A stretch of DNA of 64,000 nt from Plantactinospora soyae. GTDB lineage: Bacteria; Actinomycetota; Actinomycetes; Mycobacteriales; Micromonosporaceae. Below, piece after piece: positions 1-64,000 of this stretch (within the stretch, counting starts at the first letter, position 1; every line of letters starts with the position of its first letter). The DNA lies in the NCBI RefSeq assembly GCF_014874095.1, contig NZ_JADBEB010000001.1:7192001-7256000 (forward strand), read 5' to 3'. The notes beneath the pieces are model-generated. The model was given only the letters and a program-made list of their open reading frames with translations, made no database searches and was not told where the DNA came from. The position numbers and the translations under genes are program-made.

Positions 1-285
1 GGCGTTGACCACGTCCCGGGTCTCCTGGGCGAAGACGATGACCAGCGGATAGCGTACGAAAAGCTCGTCCCAACCGAGGCTCGCACTCGGATAGTCGGGG
101 TCCCCCGGACGGACGATGCGGCCGGTCAGCTCAGCCGGCGGGCTCTCCACGCCGAGGGACGAGCCCGGGCCGTCATTGGCCGCGACGCCCTGGCTGCCTA
201 CGGCGATGATGCCCGGGACAACGAGCGCTCCGGCGCCAACTGCGGCCGTCGCCCTGAGCAGGTCGCGACGAGAAAGGTCGGGCAT
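1..285 (-). CDS. FAD-binding oxidoreductase, N-terminal part (partial)
   Basis: The reading frame runs off the left window edge; 95 codons are visible from an ATG at 285. The N-terminus has a twin-arginine motif (SRRDLLRA, about residues 5-12) followed by an Ala/Val-rich hydrophobic stretch, so Tat export is likely. The visible mature part (TGRIVRPGDPDYPSASLGW, then YPLVIVFAQ) matches the start of the PCMH-type FAD domain of berberine-bridge-like oxidoreductases, where the RPGDPDY block precedes the FAD-linking segment. Family membership is inferred from this short block; substrate cannot be told. The covalent FAD-attachment residues lie outside the window. Confidence 0.7.
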   Translation of the reverse strand, partial: MPDLSRRDLLRATAAVGAGALVVPGIIAVGSQGVAANDGPGSSLGVESPPAELTGRIVRPGDPDYPSASLGWDELFVRYPLVIVFAQETRDVVNA

Positions 286-843
286 GGTCGTAGCCTCTCG
301 ATCGGGTTACGCCCGCATTCGACCAGGAGAGCAGCTGCCCTCCACCTGGCGCGCGCGAATTCACGGTAATACCGGAGGCTTCTTCGGATATCTGGAAACC
401 CGTCCCGGAACCCGGTCGAGTGACGCTGGCCCGCCTTCACGGGGACCCATCAGGCGTTGGACCGCCGTACCGCGCCTCCGAGCCGGTCGTTCCCCGGCGG
501 GGCAGGACGCCTGTTCGACGCGGGACGCCATCCGGGCGCCGCACACGCCAGTCGGGCCCCAACAGTGCGCCCGCAAAGTCCTCGTGGACCTGCGACGAAT
601 CTGCAAGATCGTCGCGGCGGTCACCATGCTCCACTTCGGCCAGGCCGGAACTACATGATCATATTCAACCGTCACATCCGCGCGACGAATGGCCGACCAC
701 GGTGGGTAGGGACGGAGGCAATATTGTCGATGCCCTGCGCCCGTGATAGCTTACGACGCGTTACGGAACGGGGCGCAATACTCACACCTTGAACGCGTAG
801 TTCTGAGCATTCGGGCCCATGCTCAAACGGGGCGAGCAGAGCG
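286..843. other. Intergenic region, no supported gene
   Basis: About 560 bases between the start of the FAD oxidoreductase and the first small plus-strand frame. Several frames are open, as expected at this GC content, but none has a recognisable protein, a good ribosome binding site or consistent codon use. It probably holds the promoter of the leftward oxidoreductase and of the rightward GGDEF-EAL operon. I see no clear terminator or repeat. Confidence 0.5.
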
Positions 844-1131
844 ATGGCGACCGAATTGTTGGTGGAGCGAGCAATGGCGCCACAGATGCTGGCAGCGGTA
901 CGCCGTTGCCTGCCGGCAGAGTTCACCGGGCGTCGTCTGCCATTCATCGGCGTCACCCGTTCACGAGGCTGCCACACCGAGGGACCGGCTAATCCCGGTG
1001 GCTGTCCGGCTGGAGTTCGATCCCGTTCGGCGCACCGCTGGCACCGCCTGTCTACCGACGACCACGGGTACCTCGGCGGCTCGTCGCCGGTCGACCTTCA
1101 CCAGTACCTGGAAGATGAGGACAGCCAGTGA
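844..1131 (+). CDS. Possible small protein translationally coupled to the GGDEF-EAL gene
   Basis: A 95-residue frame starting at ATG 844 behind a purine-rich GAGCAGAG stretch. Its TGA stop overlaps the GTG start of the next gene (GTGA), an arrangement typical of translational coupling in actinomycetes. The protein has no motif I recognise. The C-terminal third (STDDHGYLGG then an acidic DLHQYLEDED) looks protein-like, while the middle is Arg/Cys-rich and third-position GC is only moderate. It may be a real hypothetical protein or a chance frame; the overlap with the next start is the main support. Confidence 0.35.
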   Translation: MATELLVERAMAPQMLAAVRRCLPAEFTGRRLPFIGVTRSRGCHTEGPANPGGCPAGVRSRSAHRWHRLSTDDHGYLGGSSPVDLHQYLEDEDSQ

Positions 1132-3437
1132 GGACATCCCCCACAGTCGGGCCGGTGCCGGACAGCGACCTGTCGGTGCTGGACTCGCCCATCTACCGGG
1201 CCGCCAAGGTACTGATAGTGACGCTGGGGGTGGCGTACGCGCTCAGTACCCTGATCCCCTTCGCCGATGAGCGCCCCGCCTTCCTCGACACCTGGTTCTA
1301 TTCCACGGTGCTGGTGGCCACGTCTTTGCTGGCGCTGGCCCGGCCGATTCTGGTGCGGCGTAACCGCACCGCGTGGATCTGCGTCGGAGCGGGGATCGCC
1401 TCCTGGTCGGCCGGCGACATCTACTGGTCGGCCAGTTTCGCGACGGTCCGGACCAGCGAGATACCGGTTCCCTCGCTGGCGGACGTGTTCTACGTCGGCC
1501 TGTATCCGCTGGCATACGTCGGGTTCATCCTGTTGGCCCGGGCGACGGTACGCCGCCTGCCCACCTCGGTGTGGCTCGACGGCGTGGTCACCTCGCTGGC
1601 GGCCGGCGCCGTGTTCTCCGCCGCCGCGTTGACCGACGTACTGTCCGCCAACGCCGGTACGCCGTTGGCGGAGACGATGACCAATCTCTCCTACCCGGTC
1701 GGGGACCTCGTGCTCATGGTCGTCGCGGTCGCGGCGCTGGCGATGGTGCGGTGGCGCAACGATCCGGTGTGGTGGCTGCTCGGGCTGGGCGGGGCCGCCT
1801 TCGCCGTCGCCGACACGGCGTACCTGTTCGGCCTCGCCAACGACACCTACAACGACGGCACCTGGATCGACGGCATGTGGATGATCGGCCTCGCCCTGAT
1901 GGCGCTGGCCGGTTCGTTGTTCCGCCGCCGACCCGTCGACGAGGTCCGGGGCTTCGCGGCGCTGCTGGTCCCGATCCTGTTCTCGCTCTGCGCGCTCGCG
2001 GTGCTCATCATCGGCACGCTCGTGTCGCTGCACCCGGTGTCGATCATCATGGCGAGCGGATGCCTGGTAGCCGCGGGCGTACGGACCGCGCTCACCTTCG
2101 AGCAGACCCGCGAGTTGACGCGTACCCGGGTCGAAGCGACCACCGACGAGCTGAGTGGGTTGGGCAACCGGCGGATGCTCGACTCCGCGCTGCCGAGCAT
2201 GCTCGGCAGCCTCCCGGCGGGTGCGGCGTTGCCGCTCACAATCGTCAGCATCGACCACCTGCGGGAGATGAACCGCGTCCTCGGCTACGCCGCCGGCGAC
2301 ACGATCCTCAACACCGTCGGCCGCCGGTTGCACGAGGTCCTGCCGGCCGAGGCGGTCGCGGTCCGCCTGGGCGGCGCCGAGATCGCGATTCTGCGGACCG
2401 TCTCGGCGGGTACGGCGGACAGCATCGCCCGGGACACCGAGAATCTGCTACGCAGCTTGGGCGGCCCGGTCGTCGCCGGTCCGGTACCGGTGCAGATCGA
2501 GCTGAGCGCCGGCGTGGCCATCGCGCCGTCGCACGCGACAACGTCCGCCGAGCTGATCCACTGCGCCGCCGACGCGCTGCACGAGGCGAGGGCGAACCGC
2601 TCGGAGGTCGAGATCTACGAACCCCGCCTCCGTGGCGACCTGCACTCGCATCTCCTGCCGGACCTGCTACGCGCCGACGAGAGCGAACAGTTCTTCGTGT
2701 ACTACCAGCCGAAGGTCGACCTGGCGACGCACCGACCGGTCGCGCTGGAAGCCCTGCTCCGCTGGCGTCATCCGACGCATGGCTGGATCGAGGCCGTCCC
2801 GCTGCAGCGTCTGGCGGCGCGGGTAGGGCTGACCCGCCGACTCACCCGAATTCTGCTGCTGTCGGCATTGCAGACCTGCGCGGCGTGGCGACGAGATGGC
2901 CACGATCTCGCAGTGGCCGCGGACGTCTCGATGGCCGGCGTACTCGACTCGCACCTGCCGTACGACGTGGTCAAGATGATCAACAAGGTCGGGTTGCCGC
3001 CACCGGTGCTGACTCTGGAGATCGCCGAGGAGGCGCTGCTCATCGACGCCCACCGCACCGCCACGGCCCTGAACCAGTTCCGTCACTTCGGCGTCCGCCT
3101 CGCGCTGGACCACTACGGCCGCTCCGCCCCCTCCCTCACCCACCTGCGCGGCATGGCGGTCGACGAACTGAAGCTGGACCCGTCATTCGTCGAGCCGATC
3201 GTCGACAGCACCCAGGACGCCGTCGTGGTCCGCTCCACCGTTGAACTGGCCCGATCCCTGAACATCAGCACGGTGGCGGAAGGAGTCGCCTCCCCCGACC
3301 TACTCGACGCCGTAACGCTGTCGGGCTGTTCCGCCGCCCAGGGCAGCATGTTCGGCGAGCCGATGAGCGTGGACGACATGCACAACTGGCTGACATCGCT
3401 GCACCAGGCCCCGGTCGCGAAGGGCTTCCTCGGCTGA
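1128..3437 (+). CDS. Membrane GGDEF-EAL protein with degenerate active sites
   Basis: A 769-residue cyclic-di-GMP-type signalling protein from GTG 1128. Residues about 25-310 hold roughly eight to ten hydrophobic segments, forming a membrane sensor region. A GGDEF-type domain follows (about 338-500; TTDELSGLGNRRML at its start), but the signature reads RLGGAEIAIL, so the GG(D/E)EF catalytic loop is lost. The EAL domain (about 520-765) keeps VALEALLRW, the second Glu (LTLEIAEE), Lys (ELKLDPSF), Glu (TVAEGV) and Gln (AAQG). The usual Asn is Asp (AADVSM), and the usual DD pair is DH (LALDHYG). I infer a receptor or weak phosphodiesterase rather than an efficient enzyme. Confidence 0.88.
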   Translation: MRTSPTVGPVPDSDLSVLDSPIYRAAKVLIVTLGVAYALSTLIPFADERPAFLDTWFYSTVLVATSLLALARPILVRRNRTAWICVGAGIASWSAGDIYWSASFATVRTSEIPVPSLADVFYVGLYPLAYVGFILLARATVRRLPTSVWLDGVVTSLAAGAVFSAAALTDVLSANAGTPLAETMTNLSYPVGDLVLMVVAVAALAMVRWRNDPVWWLLGLGGAAFAVADTAYLFGLANDTYNDGTWIDGMWMIGLALMALAGSLFRRRPVDEVRGFAALLVPILFSLCALAVLIIGTLVSLHPVSIIMASGCLVAAGVRTALTFEQTRELTRTRVEATTDELSGLGNRRMLDSALPSMLGSLPAGAALPLTIVSIDHLREMNRVLGYAAGDTILNTVGRRLHEVLPAEAVAVRLGGAEIAILRTVSAGTADSIARDTENLLRSLGGPVVAGPVPVQIELSAGVAIAPSHATTSAELIHCAADALHEARANRSEVEIYEPRLRGDLHSHLLPDLLRADESEQFFVYYQPKVDLATHRPVALEALLRWRHPTHGWIEAVPLQRLAARVGLTRRLTRILLLSALQTCAAWRRDGHDLAVAADVSMAGVLDSHLPYDVVKMINKVGLPPPVLTLEIAEEALLIDAHRTATALNQFRHFGVRLALDHYGRSAPSLTHLRGMAVDELKLDPSFVEPIVDSTQDAVVVRSTVELARSLNISTVAEGVASPDLLDAVTLSGCSAAQGSMFGEPMSVDDMHNWLTSLHQAPVAKGFLG

Positions 3438-3536
3438 CAGCGGGTCGTCGGCCAGGCGGCGCCGACGACCCGGCCGTACCTCATCGCTGGATCGGAGCCA
3501 CTCGTTCCGATCCCGGGCGCTACCACCGACGACGTG

Positions 3537-5960
3537 TCAACGGGTGAGACTCCACAGCTGCACCCGGTCGTCGTCGCGGGCGATCGCGACGAGGTCGCCG
3601 ACCGGGCTGACCGCAAGCTCGGTGAAGGCGGCGGGGGTGTCCCTGGCGATCGTGACACCGGTCGGCGCCCGCCGACCGATGTCCCAGAACTGGACCAGGT
3701 TGGGACCGTGGCGCAGCAGGGTCGTGCGCACGTCGAGAAATGCCACGTCCCGGATACCGAGGTCGGTGCTGGAAAGCCGGTCGAGTATCCGGCGCCCGGG
3801 GACATCCCACAGCAGGATGGTGTCGTCGAGGTCGGTCGTGGCCAGCAGGCTGCTGTCGGCGGAGAAGGCCAGCCCGTTGACCAGTCCTCTGTGTCCGGCC
3901 AGCGGTGCGCCGAGCGGTTGGTAGGTCGTACCGTGCCACAGCTGCACGGTGGTGACGTCGACCGCGGCCACGATGGTCCCGTCTGGGCTGAAGACCACCT
4001 CGTCGGAGGTCTCCCCGGTGAACGTGACGGCAACGGGTTCGCGGGTACGCGCGTTCCACCACCGGATCCGGCCGCCCGCCCCGACAGTGGCCAGCCGGGT
4101 GCCGTCGGGGCTGAACGTCACGTGGTGTGCGCCGCCGCCGCAGGTCACGCACCGGTGGTAGGACGGGTCGGCCAGACCGGTGATCGGTGCGCCGAGTTGT
4201 CGGCGGCTGGCCACGTCCCACAGACGTACGGTGTCGTCGCGGCCTGCTGTGGCCAGCACGGTGCCGTCCGGGCTGAACGTGACGTCGTAGATCTCGTCGG
4301 TGTGCCCGGAAAGCGGCTCGCCGACGGGCTGCCGGGTGGCGACGTCCCAGAGTTGGACCGTACGGTCCTCGCCGACGGTGGCCAGGAGCGTACCGTCCGG
4401 GTGGAACGCCGGGCGACTCCCGGTCAGCAGCTCCGGGACCGGCTCGACGCCGCGGACGGGTCCGGCGGTGGACGGGTCCGGCCCGGGCGGCGCTGGTGAC
4501 GGCCGATGGCTGTCGGCGCCGAGCAGTACGGCGAGCCCGACGGCCAATGCCAAGGCGACCACCCGGCTCCCGGTACGGCGGAGCGCCTGCCAAGGCCACG
4601 TCGCTGTCCCGGACGCGCTGGCCAGAGCGGTCGGAGCCGCCGTCGCTGTCGTGCCGATCGCGGCCGATCCACCGGTTGGGCCGAGGGCCGCCGCTGGTGT
4701 GCCTACGTGTACCGGGATGGCGATGACGGCTGGTGCCGGCGCGTCGATCGGGATGGCGGTGACCGCCGGCAGCTCGGTGCCGTGCCGCGTTGCCTGGGTG
4801 GGTCCGGCCCGGCTCGGGTGCCACGGGCCGGCGCCGACCGTCGGCGGGCCGCCGGACGGGTCGCCGTGCGGATCGGCGGCGGGGAGCCGGGTGGGCGGGC
4901 AGTACAGGGCGCCCTCGGCGACGACGAGTTCCGGATAGTCGATCACCGTCGGTGGGATCCCGAGGATGCGGTGCAGTGTGGTTCCGGCCAGCGGGATGCG
5001 CGACGCACCGCCGACCAGGAACACCGCACCGACCTCGCTGGTCGGCACGCCCAGGTCGGCGAGCAGACGCAGGGCCGTCGTGGCCGTCCGGTCCAGCAGC
5101 GGCCGGGCGGCGGACTCGAACTCGTCGCGGGTCAGGCGTACCGGCCGGTCCAGGATCGGCACGTACAGGTCGCCGGCGGGGTGGCGGGACAGGTGCTCCT
5201 TCAGACCCCGCGCGCTGTCCCAGAGCAGCCGTCGGTGCTGCCAGTCGGCCGGGCCGTCCGGCCGGTCCAGGCGCTGCCATCCCGGATGTGTCGCGCCGGT
5301 GCTGGTCCGGGCGTGTCGGACCACGAGATCGTCGAAATCGAGCCCACCGAGGTTGTCGAGCCCAGCGGTGCCGAGCACCGCCATCCCGGTCCCGGTCGGG
5401 CCCAGGACGGTCACGTCGAACGTGCCGGCACCCAGGTCGTAGACGACGACGCGGCGGCCGGGCGGCATCCGCCAGCCCCGCACCACGGCCAGGTACGCGG
5501 CCGCGCCGACCGGCTCGGCGACGAACCCGACCTGATGCACCCCGGCCAGCCGGGCGGCCTCGGCGAGCACCCGGAGCCGTGCCGCTCCCCAACTGGCCGG
5601 ATGGGTGAGCACCACCTCCAGAGGCATGCCGCCGGTTGCCCGCAGCGCCTCGACGTACACCCGGTGGAGCACGGCGCCGACCAGCATCGGGACCGGGAAT
5701 GTCCGCTGACCGAGCCAGAGCGCACCGTCGTCGACCCGCCGCTTCGGGTTGGGTTCGAAGGCGCCGGGGTCGCCCACGGCGGCACGTAGCGCGTCTGCAC
5801 CGGCGAGCAGGGTCGCGTCGGGTCCGGCGAAGACCGCCGACGGCAGCAGTGGAGAGGCATCGAACAGCAGCGGCCGGATCCGCCCGTCGAGCCCGGCCAG
5901 CATGGCGACCGTGTGTGATGTGCCAAAGTCCACGCCGAGCCGGTACGCGCGTCCCGCCAC
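3537..5960 (-). CDS. DnaK/Hsp70-like ATPase - transmembrane - WD40 fusion protein
   Basis: About 807 residues from a GTG at 5960, just before the Hsp70 phosphate-1 motif (RLGVDFGTSHTVAML); a TTG at 6026 would add 22 residues. Residues about 1-360 are an actin-fold Hsp70 ATPase domain with VVYDLGAGTFDVTVLG (phosphate 2) and VFLVGGASRIPL (adenosine loop). The substrate-binding domain of DnaK is absent. A Pro/Ala/Thr-rich linker (about 365-460) leads to one hydrophobic segment (VVALALAVGLAVLLGA, about 460-480), then about six WD40 repeats with FSPDGTxLATxGxDxTVxLWD motifs. One repeat has a Cys-containing insert (HRCVTCGGG). The ATPase should face the cytoplasm and the propeller the outside. Function unknown; probably a scaffold or envelope sensor. 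Confidence 0.85.
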   Translation of the reverse strand: MAGRAYRLGVDFGTSHTVAMLAGLDGRIRPLLFDASPLLPSAVFAGPDATLLAGADALRAAVGDPGAFEPNPKRRVDDGALWLGQRTFPVPMLVGAVLHRVYVEALRATGGMPLEVVLTHPASWGAARLRVLAEAARLAGVHQVGFVAEPVGAAAYLAVVRGWRMPPGRRVVVYDLGAGTFDVTVLGPTGTGMAVLGTAGLDNLGGLDFDDLVVRHARTSTGATHPGWQRLDRPDGPADWQHRRLLWDSARGLKEHLSRHPAGDLYVPILDRPVRLTRDEFESAARPLLDRTATTALRLLADLGVPTSEVGAVFLVGGASRIPLAGTTLHRILGIPPTVIDYPELVVAEGALYCPPTRLPAADPHGDPSGGPPTVGAGPWHPSRAGPTQATRHGTELPAVTAIPIDAPAPAVIAIPVHVGTPAAALGPTGGSAAIGTTATAAPTALASASGTATWPWQALRRTGSRVVALALAVGLAVLLGADSHRPSPAPPGPDPSTAGPVRGVEPVPELLTGSRPAFHPDGTLLATVGEDRTVQLWDVATRQPVGEPLSGHTDEIYDVTFSPDGTVLATAGRDDTVRLWDVASRRQLGAPITGLADPSYHRCVTCGGGAHHVTFSPDGTRLATVGAGGRIRWWNARTREPVAVTFTGETSDEVVFSPDGTIVAAVDVTTVQLWHGTTYQPLGAPLAGHRGLVNGLAFSADSSLLATTDLDDTILLWDVPGRRILDRLSSTDLGIRDVAFLDVRTTLLRHGPNLVQFWDIGRRAPTGVTIARDTPAAFTELAVSPVGDLVAIARDDDRVQLWSLTR

Positions 5961-6029
5961 GGCGGAAGTGTATGCCCACGCCAGCGGGAGAATCGGTTGA
6001 CCGAAGGAGGATTGCGCGGCCGGCAACGT

Positions 6030-7130
6030 CTAGCGGGTGGCGACCCGGGATTCGTGTCTGATCTGGGTAAGGAAGAAGTCCCGGATGTCCTCGGCGAGCA
6101 GCTCCGGCACCTCCATCGCGGCGAAGTGGCCGCCGCGCTCGAACTCCGACCAGTGCCTGATGTCGTACAGCCGCTCGGCCAGCGGTCGTACCGACTGCGT
6201 GATGTCCTGCGCGAACACCGCCACGCCGACCGGTACCGGGCACGGTTCGACCCGCCGCGGTGTCTCCCGGGACAGCCGCGCCGAGGAGGCTGCGGTGGCG
6301 GTCAGCCAGTACAGCGAGATGTCGGTGAGCATCCGCTCGTCACTGATCGGCGTACGAGGGTCGGTCCACTGCGCGAAGCGCTCGGCGATCCAGGCCAGCT
6401 GGCCGACCGGTGAGTCGGTCAGCGCGTACCCGATGGTCTGCGGCGTGGTGGCCTGCAGAGCCTGGTACGGCGGCCGGTTCGCCATCAGCTTCCTGATTTT
6501 GTCCAGTCGGGCCTCATCCGCTTCGGACACCTCGACGTCGGGGTCCGGCCGGGTCGGCAGGTAGTTGACGTGCACCCCGACGACCTGCTCGGGTGCCACC
6601 GCGCCGAGCGCCGTCGAGATGCCCGCGCCGAAGTCGCCGCCCTGCGCGCCGTAACGCTCGTACCCGAGCCGGCGCATCAGCTCAGCCCAGGTCCGCGCGA
6701 CCCGGACGATGTCCCAGCCCCGCTCCTGGGTCGGCCCGGAGAAGCCGAAACCCGGGATGGACGGGATCACCAGGTGGAAGTCGCGCGACAGCGGCTCAAT
6801 CACGTCGAGGAACTCCAGGAACGAGCCGGGCCAGCCGTGGGTGAGGATCAGCGCGAGCGCGTCCGGTTTCGAAGACCGGACGTGGACGAAGTGGATGTTC
6901 TGGTCGTCGATTTCGGTGCTGAAGTGCGGAAGCTCGTTGAGCTTGGCCTCATGCTCGCGCCAGTCATAGCCGGTGCGCCAGTACTCGGCCAGTTCCTTGA
7001 GCCGCGCCAGCGGAAAGCCGTAGTCCCACCCGGCGTCGGCGACCTCGTTGGGCCAGCGGGTGCGGGAGAGCCGGTCGGCCAGGTCGTCGAGGTCGGCCTG
7101 GGGGATGTCGATGCGGAACGGCTTGATCAT
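6030..7130 (-). CDS. Epoxide hydrolase family protein (EHN + alpha/beta hydrolase)
   Basis: 366 residues. The N-terminal about 100 residues are the epoxide hydrolase N-terminal domain ([40 protein letters not shown]), followed by an alpha/beta hydrolase fold. The oxyanion motif is HGWPGS (about residue 98), the nucleophile Asp lies in [10 protein letters not shown] (about 168), and a C-terminal HFAAMEVPE block carries the likely catalytic His. Known members hydrate epoxides to diols; the physiological substrate is not evident. The gene is divergent from a MarR regulator, with palindromes in the shared promoter region, suggesting repression by that regulator. It lies 3-70 bases upstream of the DnaK-WD40 gene on the same strand, so co-transcription is possible. 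Confidence 0.9.
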
Positions 7131-7163
7131 GCTCTCAACTCCGGGAGGATTCGTTCGGCCGCC

Positions 7164-7186
7164 AAACGTTAGGACACTAAACGTTT
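7164..7186. promoter_or_regulatory. Near-palindromic operator candidate, MarR/epoxide hydrolase divergent promoter
   Basis: AACGTTAG, then GACA, then CTAAACGTT form an inverted repeat with one inserted base, between the epoxide hydrolase start (7130) and the MarR gene start (7244). The same stretch also reads as a direct repeat of AAACGTT(T)AGGA. Position and symmetry fit a MarR dimer site; this is inference from context. Confidence 0.6.
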
Positions 7187-7221
7187 AGGATTCGAACGGT
7201 AGCATGATCGTTGGTGCTCCG

Positions 7222-7232
7222 AACGATTCGTT
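7222..7232. promoter_or_regulatory. Second short palindrome next to the MarR gene start
   Basis: AACGA-T-TCGTT is a perfect 5-1-5 palindrome ending 11 bases before the GTG start of the MarR gene. It shares the AACG core with the palindrome at 7164-7186 and would suit autoregulation by blocking the promoter or ribosome binding region. Confidence 0.45.
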
Positions 7233-7243
7233 AGACTCGTCAC

Positions 7244-7711
7244 GTGCCGGACCAACCCGAGGAGACGCCCGCCAGCTGGGAGCGCCTGCCCAGCTGGCTG
7301 CTGACCCAGACCGCCAACCACGCGCACCGCCTGGTGGCCGAGGGGTTCTCCTCCGTCAACGCCCGCGGCTACCACTACCGCCTGCTGGCGACGCTGGAAC
7401 ATCTCGGCCCGGCCAGCCAGGCCACGCTGGGCCGACGGAGCGGCATCCACCTCAGCGAGATGGTCGCGACGATCAACGAACTCGCCGATCGCAAACTGGT
7501 CGAGCGCGCCCCGGACCCCTCCGATCGGCGGCGCAACATCATCTCGCTCACCGCCGGGGGCAAGCGGCAACTGCGGCGTCTGGAGAAGCAGCTGGCCGAA
7601 GCCCAGGACGAACTGCTGGCCCCCCTGTCACCCGAGGAGCGGCAGCGGTTGACCGAGCTGCTGTCCAGGCTGTTGGACCACCACGACCGGCGAACCGGCA
7701 CCCCCGGATAG
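7244..7711 (+). CDS. MarR family transcriptional regulator
   Basis: 155 residues from GTG 7244. The winged-helix core is clear: HYRLLATLEHLGPASQATL (helices 1-2), the recognition region SGIHLSEMVATINELADRKL, and the wing with the family signature DPSDRRRNIISLTAGGK. The C-terminal helix (SPEERQRLTELLSRLLDHH) is the usual dimerisation helix. Length is typical of the family. It is divergent from the epoxide hydrolase, with two AACG-type palindromes between the genes, so it probably represses itself and the hydrolase and releases DNA on binding a small lipophilic ligand. The ligand is not predictable from sequence. Confidence 0.92.
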   Translation: MPDQPEETPASWERLPSWLLTQTANHAHRLVAEGFSSVNARGYHYRLLATLEHLGPASQATLGRRSGIHLSEMVATINELADRKLVERAPDPSDRRRNIISLTAGGKRQLRRLEKQLAEAQDELLAPLSPEERQRLTELLSRLLDHHDRRTGTPG

Positions 7712-8320
7712 CCAGCGCGCCGACCGGGGAGCGGCCCCCAGATCTTCGCGCGAAGGCCCGTCGGCAGTCCGCCACGCCCGGCTACCCGGCCACACCCGCC
7801 GGAACCGCACCCCAGCCCGGCCAACCGACCGAGACCACCGCTCAACGTCGAGGTCCGGCACGCGATACCCGACGAACGCGGGTACCGGCCGACACGCTCA
7901 GTGCCGTCGCGGTATTAATGCCATCGCGCCGTACGTCGGGCGACGCGTGATCGAAATCAACGGTACGGAGTCCCCGGCGGGCCGGACGGTCGAGGCGTCC
8001 TCGTCCAAAACTCGGCCGGATGTCAAAATCGGTTGGCGTTACTCCTCCTATCTCGACATCATCTGATTGGACAGAATTCCAGGCACAGAACGCGGCCGGC
8101 CGTCACGGAAAGCCAGCGCCGGTTGCGCAGACGTTATTTTCGATCTTTCTGGAAGTTCTGCTGACCAGCGCATATTCAGCCAGAGAAGATCTGGTCGCGG
8201 CGATGGCTGACCGACGAGCCAAATGGCCGTTCCGGACCACTCCACTCCGAGTCAAATGTCTGCCACTGGTTCCTCGACCGTGTGTGCCATTCTGAAGGCC
8301 CTCGTCAGCTGGGAGATAAG
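7712..8320. other. Intergenic region, no supported gene
   Basis: About 600 bases between the MarR gene and the STAND pair. The right half (about 7950-8250) is noticeably lower in GC than the surroundings. A frame at 8020-8295 is open, but its protein has no recognisable fold and no ribosome binding site supports it. The promoter of the STAND operon should lie at the right end; a GGGAG Shine-Dalgarno sits at 8311-8315. Confidence 0.5.
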
Positions 8321-10867
8321 ATGCGTCGGTCCAGATCGGCACTTCTCGTTCTCGGGGCCACGGTGTTGATATTGGGTGCCTGGACGGCGGCGGTTCTGTT
8401 GAGTCCGGCATCCACAAGATCGTGGACATCGGTCGTACTCGCGATAAGCGTCGTCCTGACGATCGCCCAGGTGCTGGGCCGGCGGCGGGCGATCACAGCG
8501 GCGGTAGCCGGGTCGACAGGCCGCTACCCCCGAACCGCCACCCCGCAGCAGCCCGCTCGGGACTACGTCGTGCCCTTCGCGGCCCCGCCATCGGCGCTGA
8601 TCATCGGGCGGGACGAGGAACTCGACAGAATTCTGCGCTTTGTACGTCGGCGCGAGCCTCGCGGACCACGGGTGGTCGTCATCCACGGGCCGCCGGGAAT
8701 CGGGAAGACCGGCCTCGCGGTCAAGGCGGCACATCGGTGTGCGGACGACTTTGCCGACGGCGTGCTGTTCGCGTCGCTGGGTGGACCGGTGCTGGAGGCG
8801 GGCACCCTGGACGTGATCACCGAGGAGGTTCTCGCCGGTTTCATCGACTCGCTGCAGGGGCCCGACGAGTCGATTCCGGCCGGGCTCGGCGCGCGGCGCG
8901 ACCGCTTCCGGCAGCTGACCCACGACGTTCGCGGCCGGGTGCTGGTCGTCCTGGACGACGCACCTGACGACCCTGTCGGACTGCGGTCGTTGCTGCCGGC
9001 CGGAGACGACGCGGCGGTGTTGGTCACCGCTCGCGAGCCACTGTCGATTCCGGGCGCACTCACGGTCGAGCTCACCCCGTTGGCGGACCGGCACGCGATC
9101 AGCCTGTTGCGTCAGATCGTCGGCGCCGAGCGGATCGCTCAGGAGGAGGAGGCGGCCCAGGCCATCGCGCGACGGGCGGCCGGCTCGCCGCTGGCGCTGC
9201 AGATCGCCGCCGCCTCGCTGGTCAGCCGGCCGTACTGGACGCTGGCCGCGGCGGTGAAGAACATGGACCTGTTGGAGGAGCCCGCTCCGACGGCCAACGG
9301 ATCAGTGCCGGCAGGACGGTCGCTGGATCCGAGCTTCGCGATGCTCACCCAGGAGGAGCGGGCGGCGCTGACCGTGCTGGGGCTGCTGGAGTCGGCCACC
9401 TTCGCGCCCTGGGAACTCGCCGCGCTGCTCGGCAACGACGTGGAGACCGCCCAGCGGCTCAGCGACCGCCTCGTCCATGCCCGCCTGGTGGAACACATCA
9501 CCGATGACGCCACGGGTGTTGCCGTCTACCGGATGCTGGAGCATGTCCGCGACTACGTGCAGGCTCGACTGCGGGCACAGCCGATGGACGACGGCCGACT
9601 TGCCACCGCCCGGGTACGGCTGGACGAGTTGCGTACGGCACGGCGCAACCGCGACCTGCAGAGCATCCTCAACGACCACGTCTATCCGAATCTGGACATG
9701 GGACTACTGGGGTACGCGCTCAGCCACGCGCGCGACGCCCTCGCCCAGTCGCGGGAGAACATCGAGCAGGCGCGCCAGAACCTCGGACTCGCCCGCTGCG
9801 GTGCGACAGCCGACTCGGAGGGCGGATGGCCGGCGCAGCTTGCCGCGATCCGACTGTCCGAGGCGTACGAGGGGGAAGGGCTCGCCCTCGCGGCGCTGGC
9901 CGAGTTGCTGGCCGAACTCGGCGGGGTCGACGACGCATTCGAGATGGCAGCAAAGGCGCTGAGCACCGAGGCAGCGCAGGCAGCCCCGCGTGCGCTGAGG
10001 TGTCAGGGCAAGTTGCAGCGTCGGCAGCGTCGGCTCGACGAGGCGGAGAAGACGTTCAATCTGGCGATCGAAGGGGCCCGGACCATCCGCGACGGTGCCG
10101 AGGAGGGTCGCGTCTGGCGCGAGATGGCGATTCTGTGGGCGTGCCGGGGATATACCGAGGAGGGTCTGGCGGCAGTGGACCAGGCCATGGGGCTGGACCT
10201 GCGGGAGGATGCCGCCGCCCGGTTGCTGCCAAGCCTTCTCGTCTCCCGGGCGGTGGTGCTGCTCGACGCCGCGGACCGCAGCACCGGGTCCGGACGCGCC
10301 GGCCTACTCGCCCGAGCCGACGACTCGCTGTGTGAGGCGAGGCGGACGGCCGACGTCCAGGGGCAACGGCTCTGGCGGGCATGGATCGACTACGAGCGGG
10401 CCCGTACGGCACATCGGTCCGGCCACTTCGATCACGGCCGCCGGCTGGCGTTCCGGGCGATGGAAGAGTTCACCCAGATGCGGCATCGATACGGCACCGC
10501 GCGCTGCCGGCTGGAGGTCGGGCGCATCTATCTCGATCAGCAGCGTCCGCAGGAGGCCCTGCCGGTGCTCGAGGAGGCGAGGCTGACGCTGTCCACCTGC
10601 GGTGGCCGGTGGATCGAGGCCCAGACGGCGGTGGTTCTCGCCGAGGCCCAGGAACAGGTCGGCCGGGTGGGCGAGGCGATGCGGGAGTTGGCCCTGGCGA
10701 TCGGCCACTACCAGGAACTGGGCGACCGCGCGGGTCTTGTCACGGCGAACCGAGCGCTGGACCGGCTGCGGGACTCGGTGCCGCGGCAGCGTGCCGGGCG
10801 ACGAGGGGTACAGGTCGGATCCGGCCGGTTGCTGCCGTCGCGGGCCTGGCCGAGCCGGGTGTCGTGA
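8321..10867 (+). CDS. Membrane-anchored STAND NTPase (NB-ARC) with TPR repeats, first of a pair
   Basis: 848 residues; ATG 8321 chosen because GGGAG lies six bases upstream. The N-terminus has two hydrophobic helices (about 6-28 and 36-54), so the protein is probably membrane-tethered with the NTPase in the cytoplasm. The NB-ARC core has a P-loop (HGPPGIGKTGLA, about residue 125), Walker B (RVLVVLDDAPDD) and a GSPLAL block (about 290). A winged-helix-like region precedes Ala/Leu-rich helical TPR repeats (about 500-800). No effector domain or DNA-binding domain is visible. Its stop codon shares one base with the start of a second protein of the same plan, so the two are co-translated. STAND proteins switch on ligand binding by oligomerising; the signal here is unknown. 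Confidence 0.87.
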   Translation: MRRSRSALLVLGATVLILGAWTAAVLLSPASTRSWTSVVLAISVVLTIAQVLGRRRAITAAVAGSTGRYPRTATPQQPARDYVVPFAAPPSALIIGRDEELDRILRFVRRREPRGPRVVVIHGPPGIGKTGLAVKAAHRCADDFADGVLFASLGGPVLEAGTLDVITEEVLAGFIDSLQGPDESIPAGLGARRDRFRQLTHDVRGRVLVVLDDAPDDPVGLRSLLPAGDDAAVLVTAREPLSIPGALTVELTPLADRHAISLLRQIVGAERIAQEEEAAQAIARRAAGSPLALQIAAASLVSRPYWTLAAAVKNMDLLEEPAPTANGSVPAGRSLDPSFAMLTQEERAALTVLGLLESATFAPWELAALLGNDVETAQRLSDRLVHARLVEHITDDATGVAVYRMLEHVRDYVQARLRAQPMDDGRLATARVRLDELRTARRNRDLQSILNDHVYPNLDMGLLGYALSHARDALAQSRENIEQARQNLGLARCGATADSEGGWPAQLAAIRLSEAYEGEGLALAALAELLAELGGVDDAFEMAAKALSTEAAQAAPRALRCQGKLQRRQRRLDEAEKTFNLAIEGARTIRDGAEEGRVWREMAILWACRGYTEEGLAAVDQAMGLDLREDAAARLLPSLLVSRAVVLLDAADRSTGSGRAGLLARADDSLCEARRTADVQGQRLWRAWIDYERARTAHRSGHFDHGRRLAFRAMEEFTQMRHRYGTARCRLEVGRIYLDQQRPQEALPVLEEARLTLSTCGGRWIEAQTAVVLAEAQEQVGRVGEAMRELALAIGHYQELGDRAGLVTANRALDRLRDSVPRQRAGRRGVQVGSGRLLPSRAWPSRVS

Positions 10868-13836
10868 TGTCGGTACGCCGCCGGGTGCCCGTGGCCCTTC
10901 GTCCCGTCGGCAGATGGTGGTCCCGCAACCACGTCCGGATCGCGGCGTGCATGACGGGCACGGCGGGCTTCGCCGGAACGCTGTTCGGCAATGACGACGT
11001 CACGGTCGCCGGGGTCGTGATGGCGGTTCTGATCGGCGTCTGTACCGGCGCGCCCGTCGCGCTGATGGAGCGCACGATCCGGGCAACCATCGGAGAGCGC
11101 GCTTCCCGGTCGTCGACGCGTATCGGCCCCCGGTTGCCGACCGCGCGGGAACTGCTGGCGGCACCGCCGCCGGAGAGCCTGAGCACCTTTCGAGGTCGGT
11201 CACCCGAAATCCGAGCGCTGATGGATCTGCACGGGCAGGAACGCCGGTCTCGAGAACGTGATCCTCAACAGGCGGCCGGTCCGGTGCTGTTGCGGATCCA
11301 CGGGCAGCCCGGGGTGGGCAAGACCGTACTGGCCCAGGAGCTCGCCCGTCACCTCGCACCCGAGTACCCCGACGGAGTCATCTCGGCCAACTTCGGCACC
11401 GCGGGCGACTCCCGACCACCAGCGGAGATCCTCAAGGAACTCCTGCTGCAACTGGGCCTGCAGGAGAGCGACATGCCGGCCGACACGACCGACCGGGCGG
11501 GCTTCCTCCGCTCGGTGACCGTCGGCAAGCGGATCCTGTTCATCTTCGACGCCGCGCGGCATCACGACCAGGTGCTACAGGTGCTGCCGACAGAGCCGGG
11601 CTGCGCGGTGGTCGTGACCAGTCGCCGGGATCTCGGCCCCGGTCTCAACATCTCCTCGTCCTCGGCTCCCCCGCTGGAGGTTCCGTCGCTCGAGGACGCC
11701 TTGGAGATCCTTGCCGCAGTCACCCGTACCGGCTGGGAAACCCAGGCCGAGCAGGCGATCGAAGTCGTCGAGTTGTGCGGCCGGCTACCCCTGGCGATCC
11801 GGTCGGCCGCCGAGCGGGTCGCGCTGGACGGGACTGACCTGCGGCACGTGGTCGACCTGCTCCGGCCGCCGAAGACGAGGCTGGGCTGGTTGGAACAGGG
11901 AGGTCACGGCGTACGGGAGCGGCTACTGTCCGAGTACCAACGGCTCGTACCGAGTCAGCAGCGGGCGTTGTGCCTGTTGACGCTGGTGGAGTCCCCGACC
12001 TTCGTGCCCTGGGTCCTCCGGCCCCTCCTCGATGTGCGGCCCGACGAGGCGGAGAACATCATGGCGTCGCTGGGCGCCGCACAGCTGCTGGAGAACGCGA
12101 AGCACGACCAGGCGACCGGCGTCGCCCGTTACGGGTTCAACCCGTTGGTCCGGCTGTTCGCCAAGGCGATGTTGTCCGAGCACGCGGTGAGCATCGCCGC
12201 GGCCCGGAACCGGCTCGAGGACGCCTACCTGGAACTGGTCGACGACGTGCTCACCGAGTTCGACGAAGGGTACGTCAGCACCCGTACCCGGCACTGGATC
12301 TCGGCCAACTCCCGGGCGCCGGGCCGCGTCGCGGCGCTGCCCGACTTCGGCGTACGGGCGGAGTACCACAACCTGGTCCGGCTGGTGAGCGCCGCGCGGG
12401 AGCAGGGGGAGGCGGGGATGTCGTGGCGGATCGCCGCCAGACTGCAGGGCTGCGTACCAGAGCGGGCGGCGCTCAGACAGAATCTCGACGCGTTCGACAG
12501 CGCCGTCGCGGCGGCCAGGACGGACAACTCGGCGCTGGGTGAGGTCGACGTCTGCCTCGCCAAGGGCGCGTTCCTCGTCGCCCTGGAACGGTACTCCGAG
12601 GCCATCGAGATACTGACCGAGGCCGGTACGCATGCGGAGGAGGTACAGAAGGCTGCGGGTACGCAGACAGGCCAGCCCGACGGCCAGGCCCGAGAGGCGG
12701 CCGTACGGCGGGTCGCCGCGGCGGCGGTACGGCGGGCCCGGATCCAGCGCAAGATCGCCGAGGCGTACCTCCAGATGGGCGCGTACCGGGAAGCCAGCGT
12801 TGCCCTGGAGAGCGCGGCTGAGCTGGCCGAGCGGGCGGCCAGCGGCGAGGAGGAACAACTGGTCGCGTTGCTGCGGGCCGAGACTCACCGGGTGACGAGT
12901 CCGCATCCGACCAGCGCCGACATCCTGGAGGGGCGGCTGCACGATCCGGTGTACTTCCGCGCGCATCTCGGGCTCTCGGAGGCGGCCCGGCGGCGCGAGC
13001 ACTGGCGTACCAGCGAAGAGCATCTCCTCACCGCGGAACAGCACAGCAGTGGCGATGCCAGGCGAACCGCCGCCGTCTGTTACCGACTCGCCCGGCTCTA
13101 TATCGAACGCTGGCGGCACGAGGCAGGAGACCTGGGGGTACCGCTGCCGTCCACCCCGGGCACGAACGACACGGCGCCGGATCCGTCCCGGACGGCCTTG
13201 GCCGATCTGCCGAAGATGGCTGTCCGGCGGGCTGCCGAGGCTGCGGTCGCGTTCGCGCGGATGGGGAACGACATCGGTCTCGCCCGTGCCCGCTGTCAGG
13301 AGGTGCGCGCCCTGATCATCGCCGGGCACCTCGGCGAGGCCGAACGGCTCAGCCAGGACGTCTGGCAGTCCGTCATGATGTTGGATGCCTCCGCCGGCCC
13401 GGCCTGGTCGGCCCTCCTGGCGCGCTTTGCCCGCAGCTCCGGCGAGCTCCTGCTGCACCGTGGCGACATCGGCGCGGCATGGCGCACCCTGGTCCGTGCC
13501 GCCAAGCTGTACGCGACCAACGACGACTGGGCCTGTCACGCCGAGATCTGGCGGCTGCTGCGCATCGTCGAATGCCGTTACCCCTTCCCCGAGAGCACGG
13601 CATTGGTCGGGCTGGACCAGACTCTCGAGGACGCCGTGACGGCTACCGTTCGGCCGACGTTGTGGAGCGGCGAGCGGGCACCACTGTCATCCCTCGTACC
13701 GCTGGCGCGAGACGGACGGACGGAGTCCAGGTCGCAGGCTCGTGCCGAGCCGTCTGCCGGCGAGCCGGCTGTCGACCGTACGGGCAGTCCGGCCAGCGAA
13801 GGCGATCCCTGGTCCCGCCGTACGATCGCCGGCTGA
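10867..13836 (+). CDS. Membrane-anchored STAND NTPase (NB-ARC) with TPR repeats, second of a pair
   Basis: 989 residues from ATG 10867 (GTG 10864 also possible); the start overlaps the preceding stop (TGATG). Two hydrophobic segments near the N-terminus (about 23-40 and 42-65) suggest membrane anchoring. The NTPase shows LLRIHGQPGVGKTVLAQELA (P-loop, about residue 140), Walker B RILFIFDAARHHDQ and a GRLPLAIRSAAERVA block. It continues into a long helical TPR region (about 500-930) ending in a polar tail. It resembles the upstream protein in order of parts but is clearly diverged. Likely partners or subunits of one signalling complex. Family function beyond NTP-switching cannot be read from the sequence. 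Confidence 0.87.
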   Translation: MSVRRRVPVALRPVGRWWSRNHVRIAACMTGTAGFAGTLFGNDDVTVAGVVMAVLIGVCTGAPVALMERTIRATIGERASRSSTRIGPRLPTARELLAAPPPESLSTFRGRSPEIRALMDLHGQERRSRERDPQQAAGPVLLRIHGQPGVGKTVLAQELARHLAPEYPDGVISANFGTAGDSRPPAEILKELLLQLGLQESDMPADTTDRAGFLRSVTVGKRILFIFDAARHHDQVLQVLPTEPGCAVVVTSRRDLGPGLNISSSSAPPLEVPSLEDALEILAAVTRTGWETQAEQAIEVVELCGRLPLAIRSAAERVALDGTDLRHVVDLLRPPKTRLGWLEQGGHGVRERLLSEYQRLVPSQQRALCLLTLVESPTFVPWVLRPLLDVRPDEAENIMASLGAAQLLENAKHDQATGVARYGFNPLVRLFAKAMLSEHAVSIAAARNRLEDAYLELVDDVLTEFDEGYVSTRTRHWISANSRAPGRVAALPDFGVRAEYHNLVRLVSAAREQGEAGMSWRIAARLQGCVPERAALRQNLDAFDSAVAAARTDNSALGEVDVCLAKGAFLVALERYSEAIEILTEAGTHAEEVQKAAGTQTGQPDGQAREAAVRRVAAAAVRRARIQRKIAEAYLQMGAYREASVALESAAELAERAASGEEEQLVALLRAETHRVTSPHPTSADILEGRLHDPVYFRAHLGLSEAARRREHWRTSEEHLLTAEQHSSGDARRTAAVCYRLARLYIERWRHEAGDLGVPLPSTPGTNDTAPDPSRTALADLPKMAVRRAAEAAVAFARMGNDIGLARARCQEVRALIIAGHLGEAERLSQDVWQSVMMLDASAGPAWSALLARFARSSGELLLHRGDIGAAWRTLVRAAKLYATNDDWACHAEIWRLLRIVECRYPFPESTALVGLDQTLEDAVTATVRPTLWSGERAPLSSLVPLARDGRTESRSQARAEPSAGEPAVDRTGSPASEGDPWSRRTIAG

Positions 13837-13971
13837 CTAGGTATGCCTAGACGGCCCGCGCGCTCCGCTAAACCCGGCTGACCAGTAAAGATAGGTAAGC
13901 GCTTCCGATGTGGCAGCACCCTCGTCAACCGACGATTGATCCATCAGCGGTTGACAACGAGGAGGCAGGCC

Positions 13972-14166
13972 ATGTTCATACATCCGGACACCTTTCTGGT
14001 TCTGGCGAACGATCGTCGCCGTGAATTGATCGCCGAGGCCGACGAGGTGCGCCTGCTCACCAGCGCCCACCGGGCCCGCCGGGCCCGTAAAGCCCTGGCC
14101 GTCGGCGCACAGCCCACCGGTACCCTGGCGTCGTGCGAACCATCCGCGGCGGTGCCAGCCCGATGA
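13972..14166 (+). CDS. Small basic protein preceding a LuxR-type regulator
   Basis: 64 residues from ATG 13972, with GAGGAGG seven bases upstream. The N-terminal half (MFIHPDTFLVLANDRRRELI then AEADEVRLL) resembles the short proteins often found as companion genes in actinomycetes, with a hydrophobic start and an Arg/Glu amphipathic helix. The C-terminal part is less conserved-looking. The stop overlaps the ATG of the LuxR-type regulator (ATGA), so the pair is translationally coupled. Function unknown; it may be mainly a translational leader or a small partner of the regulator. Confidence 0.65.
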   Translation: MFIHPDTFLVLANDRRRELIAEADEVRLLTSAHRARRARKALAVGAQPTGTLASCEPSAAVPAR

Positions 14167-16871
14167 TGATCGGGCGGGAGAGCGAGCTGCGCCGGTTGAC
14201 GCAGCTCGCTTCGGCGCGTGAGTCGGCGGTCGCGATCATCGCGGGCGAGCCGGGCATCGGAAAGACCCGGCTGGTCCACGAACTGCTGACAACCGTGCCG
14301 GCGGAGACCGTGGTGCTGGTCGGGCAGGCGGAACCCGGCTCGCTGTCCCGGCCGTACGAGGTGCTCCTGGACGCCATCGACGGCCGGCCAGAGGTCGACG
14401 AGGAGCAGCTTGCGGCCCTCGCGGACCCACGGCGCAGCCCGGTCGAGCGCCTGCACACCGGCCTCGCCATCCTGGCCGACCTGATCGGCGACTCCCCTGC
14501 CGTCATCGTCTTCGAGGATCTGCACTGGGCCGACTCGGAGAGCGCGGCACTGTTCGAGCGGATCGCCGACCAGCGCGGGCCGCGGCTGCTCGTCGGAACG
14601 TACCGGCCGGACGAGGTGACCCGCCGCCAACCGGTGGCCGGCCTGCTGGTCCGGATGGAACGCCGGCACACCGTCACCCACGTACGCCTGGATCGGCTCA
14701 CCCCCGCGCAGACCGCGGCGTTGCTGGCGGCGGCCACCGGCGCCCCGGCACCGATGCGTGCCGTGACGGCGCTGCACCACCGCACCGGCGGCAACCCGTT
14801 CTTCCTGGAGGAGCTGCTGCGCGCGCTGCCCGGGTACGACCTCGAGGCGCTGGTCGAGCAACCGCTGCCGTGGAGCCTCGCCGACGTGCTACGCCGCCAG
14901 GTCGACGACCTCGACCCGGTCAGCCACCGCATCGTCGAGGCGGCCGCCGTGCTCGGCCACCGCATCCCGTTCGACCTGCTCGCCGACGTGACCGGTACGG
15001 CTGAGGACGAGCTCATCGCCGTGCTGCGCGACCTGGTCACCCGGGGCGTCCTGGTCGAGTCCGGCGACGACGAGTTCGCGTTCCGGCACGCGCTGGTACG
15101 CGAGGCGATCGCCGACCAGATGCTCGGCCGGCAGCGTCGCCGGCTGCACGAGGCGGCACTCGACGTACTCCTGAACGGTGGTGCCTCCGACCCAGCCATG
15201 GTGGCGCACCACGCCTGCGGCGCTGGCCGGTACGACGACATGATCGCCGCGGCCCGCCGTGGCACTGCGCTCTACCTCTCCCTCGGCTCCGCCTACCAGG
15301 CCCTGCAGCTGGCGGAGATGGGGCTCGACGAGGTGCCCGACGACACCGACCTGCTCGCCTCCGCCGCCCGAGCGGCGTGGCTGGCCGGACTGCTGGACGA
15401 CGCCCTCCGGTACGGCCGGCGCTGGCGTGACCTCGCCGGCACCACCACCGACCGGGCCGAGTCGCTGTACCTCCTGGTCCGCATCGCCTGGGAGTCCCGC
15501 GAGACCGACGAGATGCGCGCCCTGACGCACGACATCGGGACCCTGATCGCGCAACTCCCGCCCGGCGCCGACCAGGCACGGGCGATGACCGCGATCGCGC
15601 AGTCGGCGTACCTGCGTGGCGACCTCAACGCGGCGCTGCTCTGGTCCGACCGCGCGCTGGTGCTGGCGGACGAATTCGACCTGTCAGCCGTACGCCTGGC
15701 CGCGCTGTTCGAGAAGGGCTCGACGCTCAGCGCGCACCCGCAGACCGCCGCCGACGGCCGCAAGATCCTGTCCACCCTCGTGGACGAGGCCGAGGAGGCG
15801 GGCGAGTGGGTGCTGGCTGCCCGTGCCCTCAACATCCTGGTGCAGGGCGAGCCACCCACCTCGCCCGCCGAGTACGCCGCGACACTGGAACGGATGCGGG
15901 TCGACGCCGAGCGAGCCGGCTTCGAGTCACTCGCGGTGGCCACGTACTTCCAGGGCCGAGCCCGGCTCGCGTTGCGGGCCGGCGACCTGCGCGCCGCGAT
16001 CGGGGCGCTGGAGGAAGGGCGCGAGCAGGACCGCAGCTACCGGCGGCGGGGCCGCTGGGCCGACTATCACGGGGTCTTCCTCGCCGGGCTCCATCTGGAG
16101 GCCGGCGCGCTGGACCAGGTCGAGCAGCTCATCACCGACCTGGCAGCGCTGCCCGACAACCCGTCGACCATGATTCCCGGCCTCGCCTTCCACCTCGCCT
16201 GCCGTCGCGGCGACCTCCCGCACGCCGAAGCGAGCCTGGACGAACTCATCGCGGCGCTACCCGAGCAGACGTGGCGCAGCAATGACCAGGCCCACGACCT
16301 GATCTCCGCCGCGCTGGATATCGGCTTGCCGGCGCACCGGCTCGACCAGATGGCGACCGCGCTACTCGACACCGACGTGTGGGACGCGTACCGGACACTC
16401 GTCGACGCCCAGCTCGCGGAGGCGCGCGGCCAGCACGCCGAGGCTCTGGCCGGCTACCTGCCCATCGCCGAGGCCCACATCCTGGGGCCGGCGACCCGTG
16501 GCACCGTACGCGTGGGCGCCGCCCGCTGTCTGCTCGCGGACGACCGGCGCGAGGAGGCCAGCACGCAGGTGGAGGCAGCCGTACCCCTGCTGGCCAAGTG
16601 GCATGGCTGGCGGGTGGCCCAGCTCGCCCAGGTCCGCGCCCAGCTGGGCATGGCGCCGGTCGACGCGGCGCCCGCGCTCACCGGGCCGGCCGCCCTGACC
16701 CCCCGCGAGCGGGAAGTGGCAGTGCTGATCAGCGACGGGCTGACCAACACGGAGCTGGCCCGGCGGCTCTACATCTCACCGAAGACCGCCGCCGTGCACG
16801 TCTCGAACATCCTGCGGAAGCTGGGCGCCTCGTCCCGGACCGAGGTGGGCGACCTCGTCGGGCGGCACTGA
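14163..16871 (+). CDS. LuxR family STAND regulator (AAA ATPase - TPR - HTH)
   Basis: About 902 residues. ATG 14163 is chosen because it overlaps the previous stop as ATGA; GTG 14133 is an alternative. The MMIGRESELRRL start leads into an ATPase with P-loop GEPGIGKTRLVH (about residue 28) and Walker B AVIVFEDLHWADSES (about 115-128), typical of large MalT/LuxR-type (LAL) regulators. A long helical, TPR-like middle (about 400-800) senses ligand or partners. The C-terminal LuxR HTH (LTPREREVAVLISDGLTNTE then LARRLYISPKTAAVHVSNIL) binds DNA. No target is obvious, and the downstream gene faces the other way. Confidence 0.92.
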   Translation: MMIGRESELRRLTQLASARESAVAIIAGEPGIGKTRLVHELLTTVPAETVVLVGQAEPGSLSRPYEVLLDAIDGRPEVDEEQLAALADPRRSPVERLHTGLAILADLIGDSPAVIVFEDLHWADSESAALFERIADQRGPRLLVGTYRPDEVTRRQPVAGLLVRMERRHTVTHVRLDRLTPAQTAALLAAATGAPAPMRAVTALHHRTGGNPFFLEELLRALPGYDLEALVEQPLPWSLADVLRRQVDDLDPVSHRIVEAAAVLGHRIPFDLLADVTGTAEDELIAVLRDLVTRGVLVESGDDEFAFRHALVREAIADQMLGRQRRRLHEAALDVLLNGGASDPAMVAHHACGAGRYDDMIAAARRGTALYLSLGSAYQALQLAEMGLDEVPDDTDLLASAARAAWLAGLLDDALRYGRRWRDLAGTTTDRAESLYLLVRIAWESRETDEMRALTHDIGTLIAQLPPGADQARAMTAIAQSAYLRGDLNAALLWSDRALVLADEFDLSAVRLAALFEKGSTLSAHPQTAADGRKILSTLVDEAEEAGEWVLAARALNILVQGEPPTSPAEYAATLERMRVDAERAGFESLAVATYFQGRARLALRAGDLRAAIGALEEGREQDRSYRRRGRWADYHGVFLAGLHLEAGALDQVEQLITDLAALPDNPSTMIPGLAFHLACRRGDLPHAEASLDELIAALPEQTWRSNDQAHDLISAALDIGLPAHRLDQMATALLDTDVWDAYRTLVDAQLAEARGQHAEALAGYLPIAEAHILGPATRGTVRVGAARCLLADDRREEASTQVEAAVPLLAKWHGWRVAQLAQVRAQLGMAPVDAAPALTGPAALTPREREVAVLISDGLTNTELARRLYISPKTAAVHVSNILRKLGASSRTEVGDLVGRH

Positions 16872-17059
16872 CCGGCACCGCCGGTTCCCGATCCGCTCTG
16901 GTTTCCGATCCGCGCGCCGGCGCCGCAGCCGCGACAGCCGGCAGCGTGGGTGGTACCCGATCCGGATCCAGACGGGCGGGAACGGGGGGGTTGTCGCTGC
17001 GTAACCGGTCAGGCTGACGTCGTCCGTCCGCGCCACCTCGTCGTGTTCCTCGGCCGAGC

Positions 17060-17950
17060 TCAGTGGCCGTTGGTCCCGGAACCGCGCGGCGTGCGCTGCG
17101 CCCCGGCCGGGTCAGGCCCGCCGCCGGTACCGTGGCGGCGGGGCAGCGGCAGCCCGATCGGGTTGCTCGGGGGCAGTACGGAGCGGCAGGCGTCGGTGAT
17201 CGGGGCCAGCAGCACGACGGCACGCTCCGGATCGACGCCGGTCCAGGCCGCTGCGGCGAGGTCGTCGGTGACGTCCTCGATCCGCTCGTAGGCGGCGACG
17301 CCGGTGGCCGTCGGTGTGCCGTCCTCGTCAAGCCACCCGCGTTCGAAGAGCCGTCGGGCCGCGGCGTCCCACTCACCGTCGGACCAGCCCCGATTCGATT
17401 GCAGGACCTCGCGGCCGAGGTCCGTTGCGGCCCGCCAGACCAGCGGCTCGCAACCACCCAGCCCGGCCGCGAGCAGCGCGGCGACGTGCCCGTCCCCCCG
17501 ATGCTCGCGCAGCGCGGTGGCAGCCTGCCACAGCCGAGCCAGCGGGTCCCCCGGTACCGGCAGCGCCGCGTTGGCGGCACCGAGCGCCCGACCGGCCGGG
17601 TCGAGACGGCCGACCGCTTCGGTCAGCAGATCGGCGGCCGCCTCGACGGTGCCGGCCGGGATGCCGGCGGTGAGCCGGGCCAGCGCGTCCGTCGCCCCGG
17701 CCAGCCGCGCGGCGAGCGTTTCCGCCGGGGTCGCCCGCTCCCAGACATCGGGCAGGGCACGGACCACCATGGCGGGCGCGAAGTTGAAGAAGACGGCGAC
17801 GACCGGCGCCGCCCCGACCGGCCCGAGCGGTGCCGCGCGGCCGGCGAAGTACCCCCGCCAGTAGCCGCGTAACCCCGCCGCCTCGTACGCCTGCCGCGCC
17901 TCCGCCGCGAAGTACGTGACGGCGTGCACAGGTTCGTAAAGTGTCCACAT
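17060..17950 (-). CDS. SCO6745-type hypothetical protein
   Basis: About 296 residues from ATG 17950 (GTG 17968 possible). The start WTLYEPVHAVTYFAAEARQA and the block VAVFFNFAPAMVVRALPDVW are hallmarks of the actinobacterial family named after SCO6745, which is mostly helical with a winged-helix-like C-terminal part. Visible features supporting this are GGCEPLVWRAATDLGREVLQ and WSDGEWDAAARRLFERGWLD. No catalytic or binding residues are established for the family. Convergent with the LuxR-type regulator on its 3' side. The C-terminal tail is Gly/Pro/Arg-rich. Confidence 0.75.
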   Translation of the reverse strand: MWTLYEPVHAVTYFAAEARQAYEAAGLRGYWRGYFAGRAAPLGPVGAAPVVAVFFNFAPAMVVRALPDVWERATPAETLAARLAGATDALARLTAGIPAGTVEAAADLLTEAVGRLDPAGRALGAANAALPVPGDPLARLWQAATALREHRGDGHVAALLAAGLGGCEPLVWRAATDLGREVLQSNRGWSDGEWDAAARRLFERGWLDEDGTPTATGVAAYERIEDVTDDLAAAAWTGVDPERAVVLLAPITDACRSVLPPSNPIGLPLPRRHGTGGGPDPAGAQRTPRGSGTNGH

Positions 17951-18090
17951 CCGCCGTACGGTCCTCACACCACCAGCATCCCATCCCGCGTACCCGCTTC
18001 TTTCAGAGGCTGCGGGCGTTGATGTCGCCGTCGGGGTGGTACGCCACCACGAAGCCACTGGCCGGCGACGTCCTGAGGGTGCGACAACGG

Positions 18091-18681
18091 CTATTCGAAC
18101 CGGTCAGCGAGCTTCGTCAGCTTGGTGACGTACGCCGACCAGTCATGGTCGTCGGGGATGTTGCTGTCCTGCCGCCGCCGGCCGATCACTCCGTCGTGCT
18201 GCTCGCGCATGACGTCCGCGTGACCGGCGTGACGGGCGAGGTCGCAGGTGACGTGGATCATGATCCGGTGCAGCGTCACGTCCTGTACATCCGGCCCCCA
18301 CCACGGCACCCGCCCCGGCGCGTCGAGGGGTAGCTGTTCGATCGTCTGGTCCGCGAACACCCCGACACGGCGATACAGCTCGATCAGCCCATCCTTCGTC
18401 TCGTCCTCCCGCGCGTACCAGTCTGCCTGCGGGTCCTCCTCGAAGGAATGCGTGGAAACCAAGTCCTGAGGTGTCGGGAACTCGCGCCCGAACGTGGGCC
18501 CGAAGTAGCCGGCCTCGACATTGAGGCAGTGCTTGAGGACTCCCAGCAGGTTGTTGCCGGTCGCGGTGCGGGGCAGCCGGGCCTCGCGTTCGCTCAGCCC
18601 ATCGAGCTTCCAGATCAGGTCATCACGGGTCACCTGGAGGTAATGGTGCAGCGCAGCCTTCGGATCACCCAGATCAGCCAT
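18091..18681 (-). CDS. DinB family protein (DUF664 type)
   Basis: 196 residues from ATG 18681. Four-helix DinB/YfiT fold: the N-terminal helix carries LHHYLQVTRDDLIWKLDGLS, and metal-ligand-type His residues appear in LGVLKHCLNVEAGYFG and in the C-terminal pair TLHRIMIHVTCDLARHAGH. Members of this group include mycothiol- or bacillithiol-dependent enzymes acting on reactive metabolites, but this subgroup is uncharacterised. The gene is alone, with about 390 bases upstream without a gene. Regulation not evident. Confidence 0.88.
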   Translation of the reverse strand: MADLGDPKAALHHYLQVTRDDLIWKLDGLSEREARLPRTATGNNLLGVLKHCLNVEAGYFGPTFGREFPTPQDLVSTHSFEEDPQADWYAREDETKDGLIELYRRVGVFADQTIEQLPLDAPGRVPWWGPDVQDVTLHRIMIHVTCDLARHAGHADVMREQHDGVIGRRRQDSNIPDDHDWSAYVTKLTKLADRFE

Positions 18682-19074
18682 GTCTACCAGTCTTCCTCAT
18701 CTTCCCGCGCCATCCGGGCGAGGTGTCGCATGCGAGATCAGCGCCGGGCCGGGCAAGGCGGCAGCCGGTTCCCGCCGGTCACGGACGACTCGTGAGCCAT
18801 CGGGCAGCGGGATCGGCGCGTCGTCCCTCATCGTTCGGATCGGGTACGTGGCCGCAGCACGCCGGACTCGTAGGCGTACACCATCTGGGCGCTGGCGTGG
18901 CGCGGATGCGACCTTCGCGATCAGGGCGTGGACGATCCGCGGATGTCTGGTGCCCTTCACGTCGACACCGTGGCCGCCACAACCCGGGTGAGAATTTCGG
19001 CAGAACCTGTCGAGAACTGCTGCCGGTCGTTCGTCATCCCGACGAGGCACTTCTTCCAGCCATGAGGAGCAACC
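18682..19074. other. Intergenic region, no supported gene
   Basis: About 390 bases between divergent genes (DinB to the left, YCII/DGPF to the right). The open frames here give Arg/Pro-rich shadow proteins. A CATGAGGAGC context just before 19075 supplies the Shine-Dalgarno of the DGPF gene. I see no repeat or hairpin of note. Confidence 0.5.
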
Positions 19075-19434
19075 ATGAAGTACGCGATGCTGATCTTCGG
19101 CGACGACCGCGAGTGGACCGCGTTGTCCCCGGCCGACGAGGAGGACGTGATGAAGCAGGTCTATGCGTGGTTCGAGCGGTGGCAGCCGACCGGCAAGATC
19201 GCCGACGGCGGCGTCGAACTACAGGCTCGGGAGACGGCGAAGACGGTGCGCGCCGGCGAGAACGGCGGGCCGGTGGTCACGGACGGGCCGTACCTGGAGC
19301 TCAAGGAGGTCATCGGCGCGGTGATCGTACTGGAGTGCGAGGACATCGACGAGGCCGCGCGGATCGCCGCCACCTGGCCGCTCGCCGCCGGGATGAGCGC
19401 TCTGGAGGTTCGTCCGGTGATGAGCCGCGGTTAG
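19075..19434 (+). CDS. YCII-related (DGPF) domain protein
   Basis: 119 residues from ATG 19075, with GAGGAG eight bases upstream. The fold signatures are MKYAMLIFGDD at the start, VTDGPYLELKEVIGAVIVLE in the middle (the DGPF-like block), and the terminal ALEVRPVM strand. Such proteins form ferredoxin-like dimers of unknown activity and are nearly always found beside ECF sigma factors with TPR tails. Here that sigma factor is the convergent neighbour at 19468-20694, so a functional link is likely, though the opposite orientation is less common than a tandem one. Confidence 0.9.
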   Translation: MKYAMLIFGDDREWTALSPADEEDVMKQVYAWFERWQPTGKIADGGVELQARETAKTVRAGENGGPVVTDGPYLELKEVIGAVIVLECEDIDEAARIAATWPLAAGMSALEVRPVMSRG

Positions 19435-19467
19435 GGCGCGTCGCAGCGGTGACGCCGGGCGCCGGTG

Positions 19468-20694
19468 TCACAGCCGGCGCCTGAGCTCACCCACCCGGCG
19501 CGACATCAGCTCCCGCTCGCTCGGATTCGTCGCCAGTTCCAGGGCCCGCTCCGCCGCCGGCAGCGCCTCGGCCGGGCGGTCGAGCGTGGCCAGCAGTTCG
19601 GCCCGGGCAGCGTGCCACAGGTGGTAACCGGCCAGCCGGTCTCCGAGCGCGTCGACCTCGTCGAGCGCCGGGGTCGGGCCCACCGCGAACCGCGTGGCCA
19701 CCGCCCGGTTCAACAGCACTACCGGCGACGGGTCCAGCACGTACAGCCGGTCGTACAGCGCCCGCACATCGGCCCAGTTGGTGGCCTCGTAGGAGCTGGC
19801 CAGCGCGTGCAGCGCGGCGATGCCGGCCCGCACCTGGTACGGCCCAGGCCGGCCCTGGCGCACCGCTGCCCGCAGCCGCAGCGCTGCCCGTTCGATCGCC
19901 GCCTCGTCCCACAGCAGCCGGTCCTGCTGGTCGAGCAGCACGATGCGACCCCACGAGTCGAACCGTGCGGCGGCGCGGGCGTGGTGCAGCTCCAGCAACG
20001 CGGCCAGGCCGGCGACCTCGGGCTCGCGGGGCAGCAGCGCGGCGAGTTGGCACGCCAACTCGACCCCCTCGCGGGCCAGCTCGCGCCGCTGGACGGAGCG
20101 GCCACTGGACAGGTACCCCTCGTTGAACACGAGATAGATCACCGCGAGCACGGCGGGCAGCCGGTCGGCGTACTCGTGCGGCTGCGGCGCCTCGAACCGG
20201 ATGCCGCGTTCCCGCAACTGGCGCTTGGCCCGGGCGAGCCGCTGCGCCATCGTCGGCAGCGGCACCAGGAACGCGGCGGCGATCTCGACCGTACTCAGAC
20301 CGCTGGCGGCGTACAACGTCAGCGCGATCCGGGCCGGGGTGGCGAGGTCCGGATGGCAGCACGCGAAGATCATGGCCAGTCGATCGTCCGCGCCCGGTTC
20401 TGGCAGCGGTCCCGCGACCGTCCGGGCCATCTTCTCCCGGCCGACGGCGTCACGGCGCAGCCGGTCCAGCGCCTTGCGCCAACCCGTGGTGACCAGCCAA
20501 CCGGTGGGGCTGTCCGGCACACCCTCGTCAGGCCAGCGCTTGAGCGCCTCGGTCACCGCGTCCGACAGCGCCTCCTCGGCCCGGTCGAAGTCGCCGAGCC
20601 GCCGGCTGAGCGCGCCGAGCATCCCCGCCGCGTCCATCCGCCAGATCCGGTCCACCAGTTCGGCCACGTCGTCCACCTCACCAGGGTGCAACAC
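19468..20694 (-). CDS. ECF sigma factor with TPR-like C-terminal extension (ECF42-like)
   Basis: 408 residues from GTG 20694. Sigma region 2 is seen in RMDAAGMLGALSRRLGDFDR and AEEALSDAVTEALKRWP. Region 4 is around RIALTLYAASGLSTVEIAAA then FLVPLPTMAQRLARAKRQLR. A roughly 230-residue helical extension (DUF6596/TPR type: YLVFNEGYLSS, YEATNWADVRALYDRLY, SPVVVLLNRAVA) replaces a separate anti-sigma factor. This architecture is the ECF42 class, known to be genomically linked to DGPF proteins, and one lies convergent at 19075. The extension is thought to control activity. Confidence 0.92.
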   Translation of the reverse strand: MLHPGEVDDVAELVDRIWRMDAAGMLGALSRRLGDFDRAEEALSDAVTEALKRWPDEGVPDSPTGWLVTTGWRKALDRLRRDAVGREKMARTVAGPLPEPGADDRLAMIFACCHPDLATPARIALTLYAASGLSTVEIAAAFLVPLPTMAQRLARAKRQLRERGIRFEAPQPHEYADRLPAVLAVIYLVFNEGYLSSGRSVQRRELAREGVELACQLAALLPREPEVAGLAALLELHHARAAARFDSWGRIVLLDQQDRLLWDEAAIERAALRLRAAVRQGRPGPYQVRAGIAALHALASSYEATNWADVRALYDRLYVLDPSPVVLLNRAVATRFAVGPTPALDEVDALGDRLAGYHLWHAARAELLATLDRPAEALPAAERALELATNPSERELMSRRVGELRRRL

Positions 20695-20907
20695 GTGCGG
20701 GACCGAGGCGTCCCCTGTCCGGTCGCGGAAGCTTCAGGGTGGGGCCGGCCCATCGTGCTGTCGGGTACCCGACCCACCGTCGCCCACGCGACCGTCTACC
20801 CGTCGCCTCGCCACCGGCGAGGGGAACACGGCTGGCAGCACCCCGGCTGTGGCGGCAGGTGCCCTGGGTGAACCGGTTTCGGGCCGGCGAGCCGGTATCC
20901 GGACCCG

Positions 20908-21516
20908 ATGATCAGACCGTCGTACAGTGCGTATGTGAGGTTCACCCGTGCCGAGCTGGAGGCTTTCCGTGGTGGAACGCTGCCCGATCTTGTGGAGCCC
21001 GGTGTGCGATTGCTGTTCGTCGGCGTCAACCCTGGCCTGCGGACGGTCGCCGTGCAGGCCCACTTCGGTCGACGGGGCAACCGCTTCTACCCGGCGTTGT
21101 ACCAGGCCGGAATCGTGGACCGGCTGATCGACGCCTCGGCGGGGCTCGCTCCTCACGACCGTGCGCACCTGGCAGCCCGCGGTGTCGGCATCACCAGCCT
21201 GGTAGCCGGTGCGACCGCGCGTGCCGACGAGCTCAGCGCCGCGGAGTTGGTTGAGGGCGCCCGATCGCTGACTCAACGGGTGGCGCGGGTCGGCCCGAAG
21301 GCTTCGGCTGTGCTGGGCGTCACCGCCTTCCGTATCGCGTTCGAACACCCGAAAGCCGTTGTCGGCCGTCAGCCGGAAGATCTTGGTGGCGCACAACTGT
21401 GGGTGGTGCCCAACCCCAGTGGTTTGAACGCGCACGCCACAATCGCCACCCTCGCGCAGGCGTACCGTGCGGTCGCGATCGCTGCGGGGATCGAGGTCTA
21501 CGACACGGCGAGTTGA
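20908..21516 (+). CDS. Mismatch-specific DNA glycosylase (Mug/TDG family)
   Basis: 202 residues from ATG 20908; a GTG at 20935 would shorten it by nine. The uracil-DNA-glycosylase fold signatures are both present: LLFVGVNPG (catalytic loop, GxNPG; the Asn activates water) and the intercalation loop NPSGLNAHA. The block RGNRFYPALYQAGI and RGVGITSLV are typical of bacterial Mug proteins. It should remove U or T mispaired with G, acting in base excision repair. It stands alone between a divergent sigma factor and a decayed phosphotransferase. Confidence 0.92.
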   Translation: MIRPSYSAYVRFTRAELEAFRGGTLPDLVEPGVRLLFVGVNPGLRTVAVQAHFGRRGNRFYPALYQAGIVDRLIDASAGLAPHDRAHLAARGVGITSLVAGATARADELSAAELVEGARSLTQRVARVGPKASAVLGVTAFRIAFEHPKAVVGRQPEDLGGAQLWVVPNPSGLNAHATIATLAQAYRAVAIAAGIEVYDTAS

Positions 21517-21589
21517 CGCCGGGCGAGCGGCGGGCGCGTCTCCCCCGCTGAACAAGCGAGTCGTGGCCACAGCCGTAACGTGGACCCGC

Positions 21590-22007
21590 CTACGTCATCA
21601 TGAGCAGCTCCTGCAGTTCCGGAAGTCGGCCGAACAGGACGGGGAGGCCGCGCAGGCCGTTGCGCACGGACTCGTGCGACAGCGCGAGGTCAGGGCCGGT
21701 GCTCCCCTCGACACCGGCGATGCAGCGGATGTTCCCACCTCGTGAACCCCAACCAGGCGTCGATCATGAACACAAACCAACTTGGACCCGACGGCGGCAG
21801 CGCTCCGCCCCCTGCGCCATAGCCGTCGAGGACCGAGCGGAAGATGGCGGGCTGAATGTCGTCGAAGCCAGGTCCCTTCGCGAGGTTCAGCGCGGTCGAG
21901 CCGAGCTCACTGGACAAGTCGAGCATCCCCGAGAGCTCCCAGTGGAGCACCACCGGCCGACCCTGTTGAGAGAGCAGGTTCCACGGTTGGATGTCCCGGT
22001 GGGTCAA
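21590..22007 (-). pseudogene. Aminoglycoside phosphotransferase family remnant (5'-truncated and frameshifted)
   Basis: Only the C-terminal half of an APH-type kinase remains. The catalytic loop reads THRDIQPWNLLS (normally HxDxxPxN), followed by the metal-binding region in altered form (VVLHWELSGMLDLSSELGS; the usual DWE is HWE), then WFVFMIDAWLGFTRW. After about residue 90 the frame is lost. The homologous sequence continues in another frame (CIAGVEGSTGPDLALSHESV, then RNGLRGLPVLFGRLPEL) to a TAG at 21590. The N-lobe is missing where the neighbouring VOC gene ends. I read this as a dead gene. Confidence 0.8.
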
Positions 22008-22034
22008 TCGAGTGCATGGTCCCTTCGGCGACGT

Positions 22035-22475
22035 TCAGCTGAGCTGTTCGGCCAGTCCGACGATGATGCCCTCGGGGCCGCGGACGTAGCAGAGCCGATA
22101 GCTGTTTTCGTACTGCGCCAGCTCGCCGACGAGTTCGGCGCCGTGGGCGCGCAGGCGGGCAACGACGTCCTCAATGTCGTCGACGGCGAACATTATGCGG
22201 CGAATTCCCAGCGTGTTCGCCGGTGCATCCTTCGGCTCGGCGCTGATCGCTCTCGGCCTGTGGAACATCGCCAACTCGACTCGGCCGTGGCCGTCGGGGG
22301 TCCGCAGCATTGCGACGTCCTGTCGGACGTCGTCGATCCCGATGACACGCTCCACCCAACGTCCCTCGATCGGCGCCCTGCCCTCCAGTTCCATGCCGAG
22401 TTCGACGAAAAACGAAATAACAGCGTCAAGGTCGTCGACAACGATGAGGACATTGTCCATCCGCTGAATCGTCAT
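22035..22475 (-). CDS. VOC family (glyoxalase-like) protein
   Basis: 146 residues from ATG 22475, with GAGGAG nine bases upstream. It has the two paired beta-alpha-beta-beta-beta modules of the vicinal oxygen chelate fold: MDNVLIVVDDLDAVISFFVE near the start and RRIMFAVDDIEDVVARLRA in the second half, ending YVRGPEGIIVGLAEQ. The terminal PEGIIVGLAE carries the usual metal-ligand Glu; a His ligand is not obvious in the first module. Members include lyases, dioxygenases and binding or resistance proteins, so the reaction is not predicted. Confidence 0.88.
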   Translation of the reverse strand: MTIQRMDNVLIVVDDLDAVISFFVELGMELEGRAPIEGRWVERVIGIDDVRQDVAMLRTPDGHGRVELAMFHRPRAISAEPKDAPANTLGIRRIMFAVDDIEDVVARLRAHGAELVGELAQYENSYRLCYVRGPEGIIVGLAEQLS

Positions 22476-22779
22476 GCCGGGTCTCCTCGTGTCGTACGGC
22501 CACGGTGGCCGCATCCGCTCCCGGGACGGAGCCAGCAGACCGTTCTCGACATCCTCTGCAGCAGCTTTTTCGAGACCCTCCTGACGCGGCAGTACGCGCC
22601 ACACGCCAGTCGTACCGGACATCTGCGGTGGTGGGAGGCGAAGTTGTCCCGAACTCGCAGGAGCCGGGAGGGCACGACGCGGCGCCGGCCCGGCAACCCA
22701 TGATGATGACGGGTCGGCGGCAGCATCGGGACGGCGAGGCCCTTCGGATCTGCTGCGCCTGGTGTAAGCGCGGTGGCCA
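22476..22779. other. Intergenic region containing a diverged repeat
   Basis: About 300 bases between two leftward genes. No gene is supported. Positions 22623-22684 match 46908-46969 on the same strand at 50 of 62 positions without gaps, by my hand alignment. The rest shows nothing recognisable. Confidence 0.5.
22623..22684 (+). repeat. Diverged intergenic repeat, copy 1
   Basis: A 62-base block sharing about 81% identity with 46908-46969. Both copies lie in gene-free DNA on the same strand, and the shared core includes GGGAGGCGA and AGGGCAC. I cannot tell whether it is a decayed coding remnant, an RNA element or a mobile-element fragment. Confidence 0.55.
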
Positions 22780-23085
22780 TTACCTGGCTTCTTCGTCGCC
22801 GACGAGGTTTCCCTTCATGAGCCACGTCGGGCCTTCGGCGTAGGTGCTGGCCTCAGCGAAGAACGCGCCGAAGTAGGGGCCGCTGGCGTGAGTGTTGAAC
22901 GCGTCGGCGTCCGCGTAGACCTCGTTCAGGTAGAAGATATCCGGGTTCTTCTCGTCCGCGATGACCTCGAACCGGCGCGAGCCCGGCTCGTTCGCGATGG
23001 AGTCACGCGCAACCTTCTTGGCAGCCCGAATGAAGTCGTCGCGATGCTCGGACTGTACGGTGAAGGAGACGAGAAATTGGTACAT
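22780..23085 (-). CDS. Antibiotic biosynthesis monooxygenase (ABM) domain protein
   Basis: 101 residues from ATG 23085, with CGAGGAGC ten bases upstream. A single ferredoxin-like ABM domain: the first strand YQFLVSFTVQSEHRDDFI, the helix AAKKVARDSIANEPGSRRFE, and the typical IFYLNEVYADADAFNTHASG then PYFGAFF. Small dimeric ABM proteins include quinol and tetracenomycin-type monooxygenases and heme-degrading enzymes. Nothing nearby points to a pathway, so only the fold is certain. Confidence 0.9.
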   Translation of the reverse strand: MYQFLVSFTVQSEHRDDFIRAAKKVARDSIANEPGSRRFEVIADEKNPDIFYLNEVYADADAFNTHASGPYFGAFFAEASTYAEGPTWLMKGNLVGDEEAR

Positions 23086-23428
23086 CGGGACCGCTCCTCG
23101 ATCGTGATGTGATGCCAGCTCTACGTCCCTGGCGGCGCGTCTGGTCGCGGTCGGGATCTCTAGCTCGAGCCGTACCCGGAGTTGAGCCAACGGGCTCCGA
23201 TCACGATCCCGTGTCCCACGCTACCGACACACGCCACGACATCTCGAACCGATCATGACGCCGCGAATACCCCTCGATGACGAATGCAAACTGCGCGAGA
23301 CTACGTAGCCGTCCGCTGAGGGCGTCGGTGTCATGGTGATCAAACCGACTCCCCAGACGACCGCTCTGAGGTCGAGGCTACCGCTTGCGCAGACGAACCC
23401 GGCGGATCTCTGCCGGGCCAGACAGGGG
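23086..23428. other. Intergenic region, no supported gene
   Basis: About 340 bases between the ABM gene start and the 3' end of the serine hydrolase, both leftward. Open frames here are out-of-frame shadows. The ABM promoter should lie near 23090-23200. Confidence 0.45.
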
Positions 23429-24607
23429 TCAGGCCGGTTGGTGGGACACGACCCCGCGGATTGCCTCGATCACGGTGGACGTGCGGGGGTCTGGGGCCAT
23501 CGTGATGCGGAGTCCGTTCATCACGTACCCGAAGGCGATGCCGCTGGCCGGATCGGCGTAGCCGAGCGAGCCGCCGAGGCCGGGGAAGCCGAAGGCGGTG
23601 GGCGACCACCAAGGCTGTTCCGGCAGCGGCAGGCCGAAACCGAGCGCCGGCCGGGTCGGCATCATCAGCACCCGGTCGATTCCGCTGGCCTGCTCACGGG
23701 TGGCGGCGGCGAGGGTGGTCGCGTCGAGGATCCGGACGCCGTCGACCTCCCCGATCAGCCCGGCGTAGAAGCGGGCCAGTGACGAGGCGGTGCAGATGCC
23801 GTTGCCCGCGGGGATCTCCGCCGTCCAGGTACGCGGATCGGTGAGCAGACCGAGCGGCGGGTCGGTCACCATCGTCGACCGGACCACCAGCGACGTCGGA
23901 TCGGTGTACGCGGCGAGCGCCTCCCGCAGCGCTGCCGGCGCCGCCACGGTGGCGGTGGGCGGGGTGACCGGCTGCTCGACGATCCGGGCCACCCGGTGTG
24001 TCTCGGCGATGGGCAGGCCGATCCAGAAGTCCAGGCCGAGCGGTTTGGCGATCTCATCGGCGAAGTACGTGCCGAGGCTGCGGCCGGAGACACGACGTAC
24101 CACCTCGCCGACCAGCCAGCCGTAGGTGACCCCGTGGTAGCCGTGCGCGGTACCCGGCTGCCAGGCGGGTGCCTGTGCGGCCAGCGCGGCGACGATCGGT
24201 TCCCAGGTCAACGCCTGCTCCAGCGGCACCGGACGGTCGAGTACCGGCAGCCCTGCCTGGTGGGACAGGAGCCAGCGGACCGGGATGTCGCCCTTGCCGG
24301 CCGCCGCGAACTCCGGCCAGTACTCGGCGACGGGTGCGTCCAGATCGAGTTGCCCCCGCTGGGCCAGCAGGTGCGCGCAGGCGGCGGGCGCGCTCTTGGT
24401 GGTCGAGTAGACCAACTGGAGGGTGTCTTCCCGCCAGGCGCGACCGGTGGTGGGATCGGCGACCCCGCCCCAGAGCCGAACAACCTCCCGGCCGTGCCGG
24501 TAGACGCTGAGGGCCGCGCCGATCTCGGACCGCGTTTCGAAGTTCGCCAGGAACGCCTCCCGAACCGGCTCGTAACCCGCCGCGACGGTGCCACTGACCA
24601 CGGACAT
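23429..24607 (-). CDS. Serine hydrolase, beta-lactamase/esterase (EstB) family
   Basis: 392 residues from ATG 24607, with AGGAGGAGAA just upstream. Class C beta-lactamase fold: SxxK motif STTKS (about residue 67), the YxN-type Tyr motif GYHGVTYGWLVGE (about 158), and C-terminal GFGLPLPEQPWW and GGSLGYADP. The last takes the place of the KTG strand, as in carboxylesterases of family VIII. No signal peptide, so probably cytoplasmic. Known relatives hydrolyse short esters and sometimes beta-lactams. Divergent from an HTH protein, with strong palindromes between the two genes. Confidence 0.9.
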   Translation of the reverse strand: MSVVSGTVAAGYEPVREAFLANFETRSEIGAALSVYRHGREVVRLWGGVADPTTGRAWREDTLQLVYSTTKSAPAACAHLLAQRGQLDLDAPVAEYWPEFAAAGKGDIPVRWLLSHQAGLPVLDRPVPLEQALTWEPIVAALAAQAPAWQPGTAHGYHGVTYGWLVGEVVRRVSGRSLGTYFADEIAKPLGLDFWIGLPIAETHRVARIVEQPVTPPTATVAAPAALREALAAYTDPTSLVVRSTMVTDPPLGLLTDPRTWTAEIPAGNGICTASSLARFYAGLIGEVDGVRILDATTLAAATREQASGIDRVLMMPTRPALGFGLPLPEQPWWSPTAFGFPGLGGSLGYADPASGIAFGYVMNGLRITMAPDPRTSTVIEAIRGVVSHQPA

Positions 24608-24660
24608 GCGCTTCTCCTCCTGCAGGGTCGGGCCCGGACGACGATCAGCCCAGACATGGA

Positions 24661-24700
24661 CGTCAGGATATCTTGACGTCACCAGTCAGGGAACCCTGAC
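24661..24700. promoter_or_regulatory. Two palindromes in the hydrolase/HTH divergent promoter
   Basis: 24661-24678 is an 18-base palindrome with one mismatched pair (CGTCAGGAT/ATCTTGACG). 24685-24700 is a perfect 7-2-7 inverted repeat (GTCAGGG, AA, CCCTGAC). Both share GTCAGG and lie between divergent starts at 24607 and 24718. They look like operator sites for a dimeric regulator, possibly of the TetR type whose tail survives at 25200-25351; the link is speculative. Confidence 0.6.
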
Positions 24701-24717
24701 GACCATATGCTTGCGGG

Positions 24718-25194
24718 ATGGCGGAGGAGATGGTTCCGGGGCACGCGAACCTCATCGCGTTCCGGTTGCCAGACGGAACGCTGAGTACCGACGCCTCAGC
24801 ATCGGCCAGCACCGCCGGCTACCGGGCCCGGTGTAGTTGCGGTTGGGTCGGAACCAGCGACTATCCGGCCGCCGAAGAGGGGCGCTGGATGGCCACCTCC
24901 GAGTGGGGTGGACACATCAGGCCGATCCTGGCCGCCACTCCGCCCGGCTGGCTGCTGGGCCGCTCCGACACACTTCGGGACAACGTCGCCGAGCTGGCCG
25001 CTACCTGGCCGTTGCAGGCGCTCGGCGTCCTCGCCGAGGTGGAACGTTGGCAACGGCCGCTGATCGAACGGGCCGTGATGGCGGCCCGGGAGGCCGGGCT
25101 CTCCTGGGCCGAGATCGGCAAGGCGCTCGGCATCAGCCGGCAGTCGGCGCATGAACGGTTCCGCAACGTCGCACCGTCCAAGCCACCCGCCTAA
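24718..25194 (+). CDS. Hypothetical protein with C-terminal helix-turn-helix
   Basis: 158 residues from ATG 24718. The N-terminal part contains a Cys-Trp block (YRARCSCGWVGTSDYPA) like that in small actinobacterial proteins of unknown role. The C-terminal about 45 residues form a sigma-region-4-like HTH: ERAVMAAREAGLSWAEIGKA then LGISRQSAHERFR. This suggests DNA binding, but no family function is established. It is divergent from the serine hydrolase across two palindromes, so it is one candidate for their binding protein. Confidence 0.75.
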   Translation: MAEEMVPGHANLIAFRLPDGTLSTDASASASTAGYRARCSCGWVGTSDYPAAEEGRWMATSEWGGHIRPILAATPPGWLLGRSDTLRDNVAELAATWPLQALGVLAEVERWQRPLIERAVMAAREAGLSWAEIGKALGISRQSAHERFRNVAPSKPPA

Positions 25195-25199
25195 GGCCC

Positions 25200-25351
25200 T
25201 CGGCGACGCCCTCGCGATCGACGCCGGCGCATACGACTATCCACCGGACGCCACCGGCCAGGAGCGGCAGTTCGACTACTCGTTCGGCCTCACCCGAATC
25301 CTGGACGGTGTGGAAACCCTCGTCCGGTACCGCGCCGAAACGACGAGGTAG
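25200..25351 (+). pseudogene. TetR-type regulator C-terminal remnant
   Basis: A 50-codon tail reading FDYSFGLTRILDGVETLVRY before its TAG resembles the very C-terminus of TetR-family repressors (FxFGLxRILDGLExLV pattern). No DNA-binding domain precedes it: the frame upstream runs straight into the 3' end of the HTH gene in another frame. I take it as the stub left by a deletion. Confidence is moderate because the matching segment is short. Confidence 0.45.
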
Positions 25352-25442
25352 TCCGGAAACCAACGCCGGGTGAAGCTGTTCGGGCAGACGCAGGAGGCCC
25401 CGACGGCACCACCACCACCGTCCTGAGCGGTACCCGACAGGC

Positions 25443-26354
25443 ATGATTGTCGCCGTGCGCTACCTGATCTCTCACCCCGACGCAGTGGCCGAGCTTCGCG
25501 ATCTTGACGTCGCGCTCTACGACGGTACTGCGCCCATCCCGAAGAACCTGGACGACGTCGAGTTCTACGCCATTCCGTACGGGGTCATCGACCCGCGCCT
25601 CTGCGAGCCGATCGCCTGGATGCCCCGGCTCAAAGTGGTGCAGACGGTGACCGCCGGCTACGACCACATCCTGCCGTTCCTGCGGCCCGGCCTGATCCTG
25701 GCCAACGGCCGCGGCGTGCACGACGCGGCCACCGCCGAGTTGGCCGTGGCGCTCACCCTTGCCGCCCGGCGACGGCTGCCGGACTTCGTCCGTGCGGGCG
25801 GCGAGGGCCACTGGGCCTCGGGCTGGTCGACCGGGCTGGCCGACGCCCGGGTACTGATCGTCGGGTACGGCTCGATCGGCGCCGCGATCGAGCGCCGGCT
25901 TGCCGGGTTCGAAGTGGAAATCAGCCGGGTGGCACGGAGCGCCCGCCCCGGCGTACGGCCGGTCTCCGAAATTGCGGAAATGTTGCCACAGGCCGACGTT
26001 GTCATCTTGGTCACCCCGCTGACCCCGGAGACCGAGGGTCTGGCGGACAAGGACTTCCTCGCCAGGATGGCCGACGGCGCCCTGCTGGTGAACGTGTCAC
26101 GGGGGCGGGTGGTGGACACCGAGGCGCTGCTCGCCGAACTCGACGCGGGCCGGCTGCACGCTGCCCTGGACGTCACCGAACCCGAGCCGCTGCCCGCCGA
26201 CCACCCGCTGTGGTCCGCGCCGAACGTCCTGATCAGCCCGCACGTCGGCGGCCTGACCGCCGCGTTGGCACCTCGAGCCCGCCGACTGCTGGTCGACCAG
26301 GCCCGGCGGTACGCGGCGGACCAGCCGCTCACGAACGTCGTCATCGGGTCGTAA
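25443..26354 (+). CDS. D-isomer-specific 2-hydroxyacid dehydrogenase
   Basis: 303 residues from ATG 25443 (GTG 25455 possible). The Rossmann NAD motif is LIVGYGSIGAAIERRL (about residue 137). The catalytic triad is in place: Arg in NVSRGRVVDTEAL (about 223), Glu in DVTEPEPLPADHPLW (about 252) and His in SPHVGGLTA (about 273). It should reduce a 2-keto acid with NAD(P)H or oxidise a D-2-hydroxyacid; the short form resembles phosphoglycerate/glyoxylate reductase-like members. Cytoplasmic. No pathway partners adjoin it. Confidence 0.93.
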   Translation: MIVAVRYLISHPDAVAELRDLDVALYDGTAPIPKNLDDVEFYAIPYGVIDPRLCEPIAWMPRLKVVQTVTAGYDHILPFLRPGLILANGRGVHDAATAELAVALTLAARRRLPDFVRAGGEGHWASGWSTGLADARVLIVGYGSIGAAIERRLAGFEVEISRVARSARPGVRPVSEIAEMLPQADVVILVTPLTPETEGLADKDFLARMADGALLVNVSRGRVVDTEALLAELDAGRLHAALDVTEPEPLPADHPLWSAPNVLISPHVGGLTAALAPRARRLLVDQARRYAADQPLTNVVIGS

Positions 26355-26489
26355 CCTCGGCCGCGGCTACGCCCTGTTACGTCTTTCGCTGCCCGGTCTC
26401 CGATGGAGCGGCCTGATGGCGCCTCCGCTGACTGGAGCCGGTATAACGGGGTGCGACTCGACGGCCGGCGGTCGTAGAGTGCTCTCCTT

Positions 26490-27722
26490 GTGAGCAGAGC
26501 TGCCGAGATCTTCGTGCCGGCGCGTCTCGGGACAGGCTTTCGGTGGTTACTGGCGTCGTCATGGTCGACGAACCTGGGCGATGGTGTCGCCGCCGCAGCC
26601 GGTCCTCTGCTGGTCGCGTCGCTGACCCACGACCCGTTCCTGATCTCGCTGGCGGCCATGATGCGGTGGGCGCCGCCACTGGTGTTCGGCCTCTACGCCG
26701 GAGTGCTGGCCGACCGGCATGACCGCCGCTGGGTAGTGATGGCCGCGAATCTCGTCCGTGTCGCGGTGCTGTGCGTGCTGACCTTCACGTTGCTTACCGG
26801 CACCGTCGCGGTGACGGGTGCGCTGGTGGCGTTGGGGTTGCTCGCCACGGCCGAGGTCTTCGCGGACAACACCTCCACGACGCTGACGCCGATGCTGGTG
26901 CACCGCGACGACCTTGCGGTTGCCAACTCCCGCTTACAGGCCGGGTTCATCACCCTGAACCAACTGGCCGGCCCGTCGATCGGGGCCGCGCTGTTCGCCG
27001 CCGGGGTCGTGTGGGCGTTCGCGACCGAACTCGTCCTGGTCATCGCGGGCGTGATTCTGGTGTCGAAGGTCGTGCTACCCGCCCACGGCCGCGACGCATC
27101 GGATGTGCAGAGCGGCGTGTGGCGCGACATCGTTCTGGGCTTGCGGTGGGTGGTGCACAACCCGGCGGTCCGGACGCTGGTGCTGACCATTCTGATCTTC
27201 AACGTCACCTTCGGTGCGGCCTGGTCCGTGCTGGTGCTCTACGCCACGCAGCGCCTTGGCCTCGGTGCCATCGGGTTCGGCCTGCTCACCACGGTCTCGG
27301 CCGTCGGCGGCCTGCTCGGGATGGGACTCTACGGCTGGCTCACCCGACGGGTGAGTCTAGGTAACGTGATGCGTGTGGGGCTCATCATCGAGACCCTCAC
27401 CCACTTCGCCCTCGCCGTGACGACCTCGGCGTGGGCCGCGATGCTGATCTTCCTCATCTTCGGCGCTCACGCGTTCATCTGGCACACGACCTCGATCAGC
27501 ATCAGGCAGCGCGCCGTCCCCGCGCACCTGCAGGGCCGCGTCACCAGCGTGAACACCATCGGTGTGTACGGCGGCCTGGTGGTCGGTTCGGCCGTCGGCG
27601 GTGGCCTGGCCACCCACTACGGGGTCACGGCGCCATTCTGGTTCGCGTTCGCAGGTTCGGCCCTCTTCGTTGTCCTGCTCTGGCGGGAGTTGACCCGCAT
27701 CGTCCACGCCGAGGCGCCGTAG
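26490..27722 (+). CDS. MFS transporter (EntS/TMS-type exporter)
   Basis: 410 residues from GTG 26490. About twelve hydrophobic helices. The cytoplasmic loop 2-3 motif reads LYAGVLADRHDRRWVVMAAN, a variant of the MFS GxxxDRxGRR signature, and SRLQAGFITLNQLAGPSIGA matches the group that includes the enterobactin exporter EntS. Likely a proton-driven small-molecule or siderophore-like exporter, but the substrate is unknown. No biosynthetic cluster adjoins it and no divergent regulator is present. Confidence 0.9.
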   Translation: MSRAAEIFVPARLGTGFRWLLASSWSTNLGDGVAAAAGPLLVASLTHDPFLISLAAMMRWAPPLVFGLYAGVLADRHDRRWVVMAANLVRVAVLCVLTFTLLTGTVAVTGALVALGLLATAEVFADNTSTTLTPMLVHRDDLAVANSRLQAGFITLNQLAGPSIGAALFAAGVVWAFATELVLVIAGVILVSKVVLPAHGRDASDVQSGVWRDIVLGLRWVVHNPAVRTLVLTILIFNVTFGAAWSVLVLYATQRLGLGAIGFGLLTTVSAVGGLLGMGLYGWLTRRVSLGNVMRVGLIIETLTHFALAVTTSAWAAMLIFLIFGAHAFIWHTTSISIRQRAVPAHLQGRVTSVNTIGVYGGLVVGSAVGGGLATHYGVTAPFWFAFAGSALFVVLLWRELTRIVHAEAP

Positions 27723-27755
27723 GGAATCGTCCTTCCCTGGCCGCACCCCGACGCC

Positions 27756-28202
27756 TCAGGCGCAGCCCCAGTTTTCCTGAACCTGGATCGTGACCGGGAC
27801 GCTCTGCGTCTCCACCCCGTCCGATGCCGTCAGCTCCGGCTGGTATATCCCGAACGGTAGCGGCGGCAGGGTCATCGCGATCAGATTGAGCGCGGTGTGA
27901 CCGTCGCTCGATCCGGGTGGGATCGGCGTATGCGGCAGGCTTGTGGTCGTACCGGCCGGCAGTTTCCGCGCTCCGACCTCGATCGGCGTCGACCACTGCC
28001 CGTCGATGGTGATCCAGAAATATGTCCACCAGGATTCGCCGGCCGGGATGCAGATGCGCTGTCCGACGCTCGCCAGCTGCCAGGTTGCCGCCGACGTGCT
28101 GGTACCCGCCGCAGCGGCCGGCTGGCTGCCGATCAGCGCCAGCGTGAGTACGGTGATCAGCCCAAGCGCCAGCCGAGCGACGACGAAGGTCGATCGCAAC
28201 AT
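27756..28202 (-). CDS. Secreted hypothetical protein
   Basis: 148 residues from ATG 28202. A clear Sec signal peptide: MLRST start, hydrophobic core ARLALGLITVLTLALIGS, and an Ala-rich cleavage region ending near residue 32. The mature protein has Trp/Pro-rich beta-type segments (CIPAGESWWTYFWITIDGQW; PPLPFGIYQPELTASDG) and ends QVQENWGCA with a Cys pair (Cys in RICIPAG and near the terminus) that could form a disulfide. It resembles small secreted Streptomyces-type proteins of unknown role, possibly the DUF5980 group; I am not certain of that. Confidence 0.75.
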   Translation of the reverse strand: MLRSTFVVARLALGLITVLTLALIGSQPAAAAGTSTSAATWQLASVGQRICIPAGESWWTYFWITIDGQWSTPIEVGARKLPAGTTTSLPHTPIPPGSSDGHTALNLIAMTLPPLPFGIYQPELTASDGVETQSVPVTIQVQENWGCA

Positions 28203-28586
28203 CGAAGCCTCCCAAAGCTCGTTCGAGAGGCGGCTACCACCTGGAAATGTCTCACCCGAACCGCCGCCCCGAATACGACAGCCTACCGCGATTGTTTCAG
28301 AAAATTACCGGAAGTTGTCGACCCAGAACCTCAGCCACACATATCTGGCCGGGCATCCACGCATTGACAGCGGTCTTTGGCGGGCTCACGAGCCGATCGT
28401 CACCCTGAACTTCCGCTCTGGGCCCGGCCCCCGGGCTCCTCCCCCTGTGAGGGCGTGGGTGAGGGTGCGGCGACGCCCGGGGCGGGGCCTCGGTGGGCAG
28501 AGGGTGCCTGGCCATTGCCCGACGTGGCTCCGCTTGACCTTGACACAGTGACAAGGTCTTCACTGTTAGCCAAGGAGGTGGTCCCG
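28203..28586. other. Intergenic region with MerR-type promoter
   Basis: About 380 bases between divergent genes. The left part holds the promoter of the secreted protein. The right end contains the palindrome at 28536-28558 and a strong AAGGAGGTGG Shine-Dalgarno at 28572-28581. No other gene is supported. Confidence 0.55.
28536..28558 (+). promoter_or_regulatory. Palindromic MerR-type operator/promoter
   Basis: GACCTTG and CAAGGTC are perfect 7-base arms around a centre that is itself symmetric (CAC-a-GTG), giving a 23-base dyad. A TTGACC -35-like hexamer (28534-28539) overlaps the left arm. A -10-like element would fall just after the right arm with a long spacer of about 19, the hallmark of MerR-regulated promoters. 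The operon it precedes encodes a MerR protein, so autoregulation is likely. Confidence 0.75.
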
Positions 28587-29267
28587 ATGGCCATGCCGGA
28601 CGACGACACGAACACGTTGCGAGCGCTCCAGGGGCTGGGGCACAGCATGTCCTCGGTGCGGCTGAAGGCAGCGCTGGCGGTCGGCACGACCCCGAACCCG
28701 TGGTTCATCGACACGCTCATAGCACGATGCGCGATCGAGCCCGAGTTTCAGGTGCGCGAAGCGCTCACCTGGGCACTCACTCGCCACCCGTCATCAATGA
28801 CGGTCCCAAAGATCATCCATGAACTCCGCTCGGAGCGTGCGCAGGCACGGAGCCAGGCGTTGCACACGCTTTCCAAGATCGGAGATCGGCGAGCCTGGCC
28901 GGCGATCACACGGGCGCTGCTCGGCGACGCCGACGACGAGGTGGCGCGGAGCGCTTGGCGGGCGGCGGTCGTACTCGTGCCCGACGGCGAAAGATCCGAG
29001 TTGACCGCAGTCTTGGCGACGCAGCTCGGGCGCGGTGGGCGTGAGATGCAGTTGAGCCTCAGCCGGGCGCTGATCGCACTCGGTGAGGTGATCACCCCGA
29101 CTCTGCGTACCGCGATGACGGATCTCGACCCTCGCGTACGTCAGCATGCGATCGCCACGGAACGGCTGTTGCGCAACCCGGATGCCGGATTCGAGTTCGC
29201 GATCGAGGAGGCGAAGAAGATCGTCGCCCTCGGCGTGACCAGCCAGGAGAGTGACAGGCAGTGTTGA
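28587..29267 (+). CDS. HEAT-repeat protein
   Basis: 226 residues from ATG 28587, six bases after a strong AAGGAGGTGG. The whole protein is made of short helical pairs of the HEAT/PBS-lyase type (VREALTWALTRHPSSMTVPK, SQALHTLSKIGDRRAWPAIT, DDEVARSAWRAAVVLVP, DPRVRQHAIATERLL). No catalytic residues. It overlaps the start of the following MerR-HEAT gene by seven bases, so the two are co-translated and probably interact. A palindromic MerR-type promoter lies just upstream. Confidence 0.85.
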   Translation: MAMPDDDTNTLRALQGLGHSMSSVRLKAALAVGTTPNPWFIDTLIARCAIEPEFQVREALTWALTRHPSSMTVPKIIHELRSERAQARSQALHTLSKIGDRRAWPAITRALLGDADDEVARSAWRAAVVLVPDGERSELTAVLATQLGRGGREMQLSLSRALIALGEVITPTLRTAMTDLDPRVRQHAIATERLLRNPDAGFEFAIEEAKKIVALGVTSQESDRQC

Positions 29268-30265
29268 TCGGTGAGGTGGCACGACGCTCCGGAGTCAGCG
29301 CCCGCATGCTCAGACATTACGACTCGCTCGGCCTGGTGCGGCCGACGGGTCGTACCGAGGCGGGTTATCGAGAGTACTCCAGGGAGGACATCCGGCGAAT
29401 CTTCCATATCGAGAGCCTACGGTCATTGGGACTGTCACTGCGTGAAGTCGGGCAGGCGCTCGACAATCCCGAATTCGCGCCCTCGGAACTCGTCGACGAC
29501 CTCGTCGAGCGAACGCGAGAACGCATTGCGGGTGAGACGGAGCTGCTCGCGCGACTCCGTCGGATCGGTGCCGTGGGACCCGCCGACTGGGAGGACGTTC
29601 TCCGGATCGTGGCACTCCTTCAGGCACTGGGGTCGGAGAGCGTCGGGCAGCGCCAGCGCGCGGCCTTGTCCTCAGTCGAAGATGTTCCGGTGCCGGTGGA
29701 AGCTCTGGTCGAGGCAGCGTTGAACGAGACGGACCCGAACGTGGCCGGAGCCCTTCGATGGGCCCTGGCACGAACGGGCGATGGCGGATTGGCGCTGCTG
29801 GCAGAGGGCCTCGGCTCACCAGCGGCCGAGGTGCGGAAACGTGCCGTCGAGTCCATCGCCAGGATTCCGAACGGCGCGGCGACCGCACTGCTGCAGGAGT
29901 CGCTCACAGACCCCGACGTCCCGGTCCGCAGATCTGCGGCTCTGGCGCTCGGGGCACGCGGAGTAGCCGACGCGGTCCCGACGCTCGTCGAAATGGTCGT
30001 CGAGGGGACGAACGACGTCGACGCGGCCGACGCACTGACCGTGCTGGCGCGTGATTCCGCGTTGGCGGAACAGATAGCTACCAGGCTCGTTGCCTGCCTC
30101 GCCGACGGCACGATGGAATCGTCGGCACGTCGACGGCTGACACAGGCGCTCGCGGAGATCCCGGGGAACACGGCGTCACATGCCCTCGCAGATCTGTCCC
30201 ATGACGACGACCGAGCCGTTGCGCTTACTGCGACATACATCGCCAAGCTACGCAACGCACAATAG
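29261..30265 (+). CDS. MerR family regulator fused to HEAT repeats
   Basis: 334 residues from GTG 29261. Residues 1-70 are a MerR HTH-wing domain (LIGEVARRSGVSARMLRHYD, LGLVRPTGRTEAGYREYS, DIRRIFHIESLRSLGLSL). A dimerisation helix region (DDLVERTRERIAGETELLAR) follows to about residue 115. Instead of a small effector domain, about 200 residues of HEAT/PBS-lyase repeats follow (NVAGALRWALARTGDGGLAL; AEVRKRAVESIARIPNGAA; VPVRRSAALALGARGVADA). It should sense a protein or ligand through the helical scaffold. Preceded by a HEAT-only gene in the same operon. Confidence 0.88.
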   Translation: MLIGEVARRSGVSARMLRHYDSLGLVRPTGRTEAGYREYSREDIRRIFHIESLRSLGLSLREVGQALDNPEFAPSELVDDLVERTRERIAGETELLARLRRIGAVGPADWEDVLRIVALLQALGSESVGQRQRAALSSVEDVPVPVEALVEAALNETDPNVAGALRWALARTGDGGLALLAEGLGSPAAEVRKRAVESIARIPNGAATALLQESLTDPDVPVRRSAALALGARGVADAVPTLVEMVVEGTNDVDAADALTVLARDSALAEQIATRLVACLADGTMESSARRRLTQALAEIPGNTASHALADLSHDDDRAVALTATYIAKLRNAQ

Positions 30266-30397
30266 TGCATCTATCCCCGGGGGCTTCCACCCTGATCGCA
30301 CAGTGAGGTTCTGACGTGGCAGGAGCGAAAGTGCCGGTGCGAGGATCCCCGAGTGTCGCAGCCGCCGGGAGGATCCGGCGGTCCGGCTCGAAGCGTG

Positions 30398-31579
30398 TCA
30401 GGCGATGAACCGTACCTCCGGGAAGGCCGGGTTCGGGCCGTCCAGTAGGCGCCCCCGACCGCGTAGGTGCAGGTCGAAGAACGCGAGCGGGTACGCCTGC
30501 TGGATCCGTACCGCCCGGACCGGGTCGAGGGTGCCGATAAGGTCGGCGAGTTCCTCGTCGCTCATCCCGGTGATGGTCGCCAGTTGCGGGTACAGCCACT
30601 GGTGGTCGATGTAGGACGAGTGGGCGGCGCCGTCGGCGTGCACGTTGAGCCGCCATCCGTGCAGGTAGTAGGACCAGATCTCATCGACGCTCGGCTCGGC
30701 GGCCCGGTTGTACTCGGCGGTCATCAGCATGAACGGCCGGTCGATGTCGCCGACCGGTGGGTTCGACTGCATCGGGCCGTCGAAGCTGAGCCCGGCCCGG
30801 ACGCGCCGGTCCTGGGTCATCACGAGAGCGGTCGCGGTCGCGCCCTTCGACCAGCCGAACATGCCGATACGACGCAGGTCGAGCGCGGCGCCCAGGCCGA
30901 TGGGCAGTCGGCGGCGCCCGGCGTCGGGGTTGCGGCCGGCGGCGAGGTCTTCGATGCAATCGAGGACGAACCGGATGTCGTGGGTGGAGTCCCACGGTGT
31001 GAACGACAGGTCGAGGGGGACGGTGAGCCGGCCGTCGGGGAACTCGCTGAACCCGTCGTACGTGTGATCCACCGTGACCACGACGTAGCCGTGACTGGCG
31101 AGTTCCTGGACCACGATGGTGGCCTCGGCACGGTTACTGTCGTTGCCGTGGGAGTAGACGATCACGGGCAGCCGTCCGGGTGTCCGCAGTACCGGCGCTC
31201 CCAGGTGGCCGGCCGTGAGGGGTGCCGCCACGGCGTCGGCGTCGAACCCGGCGGACGCGAGCAGCGCGCGCATCGGCGCGGCGGGCAGCCACGGCGCAAC
31301 CGGGTGACGCCGGGCGTCGTGGGTGGCGGGGTACCAGACGCCGGCCATCAGTTCGCGGTAGTGCCCGGGGCCGGCGACGGGATCCGGACGGGATCTGTCG
31401 ACGAGGTGCAGCGACACGGTGCCGACCCGGTGCGGCCCGGTGGGTGGGGGCAGGGTGAGCCGGGCCGGGCCGGGCGACGCCGGGGCCGCCCACCCGCGGC
31501 CGGCGCCGGCGAGCGGTACGGCGACCCCGCTGGCGAGTGCGGCCGCGAGCAGGTGTCGGCGGGTCAGTGCGGTGGTCAT
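30398..31579 (-). CDS. Tat-exported alpha/beta hydrolase (PAF-acetylhydrolase-like)
   Basis: 393 residues from ATG 31579, with GGGAGG upstream. The N-terminus is a Tat signal (TRRHLLAAALASGVAVPL, cleavage near GWAAPA). The mature part begins VGTVSLHLVDRSRPDP, as in bacterial platelet-activating-factor-acetylhydrolase-like esterases. The oxyanion strand is LPVIVYSHGND, the nucleophile Ser is in IGMFGWSKGATAT, and a late His lies in HADGAAHSSY. Likely secreted lipase or esterase. Its ATG overlaps the stop of the winged-helix regulator (ATGA); third gene of a compact operon. Confidence 0.88.
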   Translation of the reverse strand: MTTALTRRHLLAAALASGVAVPLAGAGRGWAAPASPGPARLTLPPPTGPHRVGTVSLHLVDRSRPDPVAGPGHYRELMAGVWYPATHDARRHPVAPWLPAAPMRALLASAGFDADAVAAPLTAGHLGAPVLRTPGRLPVIVYSHGNDSNRAEATIVVQELASHGYVVVTVDHTYDGFSEFPDGRLTVPLDLSFTPWDSTHDIRFVLDCIEDLAAGRNPDAGRRRLPIGLGAALDLRRIGMFGWSKGATATALVMTQDRRVRAGLSFDGPMQSNPPVGDIDRPFMLMTAEYNRAAEPSVDEIWSYYLHGWRLNVHADGAAHSSYIDHQWLYPQLATITGMSDEELADLIGTLDPVRAVRIQQAYPLAFFDLHLRGRGRLLDGPNPAFPEVRFIA

Positions 31580-31938
31580 CGGTCCTCCCGGGTGTCGGTG
31601 GTCTCGACCCGCGCGATGAGCAGCTTCAGCCGTTCGATCTCTTCGGCGAGCGCGGTGTTGCCGGCGGCGGTGAGCGTGATCCAGGTACGGCCGCGCCGGC
31701 CTTCGTAGCCCTTCTCGATCTCGATCAGAGCGGCCTCCTCGAGCACGCTCAGGTGTTTGGAGAGGTTGCCGCCGGTCAGTTCCAGTTGGGTGCGTAGGTA
31801 GCCGAACTCGACCCGGCGGGCCTCGTGCGCGATGGTGAGGATGCCCAATCTGACCCGCTGGTGCACCACGTCGTCCAGGCCGTTGGCCGGATGGGTGGAC
31901 GGCACGTTCGGGTGGGGGATGTCGGCCTCGGTGGTCAC
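31576..31938 (-). CDS. Winged-helix transcriptional regulator (ArsR/MarR-like)
   Basis: 120 residues from GTG 31938. Core winged helix: DVVHQRVRLGILTIAHEARR, then LRTQLELTGGNLSKHLSVLE (recognition helix) and a wing GYEGRRGRTWITLTAAGN, ending in a coiled dimerisation helix EEIERLKLLIARVE. This compact type usually controls the operon it sits in. Both ends overlap neighbours (GTGA with the membrane protein, ATGA with the hydrolase). A perfect 11-7-11 palindrome at the operon start is the likely binding site. Confidence 0.88.
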   Translation of the reverse strand: MTTEADIPHPNVPSTHPANGLDDVVHQRVRLGILTIAHEARRVEFGYLRTQLELTGGNLSKHLSVLEEAALIEIEKGYEGRRGRTWITLTAAGNTALAEEIERLKLLIARVETTDTREDR

Positions 31939-32651
31939 CGCTGCCACCGGCGGGCCACCGCGAAACCAACCGCGCCCAGCAGCAGCGCGGCGCCGCCGAT
32001 GGCCTGCGGCAGCAGCAGGTCCGGGTGGTGTCCCAGGAAGCGGGGAATTCTGAAGGTGTCGATCGGCACCAGCACCAGCGCCAGATATCCGAGGGTGAAC
32101 AGCAGCAGCGCGACGTGCCGCTCCAGCCAGGCCAGCACCAGCAGCGCCACCCCGATCGTGCCCACCGGCGCGACCAGGCGGTCCAGCAGCATCACCCAGG
32201 ACGGCAACGGTTCGGTCGGCGGCGCGGTCGGCAGCGGCTGGCTCTGCCAGTACACGAACGCCAGCAGCCAAACGACGGCGGACAGGACCGCCAGCGCGAC
32301 CCCGGTGAGCACGTACGGCAGCACCCGAGCGCCCAGCCCTCGCGCCCGGGTGACCCGCACGGCGTACAGGGCGATCGCCGTGTACGCCAGCAGCAGCGCC
32401 GGCAGCCAGTAGAACCCCCTGCTCAGACCCCGGAGGCGGCACGCCCCGCTGCCGCCCTCGGCGAACGCGCGCCCGCAGTCGGCGTAGAGGAAGAGCCAGC
32501 CGACCGGGATCGCCACCAACGCCACCACGGCCAACACCAGCAGCGCGACCCAGGTCACCCGCTGGTCGAGCCGCACCCGGTGGGCGAGGGTACGCACATC
32601 GGAGAGCAGCCGCCGGGGATCACTGTCGGCGGGTATTGAGTCAGTAGTCAT
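31935..32651 (-). CDS. Multi-pass membrane protein, first gene of a three-gene operon
   Basis: 238 residues from ATG 32651. About six hydrophobic helices: VTWVALLVLAVVALVAIPVG, GFYWLPALLLAYTAIALYAV, VLPYVLTGVALAVLSAVVWL, LLDRLVAPVGTIGVALLVLA, HVALLLFTLGYLALVLVP and AIGGAALLLGAVGFAVA. No transport or enzyme motif is recognised. Two Cys residues (YADCGRAFAEGGSGACRLRG) lie in the first outside loop and could pair. The start codon is one base from a perfect palindrome, so transcripts are probably short-leadered or leaderless and controlled by the downstream regulator. Confidence 0.8.
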   Translation of the reverse strand: MTTDSIPADSDPRRLLSDVRTLAHRVRLDQRVTWVALLVLAVVALVAIPVGWLFLYADCGRAFAEGGSGACRLRGLSRGFYWLPALLLAYTAIALYAVRVTRARGLGARVLPYVLTGVALAVLSAVVWLLAFVYWQSQPLPTAPPTEPLPSWVMLLDRLVAPVGTIGVALLVLAWLERHVALLLFTLGYLALVLVPIDTFRIPRFLGHHPDLLLPQAIGGAALLLGAVGFAVARRWQR

Positions 32652-32652
32652 G

Positions 32653-32681
32653 CCAATAGGTTTCCATAGCAAACCTATTGG
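32653..32681. promoter_or_regulatory. Perfect 11-7-11 palindromic operator
   Basis: CCAATAGGTTT and AAACCTATTGG flank a seven-base spacer, immediately upstream of the membrane-protein start at 32651. It is A/T-rich against a 70% GC background. It is the only strong dyad in the area and should be the target of the winged-helix regulator encoded second in the operon. Confidence 0.8.
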
Positions 32682-32751
32682 CGCCAGTAACAACTTCGCC
32701 ACGAGGGCGTGCAGGACATCCGGGGGGCCACCCCGGCTAGGACAATAAGGA

Positions 32752-33309
32752 CTAACCGTCCAGGGATCTCAACGATGCGTCCAGTCTCCGCAGTAGCTCT
32801 CCCGCACGGCCGCCACCACTCGGGGCGTACGGGTAACGCATCAGAACGCCCACCACGGTGGGATCTGCCAGACCTCTTGCCCTCTCGATGTAGTCGGCGC
32901 CAACGTTGCGGTCGTCACCGGCATCGAGCTCGAAGGCTCGAGCCGCGTGGGCGGCCGAGCCGAGGATGTGCAGGACCTGGGTCGCCTTCGCCAAGGGGTG
33001 CAGGAACGCCGCACTGGCCGCAGCAACGGCCGCCCGCGCAGCGTCGCTCGCGGCGGCCTGTCCCGCATCGCGCGTCTCCTGATACGCCCGGTGCGCCGCC
33101 CACGCGCCGTCACGGATCGCCTTGCTCCGCTTGGCTCCATCCACGAACACCTGCGCGGCGTCGATCGCGGCCCGTGGGCGCCGATCATCAGGACGTACCC
33201 GTTCGAAGATCGCCAATGCGGGCCTCGCGCACGCCACCGCGTAACCGGCGACGGCCCGGAGTTCGGGCACGCTGAGTTCGATCGTCAGCTTGTCGTCAGC
33301 TGCTGCCAT
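32752..33309 (-). CDS. Putative immunity protein, Imm-5-like
   Basis: 185 residues from ATG 33309 (a TTG 21 bases upstream is less likely). An Ala-rich all-helical protein with the family blocks LSVPELRAVAGYAVACARPA, LAIFERVRPDDRRPRAAIDA, DGAWAAHRAYQETRDAG and HPLAKATQVLHILGSAAHAA then RAFE, and a Gly-rich RYPYAPSGGGRAGELLRRLD end. These match proteins annotated as putative immunity proteins (Imm-5-like), proposed to neutralise polymorphic toxins. No toxin or secretion gene is nearby, so it is an orphan here. The functional label rests on family annotation, not on anything visible. Confidence 0.7.
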   Translation of the reverse strand: MAAADDKLTIELSVPELRAVAGYAVACARPALAIFERVRPDDRRPRAAIDAAQVFVDGAKRSKAIRDGAWAAHRAYQETRDAGQAAASDAARAAVAAASAAFLHPLAKATQVLHILGSAAHAARAFELDAGDDRNVGADYIERARGLADPTVVGVLMRYPYAPSGGGRAGELLRRLDASLRSLDG

Positions 33310-33496
33310 GCTGTCAACGGTATCGTTCAACTGCCGGTTTAAACTCTGCCGAGAGATTGGCCGGGAATCGAGGCGAAACCCTCAACACGTGGGGCGGCAC
33401 AGGCGGACTGAGCCGGCATGCGAGACCCGGACTACCCACCCGGACGATGAGTGGATCGCGCTCGACGAGGACGAGCTCAGATGCGCTCTCGCCGGG

Positions 33497-34459
33497 TCAG
33501 CTGCGGACCCACCGGTGGTAGGCGTCCAGGTCGACGTTGCTGCCGCAGATGATGGTGACCACGTGGCGGCCGGCGAAGCGGTCGGGGTCTTCCAGGATGG
33601 CCGCGACGCCGAGCGCCGCTGAGGGTTCGACGACCAGGCCGGCGCGCTCCAGGAGCATTCGCATGCCCGCGACGATCGATGCCTCGCGGACCAGGACGGC
33701 GTCGTCGGCGACCGCGAGGAGGTCGTCCAGGACCGCGCGGATGGGGTACCGGCCGGCGACGCCGTCGGCGATGGTGCTGGTCGAGTCGGTGGTGACGACC
33801 CGGCGCTGGTGCCAGGAACGGGTCATCGCGGGTGCGCCGGCGGGCTGCACGCAGATCACCTCGACGCCGGGCGCCAGGGTCTTCAGGACATGGCCCACAC
33901 CGGTGGCCATGGCACCGCCCCCCAGGGCGATCAAGACGGCGTCGAAGGACGGTGTCCGGTCCGCCAGTTCCAGTCCGATGGTCGCCGCGCCCTCGCAGGT
34001 TTCGATGTCCAGGCTGTCCTCGACCAGCCGGACGCCGCGCTGTTGCGCGATACCCGCCGCCCGCTCGCGGGCGGCCTCGAAGTCGCCGTCGACCAATTCC
34101 AACTCCGCACCCAACGCGCGGATCCGATCGAGCTTGGCAGCCGGCGCCCAGCGCGATGCCACGACCGTCACGTCGAGGCCACGGCGGCGACCCGACCAAC
34201 CCAGCGCCTGGCCGAGGTTACCGGCGCTGGCGCACACCACGCCCACCCGGCCCTGGTCGGCCAGCAGGCCGGTGACAAGCTCGGTGCCGCGGGCCTTGAA
34301 ACTGCGCACCGGGTTCGCCGTTTCCAGCTTGATACTCACCGCGCAGCCAAGCTGGCGCCCCAACGCGTCGCACTCGTACAGCGGAGTATCCAGAAAGATC
34401 GGGTCGATCGCCCGGCGGGCGACGCGAATCCGGTCAAGATCGAGGCGCGTCGTGAGCAT
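33497..34459 (-). CDS. Threonine/serine dehydratase-like PLP enzyme
   Basis: 320 residues from ATG 34459. Fold-type II PLP enzyme: the Schiff-base Lys is in PVRSFKARG (about residue 54), the substrate loop in VCASAGNLGQALG (about 77-89), and the phosphate-binding Gly loop in LIALGGGAMATGVG. Likely deaminates a hydroxyamino acid to a 2-keto acid. There is no C-terminal ACT regulatory domain, so it is of the catabolic or small-molecule type. Single gene; divergent from a methyltransferase about 150 bases away. Confidence 0.9.
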   Translation of the reverse strand: MLTTRLDLDRIRVARRAIDPIFLDTPLYECDALGRQLGCAVSIKLETANPVRSFKARGTELVTGLLADQGRVGVVCASAGNLGQALGWSGRRRGLDVTVVASRWAPAAKLDRIRALGAELELVDGDFEAARERAAGIAQQRGVRLVEDSLDIETCEGAATIGLELADRTPSFDAVLIALGGGAMATGVGHVLKTLAPGVEVICVQPAGAPAMTRSWHQRRVVTTDSTSTIADGVAGRYPIRAVLDDLLAVADDAVLVREASIVAGMRMLLERAGLVVEPSAALGVAAILEDPDRFAGRHVVTIICGSNVDLDAYHRWVRS

Positions 34460-34605
34460 CGTCAGCCAACATACCGCCCGGCGGCGTCGCCTTTGACCGT
34501 ACGGCGGGTACCCGGATCCTCGACCTGCGGGTCAGGGGCGCCTGCCCGTGTACTTGTTGCTTCGCCCGGCCGGCAGGGCTGCCCGCCGACGGGTACCCTC
34601 GGCCG

Positions 34606-35328
34606 GTGTTCTCGCCTCAAGGCCCGTCTTTGGGTGAACTCTGCATCCAGGCACTGTCCTCGGTCGAGCGCGGTTACGACCTCCTGGCTCCGAAGTTCGA
34701 CCACACGCCCTTCCGCACCCCGCAGAGCATTCTCGACGCGACCGCCCACACCCTGGCCGAACTCGGACCGTTCCGCCATGGGCTGGACGTCTGCTGCGGC
34801 ACCGGCGCCGGCATGCTGGTTCTCGGGTCGCTGTGCCAAGGACGGATCACGGGCGTCGACTTCAGTGCCGGCATGCTCGCGCAGGCACGCGGCGCGCACC
34901 CGGACGCCACCTGGGTACGGGCCGACGCCCGGGCCCTCCCACTCGCCGAGGACTTCGACCTCGCGGTCACCTTCGGAGCGCTCGGGCACTTCCTGCCCAC
35001 CGAACGACCCGCCCTCTTCGAGGGGGTGTACCGCGCGCTGCGCCCCGGCGGGCTCTTCGCCTTTCCGATCGGCACGCCGCCGCCCCGTACCTCGGTCTCG
35101 CACTGGGCGGCGCTCGGATTCGACCTGGCCATGCGGGTACGCAACGCCGTGTGGCGTCCGCCATTCGTCATGTACTACCGCACCACCTCGCTGTCCGCAG
35201 TCCAGGACGACCTGACGGCGGCCGGCTTCACCACGACGGCCGTCGCCCTGACCCTCCCGGGCGGGCAGGGCGACGGCAGCCCAGGGTGCCAACTCATCCT
35301 CGCGGGTAAGCCGGCAGCCCCGCACTGA
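34606..35328 (+). CDS. Class I SAM-dependent methyltransferase
   Basis: 240 residues from GTG 34606. SAM-binding motif I is HGLDVCCGTGAGMLVLG (about residues 60-76), followed by the acidic ribose ligand region ITGVDFSAGMLAQAR and motif II-like DLAVTFGALGHFLP. The N-terminal YDLLAPKFDHTPFRTP looks like a cap helix. Substrate not predictable. The gene is divergent from the dehydratase and convergent with the VKOR gene; no operon partner. Confidence 0.9.
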   Translation: MFSPQGPSLGELCIQALSSVERGYDLLAPKFDHTPFRTPQSILDATAHTLAELGPFRHGLDVCCGTGAGMLVLGSLCQGRITGVDFSAGMLAQARGAHPDATWVRADARALPLAEDFDLAVTFGALGHFLPTERPALFEGVYRALRPGGLFAFPIGTPPPRTSVSHWAALGFDLAMRVRNAVWRPPFVMYYRTTSLSAVQDDLTAAGFTTTAVALTLPGGQGDGSPGCQLILAGKPAAPH

Positions 35329-35417
35329 TACCCCTCGTCGAATCGCGCGGCTCGCCCGGTTGATGCGACGCACCAGTCACCGCGGCGACGAGCCCGGACT
35401 CCTCGCGATCATGGGTG

Positions 35418-36068
35418 TCACAGCAAGGTGCGCCAGTACGGCCAGAAGGCCTCGCCGATCAGCAGGGTCAGGATCAGCAGCCAGGCCACCGGGATCGCGG
35501 TGTGGAAGCGGATGATCGCCTCGGACGCGGTCCGCCAGGACGCCGGCACGGGAAGGTGACCACGGCCGAGATTGTGCAGCGAGGTGTAGCTGAACACGAT
35601 GATCGTGACCACCCACACCACCATGCAGTACGGGCACAACGCACCGATCTGGTACAGGCTCTGCACGAGGAGCCAGTGCACCAGACCGATACCGAAGACC
35701 GTGCCGGCCTGCAGGCCGAGCCACCACCAGCGGGGCAGCCGGATCCCACCGAGTACGGCGACGCCGGTGGCGACCACCAGTGGGAACAGGGCCACCCCGA
35801 GCAGCGGGTTAGGGAAGCCGAACACCTCGGCCTGCGCGGTGTTCATGACCGATCCGCAGGACAGGATGGGGTTGATCGAGCAACTGGGTGTGTAGCCGGG
35901 GTCCCGCAGCAGCGCGATCTTCTCCACGATCAGCACGAACGCGGCGGCGCCGCCGAGCAGCCCGCCGATGGTCAGGACCCAGCCGGTCAACCGGTCGCTG
36001 ATCGCGCTCTCCTCATCCAGATCGGTGCCGCCGACCGGGTCGGATCGGACGCCTGTGGTGCTGGCCAT
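35418..36068 (-). CDS. Vitamin K epoxide reductase (VKOR) family protein
   Basis: 216 residues from ATG 36068; about five membrane helices. The redox centre of bacterial VKOR is complete: the loop Cys pair in SCSINPILSCGSVMNT and the active CxxC in GALCPYCMVVWVV. It re-oxidises a DsbA partner and passes electrons to quinone. The partner is the thioredoxin-fold gene immediately upstream (12-base gap), so the two form an oxidative protein-folding unit for exported proteins, possibly including the disulfide-bearing CBM2 enzymes elsewhere in the window. Confidence 0.95.
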   Translation of the reverse strand: MASTTGVRSDPVGGTDLDEESAISDRLTGWVLTIGGLLGGAAAFVLIVEKIALLRDPGYTPSCSINPILSCGSVMNTAQAEVFGFPNPLLGVALFPLVVATGVAVLGGIRLPRWWWLGLQAGTVFGIGLVHWLLVQSLYQIGALCPYCMVVWVVTIIVFSYTSLHNLGRGHLPVPASWRTASEAIIRFHTAIPVAWLLILTLLIGEAFWPYWRTLL

Positions 36069-36080
36069 GGTGGCTCTCCC

Positions 36081-36884
36081 CTACCGCGCCAAGGCGTCGT
36101 CGATGGTCTTCTTGAGCGCCTCGTACGTGGGCTGCTGCTCGTACCGCGCGCCGTTGACGAAGAAGGTGGGCGTGCCCTGGACGCCGACCCGCTGGCCGTC
36201 CTCGGCGTCCGCCCGGACCCGGGCGTCCACCTCGGGGCTGGCGATGTCGGCGCGGAACCTCTCCACGTCCAGACCCAGCTCACCGGCGTACCCGACGAAC
36301 GTCTCCACCTGAGACTGCTCCTTGTGACCCCACGCGGTCTGGTTGTCGAACAACTTGACGTACATCTGCTCGAATTTGCCCTGCCGTGCGGCCGCCTCCG
36401 CCGCGTGCGCCGAGTTGAACGCGTTCGGATGGCTCGCGATCGGGAAGTACCGCACCACGTACGTGACCCGGTCCCCGTACTCCGCGCGCAGCCGTTCCAC
36501 CCCCGGGTACGCCGCGCCGCACGCCTCGCACTCGAAGTCCAGGAACTCCACCACCGTGACCTTGCCGTCGGCTGCGCTGGAGAGCCGGTGGCTGTCCGGC
36601 CGGACCACCGTCTGGGCCACCTCGCTCGCCGGAACGTCGTCGCCGCCGTCGCGGTTGACCACCAGGACGACGGCCAGCACGGCAATCGCGATCGCGACCA
36701 GGCTCAGCGTCACCTTCAGGTTGGTGTCCAGCCCGCCCCGACGCGCCTTGCGGACCGTCTTTCCGGCCGCTTTCGCCCGTTGGCTGGCCGGTCCGGCGGC
36801 TTTCGGTACACCGGATCCGGGGTTCTTGCGCTGCTTGCTTGTCGAACCACGGTTGGTCTTGGGCTTGGTCTTGTTCGGTGGCAC
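36081..36884 (-). CDS. DsbA-like membrane-anchored thioredoxin-fold protein
   Basis: 267 residues from ATG 36884. A basic, Lys/Arg-rich N-terminus (1-55) precedes one membrane helix (KVTLSLVAIAIAVLAVVLVV). The extracytoplasmic DsbA domain follows with the active site DFECEACGAAYPG (CEAC) and the cis-Pro loop VQGTPTFFVNG. It oxidises exported proteins and is recycled by the VKOR encoded 12 bases downstream. Length and order are typical of actinobacterial DsbA-like proteins. Confidence 0.95.
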   Translation of the reverse strand: MPPNKTKPKTNRGSTSKQRKNPGSGVPKAAGPASQRAKAAGKTVRKARRGGLDTNLKVTLSLVAIAIAVLAVVLVVNRDGGDDVPASEVAQTVVRPDSHRLSSAADGKVTVVEFLDFECEACGAAYPGVERLRAEYGDRVTYVVRYFPIASHPNAFNSAHAAEAAARQGKFEQMYVKLFDNQTAWGHKEQSQVETFVGYAGELGLDVERFRADIASPEVDARVRADAEDGQRVGVQGTPTFFVNGARYEQQPTYEALKKTIDDALAR

Positions 36885-37125
36885 GGTCGGTTCCTCTTTT
36901 CATTAGGTCAGGATCGGCTGTACTGCTTGCGACAAGGCGGGCGACATCCGGCGAGGTGCCCCGGCCGGTGCGGACCCGCGACCACGGCAGGCGGACGGGA
37001 CCGGTTGCTCCCGCACGGGCGTGATCAGCGGTTGGTCGGGCAGACGGAAGCCACCGAGGGCCCAGCGGTGCGGTCAGAATGAACGCGCCGGGTGGGGCTA
37101 CCGCGAAAGGGACGTCATGCCACGC

Positions 37126-37542
37126 CTATATGCGCAGTACGCCCAGCCACTCGGAACCGATCGACGGCGGCCGCACAAGGGGAACACCCACCCGGACCCA
37201 CCAGTACGCCGCGTGCGCCACCAGCGGCCGGCGAACCGCGCCGGCCAGGGCCAGCCCGGCCAGCGCCACAACCACGAACAGGCAGGCACCGGTGACGGTC
37301 TCACCTGGACCGGGCCGGTCATCCGGCGCGCCGCCGTGGCCCGTCTCCATCGCCAGCGCTCCCGCCAGCGACGCCTGCAGAACAACGTTGGGACAGGCAC
37401 TGTGACCCGCCATCGACGCCGGCGCGAGCGGTCCGTCACCACACGATGAGCCGCTGAACAACGCGACGGCGAACAACGCTCCGATGATCGTGAACCAGCG
37501 CAGCAACGGTACCGAGGACACCCGGCCGGCCGCGACAGTCAC
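37126..37542 (-). CDS. Small membrane protein, unknown (possibly DUF6153-like)
   Basis: 138 residues from GTG 37542. Two hydrophobic segments: RWFTIIGALFAVALFSG near the start and GACLFVVVALAGLALAGAV in the middle. A His/Cys-containing stretch (SMAGHSACPNVVLQ) and a Gly/Asp-rich loop (METGHGGAPDDRPGPG) lie between them. The spacing of His and Cys residues recalls small actinobacterial membrane proteins sometimes listed as DUF6153, but I cannot confirm this. The 240 bases downstream hold no gene. Confidence 0.6.
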   Translation of the reverse strand: MTVAAGRVSSVPLLRWFTIIGALFAVALFSGSSCGDGPLAPASMAGHSACPNVVLQASLAGALAMETGHGGAPDDRPGPGETVTGACLFVVVALAGLALAGAVRRPLVAHAAYWWVRVGVPLVRPPSIGSEWLGVLRI

Positions 37543-37696
37543 CAGGCCAGAATACGTGACCCGGAGCTGACCTCGCGGATCGCCGCCCTCCTCCGGGCCA
37601 TGCTCACCGGCGCGGCCGGCAGTCAGCAATCGAACGCCGGTTGACCGCAATCTGGTGTACGGCGCGGACACCTCACCGTTCCTAGGGTCGGTACTC

Positions 37697-38119
37697 GTGA
37701 CCAGCTATGACGTGACTGCCGTGTCCGGGGCGCGACCGGAGTCGGTCTACCGGCTGCTGACCGTTGGCGCGACGTGGCCGGAGTGGAGCCCGATCGACGC
37801 GGTGCGCATCGAGGGCGGTGGCGACGCCGGTTCCCCGCAAGGGGTGGGCGCGACCCGCGTGTTCCGCACCGGGCGGAACGAGAGCCATGAGGAGATCGTG
37901 GAGCTGGTGCCGGACCGGCGCATGGTCTACGTGATGAGGTCGGGCGCCTTCCGGACCTATCGCGCGACGGTCGACCTGGCGCCGGTCGGGCAGGGAACGC
38001 GCATCCACTGGTACGGCTCGTTCCGGGCTCCCCGGGGCACCGGGTGGCTGTGGCGGCTCTACCTGACGTGGTACATGCGCAGAATGGTGAACGGCCTGGC
38101 CGCGTACCCGGTTACCTGA
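37697..38119 (+). CDS. SRPBCC (polyketide cyclase/START-like) protein
   Basis: 140 residues from GTG 37697. SRPBCC fold markers: DVTAVSGARPESVYRLLTVG, ATWPEWSPIDAVRIEG, and VGATRVFRTGRNESHEEIVE, ending in an amphipathic C-terminal helix (WRLYLTWYMRRMVNGLA). Such proteins bind hydrophobic ligands; the role here is unknown. Its 3' end overlaps the 3' end of the AraC-type gene by eight bases (convergent). Confidence 0.88.
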   Translation: MTSYDVTAVSGARPESVYRLLTVGATWPEWSPIDAVRIEGGGDAGSPQGVGATRVFRTGRNESHEEIVELVPDRRMVYVMRSGAFRTYRATVDLAPVGQGTRIHWYGSFRAPRGTGWLWRLYLTWYMRRMVNGLAAYPVT

Positions 38120-38969
38120 GGCGGTACTGCGACGGGCGCATGCCGGTCTCGCGCAGGAACGCCGACGACAGGTGAGCGGGACTGGAGAAGCCACAGCGTA
38201 CGGCTGCCTCGCTCACGGTCCGGCCGGCGTCGAGCAGCCGTGCTGCCTCCCGTACCCGCAGACGGGTCCGATAGCGTGCCGGCGTCTCGCCTGTCGCCTG
38301 CTTGAACACCCGCAGGAAGTGGTACGGGCTCAGCCAGGCCGCGGCGGCGAGGTCCGCGAGGGTGAGTGGCTGGTCGAGCTGCTCACGCATCAGCGTGATC
38401 GCCTTTCGTACGCGAGCGTCCTCGCGGCCCGGTGACGTCCCGCCGGAACGGGTGGCCAGATGTACGGCGAGGAACTCGGCCGCGGCGTCCGCGTACATCG
38501 CGTCGGCCCGCTGGTCGGCGGCGGCCGCCACGGACCGCAGCAGCGGAGCGAGCAGGTCATCATCGTCGGTACACGAGGCCGGTCGCCGGCCGAGCTCGCC
38601 GGTCACTCGTTCCACCACGTCCACGGGCAGGTGCACGTGAACGCTGCTCATCGGCGTGGACGCGGTGTAGCGCACCTCGGTGGGTACGCCCGGCGTGGCG
38701 CGGCCGACGTGTCCCGCGACGATCGGATGCTCACGCCAGCCGTCCGCCGTCTGGAGACGCATCAGCCCCGCGCCGCCGGTGATCAGCCAGAGATGGTGGT
38801 CGGTGGAGGCAGGTAGCGTCATCGCGCCGGCCGCGCCGAGGTGCTCGAACCGCTGCACCAGTAGGGACCGCCAGCCGGCATCGTCCCAGCTCGACAGGTG
38901 GCGGACGACGAACCGGTCCGCGTCGAAGCCGGCGTAGCCGCCCATGTCGAAGCGGGTCGTCCGGCGCAC
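38112..38969 (-). CDS. AraC family transcriptional regulator
   Basis: 285 residues from GTG 38969 (ATG 38945 possible). The N-terminal half is a cupin-like sensing domain (DHHLWLITGGAGLMRLQTAD). The C-terminal about 100 residues carry the two AraC HTH motifs: QPLTLADLAAAAWLSPYHFL and RVFKQATGETPARYRTRLRV then EAARLL, and TVSEAAVRCGFSSPAHLSSA then FLRETGMRPSQYR, which is the family signature. Target and ligand unknown; it may control the divergent decayed oxidoreductase region or itself. Confidence 0.92.
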   Translation of the reverse strand: MRRTTRFDMGGYAGFDADRFVVRHLSSWDDAGWRSLLVQRFEHLGAAGAMTLPASTDHHLWLITGGAGLMRLQTADGWREHPIVAGHVGRATPGVPTEVRYTASTPMSSVHVHLPVDVVERVTGELGRRPASCTDDDDLLAPLLRSVAAAADQRADAMYADAAAEFLAVHLATRSGGTSPGREDARVRKAITLMREQLDQPLTLADLAAAAWLSPYHFLRVFKQATGETPARYRTRLRVREAARLLDAGRTVSEAAVRCGFSSPAHLSSAFLRETGMRPSQYRLR

Positions 38970-39037
38970 GTCGCGAGTCTACAAGGAGGGGTCCGCGGGA
39001 CGGCGACCGATCGGCGCTGGTCCACGGCGTGCGAGCG

Positions 39038-39485
39038 TCACGATCTGTGTGTCGCCTTCTTGAAGATCTCGAACACGGCCAGGTAGTTCTTGCCGCTGAA
39101 GCCCTCGGCGATCGCCCGCTCGGCGATTGCCTTCATCAGCCGCGGCTGATCGGAGTGGACGCCCTGCTCCACGCACGTGCGGGTGATGTGATCGAGTGCG
39201 TTCACGTTCATCTCCATGGTCCCGAAGTCGCCGGGATAATGCCCCCTGTCCAGGTCGGGTGCCTGCTCCACGAGCGTCGCGTCCACCACGGTGGGCATGA
39301 ACCAGTTGATGGCGAGATCGGCGAACTGGGCCGCTGGGACGTTGGCCGAGGCGACCAGCGCGGTGGCGTGCAGGAAGCCGTTCATGGTCGCGTACATCAT
39401 GTCGAGCAGCGCCGTGTTGTACAGCACCGCCAAGCTCGGGTCCGAGCCGAGATACCGGGGGTCGCCGATGCTCGCCAGCGTCGGC
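39038..39485 (-). pseudogene. NAD(P)-dependent imine-reductase-like oxidoreductase, C-terminal remnant
   Basis: Only the C-terminal helical domain survives: IGDPRYLGSDPSLAVLYNTA, then MMYATMNGFLHATALVASAN, WFMPTVVDATLVEQ and GTMEMNVNALDHITRTCVEQ. It matches the dimerisation domain of 6PGDH-like NADP-binding proteins related to imine reductases. The N-terminal Rossmann domain (GxGxxG) is missing. The frame meets an in-frame stop just upstream, where it abuts the head of an unrelated membrane protein in another frame. Non-functional as a reductase. Confidence 0.8.
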
Positions 39486-39842
39486 GTTCAGCCACAGGTA
39501 GCGGTGGCCGCCGACGTGCCCGATCCATACCAGCGTGACCTCGTCCCACGGGATCGTGACCACGCGCCGGCGCCAAGGCCGCACCCGCAGGCGGACGCCG
39601 TCGGGTCCAAGGCCGGCGGGTGGGCCGGCGAGCTGTGCGATCAGCGAGAGCAGCGAGACGGCGCCCCAGCCAGCGACCGCGAGCAGCAGCGGGGCGAGGA
39701 GCCACAGCCGCGGCCCGTGCGCGCCGAGCAGGGCGGCGTAGCCGAGCACCAGCGCGACGGCGATCAGTGGCCGCGAGGACCTTCCAACGATCCGCCACCG
39801 CGCCCCCATCAGCCGCAGCTCGTCCGGGTCCGTTCGTGTCAT
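39486..39842 (-). pseudogene. Membrane protein N-terminal fragment
   Basis: From ATG 39842 the frame encodes a basic start and two hydrophobic segments (PLIAVALVLGYAALLGA and LWLLAPLLLAVAGWGAVSLL), then VRPWRRRVVTIPWDEVTLVW and RYLWLNADA. It then runs out of frame into the oxidoreductase tail, reading nonsense Arg/His-rich sequence to 38979. The coherent part is about 119 residues. It looks like the 5' half of an actinobacterial two-helix protein with a PH-like domain, cut by the same event that removed the oxidoreductase head. Confidence 0.65.
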
Positions 39843-40090
39843 TGGCGCCTCCCCTGCCTCAGGACGGGGCTCACTGTAGGGGGGTTGTCCAATCCAGCGG
39901 CCCCGCGCCTCGGCAACCGTCGCGCTGACCAGCGAACGCCCGCTTCCGGAACTCGTCGTCGCCGCGCCGTGGACCGTTGACCGGACGACACGAGCGGTTG
40001 ATGGCGCGTCACTGCCTCGGCAACTCAGCGCGGTGCGGGAGGGTCGATAGTGGACGCTGGCCCGCGCTTGCTCCGTTTCGGCCGCCGCGT

Positions 40091-41101
40091 TCAGGGATGG
40101 CTGGTCACGGGCAACTGGCCGGTGCTGCGGAGGATGTCGCGGTAGACGGCGAGTGCGGGCTTGGGCCGGTAGGTGTCGGTGACGATGCCCAGTGTTCCGG
40201 TGGGTTCCGTGGAACTGCTGTCGGCGTCCCTGAGGCTGAACAGTTCATAGTGGGTGATGTTCAGAGACTCGTGTTCGGCGACGATGACGCCGAGCATGTC
40301 CGACAGTGAGTCGCACTGTGCCTGCTCGGTGCGCGGTGGCCCGCTCGGGGTGCCGTTCTCGACGATGTGGATGGGAGTGCTGGGCGGGATGTGCGCGCGG
40401 GGCAGCGACCCGCCCCGCAGGTGGTGCAGGGCGTGGGTGGTGAGGGATGCGGTGTCTCCCGGGTTGCCGCGCGGGGCGACGGGCGAGAAGGCGTCGGGGT
40501 ACAGGCCCAGGCCGACGTAGTCCACGTGGGCCGCGAAGTCCTGGTACGGGAGTGCGGAGAGGTATGACCAGAACTGGTCGTCGCCGCCCAACCATTCCGC
40601 TGGTTCGGCGACGGAGAAGCCGATCCGCACGTGCCGGAGGCCCCGCCGGTCCAGTGCGGCGCGTGCGTGCGGGATGCCGAGGGTCAGGGCTTCGAGCACG
40701 CCGGGTGCGCTTCCATCGATGAGCGGGATGGGGAAGTTCGGCTCAAGCGTCACCTGGAGGTACCGGGTCAGGTGACCGTAGCGGTCGATGACGCTGTCGA
40801 GGAAGGCCAGCCATCCGGAGACTTCGGCGGCCCGGGGGATGTAGCTGACCACGAGGTCCAACTCGCGGCCTCCCTCGACGTACCACTGGTCGGGCATCGT
40901 GAGCTGAGCGAGTTCGTTCTCGGCGCCGAGTGAGGTGACGACGTCCGGCGGTGTCGCGTCGCCGAAGAAGTGGACGTACTCGCGGATGACGAAGGGGCGG
41001 CCGCCCGCGAGGTCGTCGACGAGGTGGCCGATCGCGGCGACATCGGGTGGGTGGGAGCAGACCGTGCCGGCCCGCCCGCCCGGATAGATACCGAACTTCA
41101 C
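40091..41101 (-). CDS. Glycoside-hydrolase-like TIM-barrel protein, unknown
   Basis: 336 residues from ATG 41101. No signal peptide. Segment order suggests a beta/alpha barrel: RPFVIREYVHFFG, LDLVVSYIP, RYLQVTLEPNFP, RHVRIGFSVAEPAEW, AAHVDYVGLGLYPDAF, and TPIHIVENGTPSGPPRTEQA near the end. The two Glu residues (TLEPN and HIVENGT) sit where clan-A glycosidases keep acid/base and nucleophile, so a hydrolase is plausible. I do not recognise the exact family. Its ATG overlaps the stop of the PadR regulator (ATGA), so it is controlled with it. Confidence 0.65.
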   Translation of the reverse strand: MKFGIYPGGRAGTVCSHPPDVAAIGHLVDDLAGGRPFVIREYVHFFGDATPPDVVTSLGAENELAQLTMPDQWYVEGGRELDLVVSYIPRAAEVSGWLAFLDSVIDRYGHLTRYLQVTLEPNFPIPLIDGSAPGVLEALTLGIPHARAALDRRGLRHVRIGFSVAEPAEWLGGDDQFWSYLSALPYQDFAAHVDYVGLGLYPDAFSPVAPRGNPGDTASLTTHALHHLRGGSLPRAHIPPSTPIHIVENGTPSGPPRTEQAQCDSLSDMLGVIVAEHESLNITHYELFSLRDADSSSTEPTGTLGIVTDTYRPKPALAVYRDILRSTGQLPVTSHP

Positions 41102-41682
41102 GCTTCTGCACTCCGATGTTGGTCGGTTCGCTGGGTTGGCCAGCCGATCTCGTGTGACCGGATCCGCCGTACCAGGGTCCTGATCCAGGCGACTTCGGCG
41201 GCGACGATGGTGCGCCAGTAGGCGACTTCGAGCATGTGCACTTCGGGTACGTCGCCGTCGGGTGGCTCCGAGAGGACGGCCAGCTCCTGGTCGAGCCGGT
41301 CGGCCCGACCAAGCAGGATGGACGCCGCCTGATCGATCGGAAGAACTCCGACGTAGGCGACCGCCATGACGAAGTCCACGGACGCGGCTGCGGTGTCGCG
41401 CACCCCAGCGGCGACCTTGCGGCGGAAGTCAGCGAGACCTGCGGCGGTCAACTCGTAGGCCGTACGGGGCGGCCGGTTGCCCACCCGCTCGGGAAGCCGG
41501 GAGGAGACCAGGCCTGCCTTCTCGAGCGCCTTCAGCAGGGACGTGACCGTGCTGCGGGTGACCGGAAGGTATCCGTATCGCTCGCGTAGGCGTGTCGTGA
41601 TGTCGTAGCCATGCGCCGGCTGCTCGACGAGGAGTCCGAGGATCGGCAGCACCAGGCTGTTCCGTGACGCGTCCAAAGGCAC
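41098..41682 (-). CDS. PadR family transcriptional regulator
   Basis: 194 residues from GTG 41682. N-terminal winged helix: SLVLPILGLLVEQPAHGYDI, TRSTVTSLLKALEKAGLVSS, and the wing RPPRTAYELTAAGLADFRRK. The C-terminal half is a helical dimerisation domain (DQELAVLSEP and the tail RTLVRRIRSHEIGW). Typical length for PadR-s2 proteins. First gene of a two-gene operon with the barrel protein. An imperfect palindrome 13 bases upstream of its start is a likely autoregulatory site. Confidence 0.9.
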   Translation of the reverse strand: MPLDASRNSLVLPILGLLVEQPAHGYDITTRLRERYGYLPVTRSTVTSLLKALEKAGLVSSRLPERVGNRPPRTAYELTAAGLADFRRKVAAGVRDTAAASVDFVMAVAYVGVLPIDQAASILLGRADRLDQELAVLSEPPDGDVPEVHMLEVAYWRTIVAAEVAWIRTLVRRIRSHEIGWPTQRTDQHRSAEA

Positions 41683-41694
41683 CCAGGCAACCTA

Positions 41695-41710
41695 TAGGCG
41701 TATACGTCTA
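41695..41710. promoter_or_regulatory. Imperfect palindrome upstream of PadR gene
   Basis: TAGGCGTATACGTCTA is a 16-base dyad with one mismatched pair, centred on GTATAC and placed 13 bases before the PadR start. It is AT-rich relative to flanks. Likely operator, possibly overlapping the -10 element. Confidence 0.55.
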
Positions 41711-41725
41711 ACTGCAAGGCCGAGG

Positions 41726-41971
41726 TCAGTTCCCTGCAGCAGTGCGTCGGCCGCTACGCCACTTGGTGCCATACGGCAGCAGGAACAGGTACAGACCGGT
41801 GAGCAGGAGCAGGACGAGCGGGAGCAGCGGCATGTAGAACACCCATGCGGCGGGCTCCTCCTGGACCAAGGCGACGAAGGTGCCAATGATGGTCAGCGTG
41901 AAGGCGATAGACAGCCAGCGATGGACCTGGCGGACCGATTTGCTCCAGTTCCGATGAATCCCGATCTCCAT
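41726..41971 (-). CDS. Small two-helix membrane protein
   Basis: 81 residues from ATG 41971. After a short basic start (HRNWSKSVRQVHRWLS) come two membrane helices (IAFTLTIIGTFVALV and AWVFYMPLLPLVLLLLTGLY then LFLLPY) and a basic tail. The start VRQVHRWLS resembles PepSY-TM-type membrane anchors, but the protein is too short for that family. An ATG at 42050 in the same frame is possible but codes for an unlikely extension. Function unknown. Confidence 0.6.
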   Translation of the reverse strand: MEIGIHRNWSKSVRQVHRWLSIAFTLTIIGTFVALVQEEPAAWVFYMPLLPLVLLLLTGLYLFLLPYGTKWRSGRRTAAGN

Positions 41972-42409
41972 GGCGGTCACGCTAGTCGCGGCGATCCGAA
42001 CCGAGCTTCTCGATTCCTGATCGATCTGGCTGCCTTCCTCGCCACTCATGACGGTGTCCCAACCGTCGGGCGGGTTGTCCGGTGCCAGTAGATGCCGAGC
42101 CACGTTCGACCAACTCGACGGAACGCTTGTCGGCACGGCGTAACAGCGCCACCGCACGCTCGGTAGGCGGTCATCGGACAGGCGTACGGCTTCTGCCGCC
42201 GTAGGCACGGTCCGGCGAAGACCAACCGCGGCTGGCCCGAATCCGGCGACGTGGCACCGCAACCTCACGCCGCAGCGCGAGGACCTCGACCAGCAGCGCC
42301 CTGCCGCCCGCAGATCAGCGGCCCTACGCCGCTGGATCGGCCGGCGAGCCGCCCGACTCGTACGACGTCGAGCCGGCCACCGAACTGATGGTGCGCGCGT
42401 CGACGGCGC
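41972..42409. other. Intergenic region, no supported gene
   Basis: About 440 bases. The plus strand near 42270-42360 has an Arg/Ala-rich open stretch resembling the tail of some small basic protein, but no start or ribosome site. I do not call it. Confidence 0.4.
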
Positions 42410-43153
42410 CTACCGCAGCGCCGCGCAGCCGGGCTCGTCCGGCAGCAGCGGGCGGATCACCAGGCTGACCTGCCGATCCCCCGCCCGCCAGCTCGTCTGG
42501 TGATCGGCCGACCGGGCGGCGGCGAGCAGGTCCCCGGCGGCGGCCGCATCGATCTCGAGGCACGGCCGTGCGGGCCAGCCGGGCACCTGCTCTGGTGGCA
42601 CGGGCAACGGCCAGGGTCGCACCGGTTCCCGCCCGGCGGCCTCCGCCAGCACGACCACCGCGTACCGGTCCGGCGCGTACTCCCCCGCCTCGGTCCCCAC
42701 CTGCTCCGCGGCGGCGGCGAACTCGACGATCCGTCGGCGATCGTCGCCTCCCGTCTCGGACTGCAGGCCGGCTTGAGTCCGGAAGGTACCTTCGGTGGAC
42801 CGGATCCGCACGCTCAGCGAGGCGGCGTCCAGGACATCGAGACCGTACGCGTTGTCCTCGAAGAGGTTCGCGCGGGCCGCCTGCTCGAACAGTCCCGACA
42901 GTTCGCCGTCGGTCAGCATGCGGCGCCGCGCGGTGAACACGGCACCCTGGTCCTGGCCGGCGACGATTGCCGACCCGTCGCCGTAGACGACCAGCGCCGG
43001 CACGCGGTACCGAGCGGACAACGGCCCGAACCCGCCGCTCCGATCGATCCGCAGCACCGCGGTCGCCGGATCGTCGGGCCGGTCCGGAGGGGTGGCCACA
43101 CAGCCGGCCACCGACCCGACCATGACCAACACGAGGCATCTCCGAAGTCGCAT
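42410..43153 (-). CDS. Lipoprotein of unknown function
   Basis: 247 residues from ATG 43153. Lipoprotein signal: RLRRCLVLVMVGSVAGC, with lipobox VAGC. The mature protein alternates strand-like segments (ALVVYGDGSAIVAGQDQGAV, LSVRIRSTEGTFRTQAG, RYAVVVLAEA) and ends with a Cys-containing DEPGCAAL. It suggests a beta-rich surface protein. I do not recognise the family. Single gene, same strand as the downstream small membrane protein but about 440 bases away. Confidence 0.75.
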   Translation of the reverse strand: MRLRRCLVLVMVGSVAGCVATPPDRPDDPATAVLRIDRSGGFGPLSARYRVPALVVYGDGSAIVAGQDQGAVFTARRRMLTDGELSGLFEQAARANLFEDNAYGLDVLDAASLSVRIRSTEGTFRTQAGLQSETGGDDRRRIVEFAAAAEQVGTEAGEYAPDRYAVVVLAEAAGREPVRPWPLPVPPEQVPGWPARPCLEIDAAAAGDLLAAARSADHQTSWRAGDRQVSLVIRPLLPDEPGCAALR

Positions 43154-43293
43154 CACGACGGTTGGACGTGGGTCGGTCACGGGTCGTTCCGTCAGGTGCG
43201 GGTCATCGAAGATCGATCCACGGGCAGGGCTGGGCGTCAGGCGTCGAGTCGGGTGCCGCCGGCAGTGGGGACCGTTCGGTGGCGATCGATGCG

Positions 43294-44205
43294 TCAGCCG
43301 CCGGTGGGGTCGACGTGGTCCCGCCACGAGTGCTGGGGCTGGTAGCCCAGCAGCCGTCGGGCCTTGTCGATGCTCAGCAGTGTCTCGTGCTCGCCGAGCT
43401 TCTTGCGGACCTCGACCCCCGGATGGACCTCGCCCATGAGGCTGGCACTGGACCTGCTCATGACGGTGTCGGCGTTGGCGATGATGAAGACGTCGGCGCC
43501 GGGCCGATCGTGGGCGAGCGCCCGCTCGACCGCCTGGGCGCCGTCGCGAGCGTCGATGTAGCCCCACAGGTTCCATCGGCGCAGCTGCGGGTCGGCGTCG
43601 AAGGACGGGAACTGGGCGTAGTCCTCGACGTCCATCACGTTGGAGAAACGCAGGCCCACCATGACCAGATCGGGGTCCCATCGGCAGAAGTGGCGCGCCA
43701 TTTCCTCCTCGAGCGCCTTGTTCAGGGAGTACGTCGATTCTGGGCGCGGTGGATACTCCTCGTCCACCGGAACGTACGGCGGCGGGGTGTCGAACGGCAG
43801 CCCGAGCACCGTCTCGCTCGACGCCCACACCACCCGCTTGATCCCTGCGGCCCGAGCTGCGGCGAAGACGTTGTACGTCGCCGCGGAGTTGTTCGCGAAC
43901 GTGGTCGCGTTGGGCAGCAGCCCAGGGGCGGGGACCGCTGCCAGATGCACCACCGCCTCGACGTCGCCGGCGTGCTCGTCGGCGCCGCCGGTGAACGCCT
44001 CCACCACCTGCCCGTAGTCGGTGAGATCCACGAGGAGGAACTCGCCGTCGACGTCGCGGGGATCACGTCCGCCAGCGCGGTCCACCGCCAGCACGTCGAC
44101 ACCCACATCGCGCAGATGCGCGACCACCGCACGACCGAGCTTGCCGGTGGCCCCGGTGACGACAACGCGCCTGGGGAGTGCGGATTCGAGAACAGGGTCG
44201 GTCAT
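43294..44205 (-). CDS. NAD-dependent epimerase/dehydratase (extended SDR)
   Basis: 303 residues from ATG 44205, with GGAGAGG nine bases upstream. Extended SDR: NAD motif VVVTGATGKLGRAV (about 14-27), active-site Ser in VWASSETVLG, and YSLNK (YxxxK, about 150). Likely acts on a nucleotide sugar or related alcohol; no sugar pathway genes adjoin. It lies three bases downstream of a truncated P-loop kinase gene and may be expressed from its promoter. Confidence 0.9.
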   Translation of the reverse strand: MTDPVLESALPRRVVVTGATGKLGRAVVAHLRDVGVDVLAVDRAGGRDPRDVDGEFLLVDLTDYGQVVEAFTGGADEHAGDVEAVVHLAAVPAPGLLPNATTFANNSAATYNVFAAARAAGIKRVVWASSETVLGLPFDTPPPYVPVDEEYPPRPESTYSLNKALEEEMARHFCRWDPDLVMVGLRFSNVMDVEDYAQFPSFDADPQLRRWNLWGYIDARDGAQAVERALAHDRPGADVFIIANADTVMSRSSASLMGEVHPGVEVRKKLGEHETLLSIDKARRLLGYQPQHSWRDHVDPTGG

Positions 44206-44207
44206 GG

Positions 44208-44489
44208 TCACATCCTCTCCGGCGGTGCGCCGCGCCCCGCAAGGGGGGTGCAGCCTGGATCGAGCGCGGTGCGGACGGTCGCGGTGATGAACACTGGCGC
44301 GACCGGCTGGATGTGGGCGCTGTCGTGCTCCCGGAGCACGGTCCTGCGGAAGTAATCCTGTTCCACGAGGGCGGCACCACGTCCGAGACGCCGGGCCTCG
44401 CGGGCGGCCGTGGTCTTTCCGCTGCCGGAGTTTCCCCGGATGATCACCAACGTGGGCGAAACGGGTGTTGTGGGAGTCGACGTCGTCAT
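44208..44489 (-). pseudogene. P-loop kinase-like protein, truncated
   Basis: 93 residues from ATG 44489. The first 75 match the start of small AAA-type ATP-binding kinases (SPTLVIIRGNSGSGKTTAAR; ALVEQDYFRRTVLREHD; APVFITATVRTALD), with a perfect Walker A. The remainder (CTPLAGRGAPPERM) is unrelated and ends at a TGA 3 bases before the epimerase start. The LID and substrate regions of the roughly 180-residue parent are absent. A deletion stub, probably inactive. Confidence 0.75.
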
Positions 44490-44500
44490 GGACTGCTCTC

Positions 44501-46471
44501 TCAGGCGGTTGTGCTCTGTCGGGGCATCTGCGCGGTGGGCGCGGTGGTGTCGTAGCCGGCGGCTTGGAGGGTGAACAGTTCGGCGTACCGGCCGCGGGCG
44601 GTCATGAGGTGATCGTGGGTGCCGGCCTCGACGAGGCGGCCGTGGTGTAGGACGTAGATGCGGTCGGCGTGACGGACGTTGGCCAGCCGGTGGGTGATCA
44701 GGATGGTGATGCCGCGCCCGTGCCGGTCGCGGATGGCTTGGAACAGGGCGTCCTCGGCGCGGGGATCGAGTGCGGAGGACGGCTCGTCCATGATGAGCAC
44801 GTCGGCGTCGCGCAGGAACCCGCGGGCGGCGGTGACGCGTTGCCATTGCCCACCGGAGAGGTCCTGGCCGCCGGCGAAGGTGCGGTCGAGCAGCGTCTCG
44901 TACCCGTGGGGCAGGTCGTTGATCATGTCGTGGGCGACGGCGCGGGCGGCGGCTTCCTCGATGCGGTCCTGGCCGGGTGTGGTGGTGATGTCGCCGATGG
45001 CGATGTTCGTGGCGGCGGTGAACGGCCACTTGTGGTACTCCTGCGTAACGACGCCGATCCGGCCCCGTAGCGCGGCCATGCCCCAGTCGTCGATCGTGCG
45101 GCCGTTGTAGTGGACGCTGCCGCCGGAGGGGGCGCGTAGGGTGGCGATCATCATGGCGAGGGTGGACTTGCCGGAGCCGTTCTCCCCGACGAACGCCACC
45201 GTCTGCCCCGCTTCGACGGTCAGGCTGACCTGGTCGACCGCCGGTGTGTCGCGGTCGGGGTAGCGGAGACTGACCGCCTCGACGGTGATCTCCCGCAGCC
45301 GCTGCGGTGTTCCGGCGCGGCCAGTACAGGTGCGGGGTTCAGGGAGATAATCGGCGGCGCGGGCCATGAAGCCGGTGTAGTCACGGAAGTGCTGCCCTTC
45401 GGTGTAGACACGGTCGATCTGGAAGGTGACCACGGAAAGGGACCGTTGCGCGGACTGGACGGCGATGACGCAGGTCGCGGCAGCGGCGAGGGGGATCTGA
45501 CCGTCGATGAGCAACAGGCCGAGCAACACGTAGACGGCAGCGGTGGCGATCCCGCCGATCATCGCGCCGACGGTGGTGGTCGTGGTGACCCTGCGGGCAA
45601 GTGCGAGTTGGATGCCGGTCTCGACGCCCATCACCCGGTCGTACTGGTCGAGCAGGAAACTACGCAGGCCGTAGGAGCGTAGTTCGGGGGCGGAGTCGCG
45701 TTCAGCCATCAGCCGGTGAAGCAGCCACAACCGGCGCCGCCGGACCGATCCGGCCGCGTAGGTCTGATAGCGCAGGTGCCCGGCCCGCAGCGACGCCCAC
45801 CCGTTCGGAACGGTGGCGACCAGGAGCGCAGGCAGCAGTAGTGGATGGACCACCACGACAGCGACCGCGACCGCCAGCACGCCCGCGAGGCCGGCGAGCA
45901 GGTTCATCGACGCCTGCACAAGCCCGGTGGTGGAGTCGGCACCACGGGAGGCGCGTTCCATGTCGTCGGCGAACGCGTCGGCATCGAAGGCTTCAAGTCG
46001 TACGGCGGTAGTCACCTCGAACAGCCCGCGTTCCACCTTCTGGTCGACCTTCGGGCTCAGCCCGTTCTGTGCATATCCCATCGCGGTGGCCATGCCGGCG
46101 CGTAGCGCCGTGACGGCGGCGAGAGCTGCCAAGGCGGGCAGCGCCGCGACGACCTTGTCGGCGGTCGGCCCGCCGGCGAACAGTTCCACCAACACCCGCT
46201 GCACCGCGAGGAGCCCGAACGCCGACATGACCCCCGCGCCGACCGTCGTCACCCCCACGATCAAGGTACGGACCCGGTCAGCGTGCCAGCTCACCCCGAG
46301 GGCGGCCCAGACCAGTCGGGGCAGCTCGGACAGCACGGCGAACGGGCCCGCCTGCGCCCGCGCCCGCACCCCTGTCTCCCACCACATCTCCCGTAACTCC
46401 GGCAGCACCGACTCCCCCTGCGTCGACACGGGCAGGTCGGGCGTCCGGTCTGGCTGGTCGGTTGTGGGCAT
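44501..46471 (-). CDS. ABC transporter, fused permease-ATPase (exporter)
   Basis: 656 residues from ATG 46471, with GGGAGG upstream. The N-terminal about 350 residues form a six-helix permease domain (RTLIVGVTTVGAGVMSAFGL, LAVAVAVVVVHPLLLPALLV, TTTVGAMIGGIATAAVYVLL). The ATPase (about 390-630) has Walker A GENGSGKSTLAMM, signature LSGGQWQRV, Walker B VLIMDEPSSALDP, and the H-loop ITHRL. One half-transporter, so it should homodimerise. No partner or biosynthetic gene tells the substrate; only the kinase stub lies downstream. Confidence 0.93.
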   Translation of the reverse strand: MPTTDQPDRTPDLPVSTQGESVLPELREMWWETGVRARAQAGPFAVLSELPRLVWAALGVSWHADRVRTLIVGVTTVGAGVMSAFGLLAVQRVLVELFAGGPTADKVVAALPALAALAAVTALRAGMATAMGYAQNGLSPKVDQKVERGLFEVTTAVRLEAFDADAFADDMERASRGADSTTGLVQASMNLLAGLAGVLAVAVAVVVVHPLLLPALLVATVPNGWASLRAGHLRYQTYAAGSVRRRRLWLLHRLMAERDSAPELRSYGLRSFLLDQYDRVMGVETGIQLALARRVTTTTTVGAMIGGIATAAVYVLLGLLLIDGQIPLAAAATCVIAVQSAQRSLSVVTFQIDRVYTEGQHFRDYTGFMARAADYLPEPRTCTGRAGTPQRLREITVEAVSLRYPDRDTPAVDQVSLTVEAGQTVAFVGENGSGKSTLAMMIATLRAPSGGSVHYNGRTIDDWGMAALRGRIGVVTQEYHKWPFTAATNIAIGDITTTPGQDRIEEAAARAVAHDMINDLPHGYETLLDRTFAGGQDLSGGQWQRVTAARGFLRDADVLIMDEPSSALDPRAEDALFQAIRDRHGRGITILITHRLANVRHADRIYVLHHGRLVEAGTHDHLMTARGRYAELFTLQAAGYDTTAPTAQMPRQSTTA

Positions 46472-47144
46472 GCAGGTACCTCCCGAAGGTGAGCAGGGTT
46501 CGCCGCCGTGGCGGTACGTCGACGGCGGACAACGCGGGGCGTCGCCTCCGGCGGTGACGCCCGGTGTCGCTGGCCGGGGATCCGCCGGAATGCTTCGTCA
46601 GTCGGCTCGACCGGTAGGACCCGCCGGTTCGGGTCGATAGGTTGCGGAGCCCGTCCAGCCGCCCGCGGGGCAGGTCAGCGGTGATGCCCGAGTGTCCGCA
46701 GAACATGGACTCGACCGTAGGACGCCTGCCGTCCGACACGCCCGTAGCGGCTCTGTCTCACATTCGGGATGCTGTTGGTGATCTTGGTTCATTGATCGGT
46801 CTGGGCGGGGCGGTGCCTGCACCGGAGGCGCCTCGGTGTTGAAGTAGTGAAATGTCGATGAGTCGTGGTTTGGGTTCGGCTGTTCCGGTGGAGACGGCTC
46901 CGGGCAGCTGCGATGGCGGGAGGCGAGGGTGTCCAGAGCTCGTAAGAGCCGAAAGGGCACCACACGGCGGCGTTCGGGCGGCACGACGGCCGACGACGAT
47001 GCGGAGCCGCTCGAGTGCCGTGGTCTCGGGTGAAGGTCATGTCGACGCCAGCCGGGAGCTGAGGAAGGCCGTCGAGGCCTACTGGGCCGAAAAGATCGAC
47101 GCCTCGAAGTGCCTTCGACTCGAGCAGCGACCCGCCCCAAACAT
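46472..47144. other. Intergenic region with decayed sequence
   Basis: About 670 bases. The plus-strand frame around 47040-47120 reads VDASRELRKAVEAYWAEKID, a plausible helical fragment of a lost gene, but no start or intact domain accompanies it. 46908-46969 is the second copy of the repeat at 22623-22684. The ABC transporter promoter should be at the left end. Confidence 0.45.
46908..46969 (+). repeat. Diverged intergenic repeat, copy 2
   Basis: Same-strand partner of 22623-22684, with 50 of 62 bases matching and no gap. It lies in gene-free DNA upstream of the helical fragment near 47040-47120. Nature unknown. Confidence 0.55.
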
Positions 47145-47190
47145 CCACAGACCCCCGCGACGGAGGGGTTCCCGCCGCGGGGGTCTGTGG
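47145..47190. terminator. Strong hairpin terminator after the xylanase gene
   Basis: CCACAGACCCCCGCG and CGCGGGGGTCTGTGG are a perfect 15-base inverted repeat with a 16-base loop, beginning nine bases past the xylanase stop. No T-run follows, as is common in high-GC actinomycetes. Confidence 0.85.
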
Positions 47191-47198
47191 TGTGGGCG

Positions 47199-50012
<2,814 letters not shown>

Positions 50013-50108
50013 TCAGGACCGGTCCGCCACAGGATCGTCGGTTCTCCTCCTGCTGCCGGCCGTGCACGGTTGTCTGGAGGGGCCGTGCACGGGGCAGCGG
50101 TTGTTCCT

Positions 50109-50444
50109 TGCGGTCTAGCCGGTGGTGCAGGATCTGATCTGGGGGCGGGCGCTGGAGTTGCCGTTTGTCATGGTGGTGAAGCCGAAGGTGTTGCCGCTGC
50201 CGTTGGAGCGCATTGTCAGTACGGTGTTGTTGCTGCTCAGGCTGGCGCTGCCGCTCCAGGTGGTGGTGATCTGCTGTGGTGCGGTGACGGCTGCTACCAC
50301 GGTCCAGCTACTGGCGCCGCTGACTGTCAGCGAGGTGTTGTACCGGTCGCCCCAGACCGTGCCGGGTGTTACCGACGCGGTGCAGTTTCCACCGGGCGGT
50401 GGCCCTGTGGGCGACGTGGTCGGCGTAGGCGTAGGCGAGGTGGT
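50109..50444 (-). repeat. CBM2-coding inverted repeat, left arm (in CE1 gene)
   Basis: 336 bases matching 54568-54903 in opposite orientation with no gap and only two mismatches that I can find. It covers the Pro/Thr linker, the CBM2 module, the stop codon and a few bases beyond. The pair encloses about 4.1 kb. Confidence 0.9.
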
Positions 50445-51389
50445 CGGCGTGGGCGATGTCGTCGGCGGCGTGCTGGTGTTCAGGCCGAAGAAACGGATCG
50501 CCTCGGCGGCGTTCACCGGAAGATTGTGCGGCACGCCCTGCAAGCTGATCGCCTCGACCGGGGCCTGCCCGCCACTGCCCCCGTACCGGGTGCGGGTGTA
50601 GCCGGACTGCGGGGTGTCGGTGAAGGTGGGTGTCTGGCTCAGCCCGTGCAGGTTGGTCCACTGCTTGATCTCTTCACCGAAGTTGGGATAGCGCAGCGTC
50701 TCGTCGTTCGTGCCGTGCCACAACTGCATACGCGGCCGGGTACCGGTGTAGCCCGGGTACGCGTTGCGGACCAGGTCACCCCACTGCTGGGCGGTACGGG
50801 TGATCTGGCCGTTGGCGCACTCGCTGTTCCAGGTCGAGCTGCCGGTCGTCGCGAAGCAGCCGAAGGGCACGCCTGCGAACGCGGCGCCGGCCTTGAACAC
50901 GTCCGGATAGAGCCCGAGTAGGACGTTGGTCATCATCGCGCCGGACGAGGTGCCGGCGGCGAAGATGCGGTTGGGGTCGGCGTTGTAGCGCTGCTGCACG
51001 TAGCTGACCATCGACCTGATCGAGACCGGGTCGCTGCCGCCGTCGCGTCGTAGTGCCTGTGGGGAGTAGACGTCGAAGCACTGGCCGCTGCGGGTCGCCG
51101 ACGGGTATATGACGATGAAGCCGTACTGGTCCGCCTGGCGGGCGAACTGAGTGCCGGAGTAGTAGGCAGGCCCGGTGCCGGTGCAGTAGTGCACGGCCAC
51201 GAGGATGCCCGGATTGGCTTGGACCCGGTCCGGTACGTACAGGTGCATGCGCAGGTTGCTCGGGTTGGTGCCGAAGCCGGTCACCTCGGTGAGCGTGGCC
51301 GCGGATGCCGGTGGCGCGATCGTGAGCGTGGCGGCCACGAGCGCGATCGCGAGGCCCGCGGCGCCGGTCAGGAATCGTCTGAGTCTCAT
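50115..51389 (-). CDS. Secreted PHB-depolymerase-type (CE1-like) esterase with CBM2
   Basis: 424 residues from ATG 51389, with GGGAGG upstream. Signal peptide 1-30 (GLAIALVAATLTIAPPASA). Catalytic domain: PGILVAVHYCTGTGPAYYSG, FIVIYPSATRSGQCFD, nucleophile Ser in IFAAGTSSGAMMTNVLLG, and RMQLWHGTNDETLRYPN with the acid Asp; the His is likely in GVPHNLP. This is the Esterase_phb group, which includes CE1 acetylxylan and feruloyl esterases. A Pro/Thr linker and a C-terminal CBM2 follow. In this locus it most likely removes acetyl or feruloyl groups from xylan. Confidence 0.92.
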   Translation of the reverse strand: MRLRRFLTGAAGLAIALVAATLTIAPPASAATLTEVTGFGTNPSNLRMHLYVPDRVQANPGILVAVHYCTGTGPAYYSGTQFARQADQYGFIVIYPSATRSGQCFDVYSPQALRRDGGSDPVSIRSMVSYVQQRYNADPNRIFAAGTSSGAMMTNVLLGLYPDVFKAGAAFAGVPFGCFATTGSSTWNSECANGQITRTAQQWGDLVRNAYPGYTGTRPRMQLWHGTNDETLRYPNFGEEIKQWTNLHGLSQTPTFTDTPQSGYTRTRYGGSGGQAPVEAISLQGVPHNLPVNAAEAIRFFGLNTSTPPTTSPTPTTSPTPTPTTSPTGPPPGGNCTASVTPGTVWGDRYNTSLTVSGASSWTVVAAVTAPQQITTTWSGSASLSSNNTVLTMRSNGSGNTFGFTTMTNGNSSARPQIRSCTTG

Positions 51390-51502
51390 ATGGGTTGGTC
51401 CTCCCGAACCGTTGGGTGCCGGTTGGCTGAAGGGGTGCGCTGGCCCGCTGGCCGTGCGTGGTTACCGAAGGGCCGCGCACGGCCAGCGGCGGTTCTTAGG
51501 GT

Positions 51503-53113
51503 TTAACCGGCGGTGCAGGAGTTGATCTGGGGTCGGGCGCTGGAGTTGCCGTTCGTCATCGTGGTGAAGCCGAACGTGTTACCGCTGCCGTTGGAGCGCA
51601 TCGTCAGCACGGTGCCGTTGCTGTTCAGGCTGGCGCTGCCGCTCCAGGTGGTGCTGATCCGCTGTGGCGCGGTGACGGCCACCACCACGGTCCAGCTGCC
51701 GGCGCCGCTGACCGTCACCGAGGTGTTGTACCGGTCACCCCAGACCGTGCCCGGGGAGGTCGACGCGGTGCAGCTGCCACCGGGCGGTGGTGTGGTCGGC
51801 GGCGGCGTGGTCGTGGGCGGAGGGGTCGTGGGCGTGGGGCCGGTGGGCGGTGGGGTGGTCGGTCCGTCGGTGAGGACCGGGGTCTGCCAGTCGCGCCACT
51901 CGGCCAGGTTGCCCTGTTTGCGGCTGGAGATCCGAATCGTGCCGGCGGCGTTGCCGGTCTTGAGCAGATGCTTCTGGATGTTCTGCTGCAACGGGGTTCG
52001 CCACTCGGAGCGGCTGGCGCAGTGGGTGCCGTCGGAGACGTCCGACCAGTAGGTGATGTTGTCTCCCGCCCCGAGTGCCTTGTAGATCTCGGCGCCGGCG
52101 AGGGCGGCGTTGCTGCCGGAGCGGGCGGCGAGCCAGTCGATGTGTGGGTTCTCCATGACGAACAGGCCGCGGGGTGCGACGAGGCCGATCATTTGGTGGG
52201 TGTCGACCGGCAGCCCGCTGGGGTTGCTGGTGTAGGCGCTGAACGCGTCACCGAGCCAGGGCTGCTCGCCGTAGGCGCTGGACAGCGGTTGGGAGCCGGA
52301 CTCGCCGGGGATGCCGCGGAAGATCGGGGCACCGCCGGAGCCGGACTCGATCGGCATGGTCAAAGCGATCCGTTGGTCGAACGCGCCGATCACGAACGCG
52401 CCCTTGCCGTAGCGGGAGCAGCCGGTCACCCCGGTCGCGTCGGGGCGGAGGATGGTGCCGCCGGACTGTTCGATGACGTCGATGATCCGGGACACCCCCC
52501 AGGCCCAGGCCATCAGGATTCCGGTGCTGCTGTTGGCGCCATAGAGCGTGTAGAAGGCGCCCTGCTTGTTGTTGCGGGGGGTGCCTTCCCGGCCGACGGC
52601 CAGGGGGTCGTAGTTGATGACCGCGGCGCCGGCGTTGCGGATGGTGGCGGTGTCGGCGCCGAACCCACCCAGGACGACGACGGCCGGGAACGGGCCGGTG
52701 CCCGACGGCAGTTGGACGCTGGCGGAGAAGCTGGCGTTGCGGCCCTGGTCGGACACGTTCACCTGGATGCTCGTGTTCGAGACGGTGCCGCTCACGGTGG
52801 CCGGTTTAGCGGGCTTCTGCCCGTACACGGTCCGCTCGGCCAGTTCCCGGGTCTCGGCCCGCCGGCATCGCCATTCGGCTTTGGTGGTGATGCGCGTGCC
52901 ATCCAACTTCCGGAACGGGTCGGGCAGCCGGGAGCTGGCCGGTACGGACGTGTTCGGCACCGGGCAGTCGGCGCCCTCGTCTTCCACCGTGGACGCGGCG
53001 TGCGCGGGTGTGGTCCGGCCTATCACGGTTACCGTCCCGGTGACGGTGAGCGCCGCAACCGCGAGCGTGATGACCGCTGAACGTAGCTTCGAGCGGCCTG
53101 GGCGGAGTGTCAT
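51503..53113 (-). CDS. Secreted CE15 glucuronoyl esterase with CBM2
   Basis: 536 residues from ATG 53113, with AAAGGAGAG upstream. Signal peptide 1-40 (VITLAVAALTVTGTVTVIG, AHA). The CE15 domain (about 45-400) shows TKAEWRCRRAETRELAERTV then YG at its start, the nucleophile motif VTGCSRYGKGAFVIGAFD, the Glu in MPIESGSGGAP, and the His in DGTHCASRSEW. Such enzymes hydrolyse esters between glucuronic acid on xylan and lignin alcohols. A linker and CBM2 close the protein. The CBM2-coding DNA is nearly identical to that in the GH10 gene. Confidence 0.93.
   Translation of the reverse strand: MTLRPGRSKLRSAVITLAVAALTVTGTVTVIGRTTPAHAASTVEDEGADCPVPNTSVPASSRLPDPFRKLDGTRITTKAEWRCRRAETRELAERTVYGQKPAKPATVSGTVSNTSIQVNVSDQGRNASFSASVQLPSGTGPFPAVVVLGGFGADTATIRNAGAAVINYDPLAVGREGTPRNNKQGAFYTLYGANSSTGILMAWAWGVSRIIDVIEQSGGTILRPDATGVTGCSRYGKGAFVIGAFDQRIALTMPIESGSGGAPIFRGIPGESGSQPLSSAYGEQPWLGDAFSAYTSNPSGLPVDTHQMIGLVAPRGLFVMENPHIDWLAARSGSNAALAGAEIYKALGAGDNITYWSDVSDGTHCASRSEWRTPLQQNIQKHLLKTGNAAGTIRISSRKQGNLAEWRDWQTPVLTDGPTTPPPTGPTPTTPPPTTTPPPTTPPPGGSCTASTSPGTVWGDRYNTSVTVSGAGSWTVVVAVTAPQRISTTWSGSASLNSNGTVLTMRSNGSGNTFGFTTMTNGNSSARPQINSCTAG
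51524..51751 (-). repeat. CBM2-coding direct repeat, copy in CE15 gene
   Basis: Partner of 48519-48746 in the same orientation, about 3 kb away. Recombination between the two would delete the CE1 gene and join the CE15 catalytic domain to the unknown C-terminal domain of the xylanase. Confidence 0.85.
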
Positions 53114-53377
53114 CGTGGCTCTCCTTTCAGGGTTGGCAACGGACGTTGAAATTGACCTTGAGGTACGTGGTGGGGGTAGCTGCGCCCGACCGCCGCAGCC
53201 GACACGTGCGCGGCTGCGGCGGGTAAAGCAGCGGGCCCGGCTGGATCCGGTCCGCCGCCGAGCGGTACGTGGTGCCCAACGCGGCCTCCTTGGGGTGACA
53301 GTCGTGGGGTGCGGGTGGGGCCCGACGCCGGTTGAGCTGAGGCATTGACCTCGCGCCACCCGTAGGCCGGAAGGTTA

Positions 53378-53390
53378 CGGAAAGGTTTCG
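53378..53390 (-). promoter_or_regulatory. Operator-like motif upstream of the CE15 gene
   Basis: CGGAAAGGTTTCG preceded by AGGTTA. A mirror-oriented relative lies at 53722-53734. The pair flanks the divergent promoter region of the xylan locus. CGAAA-type palindromes are known as xylanase-gene control sites in Streptomyces; assignment here is by resemblance. Confidence 0.55.
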
Positions 53391-53721
53391 TGAAATTCAA
53401 GAGTATAGATTTGGGTGTTGACCTGGTCTTCCGCTACGAAAGACCAGGTCAGGCGTCGATCCTGCGGAGTCAGATGGGGCGATAATTTCCGCTACTCACC
53501 CGCAAAGGTCGGCTGCCTCGACAGCGAACACCGACCTCCCGAGGTTTCGTGACTATGTCCGACACGATCGCGCCTACGTCGACCCGTCGACACATCACTA
53601 ACTGCCGGTGGTCTCGCCAGCGCGTTGAGCAGCTTAAATCAGTTGTTCAGCGTGATGTTCTTCGATGCCTGCGGCGGCCGTCGGCTGGACAAGCCACCGG
53701 AATCCAGGGTCTTGGATATTT

Positions 53722-53734
53722 CGGAAAAGTTTCG
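53722..53734 (+). promoter_or_regulatory. Operator-like motif upstream of the SGNH esterase gene
   Basis: CGGAAAAGTTTCG followed by TAACCT, i.e. AGGTTACGAAAC on the other strand. It differs from 53378-53390 by one base in the 13-base core, and the AGGTTA extension points the opposite way, so each copy faces its own gene symmetrically. Confidence 0.55.
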
Positions 53735-53844
53735 TAACCTAGGCCCCAGATGGCTTGGCACTCCCTCGCGACGGCCGGACCTGGCACACCCCCGACGGCA
53801 ACATGAGCCGGCCCGCCGCCCGCCCCGTTGATCCGGAGGAGCAG

Positions 53845-54897
53845 ATGCGCAAAAGATCGACTAGACCGCTACTGGCCGTTCTCACCGCGGTGGTGGTGGC
53901 GCTCGGTGGAGCCGTCCTCGCCGATGGCGCGGCCAGCGCCGAGTCCAACGGCGGCGTCCGCGTGATGCCGCTCGGTGACTCCATCACCGACGGGCTCACC
54001 GTGCCCGGTGGCTACCGGATCGGTCTCTGGCAGAAGCTCGTCGCCGGCGGTCACACCGTCGACTTCGTCGGCTCCCAGTTCAACGGGCCGGGCAGCCTCG
54101 GCGACCACGACCACGAGGGCCACTCCGGCTGGCGCATCGACCAGATCGACGCCAACATCGTCAACTGGCTGCGCACCACCACACCCCGCACCGTGCTGCT
54201 GCACATCGGCACCAACGACATGTTCGGCAACGCCGCCAACGCCCCCGCGCGGCTGTCCGCATTGCTCGACCGGATCACCAACACCTCACCCGGCATCATC
54301 GTGTTCGTCGCGACCATCATCCCGTTCCCCGCCGCCGACTCCGCCGTGCGCACGTTCAACGCCGCGATCCCCGGCATCGTCCAAGGAAAGGTCGCCGCGG
54401 GCAAACGCGTCCACCTGGTCGACATGTACCGCGCGCTGACCGCCGCCGACCTCGCCGACGGCGTCCACCCCAACGCGGGCGGCTACGAGAAGATGTCCAC
54501 CGCCTGGTTCAACGCGCTGCGCTCCGTCCCGGACAGCCTCACCAACGGCACACCCTCGCCGACCCCCACCACCTCGCCTACGCCTACGCCGACCACGTCG
54601 CCCACAGGGCCACCGCCCGGTGGCAACTGCACCGCGTCGGTAACACCCGGCACGGTCTGGGGCGACCGGTACAACACCTCGCTGACAGTCAGCGGCGCCA
54701 GTAGCTGGACCGTGGTAGCAGCCGTCACCGCACCACAGCAGATCACCACCACCTGGAGCGGCAGCGCCACCCTGAGCAGCAACAACACCGTACTGACAAT
54801 GCGCTCCAACGGCAGCGGCAACACCTTCGGCTTCACCACCATGACAAACGGCAACTCCAGCGCCCGCCCCCAGATCAGATCCTGCACCACCGGCTAG
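53845..54897 (+). CDS. Secreted SGNH/GDSL esterase with CBM2
   Basis: 350 residues from ATG 53845, with CCGGAGGAG just upstream. Signal peptide 1-36 (LLAVLTAVVVALGGAVLA, ASA). The SGNH domain has block I MPLGDSITDGLTVPGGYR (nucleophile Ser), the Gly/Asn blocks (HEGHSGWRID; HIGTNDMFGN) and block V DGVHPNAGGYEKM (Asp and His). Members at xylan loci are often acetylxylan esterases (CE2/CE3-like). A Pro/Thr linker and CBM2 follow; the linker, CBM2 and stop lie in the inverted repeat shared with the CE1 gene. GH30 follows 67 bases downstream. Confidence 0.93.
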   Translation: MRKRSTRPLLAVLTAVVVALGGAVLADGAASAESNGGVRVMPLGDSITDGLTVPGGYRIGLWQKLVAGGHTVDFVGSQFNGPGSLGDHDHEGHSGWRIDQIDANIVNWLRTTTPRTVLLHIGTNDMFGNAANAPARLSALLDRITNTSPGIIVFVATIIPFPAADSAVRTFNAAIPGIVQGKVAAGKRVHLVDMYRALTAADLADGVHPNAGGYEKMSTAWFNALRSVPDSLTNGTPSPTPTTSPTPTPTTSPTGPPPGGNCTASVTPGTVWGDRYNTSLTVSGASSWTVVAAVTAPQQITTTWSGSATLSSNNTVLTMRSNGSGNTFGFTTMTNGNSSARPQIRSCTTG

Positions 54898-54903
54898 ACC
54901 GCA
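54568..54903 (+). repeat. CBM2-coding inverted repeat, right arm (in SGNH gene)
   Basis: Opposite-strand partner of 50109-50444. Differences I find: one base in the Ser-Ala-Thr-Leu region and one in the Gly-Gly-Asn codons before the first Cys. Both copies keep the reading frame, stop codon and a few bases beyond. Confidence 0.9.
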
Positions 54904-54964
54904 GTGCACGCGCTGACCATCGACCCGTTCAACGCTGGTGCCGCACGACCCACTGGAGTGAACC

Positions 54965-56653
54965 GTGAAGAAATCCCAGATTATGGTGGTGGCCGCAGCG
55001 ACCGCGCTGGTCAGCGTGGCGGGAGTTCTGACCGCCCCTCCCCTGTTGGCCGCAACGCCCGACATCACCGTCAACACCGCCTCGTCGTACCAGACGATCG
55101 ACGGGTTCGGGGCCGCGACCCCGATCTTCAATGGCTCCGGCAGCCCGTGGACCACCGGCGAAACTCAGACACTCGTCGGTACCGGCCAGGGGCAGCTCGG
55201 CCTGTCGATCGTCCGGACCGTGGTGTCGCCGGTATCGAGCGAGTGGGGCCTGTACGCGAGCAGCCTGCAGACCGCGAAGTCCTACGGCTCCGACGTCAAG
55301 ATTCTTGCCTCGCCCTGGACAGCCCCGGCAAACTTCAAGACGAACAACAGCAGAGTCAACGGCGGAAAACTCCGGACCGACTACTACGACGACTACGCGA
55401 CACACCTGAACAACTACGTGCAGTACATGAAGAACCAGGGTGTCACAATCGACGTGACCTCGGTCCAGAATGAGCCGGACTGGCACCCTGACTACGATTC
55501 GATGGACTGGACCGGCGCCGAGATGCGGAACTTCGTCCGCGACCAGGGCACCAAGATCACCGATACCAGGCTCATGGTTGGCGAATCCTTGAGATTCGCC
55601 CGCCAGTACTCCGACCCCAGCCTGCAGGACGCCACCGCGCGCAACAACATCGGCTACGTCGGCGGCCACCTCTACGACGCCGAGAACAGCGGAAACCTCT
55701 CCCCGTACCCGCTCGCGGCCCAGTACGGCAAGAACCAGTGGATGACCGAGTGGAACCTGCACGCGGCCGACGGGAATGGTTCGAACATCTGGGGCAACCC
55801 CAGCAACACGACTGTCTGGAACGAGACCCTGGACGACATCATGCGGACCGTACACAGGTCGATGGAGTCCGGTTGGAGCGCCTACGTCTGGTGGTACGGC
55901 CGCCGCTTCTACTCCTTCATCGGCGACGGCGAGTCGCAGTACGGGACCACGAAGGGCGCCGTTCTCAGACGCGGTAACGCGTTCTCGCAGTACTCCAAGT
56001 ACGTCCGACCCGGCGACAAGCGGGTCGCCCTCTCGAAAAGCTCAAGAGCTTCCTCCCTGGAGGTCACCGCCTACCAGGGCAGAGGCAAGGTCACACTGGT
56101 GATTCTCAACCGCTCGAACAGCGCGGTCAACAATGCCGTCATCCAGACCCCGCAGAGCATCTCGAACGCCGAGTACACCGTCACCTCACAAAACCTGGGC
56201 GCCGCGTCACAGCCGGCGAATCTCGACGACGGACAGGCGACCATCAGCGTCCCTGCGCGAAGCATCTCCACGATCACCCTCACCAACGGCCCGACCACCC
56301 CGCCGACCGGCCAGCCCACGACCAACCCGACCACCCCACCGTCGACCACACCCCCGCCCACCACCCCACCGGCCGGCGGTAGCTGCACCGCGTCGGTCAC
56401 CCCGGGCACCGTTTGGGGCGACCGGTACAACACCTCGGTAACGGTCAGCGGCGCCAACAACTTCACCGTGGTCGTAGCCGTCACCGCACCACAGGCGATC
56501 ACCACCAGCTGGAGCGGCAGCGCCAGCCTGAGCAGCAACAACACCGTACTGACAATGCGCTCCAACGGCAGCGGCAACACCTTCGGCTTCACCACCATGA
56601 CAAACGGCAACACCAGCGCCCGACCACAGATCAGATCCTGCACCGCCGGCTGA
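54965..56653 (+). CDS. Secreted GH30 glucuronoxylanase-type enzyme with CBM2
   Basis: 562 residues from GTG 54965, with TGGAGTG upstream. Signal peptide 1-29 (MVVAAATALVSVAGVLTAPP, LLAA). GH30 catalytic barrel plus its beta side domain (about 30-440): start SYQTIDGFGAATPIFNGSG, acid/base in VTSVQNEPDWHPDYDSMDW, nucleophile in WMTEWNLHAADG, and WSAYVWWYGRRFYSFIGDG, where subfamily 8 xylanases place the Arg/Tyr that grip methylglucuronate. A Thr/Pro linker and CBM2 complete it. GC is slightly lower than in neighbouring genes. It should cut glucuronoxylan next to decorated xyloses. Confidence 0.92.
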   Translation: MKKSQIMVVAAATALVSVAGVLTAPPLLAATPDITVNTASSYQTIDGFGAATPIFNGSGSPWTTGETQTLVGTGQGQLGLSIVRTVVSPVSSEWGLYASSLQTAKSYGSDVKILASPWTAPANFKTNNSRVNGGKLRTDYYDDYATHLNNYVQYMKNQGVTIDVTSVQNEPDWHPDYDSMDWTGAEMRNFVRDQGTKITDTRLMVGESLRFARQYSDPSLQDATARNNIGYVGGHLYDAENSGNLSPYPLAAQYGKNQWMTEWNLHAADGNGSNIWGNPSNTTVWNETLDDIMRTVHRSMESGWSAYVWWYGRRFYSFIGDGESQYGTTKGAVLRRGNAFSQYSKYVRPGDKRVALSKSSRASSLEVTAYQGRGKVTLVILNRSNSAVNNAVIQTPQSISNAEYTVTSQNLGAASQPANLDDGQATISVPARSISTITLTNGPTTPPTGQPTTNPTTPPSTTPPPTTPPAGGSCTASVTPGTVWGDRYNTSVTVSGANNFTVVVAVTAPQAITTSWSGSASLSSNNTVLTMRSNGSGNTFGFTTMTNGNTSARPQIRSCTAG

Positions 56654-56850
56654 CCACACCAGGCCCTGTCCCACCCGGATCGCCGAGCTGCCCCGAGTCT
56701 TCTGACGTCATCCTGGACATGTCCGTGCGACCCGGGCCCGAAGATCCGGGCCCGGGCGTACGTTACCTACGCTTCGTGACTCGTGTTGATCACAGTGCGT
56801 CGGGTCGGTGCCGGGACAGAGTTGGCGGCACCGGTCTTCGACGCTGCCGG

Positions 56851-57222
56851 TCAGCGAATCTTCTTCGTCGCCCGCTTGCGGGGCGGCGTCAACAGCTCGG
56901 CGATCGCCGCGATCGCCGACGGCACCAGGCGGTAGTACGCCCAGACGCCGCGCTTCTCCCGCTCGAGCAGGCCGGCCTCGGTGAGGATCCGAAGGTGATG
57001 ACTCACGGTCGGCTGGGAGAGCCCGAGCGGCGCGGTGAGATCAGACACTGACGCCTCGCCCTCCGGAGCGGCCTGGATCAGACTGAGCAGTCGCAGCCGG
57101 GCTGGGTCGGCAAATGCCTTGAGCACTCCCGCGAGCCGCTCGGCATCGGCCCGCTTGATCGGTTCGCCAGCGAGCGGCGAAATGGCAGGCGTCGTAGTTT
57201 TCGCAGTTCCCACGTCTTGCAT
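56851..57222 (-). CDS. ArsR family metalloregulator
   Basis: 123 residues from ATG 57222. Winged helix: DAERLAGVLKAFADPARLRL, LTAPLGLSQPTVSHHLRILT (recognition helix) and wing EKRGVWAYYRLVP. The classical ELCVCDL metal site of helix 3 is replaced by EASVSDL, so Cys ligands are absent. The divergent neighbour is a truncated ArsO-type flavoprotein, suggesting a former arsenic-linked cluster. A palindrome abuts its start. Confidence 0.92.
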   Translation of the reverse strand: MQDVGTAKTTTPAISPLAGEPIKRADAERLAGVLKAFADPARLRLLSLIQAAPEGEASVSDLTAPLGLSQPTVSHHLRILTEAGLLEREKRGVWAYYRLVPSAIAAIAELLTPPRKRATKKIR

Positions 57223-57235
57223 CGTTGCAGCAACG
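57223..57235. promoter_or_regulatory. Palindrome at the ArsR start
   Basis: CGTTGCAGCAACG is a perfect 6-1-6 palindrome touching the ATG at 57222. It sits where the ribosome binding site would be, between ArsR and the divergent flavoprotein fragment, and is the natural autoregulatory site. Confidence 0.65.
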
Positions 57236-57249
57236 CCACCGGTGGGCCG

Positions 57250-57555
57250 GTGAAACGAGTGCTAAATCACCGTCAGCTCGGTTGGGAGCCTCTGCATCCG
57301 TTCGGGCTGGGCCGGCATGATGAGCTGCGGATCGAGGGCGGTGCCGGTGTGCCCGGGTTGGTGGTCGTCGGGGTTGGGCAGGCTGGCTTGGCGGCGGGCT
57401 ACTACCTGCGCCGCGCCGGCCCGGCTCTCGTCATCCTCGATGCGCAGGCGCGGCCGGGCGGCGCGTGGCGGCATGACTCACGTTCGACCCAGCACCTGCC
57501 CGGCGCAACTTGCACAGACCGGGAGAGGGTCGCGAACCCGACAAGCTACCGGTAG
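57250..57555 (+). pseudogene. ArsO-like flavin monooxygenase, N-terminal fragment
   Basis: About 101 codons. The Rossmann start is intact (LVVVGVGQAGLAAGYYLRRA, then ILDAQARPGGAWRH), as in ArsO-type flavin-dependent monooxygenases found beside ArsR. After GGAWRH the sequence departs from the family and stops at 57555, ten bases inside the convergent transporter remnant. The NADPH domain and the rest (about 270 residues) are missing. Confidence 0.75.
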
Positions 57556-58412
57556 CCGTCAAGGCCGAGTAGCGGTCCGAGCGCCTGGGCGGCCATGACG
57601 ACGCCGACGATAAGGACCAGGGTCGCGGTGGCCCATGGGGTGACGGCGGCGAGCCTCGCTGAAGCGGTGCCGATCCGGTGGGCGAGGCGTCCGTTCAGGT
57701 GGACGAGGAGGAGTCCGGCGGCGGTGAGGGCGGTGGCCATGCCCAGGCCGTAGGCGATGACGAGCAGGACTCCGAACCAGGTACGACCCAGCGCGATCGC
57801 GCCGAGCAGCGCGATCAGGGCGGATGGGCTCGGTACGAGGCCGCCGGCGACGCCGATGCCGATCAGTCCTCGGAGGATTCCGATGACGAGTACGCCGATG
57901 GTGTGGGTGGCAGTGACGGTGATGCCGACGGTGATCGCGTCGCGGTAGGTGCCTTGGCGGCCGGCGATGTAGGCGGCCATGACGGTTTTGCCGTGCCCGG
58001 GTAGGGCGGCGTGGGCGGCGCCGAGGAGGAGGGCGAGCAGGATGCCGAGTAGTCCGGCCAGCGGGGTGAGCTGGTCCGAGCCGACGAGGGTGTTGAGCCG
58101 GTCCCCCGCTGCGCTCATCGCGCGGGTCAACGGCCCTGCGATCGGGACTAGTGGTGGGGCCATGGCATCGGTGCCGGTGGTGCCCGGGGTGGTGCGGAGT
58201 TCGACTGTTCGCTGGTCCAGGGGCGAGGCGAGCAGGTCATCGGGGTGGCTGCGGAGTTCGTCGCTGATGCTCGTCGTGGGAACCGGGGGATCCCTGATCG
58301 CTACCGCGTGGCTGGTGGCAGTGATCTCGTGCCAGCCGATCCGGTCCGGTTGGTAGCTGTCCCGGAGGGTCACCGTGGTGGGACTACGTAGTACGGCGGC
58401 AGGCGGAACGAC
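57546..58412 (-). pseudogene. NicO-type nickel/cobalt transporter, 5' end replaced by transposase sequence
   Basis: About 288 codons. The N-terminal soluble part survives only from TLRDSYQPDRIGWHEITATS onward, then six or so membrane helices follow: LAGLLGILLALLLGAAHA, ALPGHGKTVMAAYIAGRQGT (the family signature), ITVTATHTIGVLVIGILRGL and TPWATATLVLIVGVVMAAQ. The original start and signal region are gone; the frame instead continues upstream into IS5 transposase sequence from GTG 58523. It could still make a chimeric membrane protein, but export of its N-terminal part is unlikely. Confidence 0.8.
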
Positions 58413-58523
58413 GACCGGCAACTGCCGCCAGGAGCAACCGGTCCGTCGCACGTACAAGATCGCGTCCACGACCGACCGCCGTGAGTTCTCCTCCGACCGG
58501 CCGAGCCACCTGGGCAGCGGCAC
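58413..58523 (-). mobile_element. IS5-family transposase fragment
   Basis: 37 codons from GTG 58523, reading RRSVVDAILYVRRTGCSWRQ then LPV. This is the conserved N-terminal DUF4096 block of IS5-group transposases (VVDAILYVxRTGCSWRxLP). It is joined in frame to the NicO transporter remnant. No second end or catalytic domain remains. Confidence 0.8.
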
Positions 58524-58651
58524 TTAGGCTTTCGTTGGTCTTGATCTGGCTCACTTGGTGGCCGTCGACCGTGGTACGTTTCACGCCGAGCAGGGTGAGA
58601 TCCGGTCGTGGTCCACTTCTGTACTGGGCCCCGCGATGTACGTCCGGTGCC

Positions 58652-59746
58652 CTAGTGTCCTGAGTCTTTGATTCGTTTGCAGTACGTCGCGAGGCTGGTC
58701 AGGATCTCGTCCGCGGTCTTGGTCCAGACGTACGGACGTGGCTGCTCGTTCCACACGGTGAGCCACGCCCGGATGTCCTTCTCCAACGCCACCACGCTGC
58801 GGTGGACACCCCGGCGAATGAGCTTGTTGGTGATCTCGGCGAAGAACCGTTCGACGAGGTTGAGCCAACTCGCGCTGGTCGGGGTGAAATGCAAGTGGAA
58901 ACGCGGGTTACGCAGCAGCCACCGCTTCACCGCCGGGGTCTTGTGGGTGGCGTAGTTGTCCAGCACCAGATGCACGTCCAGGTCTGCGGGCACCGAGGCG
59001 TCGATCTTCCGCAGGAACCTCAGGAACTCCTGCTGCCGATGCCGACGGTGCACCGACCCGATCACCGTCCCGCTGACCACGTCCAACGCCGCGAACAGAC
59101 TCGTCACACCCGCCCGCAGATAGTCGTGACTACGCCGCTCCGGGACGCCGGGCTGCATCGGCAACACCGGCTGCGACCTGTCGAGGGCCTGGATCTGCGA
59201 CTTCTCATCAACACACAACACCAACGCCCGCTCAGGAGGATCGAGATACAGGCCCACCACGTCACGGACCTTGTCGACGAACAACGGATCCGTGGACAAC
59301 TTGAACGACTCGGCCCGCCACGGCTGCAACCCGAACGTGCGCCAGATCCGCGACACCGTCGACTGCGACAACCCCGTCGCCGCCGCCATCGACCGACTCG
59401 ACCAGTGCGTGGCATTACGCGGCATCGACTCCAACGTCTCCACGATCACCCGCTCCACCTCAGCATCACCGACCCGCCGTGGCCGACCAGGCCGAGGCTC
59501 GTCATACAACCCATCAACCCGATGAACGACGAACCGCGACCGCCACGTGCCGACCGTCGGCAACGAAACACCGAGCAGCCGCGACACCTCACTGTTCGAC
59601 AGACCCCGCCCGCAAGCCAAAATGATCCGCGCCCGCATCGCCAACGCCTGCGCCGTTGACCGCCTTCGCGTCAACGCCTCCAACGCATCCCGCTCCGCAC
59701 CCGTCAACTCCAGCAGGGCCAACTTCGGCCCACGACCATCACCCAT
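58652..59746 (-). CDS. IS630 family transposase
   Basis: 364 residues from ATG 59746. N-terminal HTH region: AQALAMRARIILACGRGLSN then SEVSRLLGVSLPTVGTWRSR, and GLSQSTVSRIWRTFGLQPWR. DDE catalytic core: first Asp in ALVLCVDEKSQIQALDRSQP, second Asp in VHLVLDNYATHKTPAVKRWL, and Glu in TSASWLNLVERFFAEITNKL. Full length, no frameshift. Its TAG stop is completed by the TA target base pair outside the element end. Confidence 0.95.
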   Translation of the reverse strand: MGDGRGPKLALLELTGAERDALEALTRRRSTAQALAMRARIILACGRGLSNSEVSRLLGVSLPTVGTWRSRFVVHRVDGLYDEPRPGRPRRVGDAEVERVIVETLESMPRNATHWSSRSMAAATGLSQSTVSRIWRTFGLQPWRAESFKLSTDPLFVDKVRDVVGLYLDPPERALVLCVDEKSQIQALDRSQPVLPMQPGVPERRSHDYLRAGVTSLFAALDVVSGTVIGSVHRRHRQQEFLRFLRKIDASVPADLDVHLVLDNYATHKTPAVKRWLLRNPRFHLHFTPTSASWLNLVERFFAEITNKLIRRGVHRSVVALEKDIRAWLTVWNEQPRPYVWTKTADEILTSLATYCKRIKDSGH

Positions 59747-59781
59747 ACCAGAACTAACAGGAAACTACGGACTCAGGACAC
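58655..59781 (-). mobile_element. IS630-family insertion sequence, complete
   Basis: 1,127 bases bounded by perfect inverted ends (GTGTCCTGAGTC / GACTCAGGACAC) and flanked by TA at 58653-58654 and 59782-59783, the TA duplication expected of IS630/Tc1. Restoring the pre-insertion site gives CCTAGGCCGTGTCTGAC, which resembles an IS5 end, so the element appears to have landed in older IS debris. Confidence 0.93.
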
Positions 59782-59862
59782 TAGGCCGTGTCTGACAAAG
59801 CCTAGAGCTGAGCAGCATCCCCTTCAGGACTGGTCCCGGTGTGATTCAGGGATACTTCGCGT

Positions 59863-60579
59863 ATGCGCCGCCATGCCTTCGCCTTGATCCCCTGCCTGCT
59901 GCTGGCGGGCTGTTCCGCGGGCGAGGCCGCCGCACCGTCGGCGGCTCCCGCCACGACCGCGTCACCGGCCCCATCGCCCGCCACGTCGGCGCCGACACCC
60001 GCGACGACCGCGATTCCGACCGAACCGCTCCGGCTGACTGTTGAGATGACCCGGCCTGGGGCGCGACTGCGGTTCGGCGAGAAGGCGATCGTGCCCGTCC
60101 GCCAGTATTACCCCCTGCTGAAGACCTACGCCGAGGGCGTGCTCGGCATCGTGGTGCAGCGCATCCAGACGACCCCGGGTTCGGAGGTCCAGGGCAACTT
60201 CGGCGGAGACAGCAGGGCGGTACTGAAGCGCCACACCGCGTACTACGCCAAGATCATCATCACCAACGAGAGTGGCAATGCCTTCTCGCCGGACACGCCG
60301 CGCTTTACCGGCGAGTTCGGCGACTTCGGTCCCGCCGTCACCGTGACCGGCGAGATGCGGCTGCCGAGCTGCCGAGCTGGGCACCCACCCGATTCCGACG
60401 AGTTCGATCGCAAGGGCGCCGAATGGAAGACCTGCTTGCTCGCCGTGTCATCACGTTCCCGCCCCATGACGGAGGTGCGGTACGACGACCCACCGTACGG
60501 CAAGGAGATTCAGTTCGAACAAGACCCGTCACCGGACTTCAACAAACACTACGACCTCGGAGCGATCGCCTGGTCCTAG
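59863..60579 (+). CDS. Lipoprotein of unknown function
   Basis: 238 residues from ATG 59863. Lipoprotein signal with lipobox LLAGC (Cys 17), then an Ala/Pro/Thr-rich linker to about residue 52. The mature beta-rich domain has LRLTVEMTRPGARLRFGEKA, YYAKIIITNESGNAFSPDTP and KTCLLAVSSRSR, with a Cys pair (LPSCRAGH; WKTCLL). The layout resembles actinobacterial DUF4352-like surface proteins, but I do not assign a family firmly. Its TAG stop lies in the CTAG that borders the IS5 element. Confidence 0.75.
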   Translation: MRRHAFALIPCLLLAGCSAGEAAAPSAAPATTASPAPSPATSAPTPATTAIPTEPLRLTVEMTRPGARLRFGEKAIVPVRQYYPLLKTYAEGVLGIVVQRIQTTPGSEVQGNFGGDSRAVLKRHTAYYAKIIITNESGNAFSPDTPRFTGEFGDFGPAVTVTGEMRLPSCRAGHPPDSDEFDRKGAEWKTCLLAVSSRSRPMTEVRYDDPPYGKEIQFEQDPSPDFNKHYDLGAIAWS

Positions 60580-61205
60580 GCACTGTCGGTTAAATGATCA
60601 TAGTGGCGAGAGCTGGTCCCGCTGGATGATCGTTGTGGTTCGTCGTGGAGAGTTGACCGACCGGGCATGGGCGCTACTGGAGCCGTTGATGCCCGTTGTC
60701 GATGGCAGGGGTCGTAGGTGGTGGGATCATCGGCAGGTGATCAACGGGATTCTGTGGCGGTTGCGGACCGGCTCGCCGTGGCGGGACGTCGCGGAGCGGT
60801 ACGGGCCCTGGCAGACCTGTTACGAGCGGTGGAAACGCTGGGACCAGGACGGCACCTGGGCCCGTCTGCTGGAGGTCATGCAGGTCAAGGACGACTCGCT
60901 CGGGACGTTGGGCCTGGAGGTGATCTCCATCGATTCCTCGATCGCCCGCGCTCACCAGCACGCCGCTGGGGCGCGGAAAGAGAGGGGGCCGGCCCTGCGT
61001 GGGGACGACCGGACAGGTTGATCAGCAAAGCGGGCAGGACGCCCAGGCACTGGGCCGATCCCCTGGTGGAGCGCTGCTTCTCCAAGTTCAAGCAGTTCCG
61101 AGCCATCGCCGCCCGCTTTGACAAACTGGCCAGCCGCTACCGCAGCGGGCTACTGCTGGCCAGCCACATCCTGTGGCTCCGCCACACCGAATTGCCAGAC
61201 ACCGC
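60580..61205 (+). mobile_element. IS5-family element with internal deletion
   Basis: About 626 bases between two CTAG tetranucleotides (60576-60579 and 61206-61209). The ends GCACTGTCGG and, on the other strand, GCGGTGTCTGG are imperfect inverted repeats. The size is well below the roughly 850 bases usual for the group. Both CTAG copies double as stop codons of flanking genes. Confidence 0.8.
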
Positions 61206-61209
61206 CTAG
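60626..61209 (+). pseudogene. IS5 transposase, deleted and frameshifted
   Basis: The first part (60626-61021) has the DUF4096 block LTDRAWALLEPLMP, RQVINGILWRLRTGSPWRDV and the first catalytic Asp in VISIDSSIARAHQHAAG. The C-terminal part is in another frame (from about 61018: LVERCFSKFKQFRAIAARFD, then LLLASHILWLR). About 80 residues between them, including the second catalytic Asp, are missing. Inactive, though it could move if a related transposase acts on its ends. Confidence 0.85.
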
Positions 61210-61661
61210 GTCGAGGCGGCGTCGGACGTACGGCGGGGTAGGGACGCGATGTGGCCGTAGAAGTTGCGGATCTCGATGACGACGCGGTCGAAGTCGTCCA
61301 GGTTGATGGGTTTGGTGACGTACGCGTTCGCGTGGGCGGCGTAGCTGGAGACGATGTCGCCGGTCGATGACGAGGTGGTGAAGACGATCGCCGGGATGGA
61401 GCTGAGGTCCTCGTCGGCCTTGATCTGGTGGAGGACCTGCCGGCCGTCGACGCGAGGCATGTTCAGGTCGAGCAGGATGAGGTCCGGTCGTGGCGCGTCG
61501 GCGTACGGGGCCTCGCGGCGGAGGAAGGCCAGGGCGTCGGCGCCGTCGGTGACGTGGTGCAGGGTGCTCGGGATGCTGTGGTCGGCGAAGGCGTTTTCCA
61601 CGAGCGCGAGGTCGCCGAGGTCGTCTTCGACCACGAGTACCTGCAGGAGCGGAGGATTCAT
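61206..61661 (-). CDS. Response regulator receiver protein (CheY/Rcp1-like)
   Basis: 151 residues from ATG 61661. A single REC domain: acidic pocket VVEDDLGDLALVENAF, phosphoacceptor Asp in PDLILLDLNMPRVDGR (about 67), Thr in PAIVFTTSSS, and Lys in NAYVTKPINLDDF. No output domain. This Rcp1 type usually pairs with phytochrome-like or hybrid kinases. It ends at an IS-bordering CTAG and lies just downstream of the SpoIIE-type phosphatase (ATG 61661, phosphatase stop 61664), so the two form a signalling unit. Confidence 0.93.
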   Translation of the reverse strand: MNPPLLQVLVVEDDLGDLALVENAFADHSIPSTLHHVTDGADALAFLRREAPYADAPRPDLILLDLNMPRVDGRQVLHQIKADEDLSSIPAIVFTTSSSTGDIVSSYAAHANAYVTKPINLDDFDRVVIEIRNFYGHIASLPRRTSDAAST

Positions 61662-61663
61662 GG

Positions 61664-63070
61664 TTACGGCCTCGCTTCCTTGCTGTTGATCGTCCCCGGG
61701 TGCGGCGGTGATCCCTGGGTTGCGGTGTCGCCGGGCATCGGAACGTGGATGACGAGGATGGCGGTGTCGTCGCTGACGTGGCCGTCGGTGAATGTCATGA
61801 CGGCGTTGTCGATGGCGGTGGCGAGCTGTTCACCGAAGGTCGCCTGGGTGTCGGCGAGCACCTGGTGGAGGCGGTCGGGGCCGAACATGTCCCGGTCACC
61901 GGCGCGGTGGCCCTCGGTGACACCGTCGGTATACAGCACGAGGCTGTCACCGGGCCGGAGCAGGGTCCGCTGATCGTGCAGGGCCGGGTGGGGCAGCCAG
62001 CCGAGGATGAGGCCGTGTCGGCCCAGTGGCTCGACCGTACCGTCGGCGCGGCGGATCAGCGGGGCGTCGTGGCCGCCGCAACTGACCCGGGCGGTTACCC
62101 CGTCCGGGTGGGGGCGCAGAGTGGCGTAGACCGCGGTGAGGTACTGGCTGCTGTCGGTGTACCAGGCGCGTAGGGCGGTGTTCAGCGTGGCGAGGTTGGT
62201 GCTGGGCGTGGCGCACCGTACTGCGGCGGCGCGCAGCGTGTAACGGGCCAGGGCGGTGGTTTTGGCTGCTTGTGGGCCTTTGCCGGAGACGTCGCCGACC
62301 ACAGCGGCCCACGCCCCGCGTACCGAGGGGAACACGTCGTAGAAGTCGCCGAGCACATCTGTGCCACCGGCACCGCGCCGGTACCGGACGGCAACCTCGA
62401 CGCCGGGCACCTGCGGCAGGTGCGGCGGTAGCAGGCTCTCCTGAAGCGTGTCGGCGAGTTGGCTCGCCTGCGCGCCGACCTCCTCGGCCAGGGCTGTCGC
62501 CGCCTCGGCGATCGCGGTGGCGTGCTCAGCCTGGGCGGTCGCCGCCCGCGCCACGTCGACGGCCTCCCGTAGGGCGATCTCCCCGGCCGCCGCCTGCGCC
62601 AGGGTGGACAGCACATCGACGTCGCGCCGGGTCCACTGCCGCACGGCGGTGTCGACCGCGCAGAACGTGCCGAGGACCTGCCCGTCCGGGGAGTGGATCG
62701 GGAAACCGGCCCACGCGGCGACGCCCATCAGCTCGATCGACGGGTTCCCTGCCGTGCGCACGTCTGAGCGGGCGTCCGGCACGATCAACTCCGTGCCGGA
62801 GCCGATGACGTACTGGCAGAACGACTGCTCGACCCTGTTCTGCCGATCGGCGGGATCGTCACTGTCCACCCCGACGCAGCTCTTCCAGAACGACCGCGTG
62901 TCGTCCGCGATCGTGACGAACGCGAACGGCGTACCGAGCAGCGTGGCCGCCAGCCGGGTCAGCCGGTCGAACGCTTCCTCCGGCCCGGTGTCCAGCAACC
63001 CCGTCCGGCGCACGGCGGCCAACCGGCCGCTGTCGAACACCAACGCCGGTACGTTCGTCGACACCGTCAC
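61664..63070 (-). CDS. GAF domain - SpoIIE (PP2C) serine phosphatase
   Basis: 468 residues from GTG 63070. A GAF domain (about 20-165) has FDRLTRLAATLLGTPFAFVT, VEQSFCQYVIGSGTELIVPD and FPIHSPDGQVLGTFCAVDT. A coiled Ala/Glu helix (about 170-215) leads to the SpoIIE phosphatase: SLLPPHLPQVPGVEVAVRYR, metal-binding Asp in VLGDFYDVFP and AAVVGDVSGKGPQAA, LVLYTDGVTEGH, and VSDDTAILVIH. It likely dephosphorylates anti-sigma-antagonist-type proteins in response to the GAF signal. Overlaps the Phd-type gene upstream (GTGA) and abuts the response regulator downstream. Confidence 0.95.
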   Translation of the reverse strand: MTVSTNVPALVFDSGRLAAVRRTGLLDTGPEEAFDRLTRLAATLLGTPFAFVTIADDTRSFWKSCVGVDSDDPADRQNRVEQSFCQYVIGSGTELIVPDARSDVRTAGNPSIELMGVAAWAGFPIHSPDGQVLGTFCAVDTAVRQWTRRDVDVLSTLAQAAAGEIALREAVDVARAATAQAEHATAIAEAATALAEEVGAQASQLADTLQESLLPPHLPQVPGVEVAVRYRRGAGGTDVLGDFYDVFPSVRGAWAAVVGDVSGKGPQAAKTTALARYTLRAAAVRCATPSTNLATLNTALRAWYTDSSQYLTAVYATLRPHPDGVTARVSCGGHDAPLIRRADGTVEPLGRHGLILGWLPHPALHDQRTLLRPGDSLVLYTDGVTEGHRAGDRDMFGPDRLHQVLADTQATFGEQLATAIDNAVMTFTDGHVSDDTAILVIHVPMPGDTATQGSPPHPGTINSKEARP

Positions 63071-63402
63071 CGTCCCAGCCGTTCCACCCGCGCCGGCCCG
63101 ATCACGAGGCCGGCGGGGGCGCCGGAACGGATGCGCGTCCGAGCGTCGTCCACCGTCGAGTCCTGACCACGAGGGCACACCCGGTCCAGCAACTCCCACA
63201 GCTGCCCCACCGTGGCCCGCGCACCCGCGAGGTCGGCACCCACAGCGGCAGGCACGATTGCCGCAGCCGGCCGACCGTGCTTGGTCAGCACCGTGACCTG
63301 ACCCAGCAGATCGGCGCGGGCGACCAACTCCGAGAAACTGGCCTTCGCTTCCCGTAGCGGCACCCACACCATCGCACCGCTGTCACGATCACCGCTCGCC
63401 AT
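63067..63402 (-). CDS. Phd/YefM-type antitoxin-like protein
   Basis: 111 residues from ATG 63402. N-terminal antitoxin DNA-binding fold: WVPLREAKASFSELVARADL then LGQVTVLTKHGRPAAAIVPA, the Phd/YefM signature. The C-terminal half is polar and would normally neutralise a toxin. No PIN, Doc or RelE gene follows. The stop overlaps the GTG of the phosphatase gene, so it may serve as an operon regulator. Either an orphan antitoxin or one with a non-canonical partner. Confidence 0.85.
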   Translation of the reverse strand: MASGDRDSGAMVWVPLREAKASFSELVARADLLGQVTVLTKHGRPAAAIVPAAVGADLAGARATVGQLWELLDRVCPRGQDSTVDDARTRIRSGAPAGLVIGPARVERLGR

Positions 63403-63893
63403 GTGGTCAGTATGACCCCAACCGAAGAACACCCAAGGATCACTATCTGCACCTCAGTCAACACCGGGTAGGAAGCTGACCCCTATTGCCTCAGCGGCGA
63501 GAGATCCGCCGCCCAAGGATGTGCCGAAAGCACACCAGACGTACCTTTGAGATCGCCTCCGAGGACTTTCGATCTGAGCGAAAAGTCCCGCCGCCGCCGG
63601 GCTGCTGCCCCCGCCGTCGCCGGGGCACACGCGCGGCGCGGACACTATGAACTCGGACACGACGCGCCACCGGCGCTAGGGATCGCCGCGGCGTCCACCG
63701 AACTCGCCCGAGCGATCTGATCCCCATCGGATACCGAACTCAGCGTGTCCATCGAACTGAGAATGCAACAGCGCCTCGCGAAGAGGCTACGACCGCGCGC
63801 CACGACGTGCAGCCCCGCCCGGGCTAGCAGGTCCGGGCAGGGCTGTGTCCGGCAGCGGGGCTGCCTCCGGGTGGATCGATCTGCCAGGTGCGC
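63403..63893. other. Intergenic region with terminator
   Basis: About 490 bases upstream of the Phd gene. No gene is supported. A G/C hairpin at 63810-63845 serves the gene entering from the right. Confidence 0.5.
63810..63845 (-). terminator. Hairpin terminator for the right-edge gene
   Basis: CAGCCCCGCCCGG and CCGGGCAGGGCTG pair over 13 positions with one mismatch and a 10-base loop. It starts about 50 bases beyond the stop of the partial leftward gene. No T-run follows. Confidence 0.7.
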
Positions 63894-64000
63894 TCAGGAA
63901 CCGAACCTGACCTGGTACGTGGTCTCGGCGCCGCTGCCGGGCATGACCCTCCCCTCCTGGTCCGAGGCAGCGTCGACCGTACGGTCACCGGGCCGGACGG
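63894..64000 (-). CDS. Unidentified protein, C-terminal end (partial)
   Basis: The last about 34 codons of a leftward gene entering from the right edge; the frame reads VRPGDRTVDAASDQEGRVMP then GSGAETTYQVRFGS and stops at 63894. The end resembles the last beta-strands of an extracellular beta-sandwich domain, but this is too short to name. A terminator hairpin lies just beyond it, supporting a real gene end. Confidence 0.55.
   Translation of the reverse strand, partial: VRPGDRTVDAASDQEGRVMPGSGAETTYQVRFGS

Follow-up and report, generated by a model that had tools for sequence, protein, structure and literature searches.

Two near-identical inverted repeats within a gene cluster of Plantactinospora soyae are probably the outcome of tail replacement and homogenisation among neighbouring genes. 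The window analysed here, a stretch of 64,000 nucleotides, contains five adjacent genes that each carry a related tail, of which those for GH10, CE1-type and CE15 enzymes are on the minus strand and those for SGNH and GH30 enzymes are on the plus strand (Table 1). Judged from their sequences, all five enzymes look xylan-active. The two repeat arms would belong to a set of interchangeable 3' cassettes, each consisting of a Pro/Thr linker, a compact CBM2b-like module and a stop codon, that is spread over these xylanolytic genes. The CE1 and SGNH genes would have gained their CBM2b-like tails through recombination within the tail region, after which homologous recombination (gene conversion, presumably of the RecA type) would have kept the two copies nearly identical or made them so. 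The inverted orientation of this pair would then be incidental, and occasional resolution by crossover could invert the 4.1-kb segment between the arms, neither protein losing anything. The process is ordinary and of a kind already known; the arrangement is a neat one.

Table 1. Positions within the window of the repeat arms, genes and operator candidates of the cluster.
Feature	Position	Strand	Basis
GH10 xylanase; internal related tail (48506-48834), then C-terminal domain without match	47199..49922	-	
Left arm: tail of the CE1 gene (linker, CBM2b-like module, stop) and 6 nt beyond	50109..50456	-	348 nt, 5 mismatches to right arm
CE1-type (feruloyl/acetylxylan) esterase with tail	50115..51389	-	PDB 8iy8 (feruloyl esterase), 5x6s (acetylxylan esterase)
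Segment predicted to invert on recombination of the arms: catalytic parts of CE1 and SGNH, CE15 gene, divergent promoter	50457..54555	.	4099 nt; in-silico flip
CE15 glucuronoyl esterase; related tail (51503-51831)	51503..53113	-	Pfam GCE_fung
BxlR-like operator candidate, CE15 side	53379..53391	+	GGAAAGGTTTCGT
BxlR-like operator candidate, SGNH side	53723..53735	+	GGAAAAGTTTCGT
SGNH (CE3-like) esterase with tail	53845..54897	+	Pfam GDSL; nearest PDB 2vpt
Right arm: equivalent tail ending the SGNH gene	54556..54903	+	Repeat listing and arm alignment
GH30 leader	54904..54964	+	Homology with P. mayteni starts at 54906
GH30 (glucuronoxylanase-like); related tail (56296-56651)	54965..56653	+	

A preliminary description of this DNA had reported arms of 336 bp with two mismatches and no gaps, and alignment of the arms returned exactly these figures. 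Positions 50109-50444 match the reverse complement of 54568-54903 apart from 50242 (C/G) and 50388 (T/G, the right-arm base being read as reverse complement), and one of the two differences is silent. The full inverted pair (50109-50456 and 54556-54903) extends to 348 nt with 5 mismatches, and the repeat listing gives the same arms (99%, 4099 nt apart); a match of 336 nt at 99% is not due to chance. Beyond 50109 and 54903 identity drops straight to background, while the inner ends fade inside the linker. Each arm has the limits first proposed, covering the linker, CBM2-type module and stop of an esterase gene (CE1-type or CE3-like SGNH), together with 6 nt beyond; the CBM2 assignment itself rests on PDB matches, Pfam CBM_2 falling below its cut-off. 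The leader of the GH30 gene, which is conserved in P. mayteni, begins 3 nt past the end of the right arm, and hence the outer end of this arm is a junction.

The Pfam CBM_2 scores were 14.8 and 14.5 bits for the CE1 and SGNH tails (cut-off 24), and the other three tails were unlisted. The nearest PDB entries are modules of Cellulomonas fimi xylanase D (1heh, E 1.2e-13; 1xbd, 2.3e-12; 1e5b, 3.4e-11), and because these are xylan-binding modules we describe the tails as CBM2b-like. The likeness to the C. fimi CBM2b modules extends to length, apparent absence of the CBM2a stretch and aligned Trp, Arg and Trp positions, which we take to be W259, R262 and W291 in the xylanase D numbering. However, sequence similarity is only moderate, and the binding of the window tails to xylan is a prediction. 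Excerpts of PMC9996879 define CBM2b as lacking an eight-residue stretch of CBM2a and describe it as xylan-binding; by eye, the window tails are shorter than the CBM2a tails of their relatives.

The assignments of the five genes to CE1, SGNH, CE15, GH10 and GH30 in the preliminary description hold, each on Pfam or PDB matches. Two start codons were picked by eye: that of SGNH at 53845, from a ribosome-binding site (53755 in the list of open reading frames), and that of CE15 at 53113 (53359 in the list). The C-terminal part of the GH10 protein, of approximately 400 residues (47199-48455), has no match in Pfam (apart from one chance-level row, 0.25) or NCBIfam and no credible match in the PDB; its DNA shows 82% likeness to a stretch adjoining CE15 in Paractinoplanes rishiriensis (L041:11624-12887). 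To the right of the cluster (57546-59746) there is an IS630-family transposase gene (58652-59746), and an open reading frame nearer to the cluster (57546-58523) has a short match to IS4/5-type transposases fused to a NicO-like part.

The tails carried by related genes suggest where those of the two esterases came from. Tail type was assigned from whichever of three query tails matched best in tblastn, which is not a subfamily model, and was read at 13 CE1 and 9 SGNH loci, the closer ones of those fetched. Among these 22 relatives in the genus, 18 have a CBM2a-type tail, none was found in 4, and none has a CBM2b tail. CE1 relatives account for 11 of the CBM2a-type tails (with no tail found in two of the 13, one being cut by a contig end, and CBM2b in 0 of 13) and SGNH relatives for the other 7 (none found in two of 9, CBM2b in 0 of 9). 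In the wider family, 11 of 14 SGNH relatives are CBM2a-type, 2 are CBM2b-like (51-54%) and 1 has no tail. CBM2b tails are found on CE15 (3 of 9 copies besides that of the window, with 5 CBM2a-type and 1 none), on GH30 (2 of 4 copies in the genus, with 1 CBM2a-type and 1 none) and more commonly on GH10 (5 of 9 copies, with 1 CBM2a-type and none found in 3). Since relatives of CE1 and SGNH mostly bear CBM2a modules and CBM2b modules occur on the other three enzymes, it is most likely that the window CE1 and SGNH tails were received from the GH10/CE15/GH30 pool, and we infer the direction of transfer accordingly from these sequence comparisons.

The 336-nt arm, searched against the entire 9.7-Mb genome, yielded 11 matches, namely the five cluster tails, two sequences at 82-87%, one at 69% and three short ones. 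Over 264 aligned nucleotides the CE1 and SGNH tails of the window differ at 2 positions and the GH10 and CE15 tails at 10, whereas the remaining 8 of the 10 window pairs differ at 24-34; the stretches related to the arms in the other three genes are 48506-48805 (GH10), 51511-51810 (CE15) and 56314-56613 (GH30). For a wider comparison we used 18 full-length Plantactinospora tails out of 32 distinct ones collected, the 14 exclusions being tails that were partial at contig or locus ends, tails from other genera and four weak matches (42-46%). All four pairs that are at least 96.5% alike are intragenomic, and both orientations occur among them: CE1 and SGNH of the window (99.6% over 258 nt, inverted, 4.1 kb between), the GH10 tail of genome G004 and another tail of that genome 996 kb away (99.2%), GH10 and CE15 of the window (96.9%, direct), and CE15 and GH30 of P. 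mayteni (96.5%, direct). The best pair between genomes reaches 93.4% among the 18 tails. The nearest tail to each of the five window tails is in its own genome, and copies within a genome are more alike than their counterparts between genomes, as for tuf genes, with exceptions among GH10 tails. The GH30 genes of the window and P. mayteni have catalytic parts 90% identical in protein, whereas their tails are only 83.3% alike. The GH10 tails of P. mayteni and of genome G006 are nearest to that of genome G002 (92.2% and 93.4%), and homogenisation is consequently not universal among tails.

Tail sequences also have a mosaic appearance. In a sum-of-squares test of run lengths over 135 variable sites the observed value was reached in 0 of 2000 permutations, although longer runs could also result from functional constraint if this is clustered along the module. 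For single pairs, uncorrected values were p 0.0005 for GH30-CE1 and p 0.001 for GH10-CE15; the CE1-SGNH pair (p 0.87), with one differing site, gives the test no power. On a tree of the tails the genome label changes 7 times, compared with a mean of 9.4 after shuffling and a value as low in 0 of 200 shuffles; with 3 of 15 inner branches starred and 8 open, the resolution of this tree is poor, and near-copies by themselves are enough to make labels cluster. Matching tails within a cluster have an independent counterpart in another genus (G047), where the SGNH and GH10 tails are 89% alike. In that locus (L218, G047:C1:441000-459465, positions 5519-13545) CE15, SGNH, GH10 and GH30 genes occur together with CBM2b-like tails.

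It is rather unlikely that the arms reflect a single recent duplication, in which linker, module and stop were copied once from gene to gene and no conversion followed. For the CE1 and SGNH genes considered alone, such an event fits as well as repeated conversion, because the run test is powerless for this pair. That two of 336 nt differ, one of the changes being silent, is in keeping with it, as are the sharp ends of the arms 6 nt past the stop codon, with the GH30 leader conserved in P. mayteni starting 3 nt further on. Set against this, other pairs of tails at other distances and in other orientations have also been homogenised, and the mosaic look makes a continuing process more economical.

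The preliminary description proposed that inversion between the arms would leave both esterases intact, and this was borne out when we flipped the segment in silico, placing the crossover in turn at all 348 offsets. Both proteins stay full length (424 and 350 residues) at every offset; 134 offsets leave both unchanged, and the other 214 exchange a single residue in each. It was also proposed that inversion would give genes new neighbours. On paper the order CE15-CE1-GH10 / SGNH-GH30 becomes CE15-CE1-GH30 / SGNH-GH10, so that GH10 and GH30 are indeed re-partnered, and a simple scan of the relevant strand revealed nothing terminator-like between CE1 and GH10 (192 nt), between CE15 and CE1 (113 nt) or between SGNH and GH30 (67 nt). 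The long, near-identical inverted arms, the survival of both proteins and the lack of terminator-like sites in the gaps favour flipping of the segment by homologous recombination, at a rate sufficient to alter the operon membership of GH10 and GH30, and the divergent promoter lies inside the segment together with both operator candidates. We nevertheless regard this reading as quite improbable. Homogenisation is also seen between direct copies (GH10/CE15 of the window and CE15/GH30 of P. mayteni) and between distant ones; near-identity is thus no evidence for a dedicated flip, and tail homogenisation is the better supported explanation of it.

Gene order in other genomes bears on the same question. 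No close copy of the cluster was found elsewhere in 7 genomes of the genus (this one included) or in 200 genomes of the family, and none of those examined has its genes in flipped order. Among the best matches listed, the closest SGNH proteins in the genus outside this gene are 65-69% identical; the best in the 200 family genomes is 82% identical (G113), and the other four genes are absent from the 19 kb around it (L215). The CE15 and GH30 genes of P. mayteni stand next to each other and point the same way; after a flip of the window segment CE15 and GH30 would likewise share a direction, with CE1 between them, and this speaks for inversion. However, the window CE15 is 78% identical to that of P. 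mayteni and about 80-85% identical to several others, so that it is not supported as the counterpart, and the CE15 tree does not settle orthology. In genome G037, CE1 is followed by GH10 in the same direction, as in the present state. The neighbours in these two genomes point to opposite ancestral states, and neither is favoured.

According to excerpts of a study in Salmonella, inversions made up 5 of 59 recombinants between inverted cassettes and, in earlier work on tuf genes, up to a quarter of events (PMC8262849), which lends the flip some plausibility. In the same excerpts, direct copies recombine at 3.9e-6 per generation and inverted ones at a rate 2.2-fold lower, with 8% inversions (PMC8262849). 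By our arithmetic these figures would correspond to about 1e-7 inversions per generation in Salmonella, suggesting a rare variant and not a switch. The Salmonella tuf genes and kan cassettes resemble the arms in that inverted homologous copies homogenise and sometimes invert what lies between them, as far as the excerpts describe (PMC8262849). There, however, the events were measured on copies of whole genes or cassettes (PMC8262849, in excerpts), whereas in the window we infer them from genes that have nothing in common beyond the 3' third or less.

The promoter region between CE15 and SGNH contains two candidate operators, which are the only exact copies of GGAAARGTTTCGT in the genome. With 1 mismatch allowed there are 6 matches genome-wide, compared with 3 for the reversed control, for a pattern that was chosen after both sites had been seen. 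The notion that the pair is striking by count alone was rejected, two or more matches (with up to 2 mismatches) being obtained in 16 of 100 shuffles of the window. Support for the motif comes instead from its position in other genomes. A wider form, GAAAN1-3TTTC, is present in the window only at the two candidates, and among the best 80 of 208 CE15 loci 59 of its 69 copies, at 41 of the 80 loci, are situated upstream of the CE15 match at a distance of up to 600 nt, a region that makes up 3% of the bases; of the control motif AAAGN1-3CTTT, 0 of 5 copies fell in these upstream regions. GAAAN1-3TTTC is absent from eight Plantactinospora stretches (L183-L190). The site of the xylobiose-responsive repressor BxlR is given as CGAAACTTTCG in excerpts of PMC4743123, and the window sites match it inexactly, with a two-base spacer instead of one. 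Each operon has one of the sites in front of it, and since the segment includes the two sites, inversion would leave the control of both operons alike and alter only the distal gene. The likeness of the two operators suggests that a flip may change little, which weighs further against an operon switch.

A stronger form of the idea would make the segment a recombinase-free device for re-partnering operons, in which a divergent, xylan-regulated promoter flips, GH10 and GH30 swap esterase operons, and cultures contain both layouts side by side while no protein suffers; this we consider very improbable. Site-specific invertible promoters and gene inversion of the hsdS type rely on inverted repeats. 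The arms described here resemble these in that, lying within genes, they could exchange their flanks and leave the frames unbroken. They differ in that they are long instead of short, a flip yields the same two proteins, and the window contains none of the 18 genome matches to the integrase family PF00589 and neither of the 2 to the resolvase family PF00239, these being the two recombinase families sought.

That selection alone keeps the modules alike through a common substrate is hardly conceivable: five enzymes that look xylan-active and modules that resemble xylan-binding ones would suit it, but CE1 and SGNH are near-identical at silent sites too (third-position differences being 6 for GH10/CE15 and 14-19 for the other cluster pairs), which selection at the protein level does not produce.

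Tail replacement followed by homogenisation, the explanation we prefer, would offer secreted plant-wall enzymes a route to a new binding target, the catalytic part being kept and the 3' tail replaced by that of a neighbour. In the window, the CE1 and SGNH esterases bear the tail of the neighbouring xylanases, whereas the tails of their relatives are mostly of the cellulose type. A literature search on concerted evolution and gene conversion of bacterial cellulose-binding modules found nothing within its coverage, most subscription journals lying outside it. Kellett et al. in 1990 reportedly described, going by the title, identical cellulose-binding domains in the adjacent xynB and arabinofuranosidase of Pseudomonas fluorescens subsp. 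cellulosa (doi 10.1042/bj2720369, as cited in PMC4408175). That pair and the genes studied here both combine adjacent plant-wall enzymes of different catalytic domains with a common binding module. The host, however, is another, and the window tails are C-terminal or internal and CBM2b-like, with two of them inverted.

Clusters of this kind would be prone to recombination, with loss of genes between direct tails and inversion of segments between inverted ones as possible outcomes, a point to bear in mind in assembly and in the engineering of clusters. In P. mayteni, the CE15 and GH30 genes form a tandem (L183, G003:C23:550000-569000, positions 7841-10038) whose tails, in direct orientation, are 93.5% alike across 339 nt, and recombination between these tails would delete GH30.
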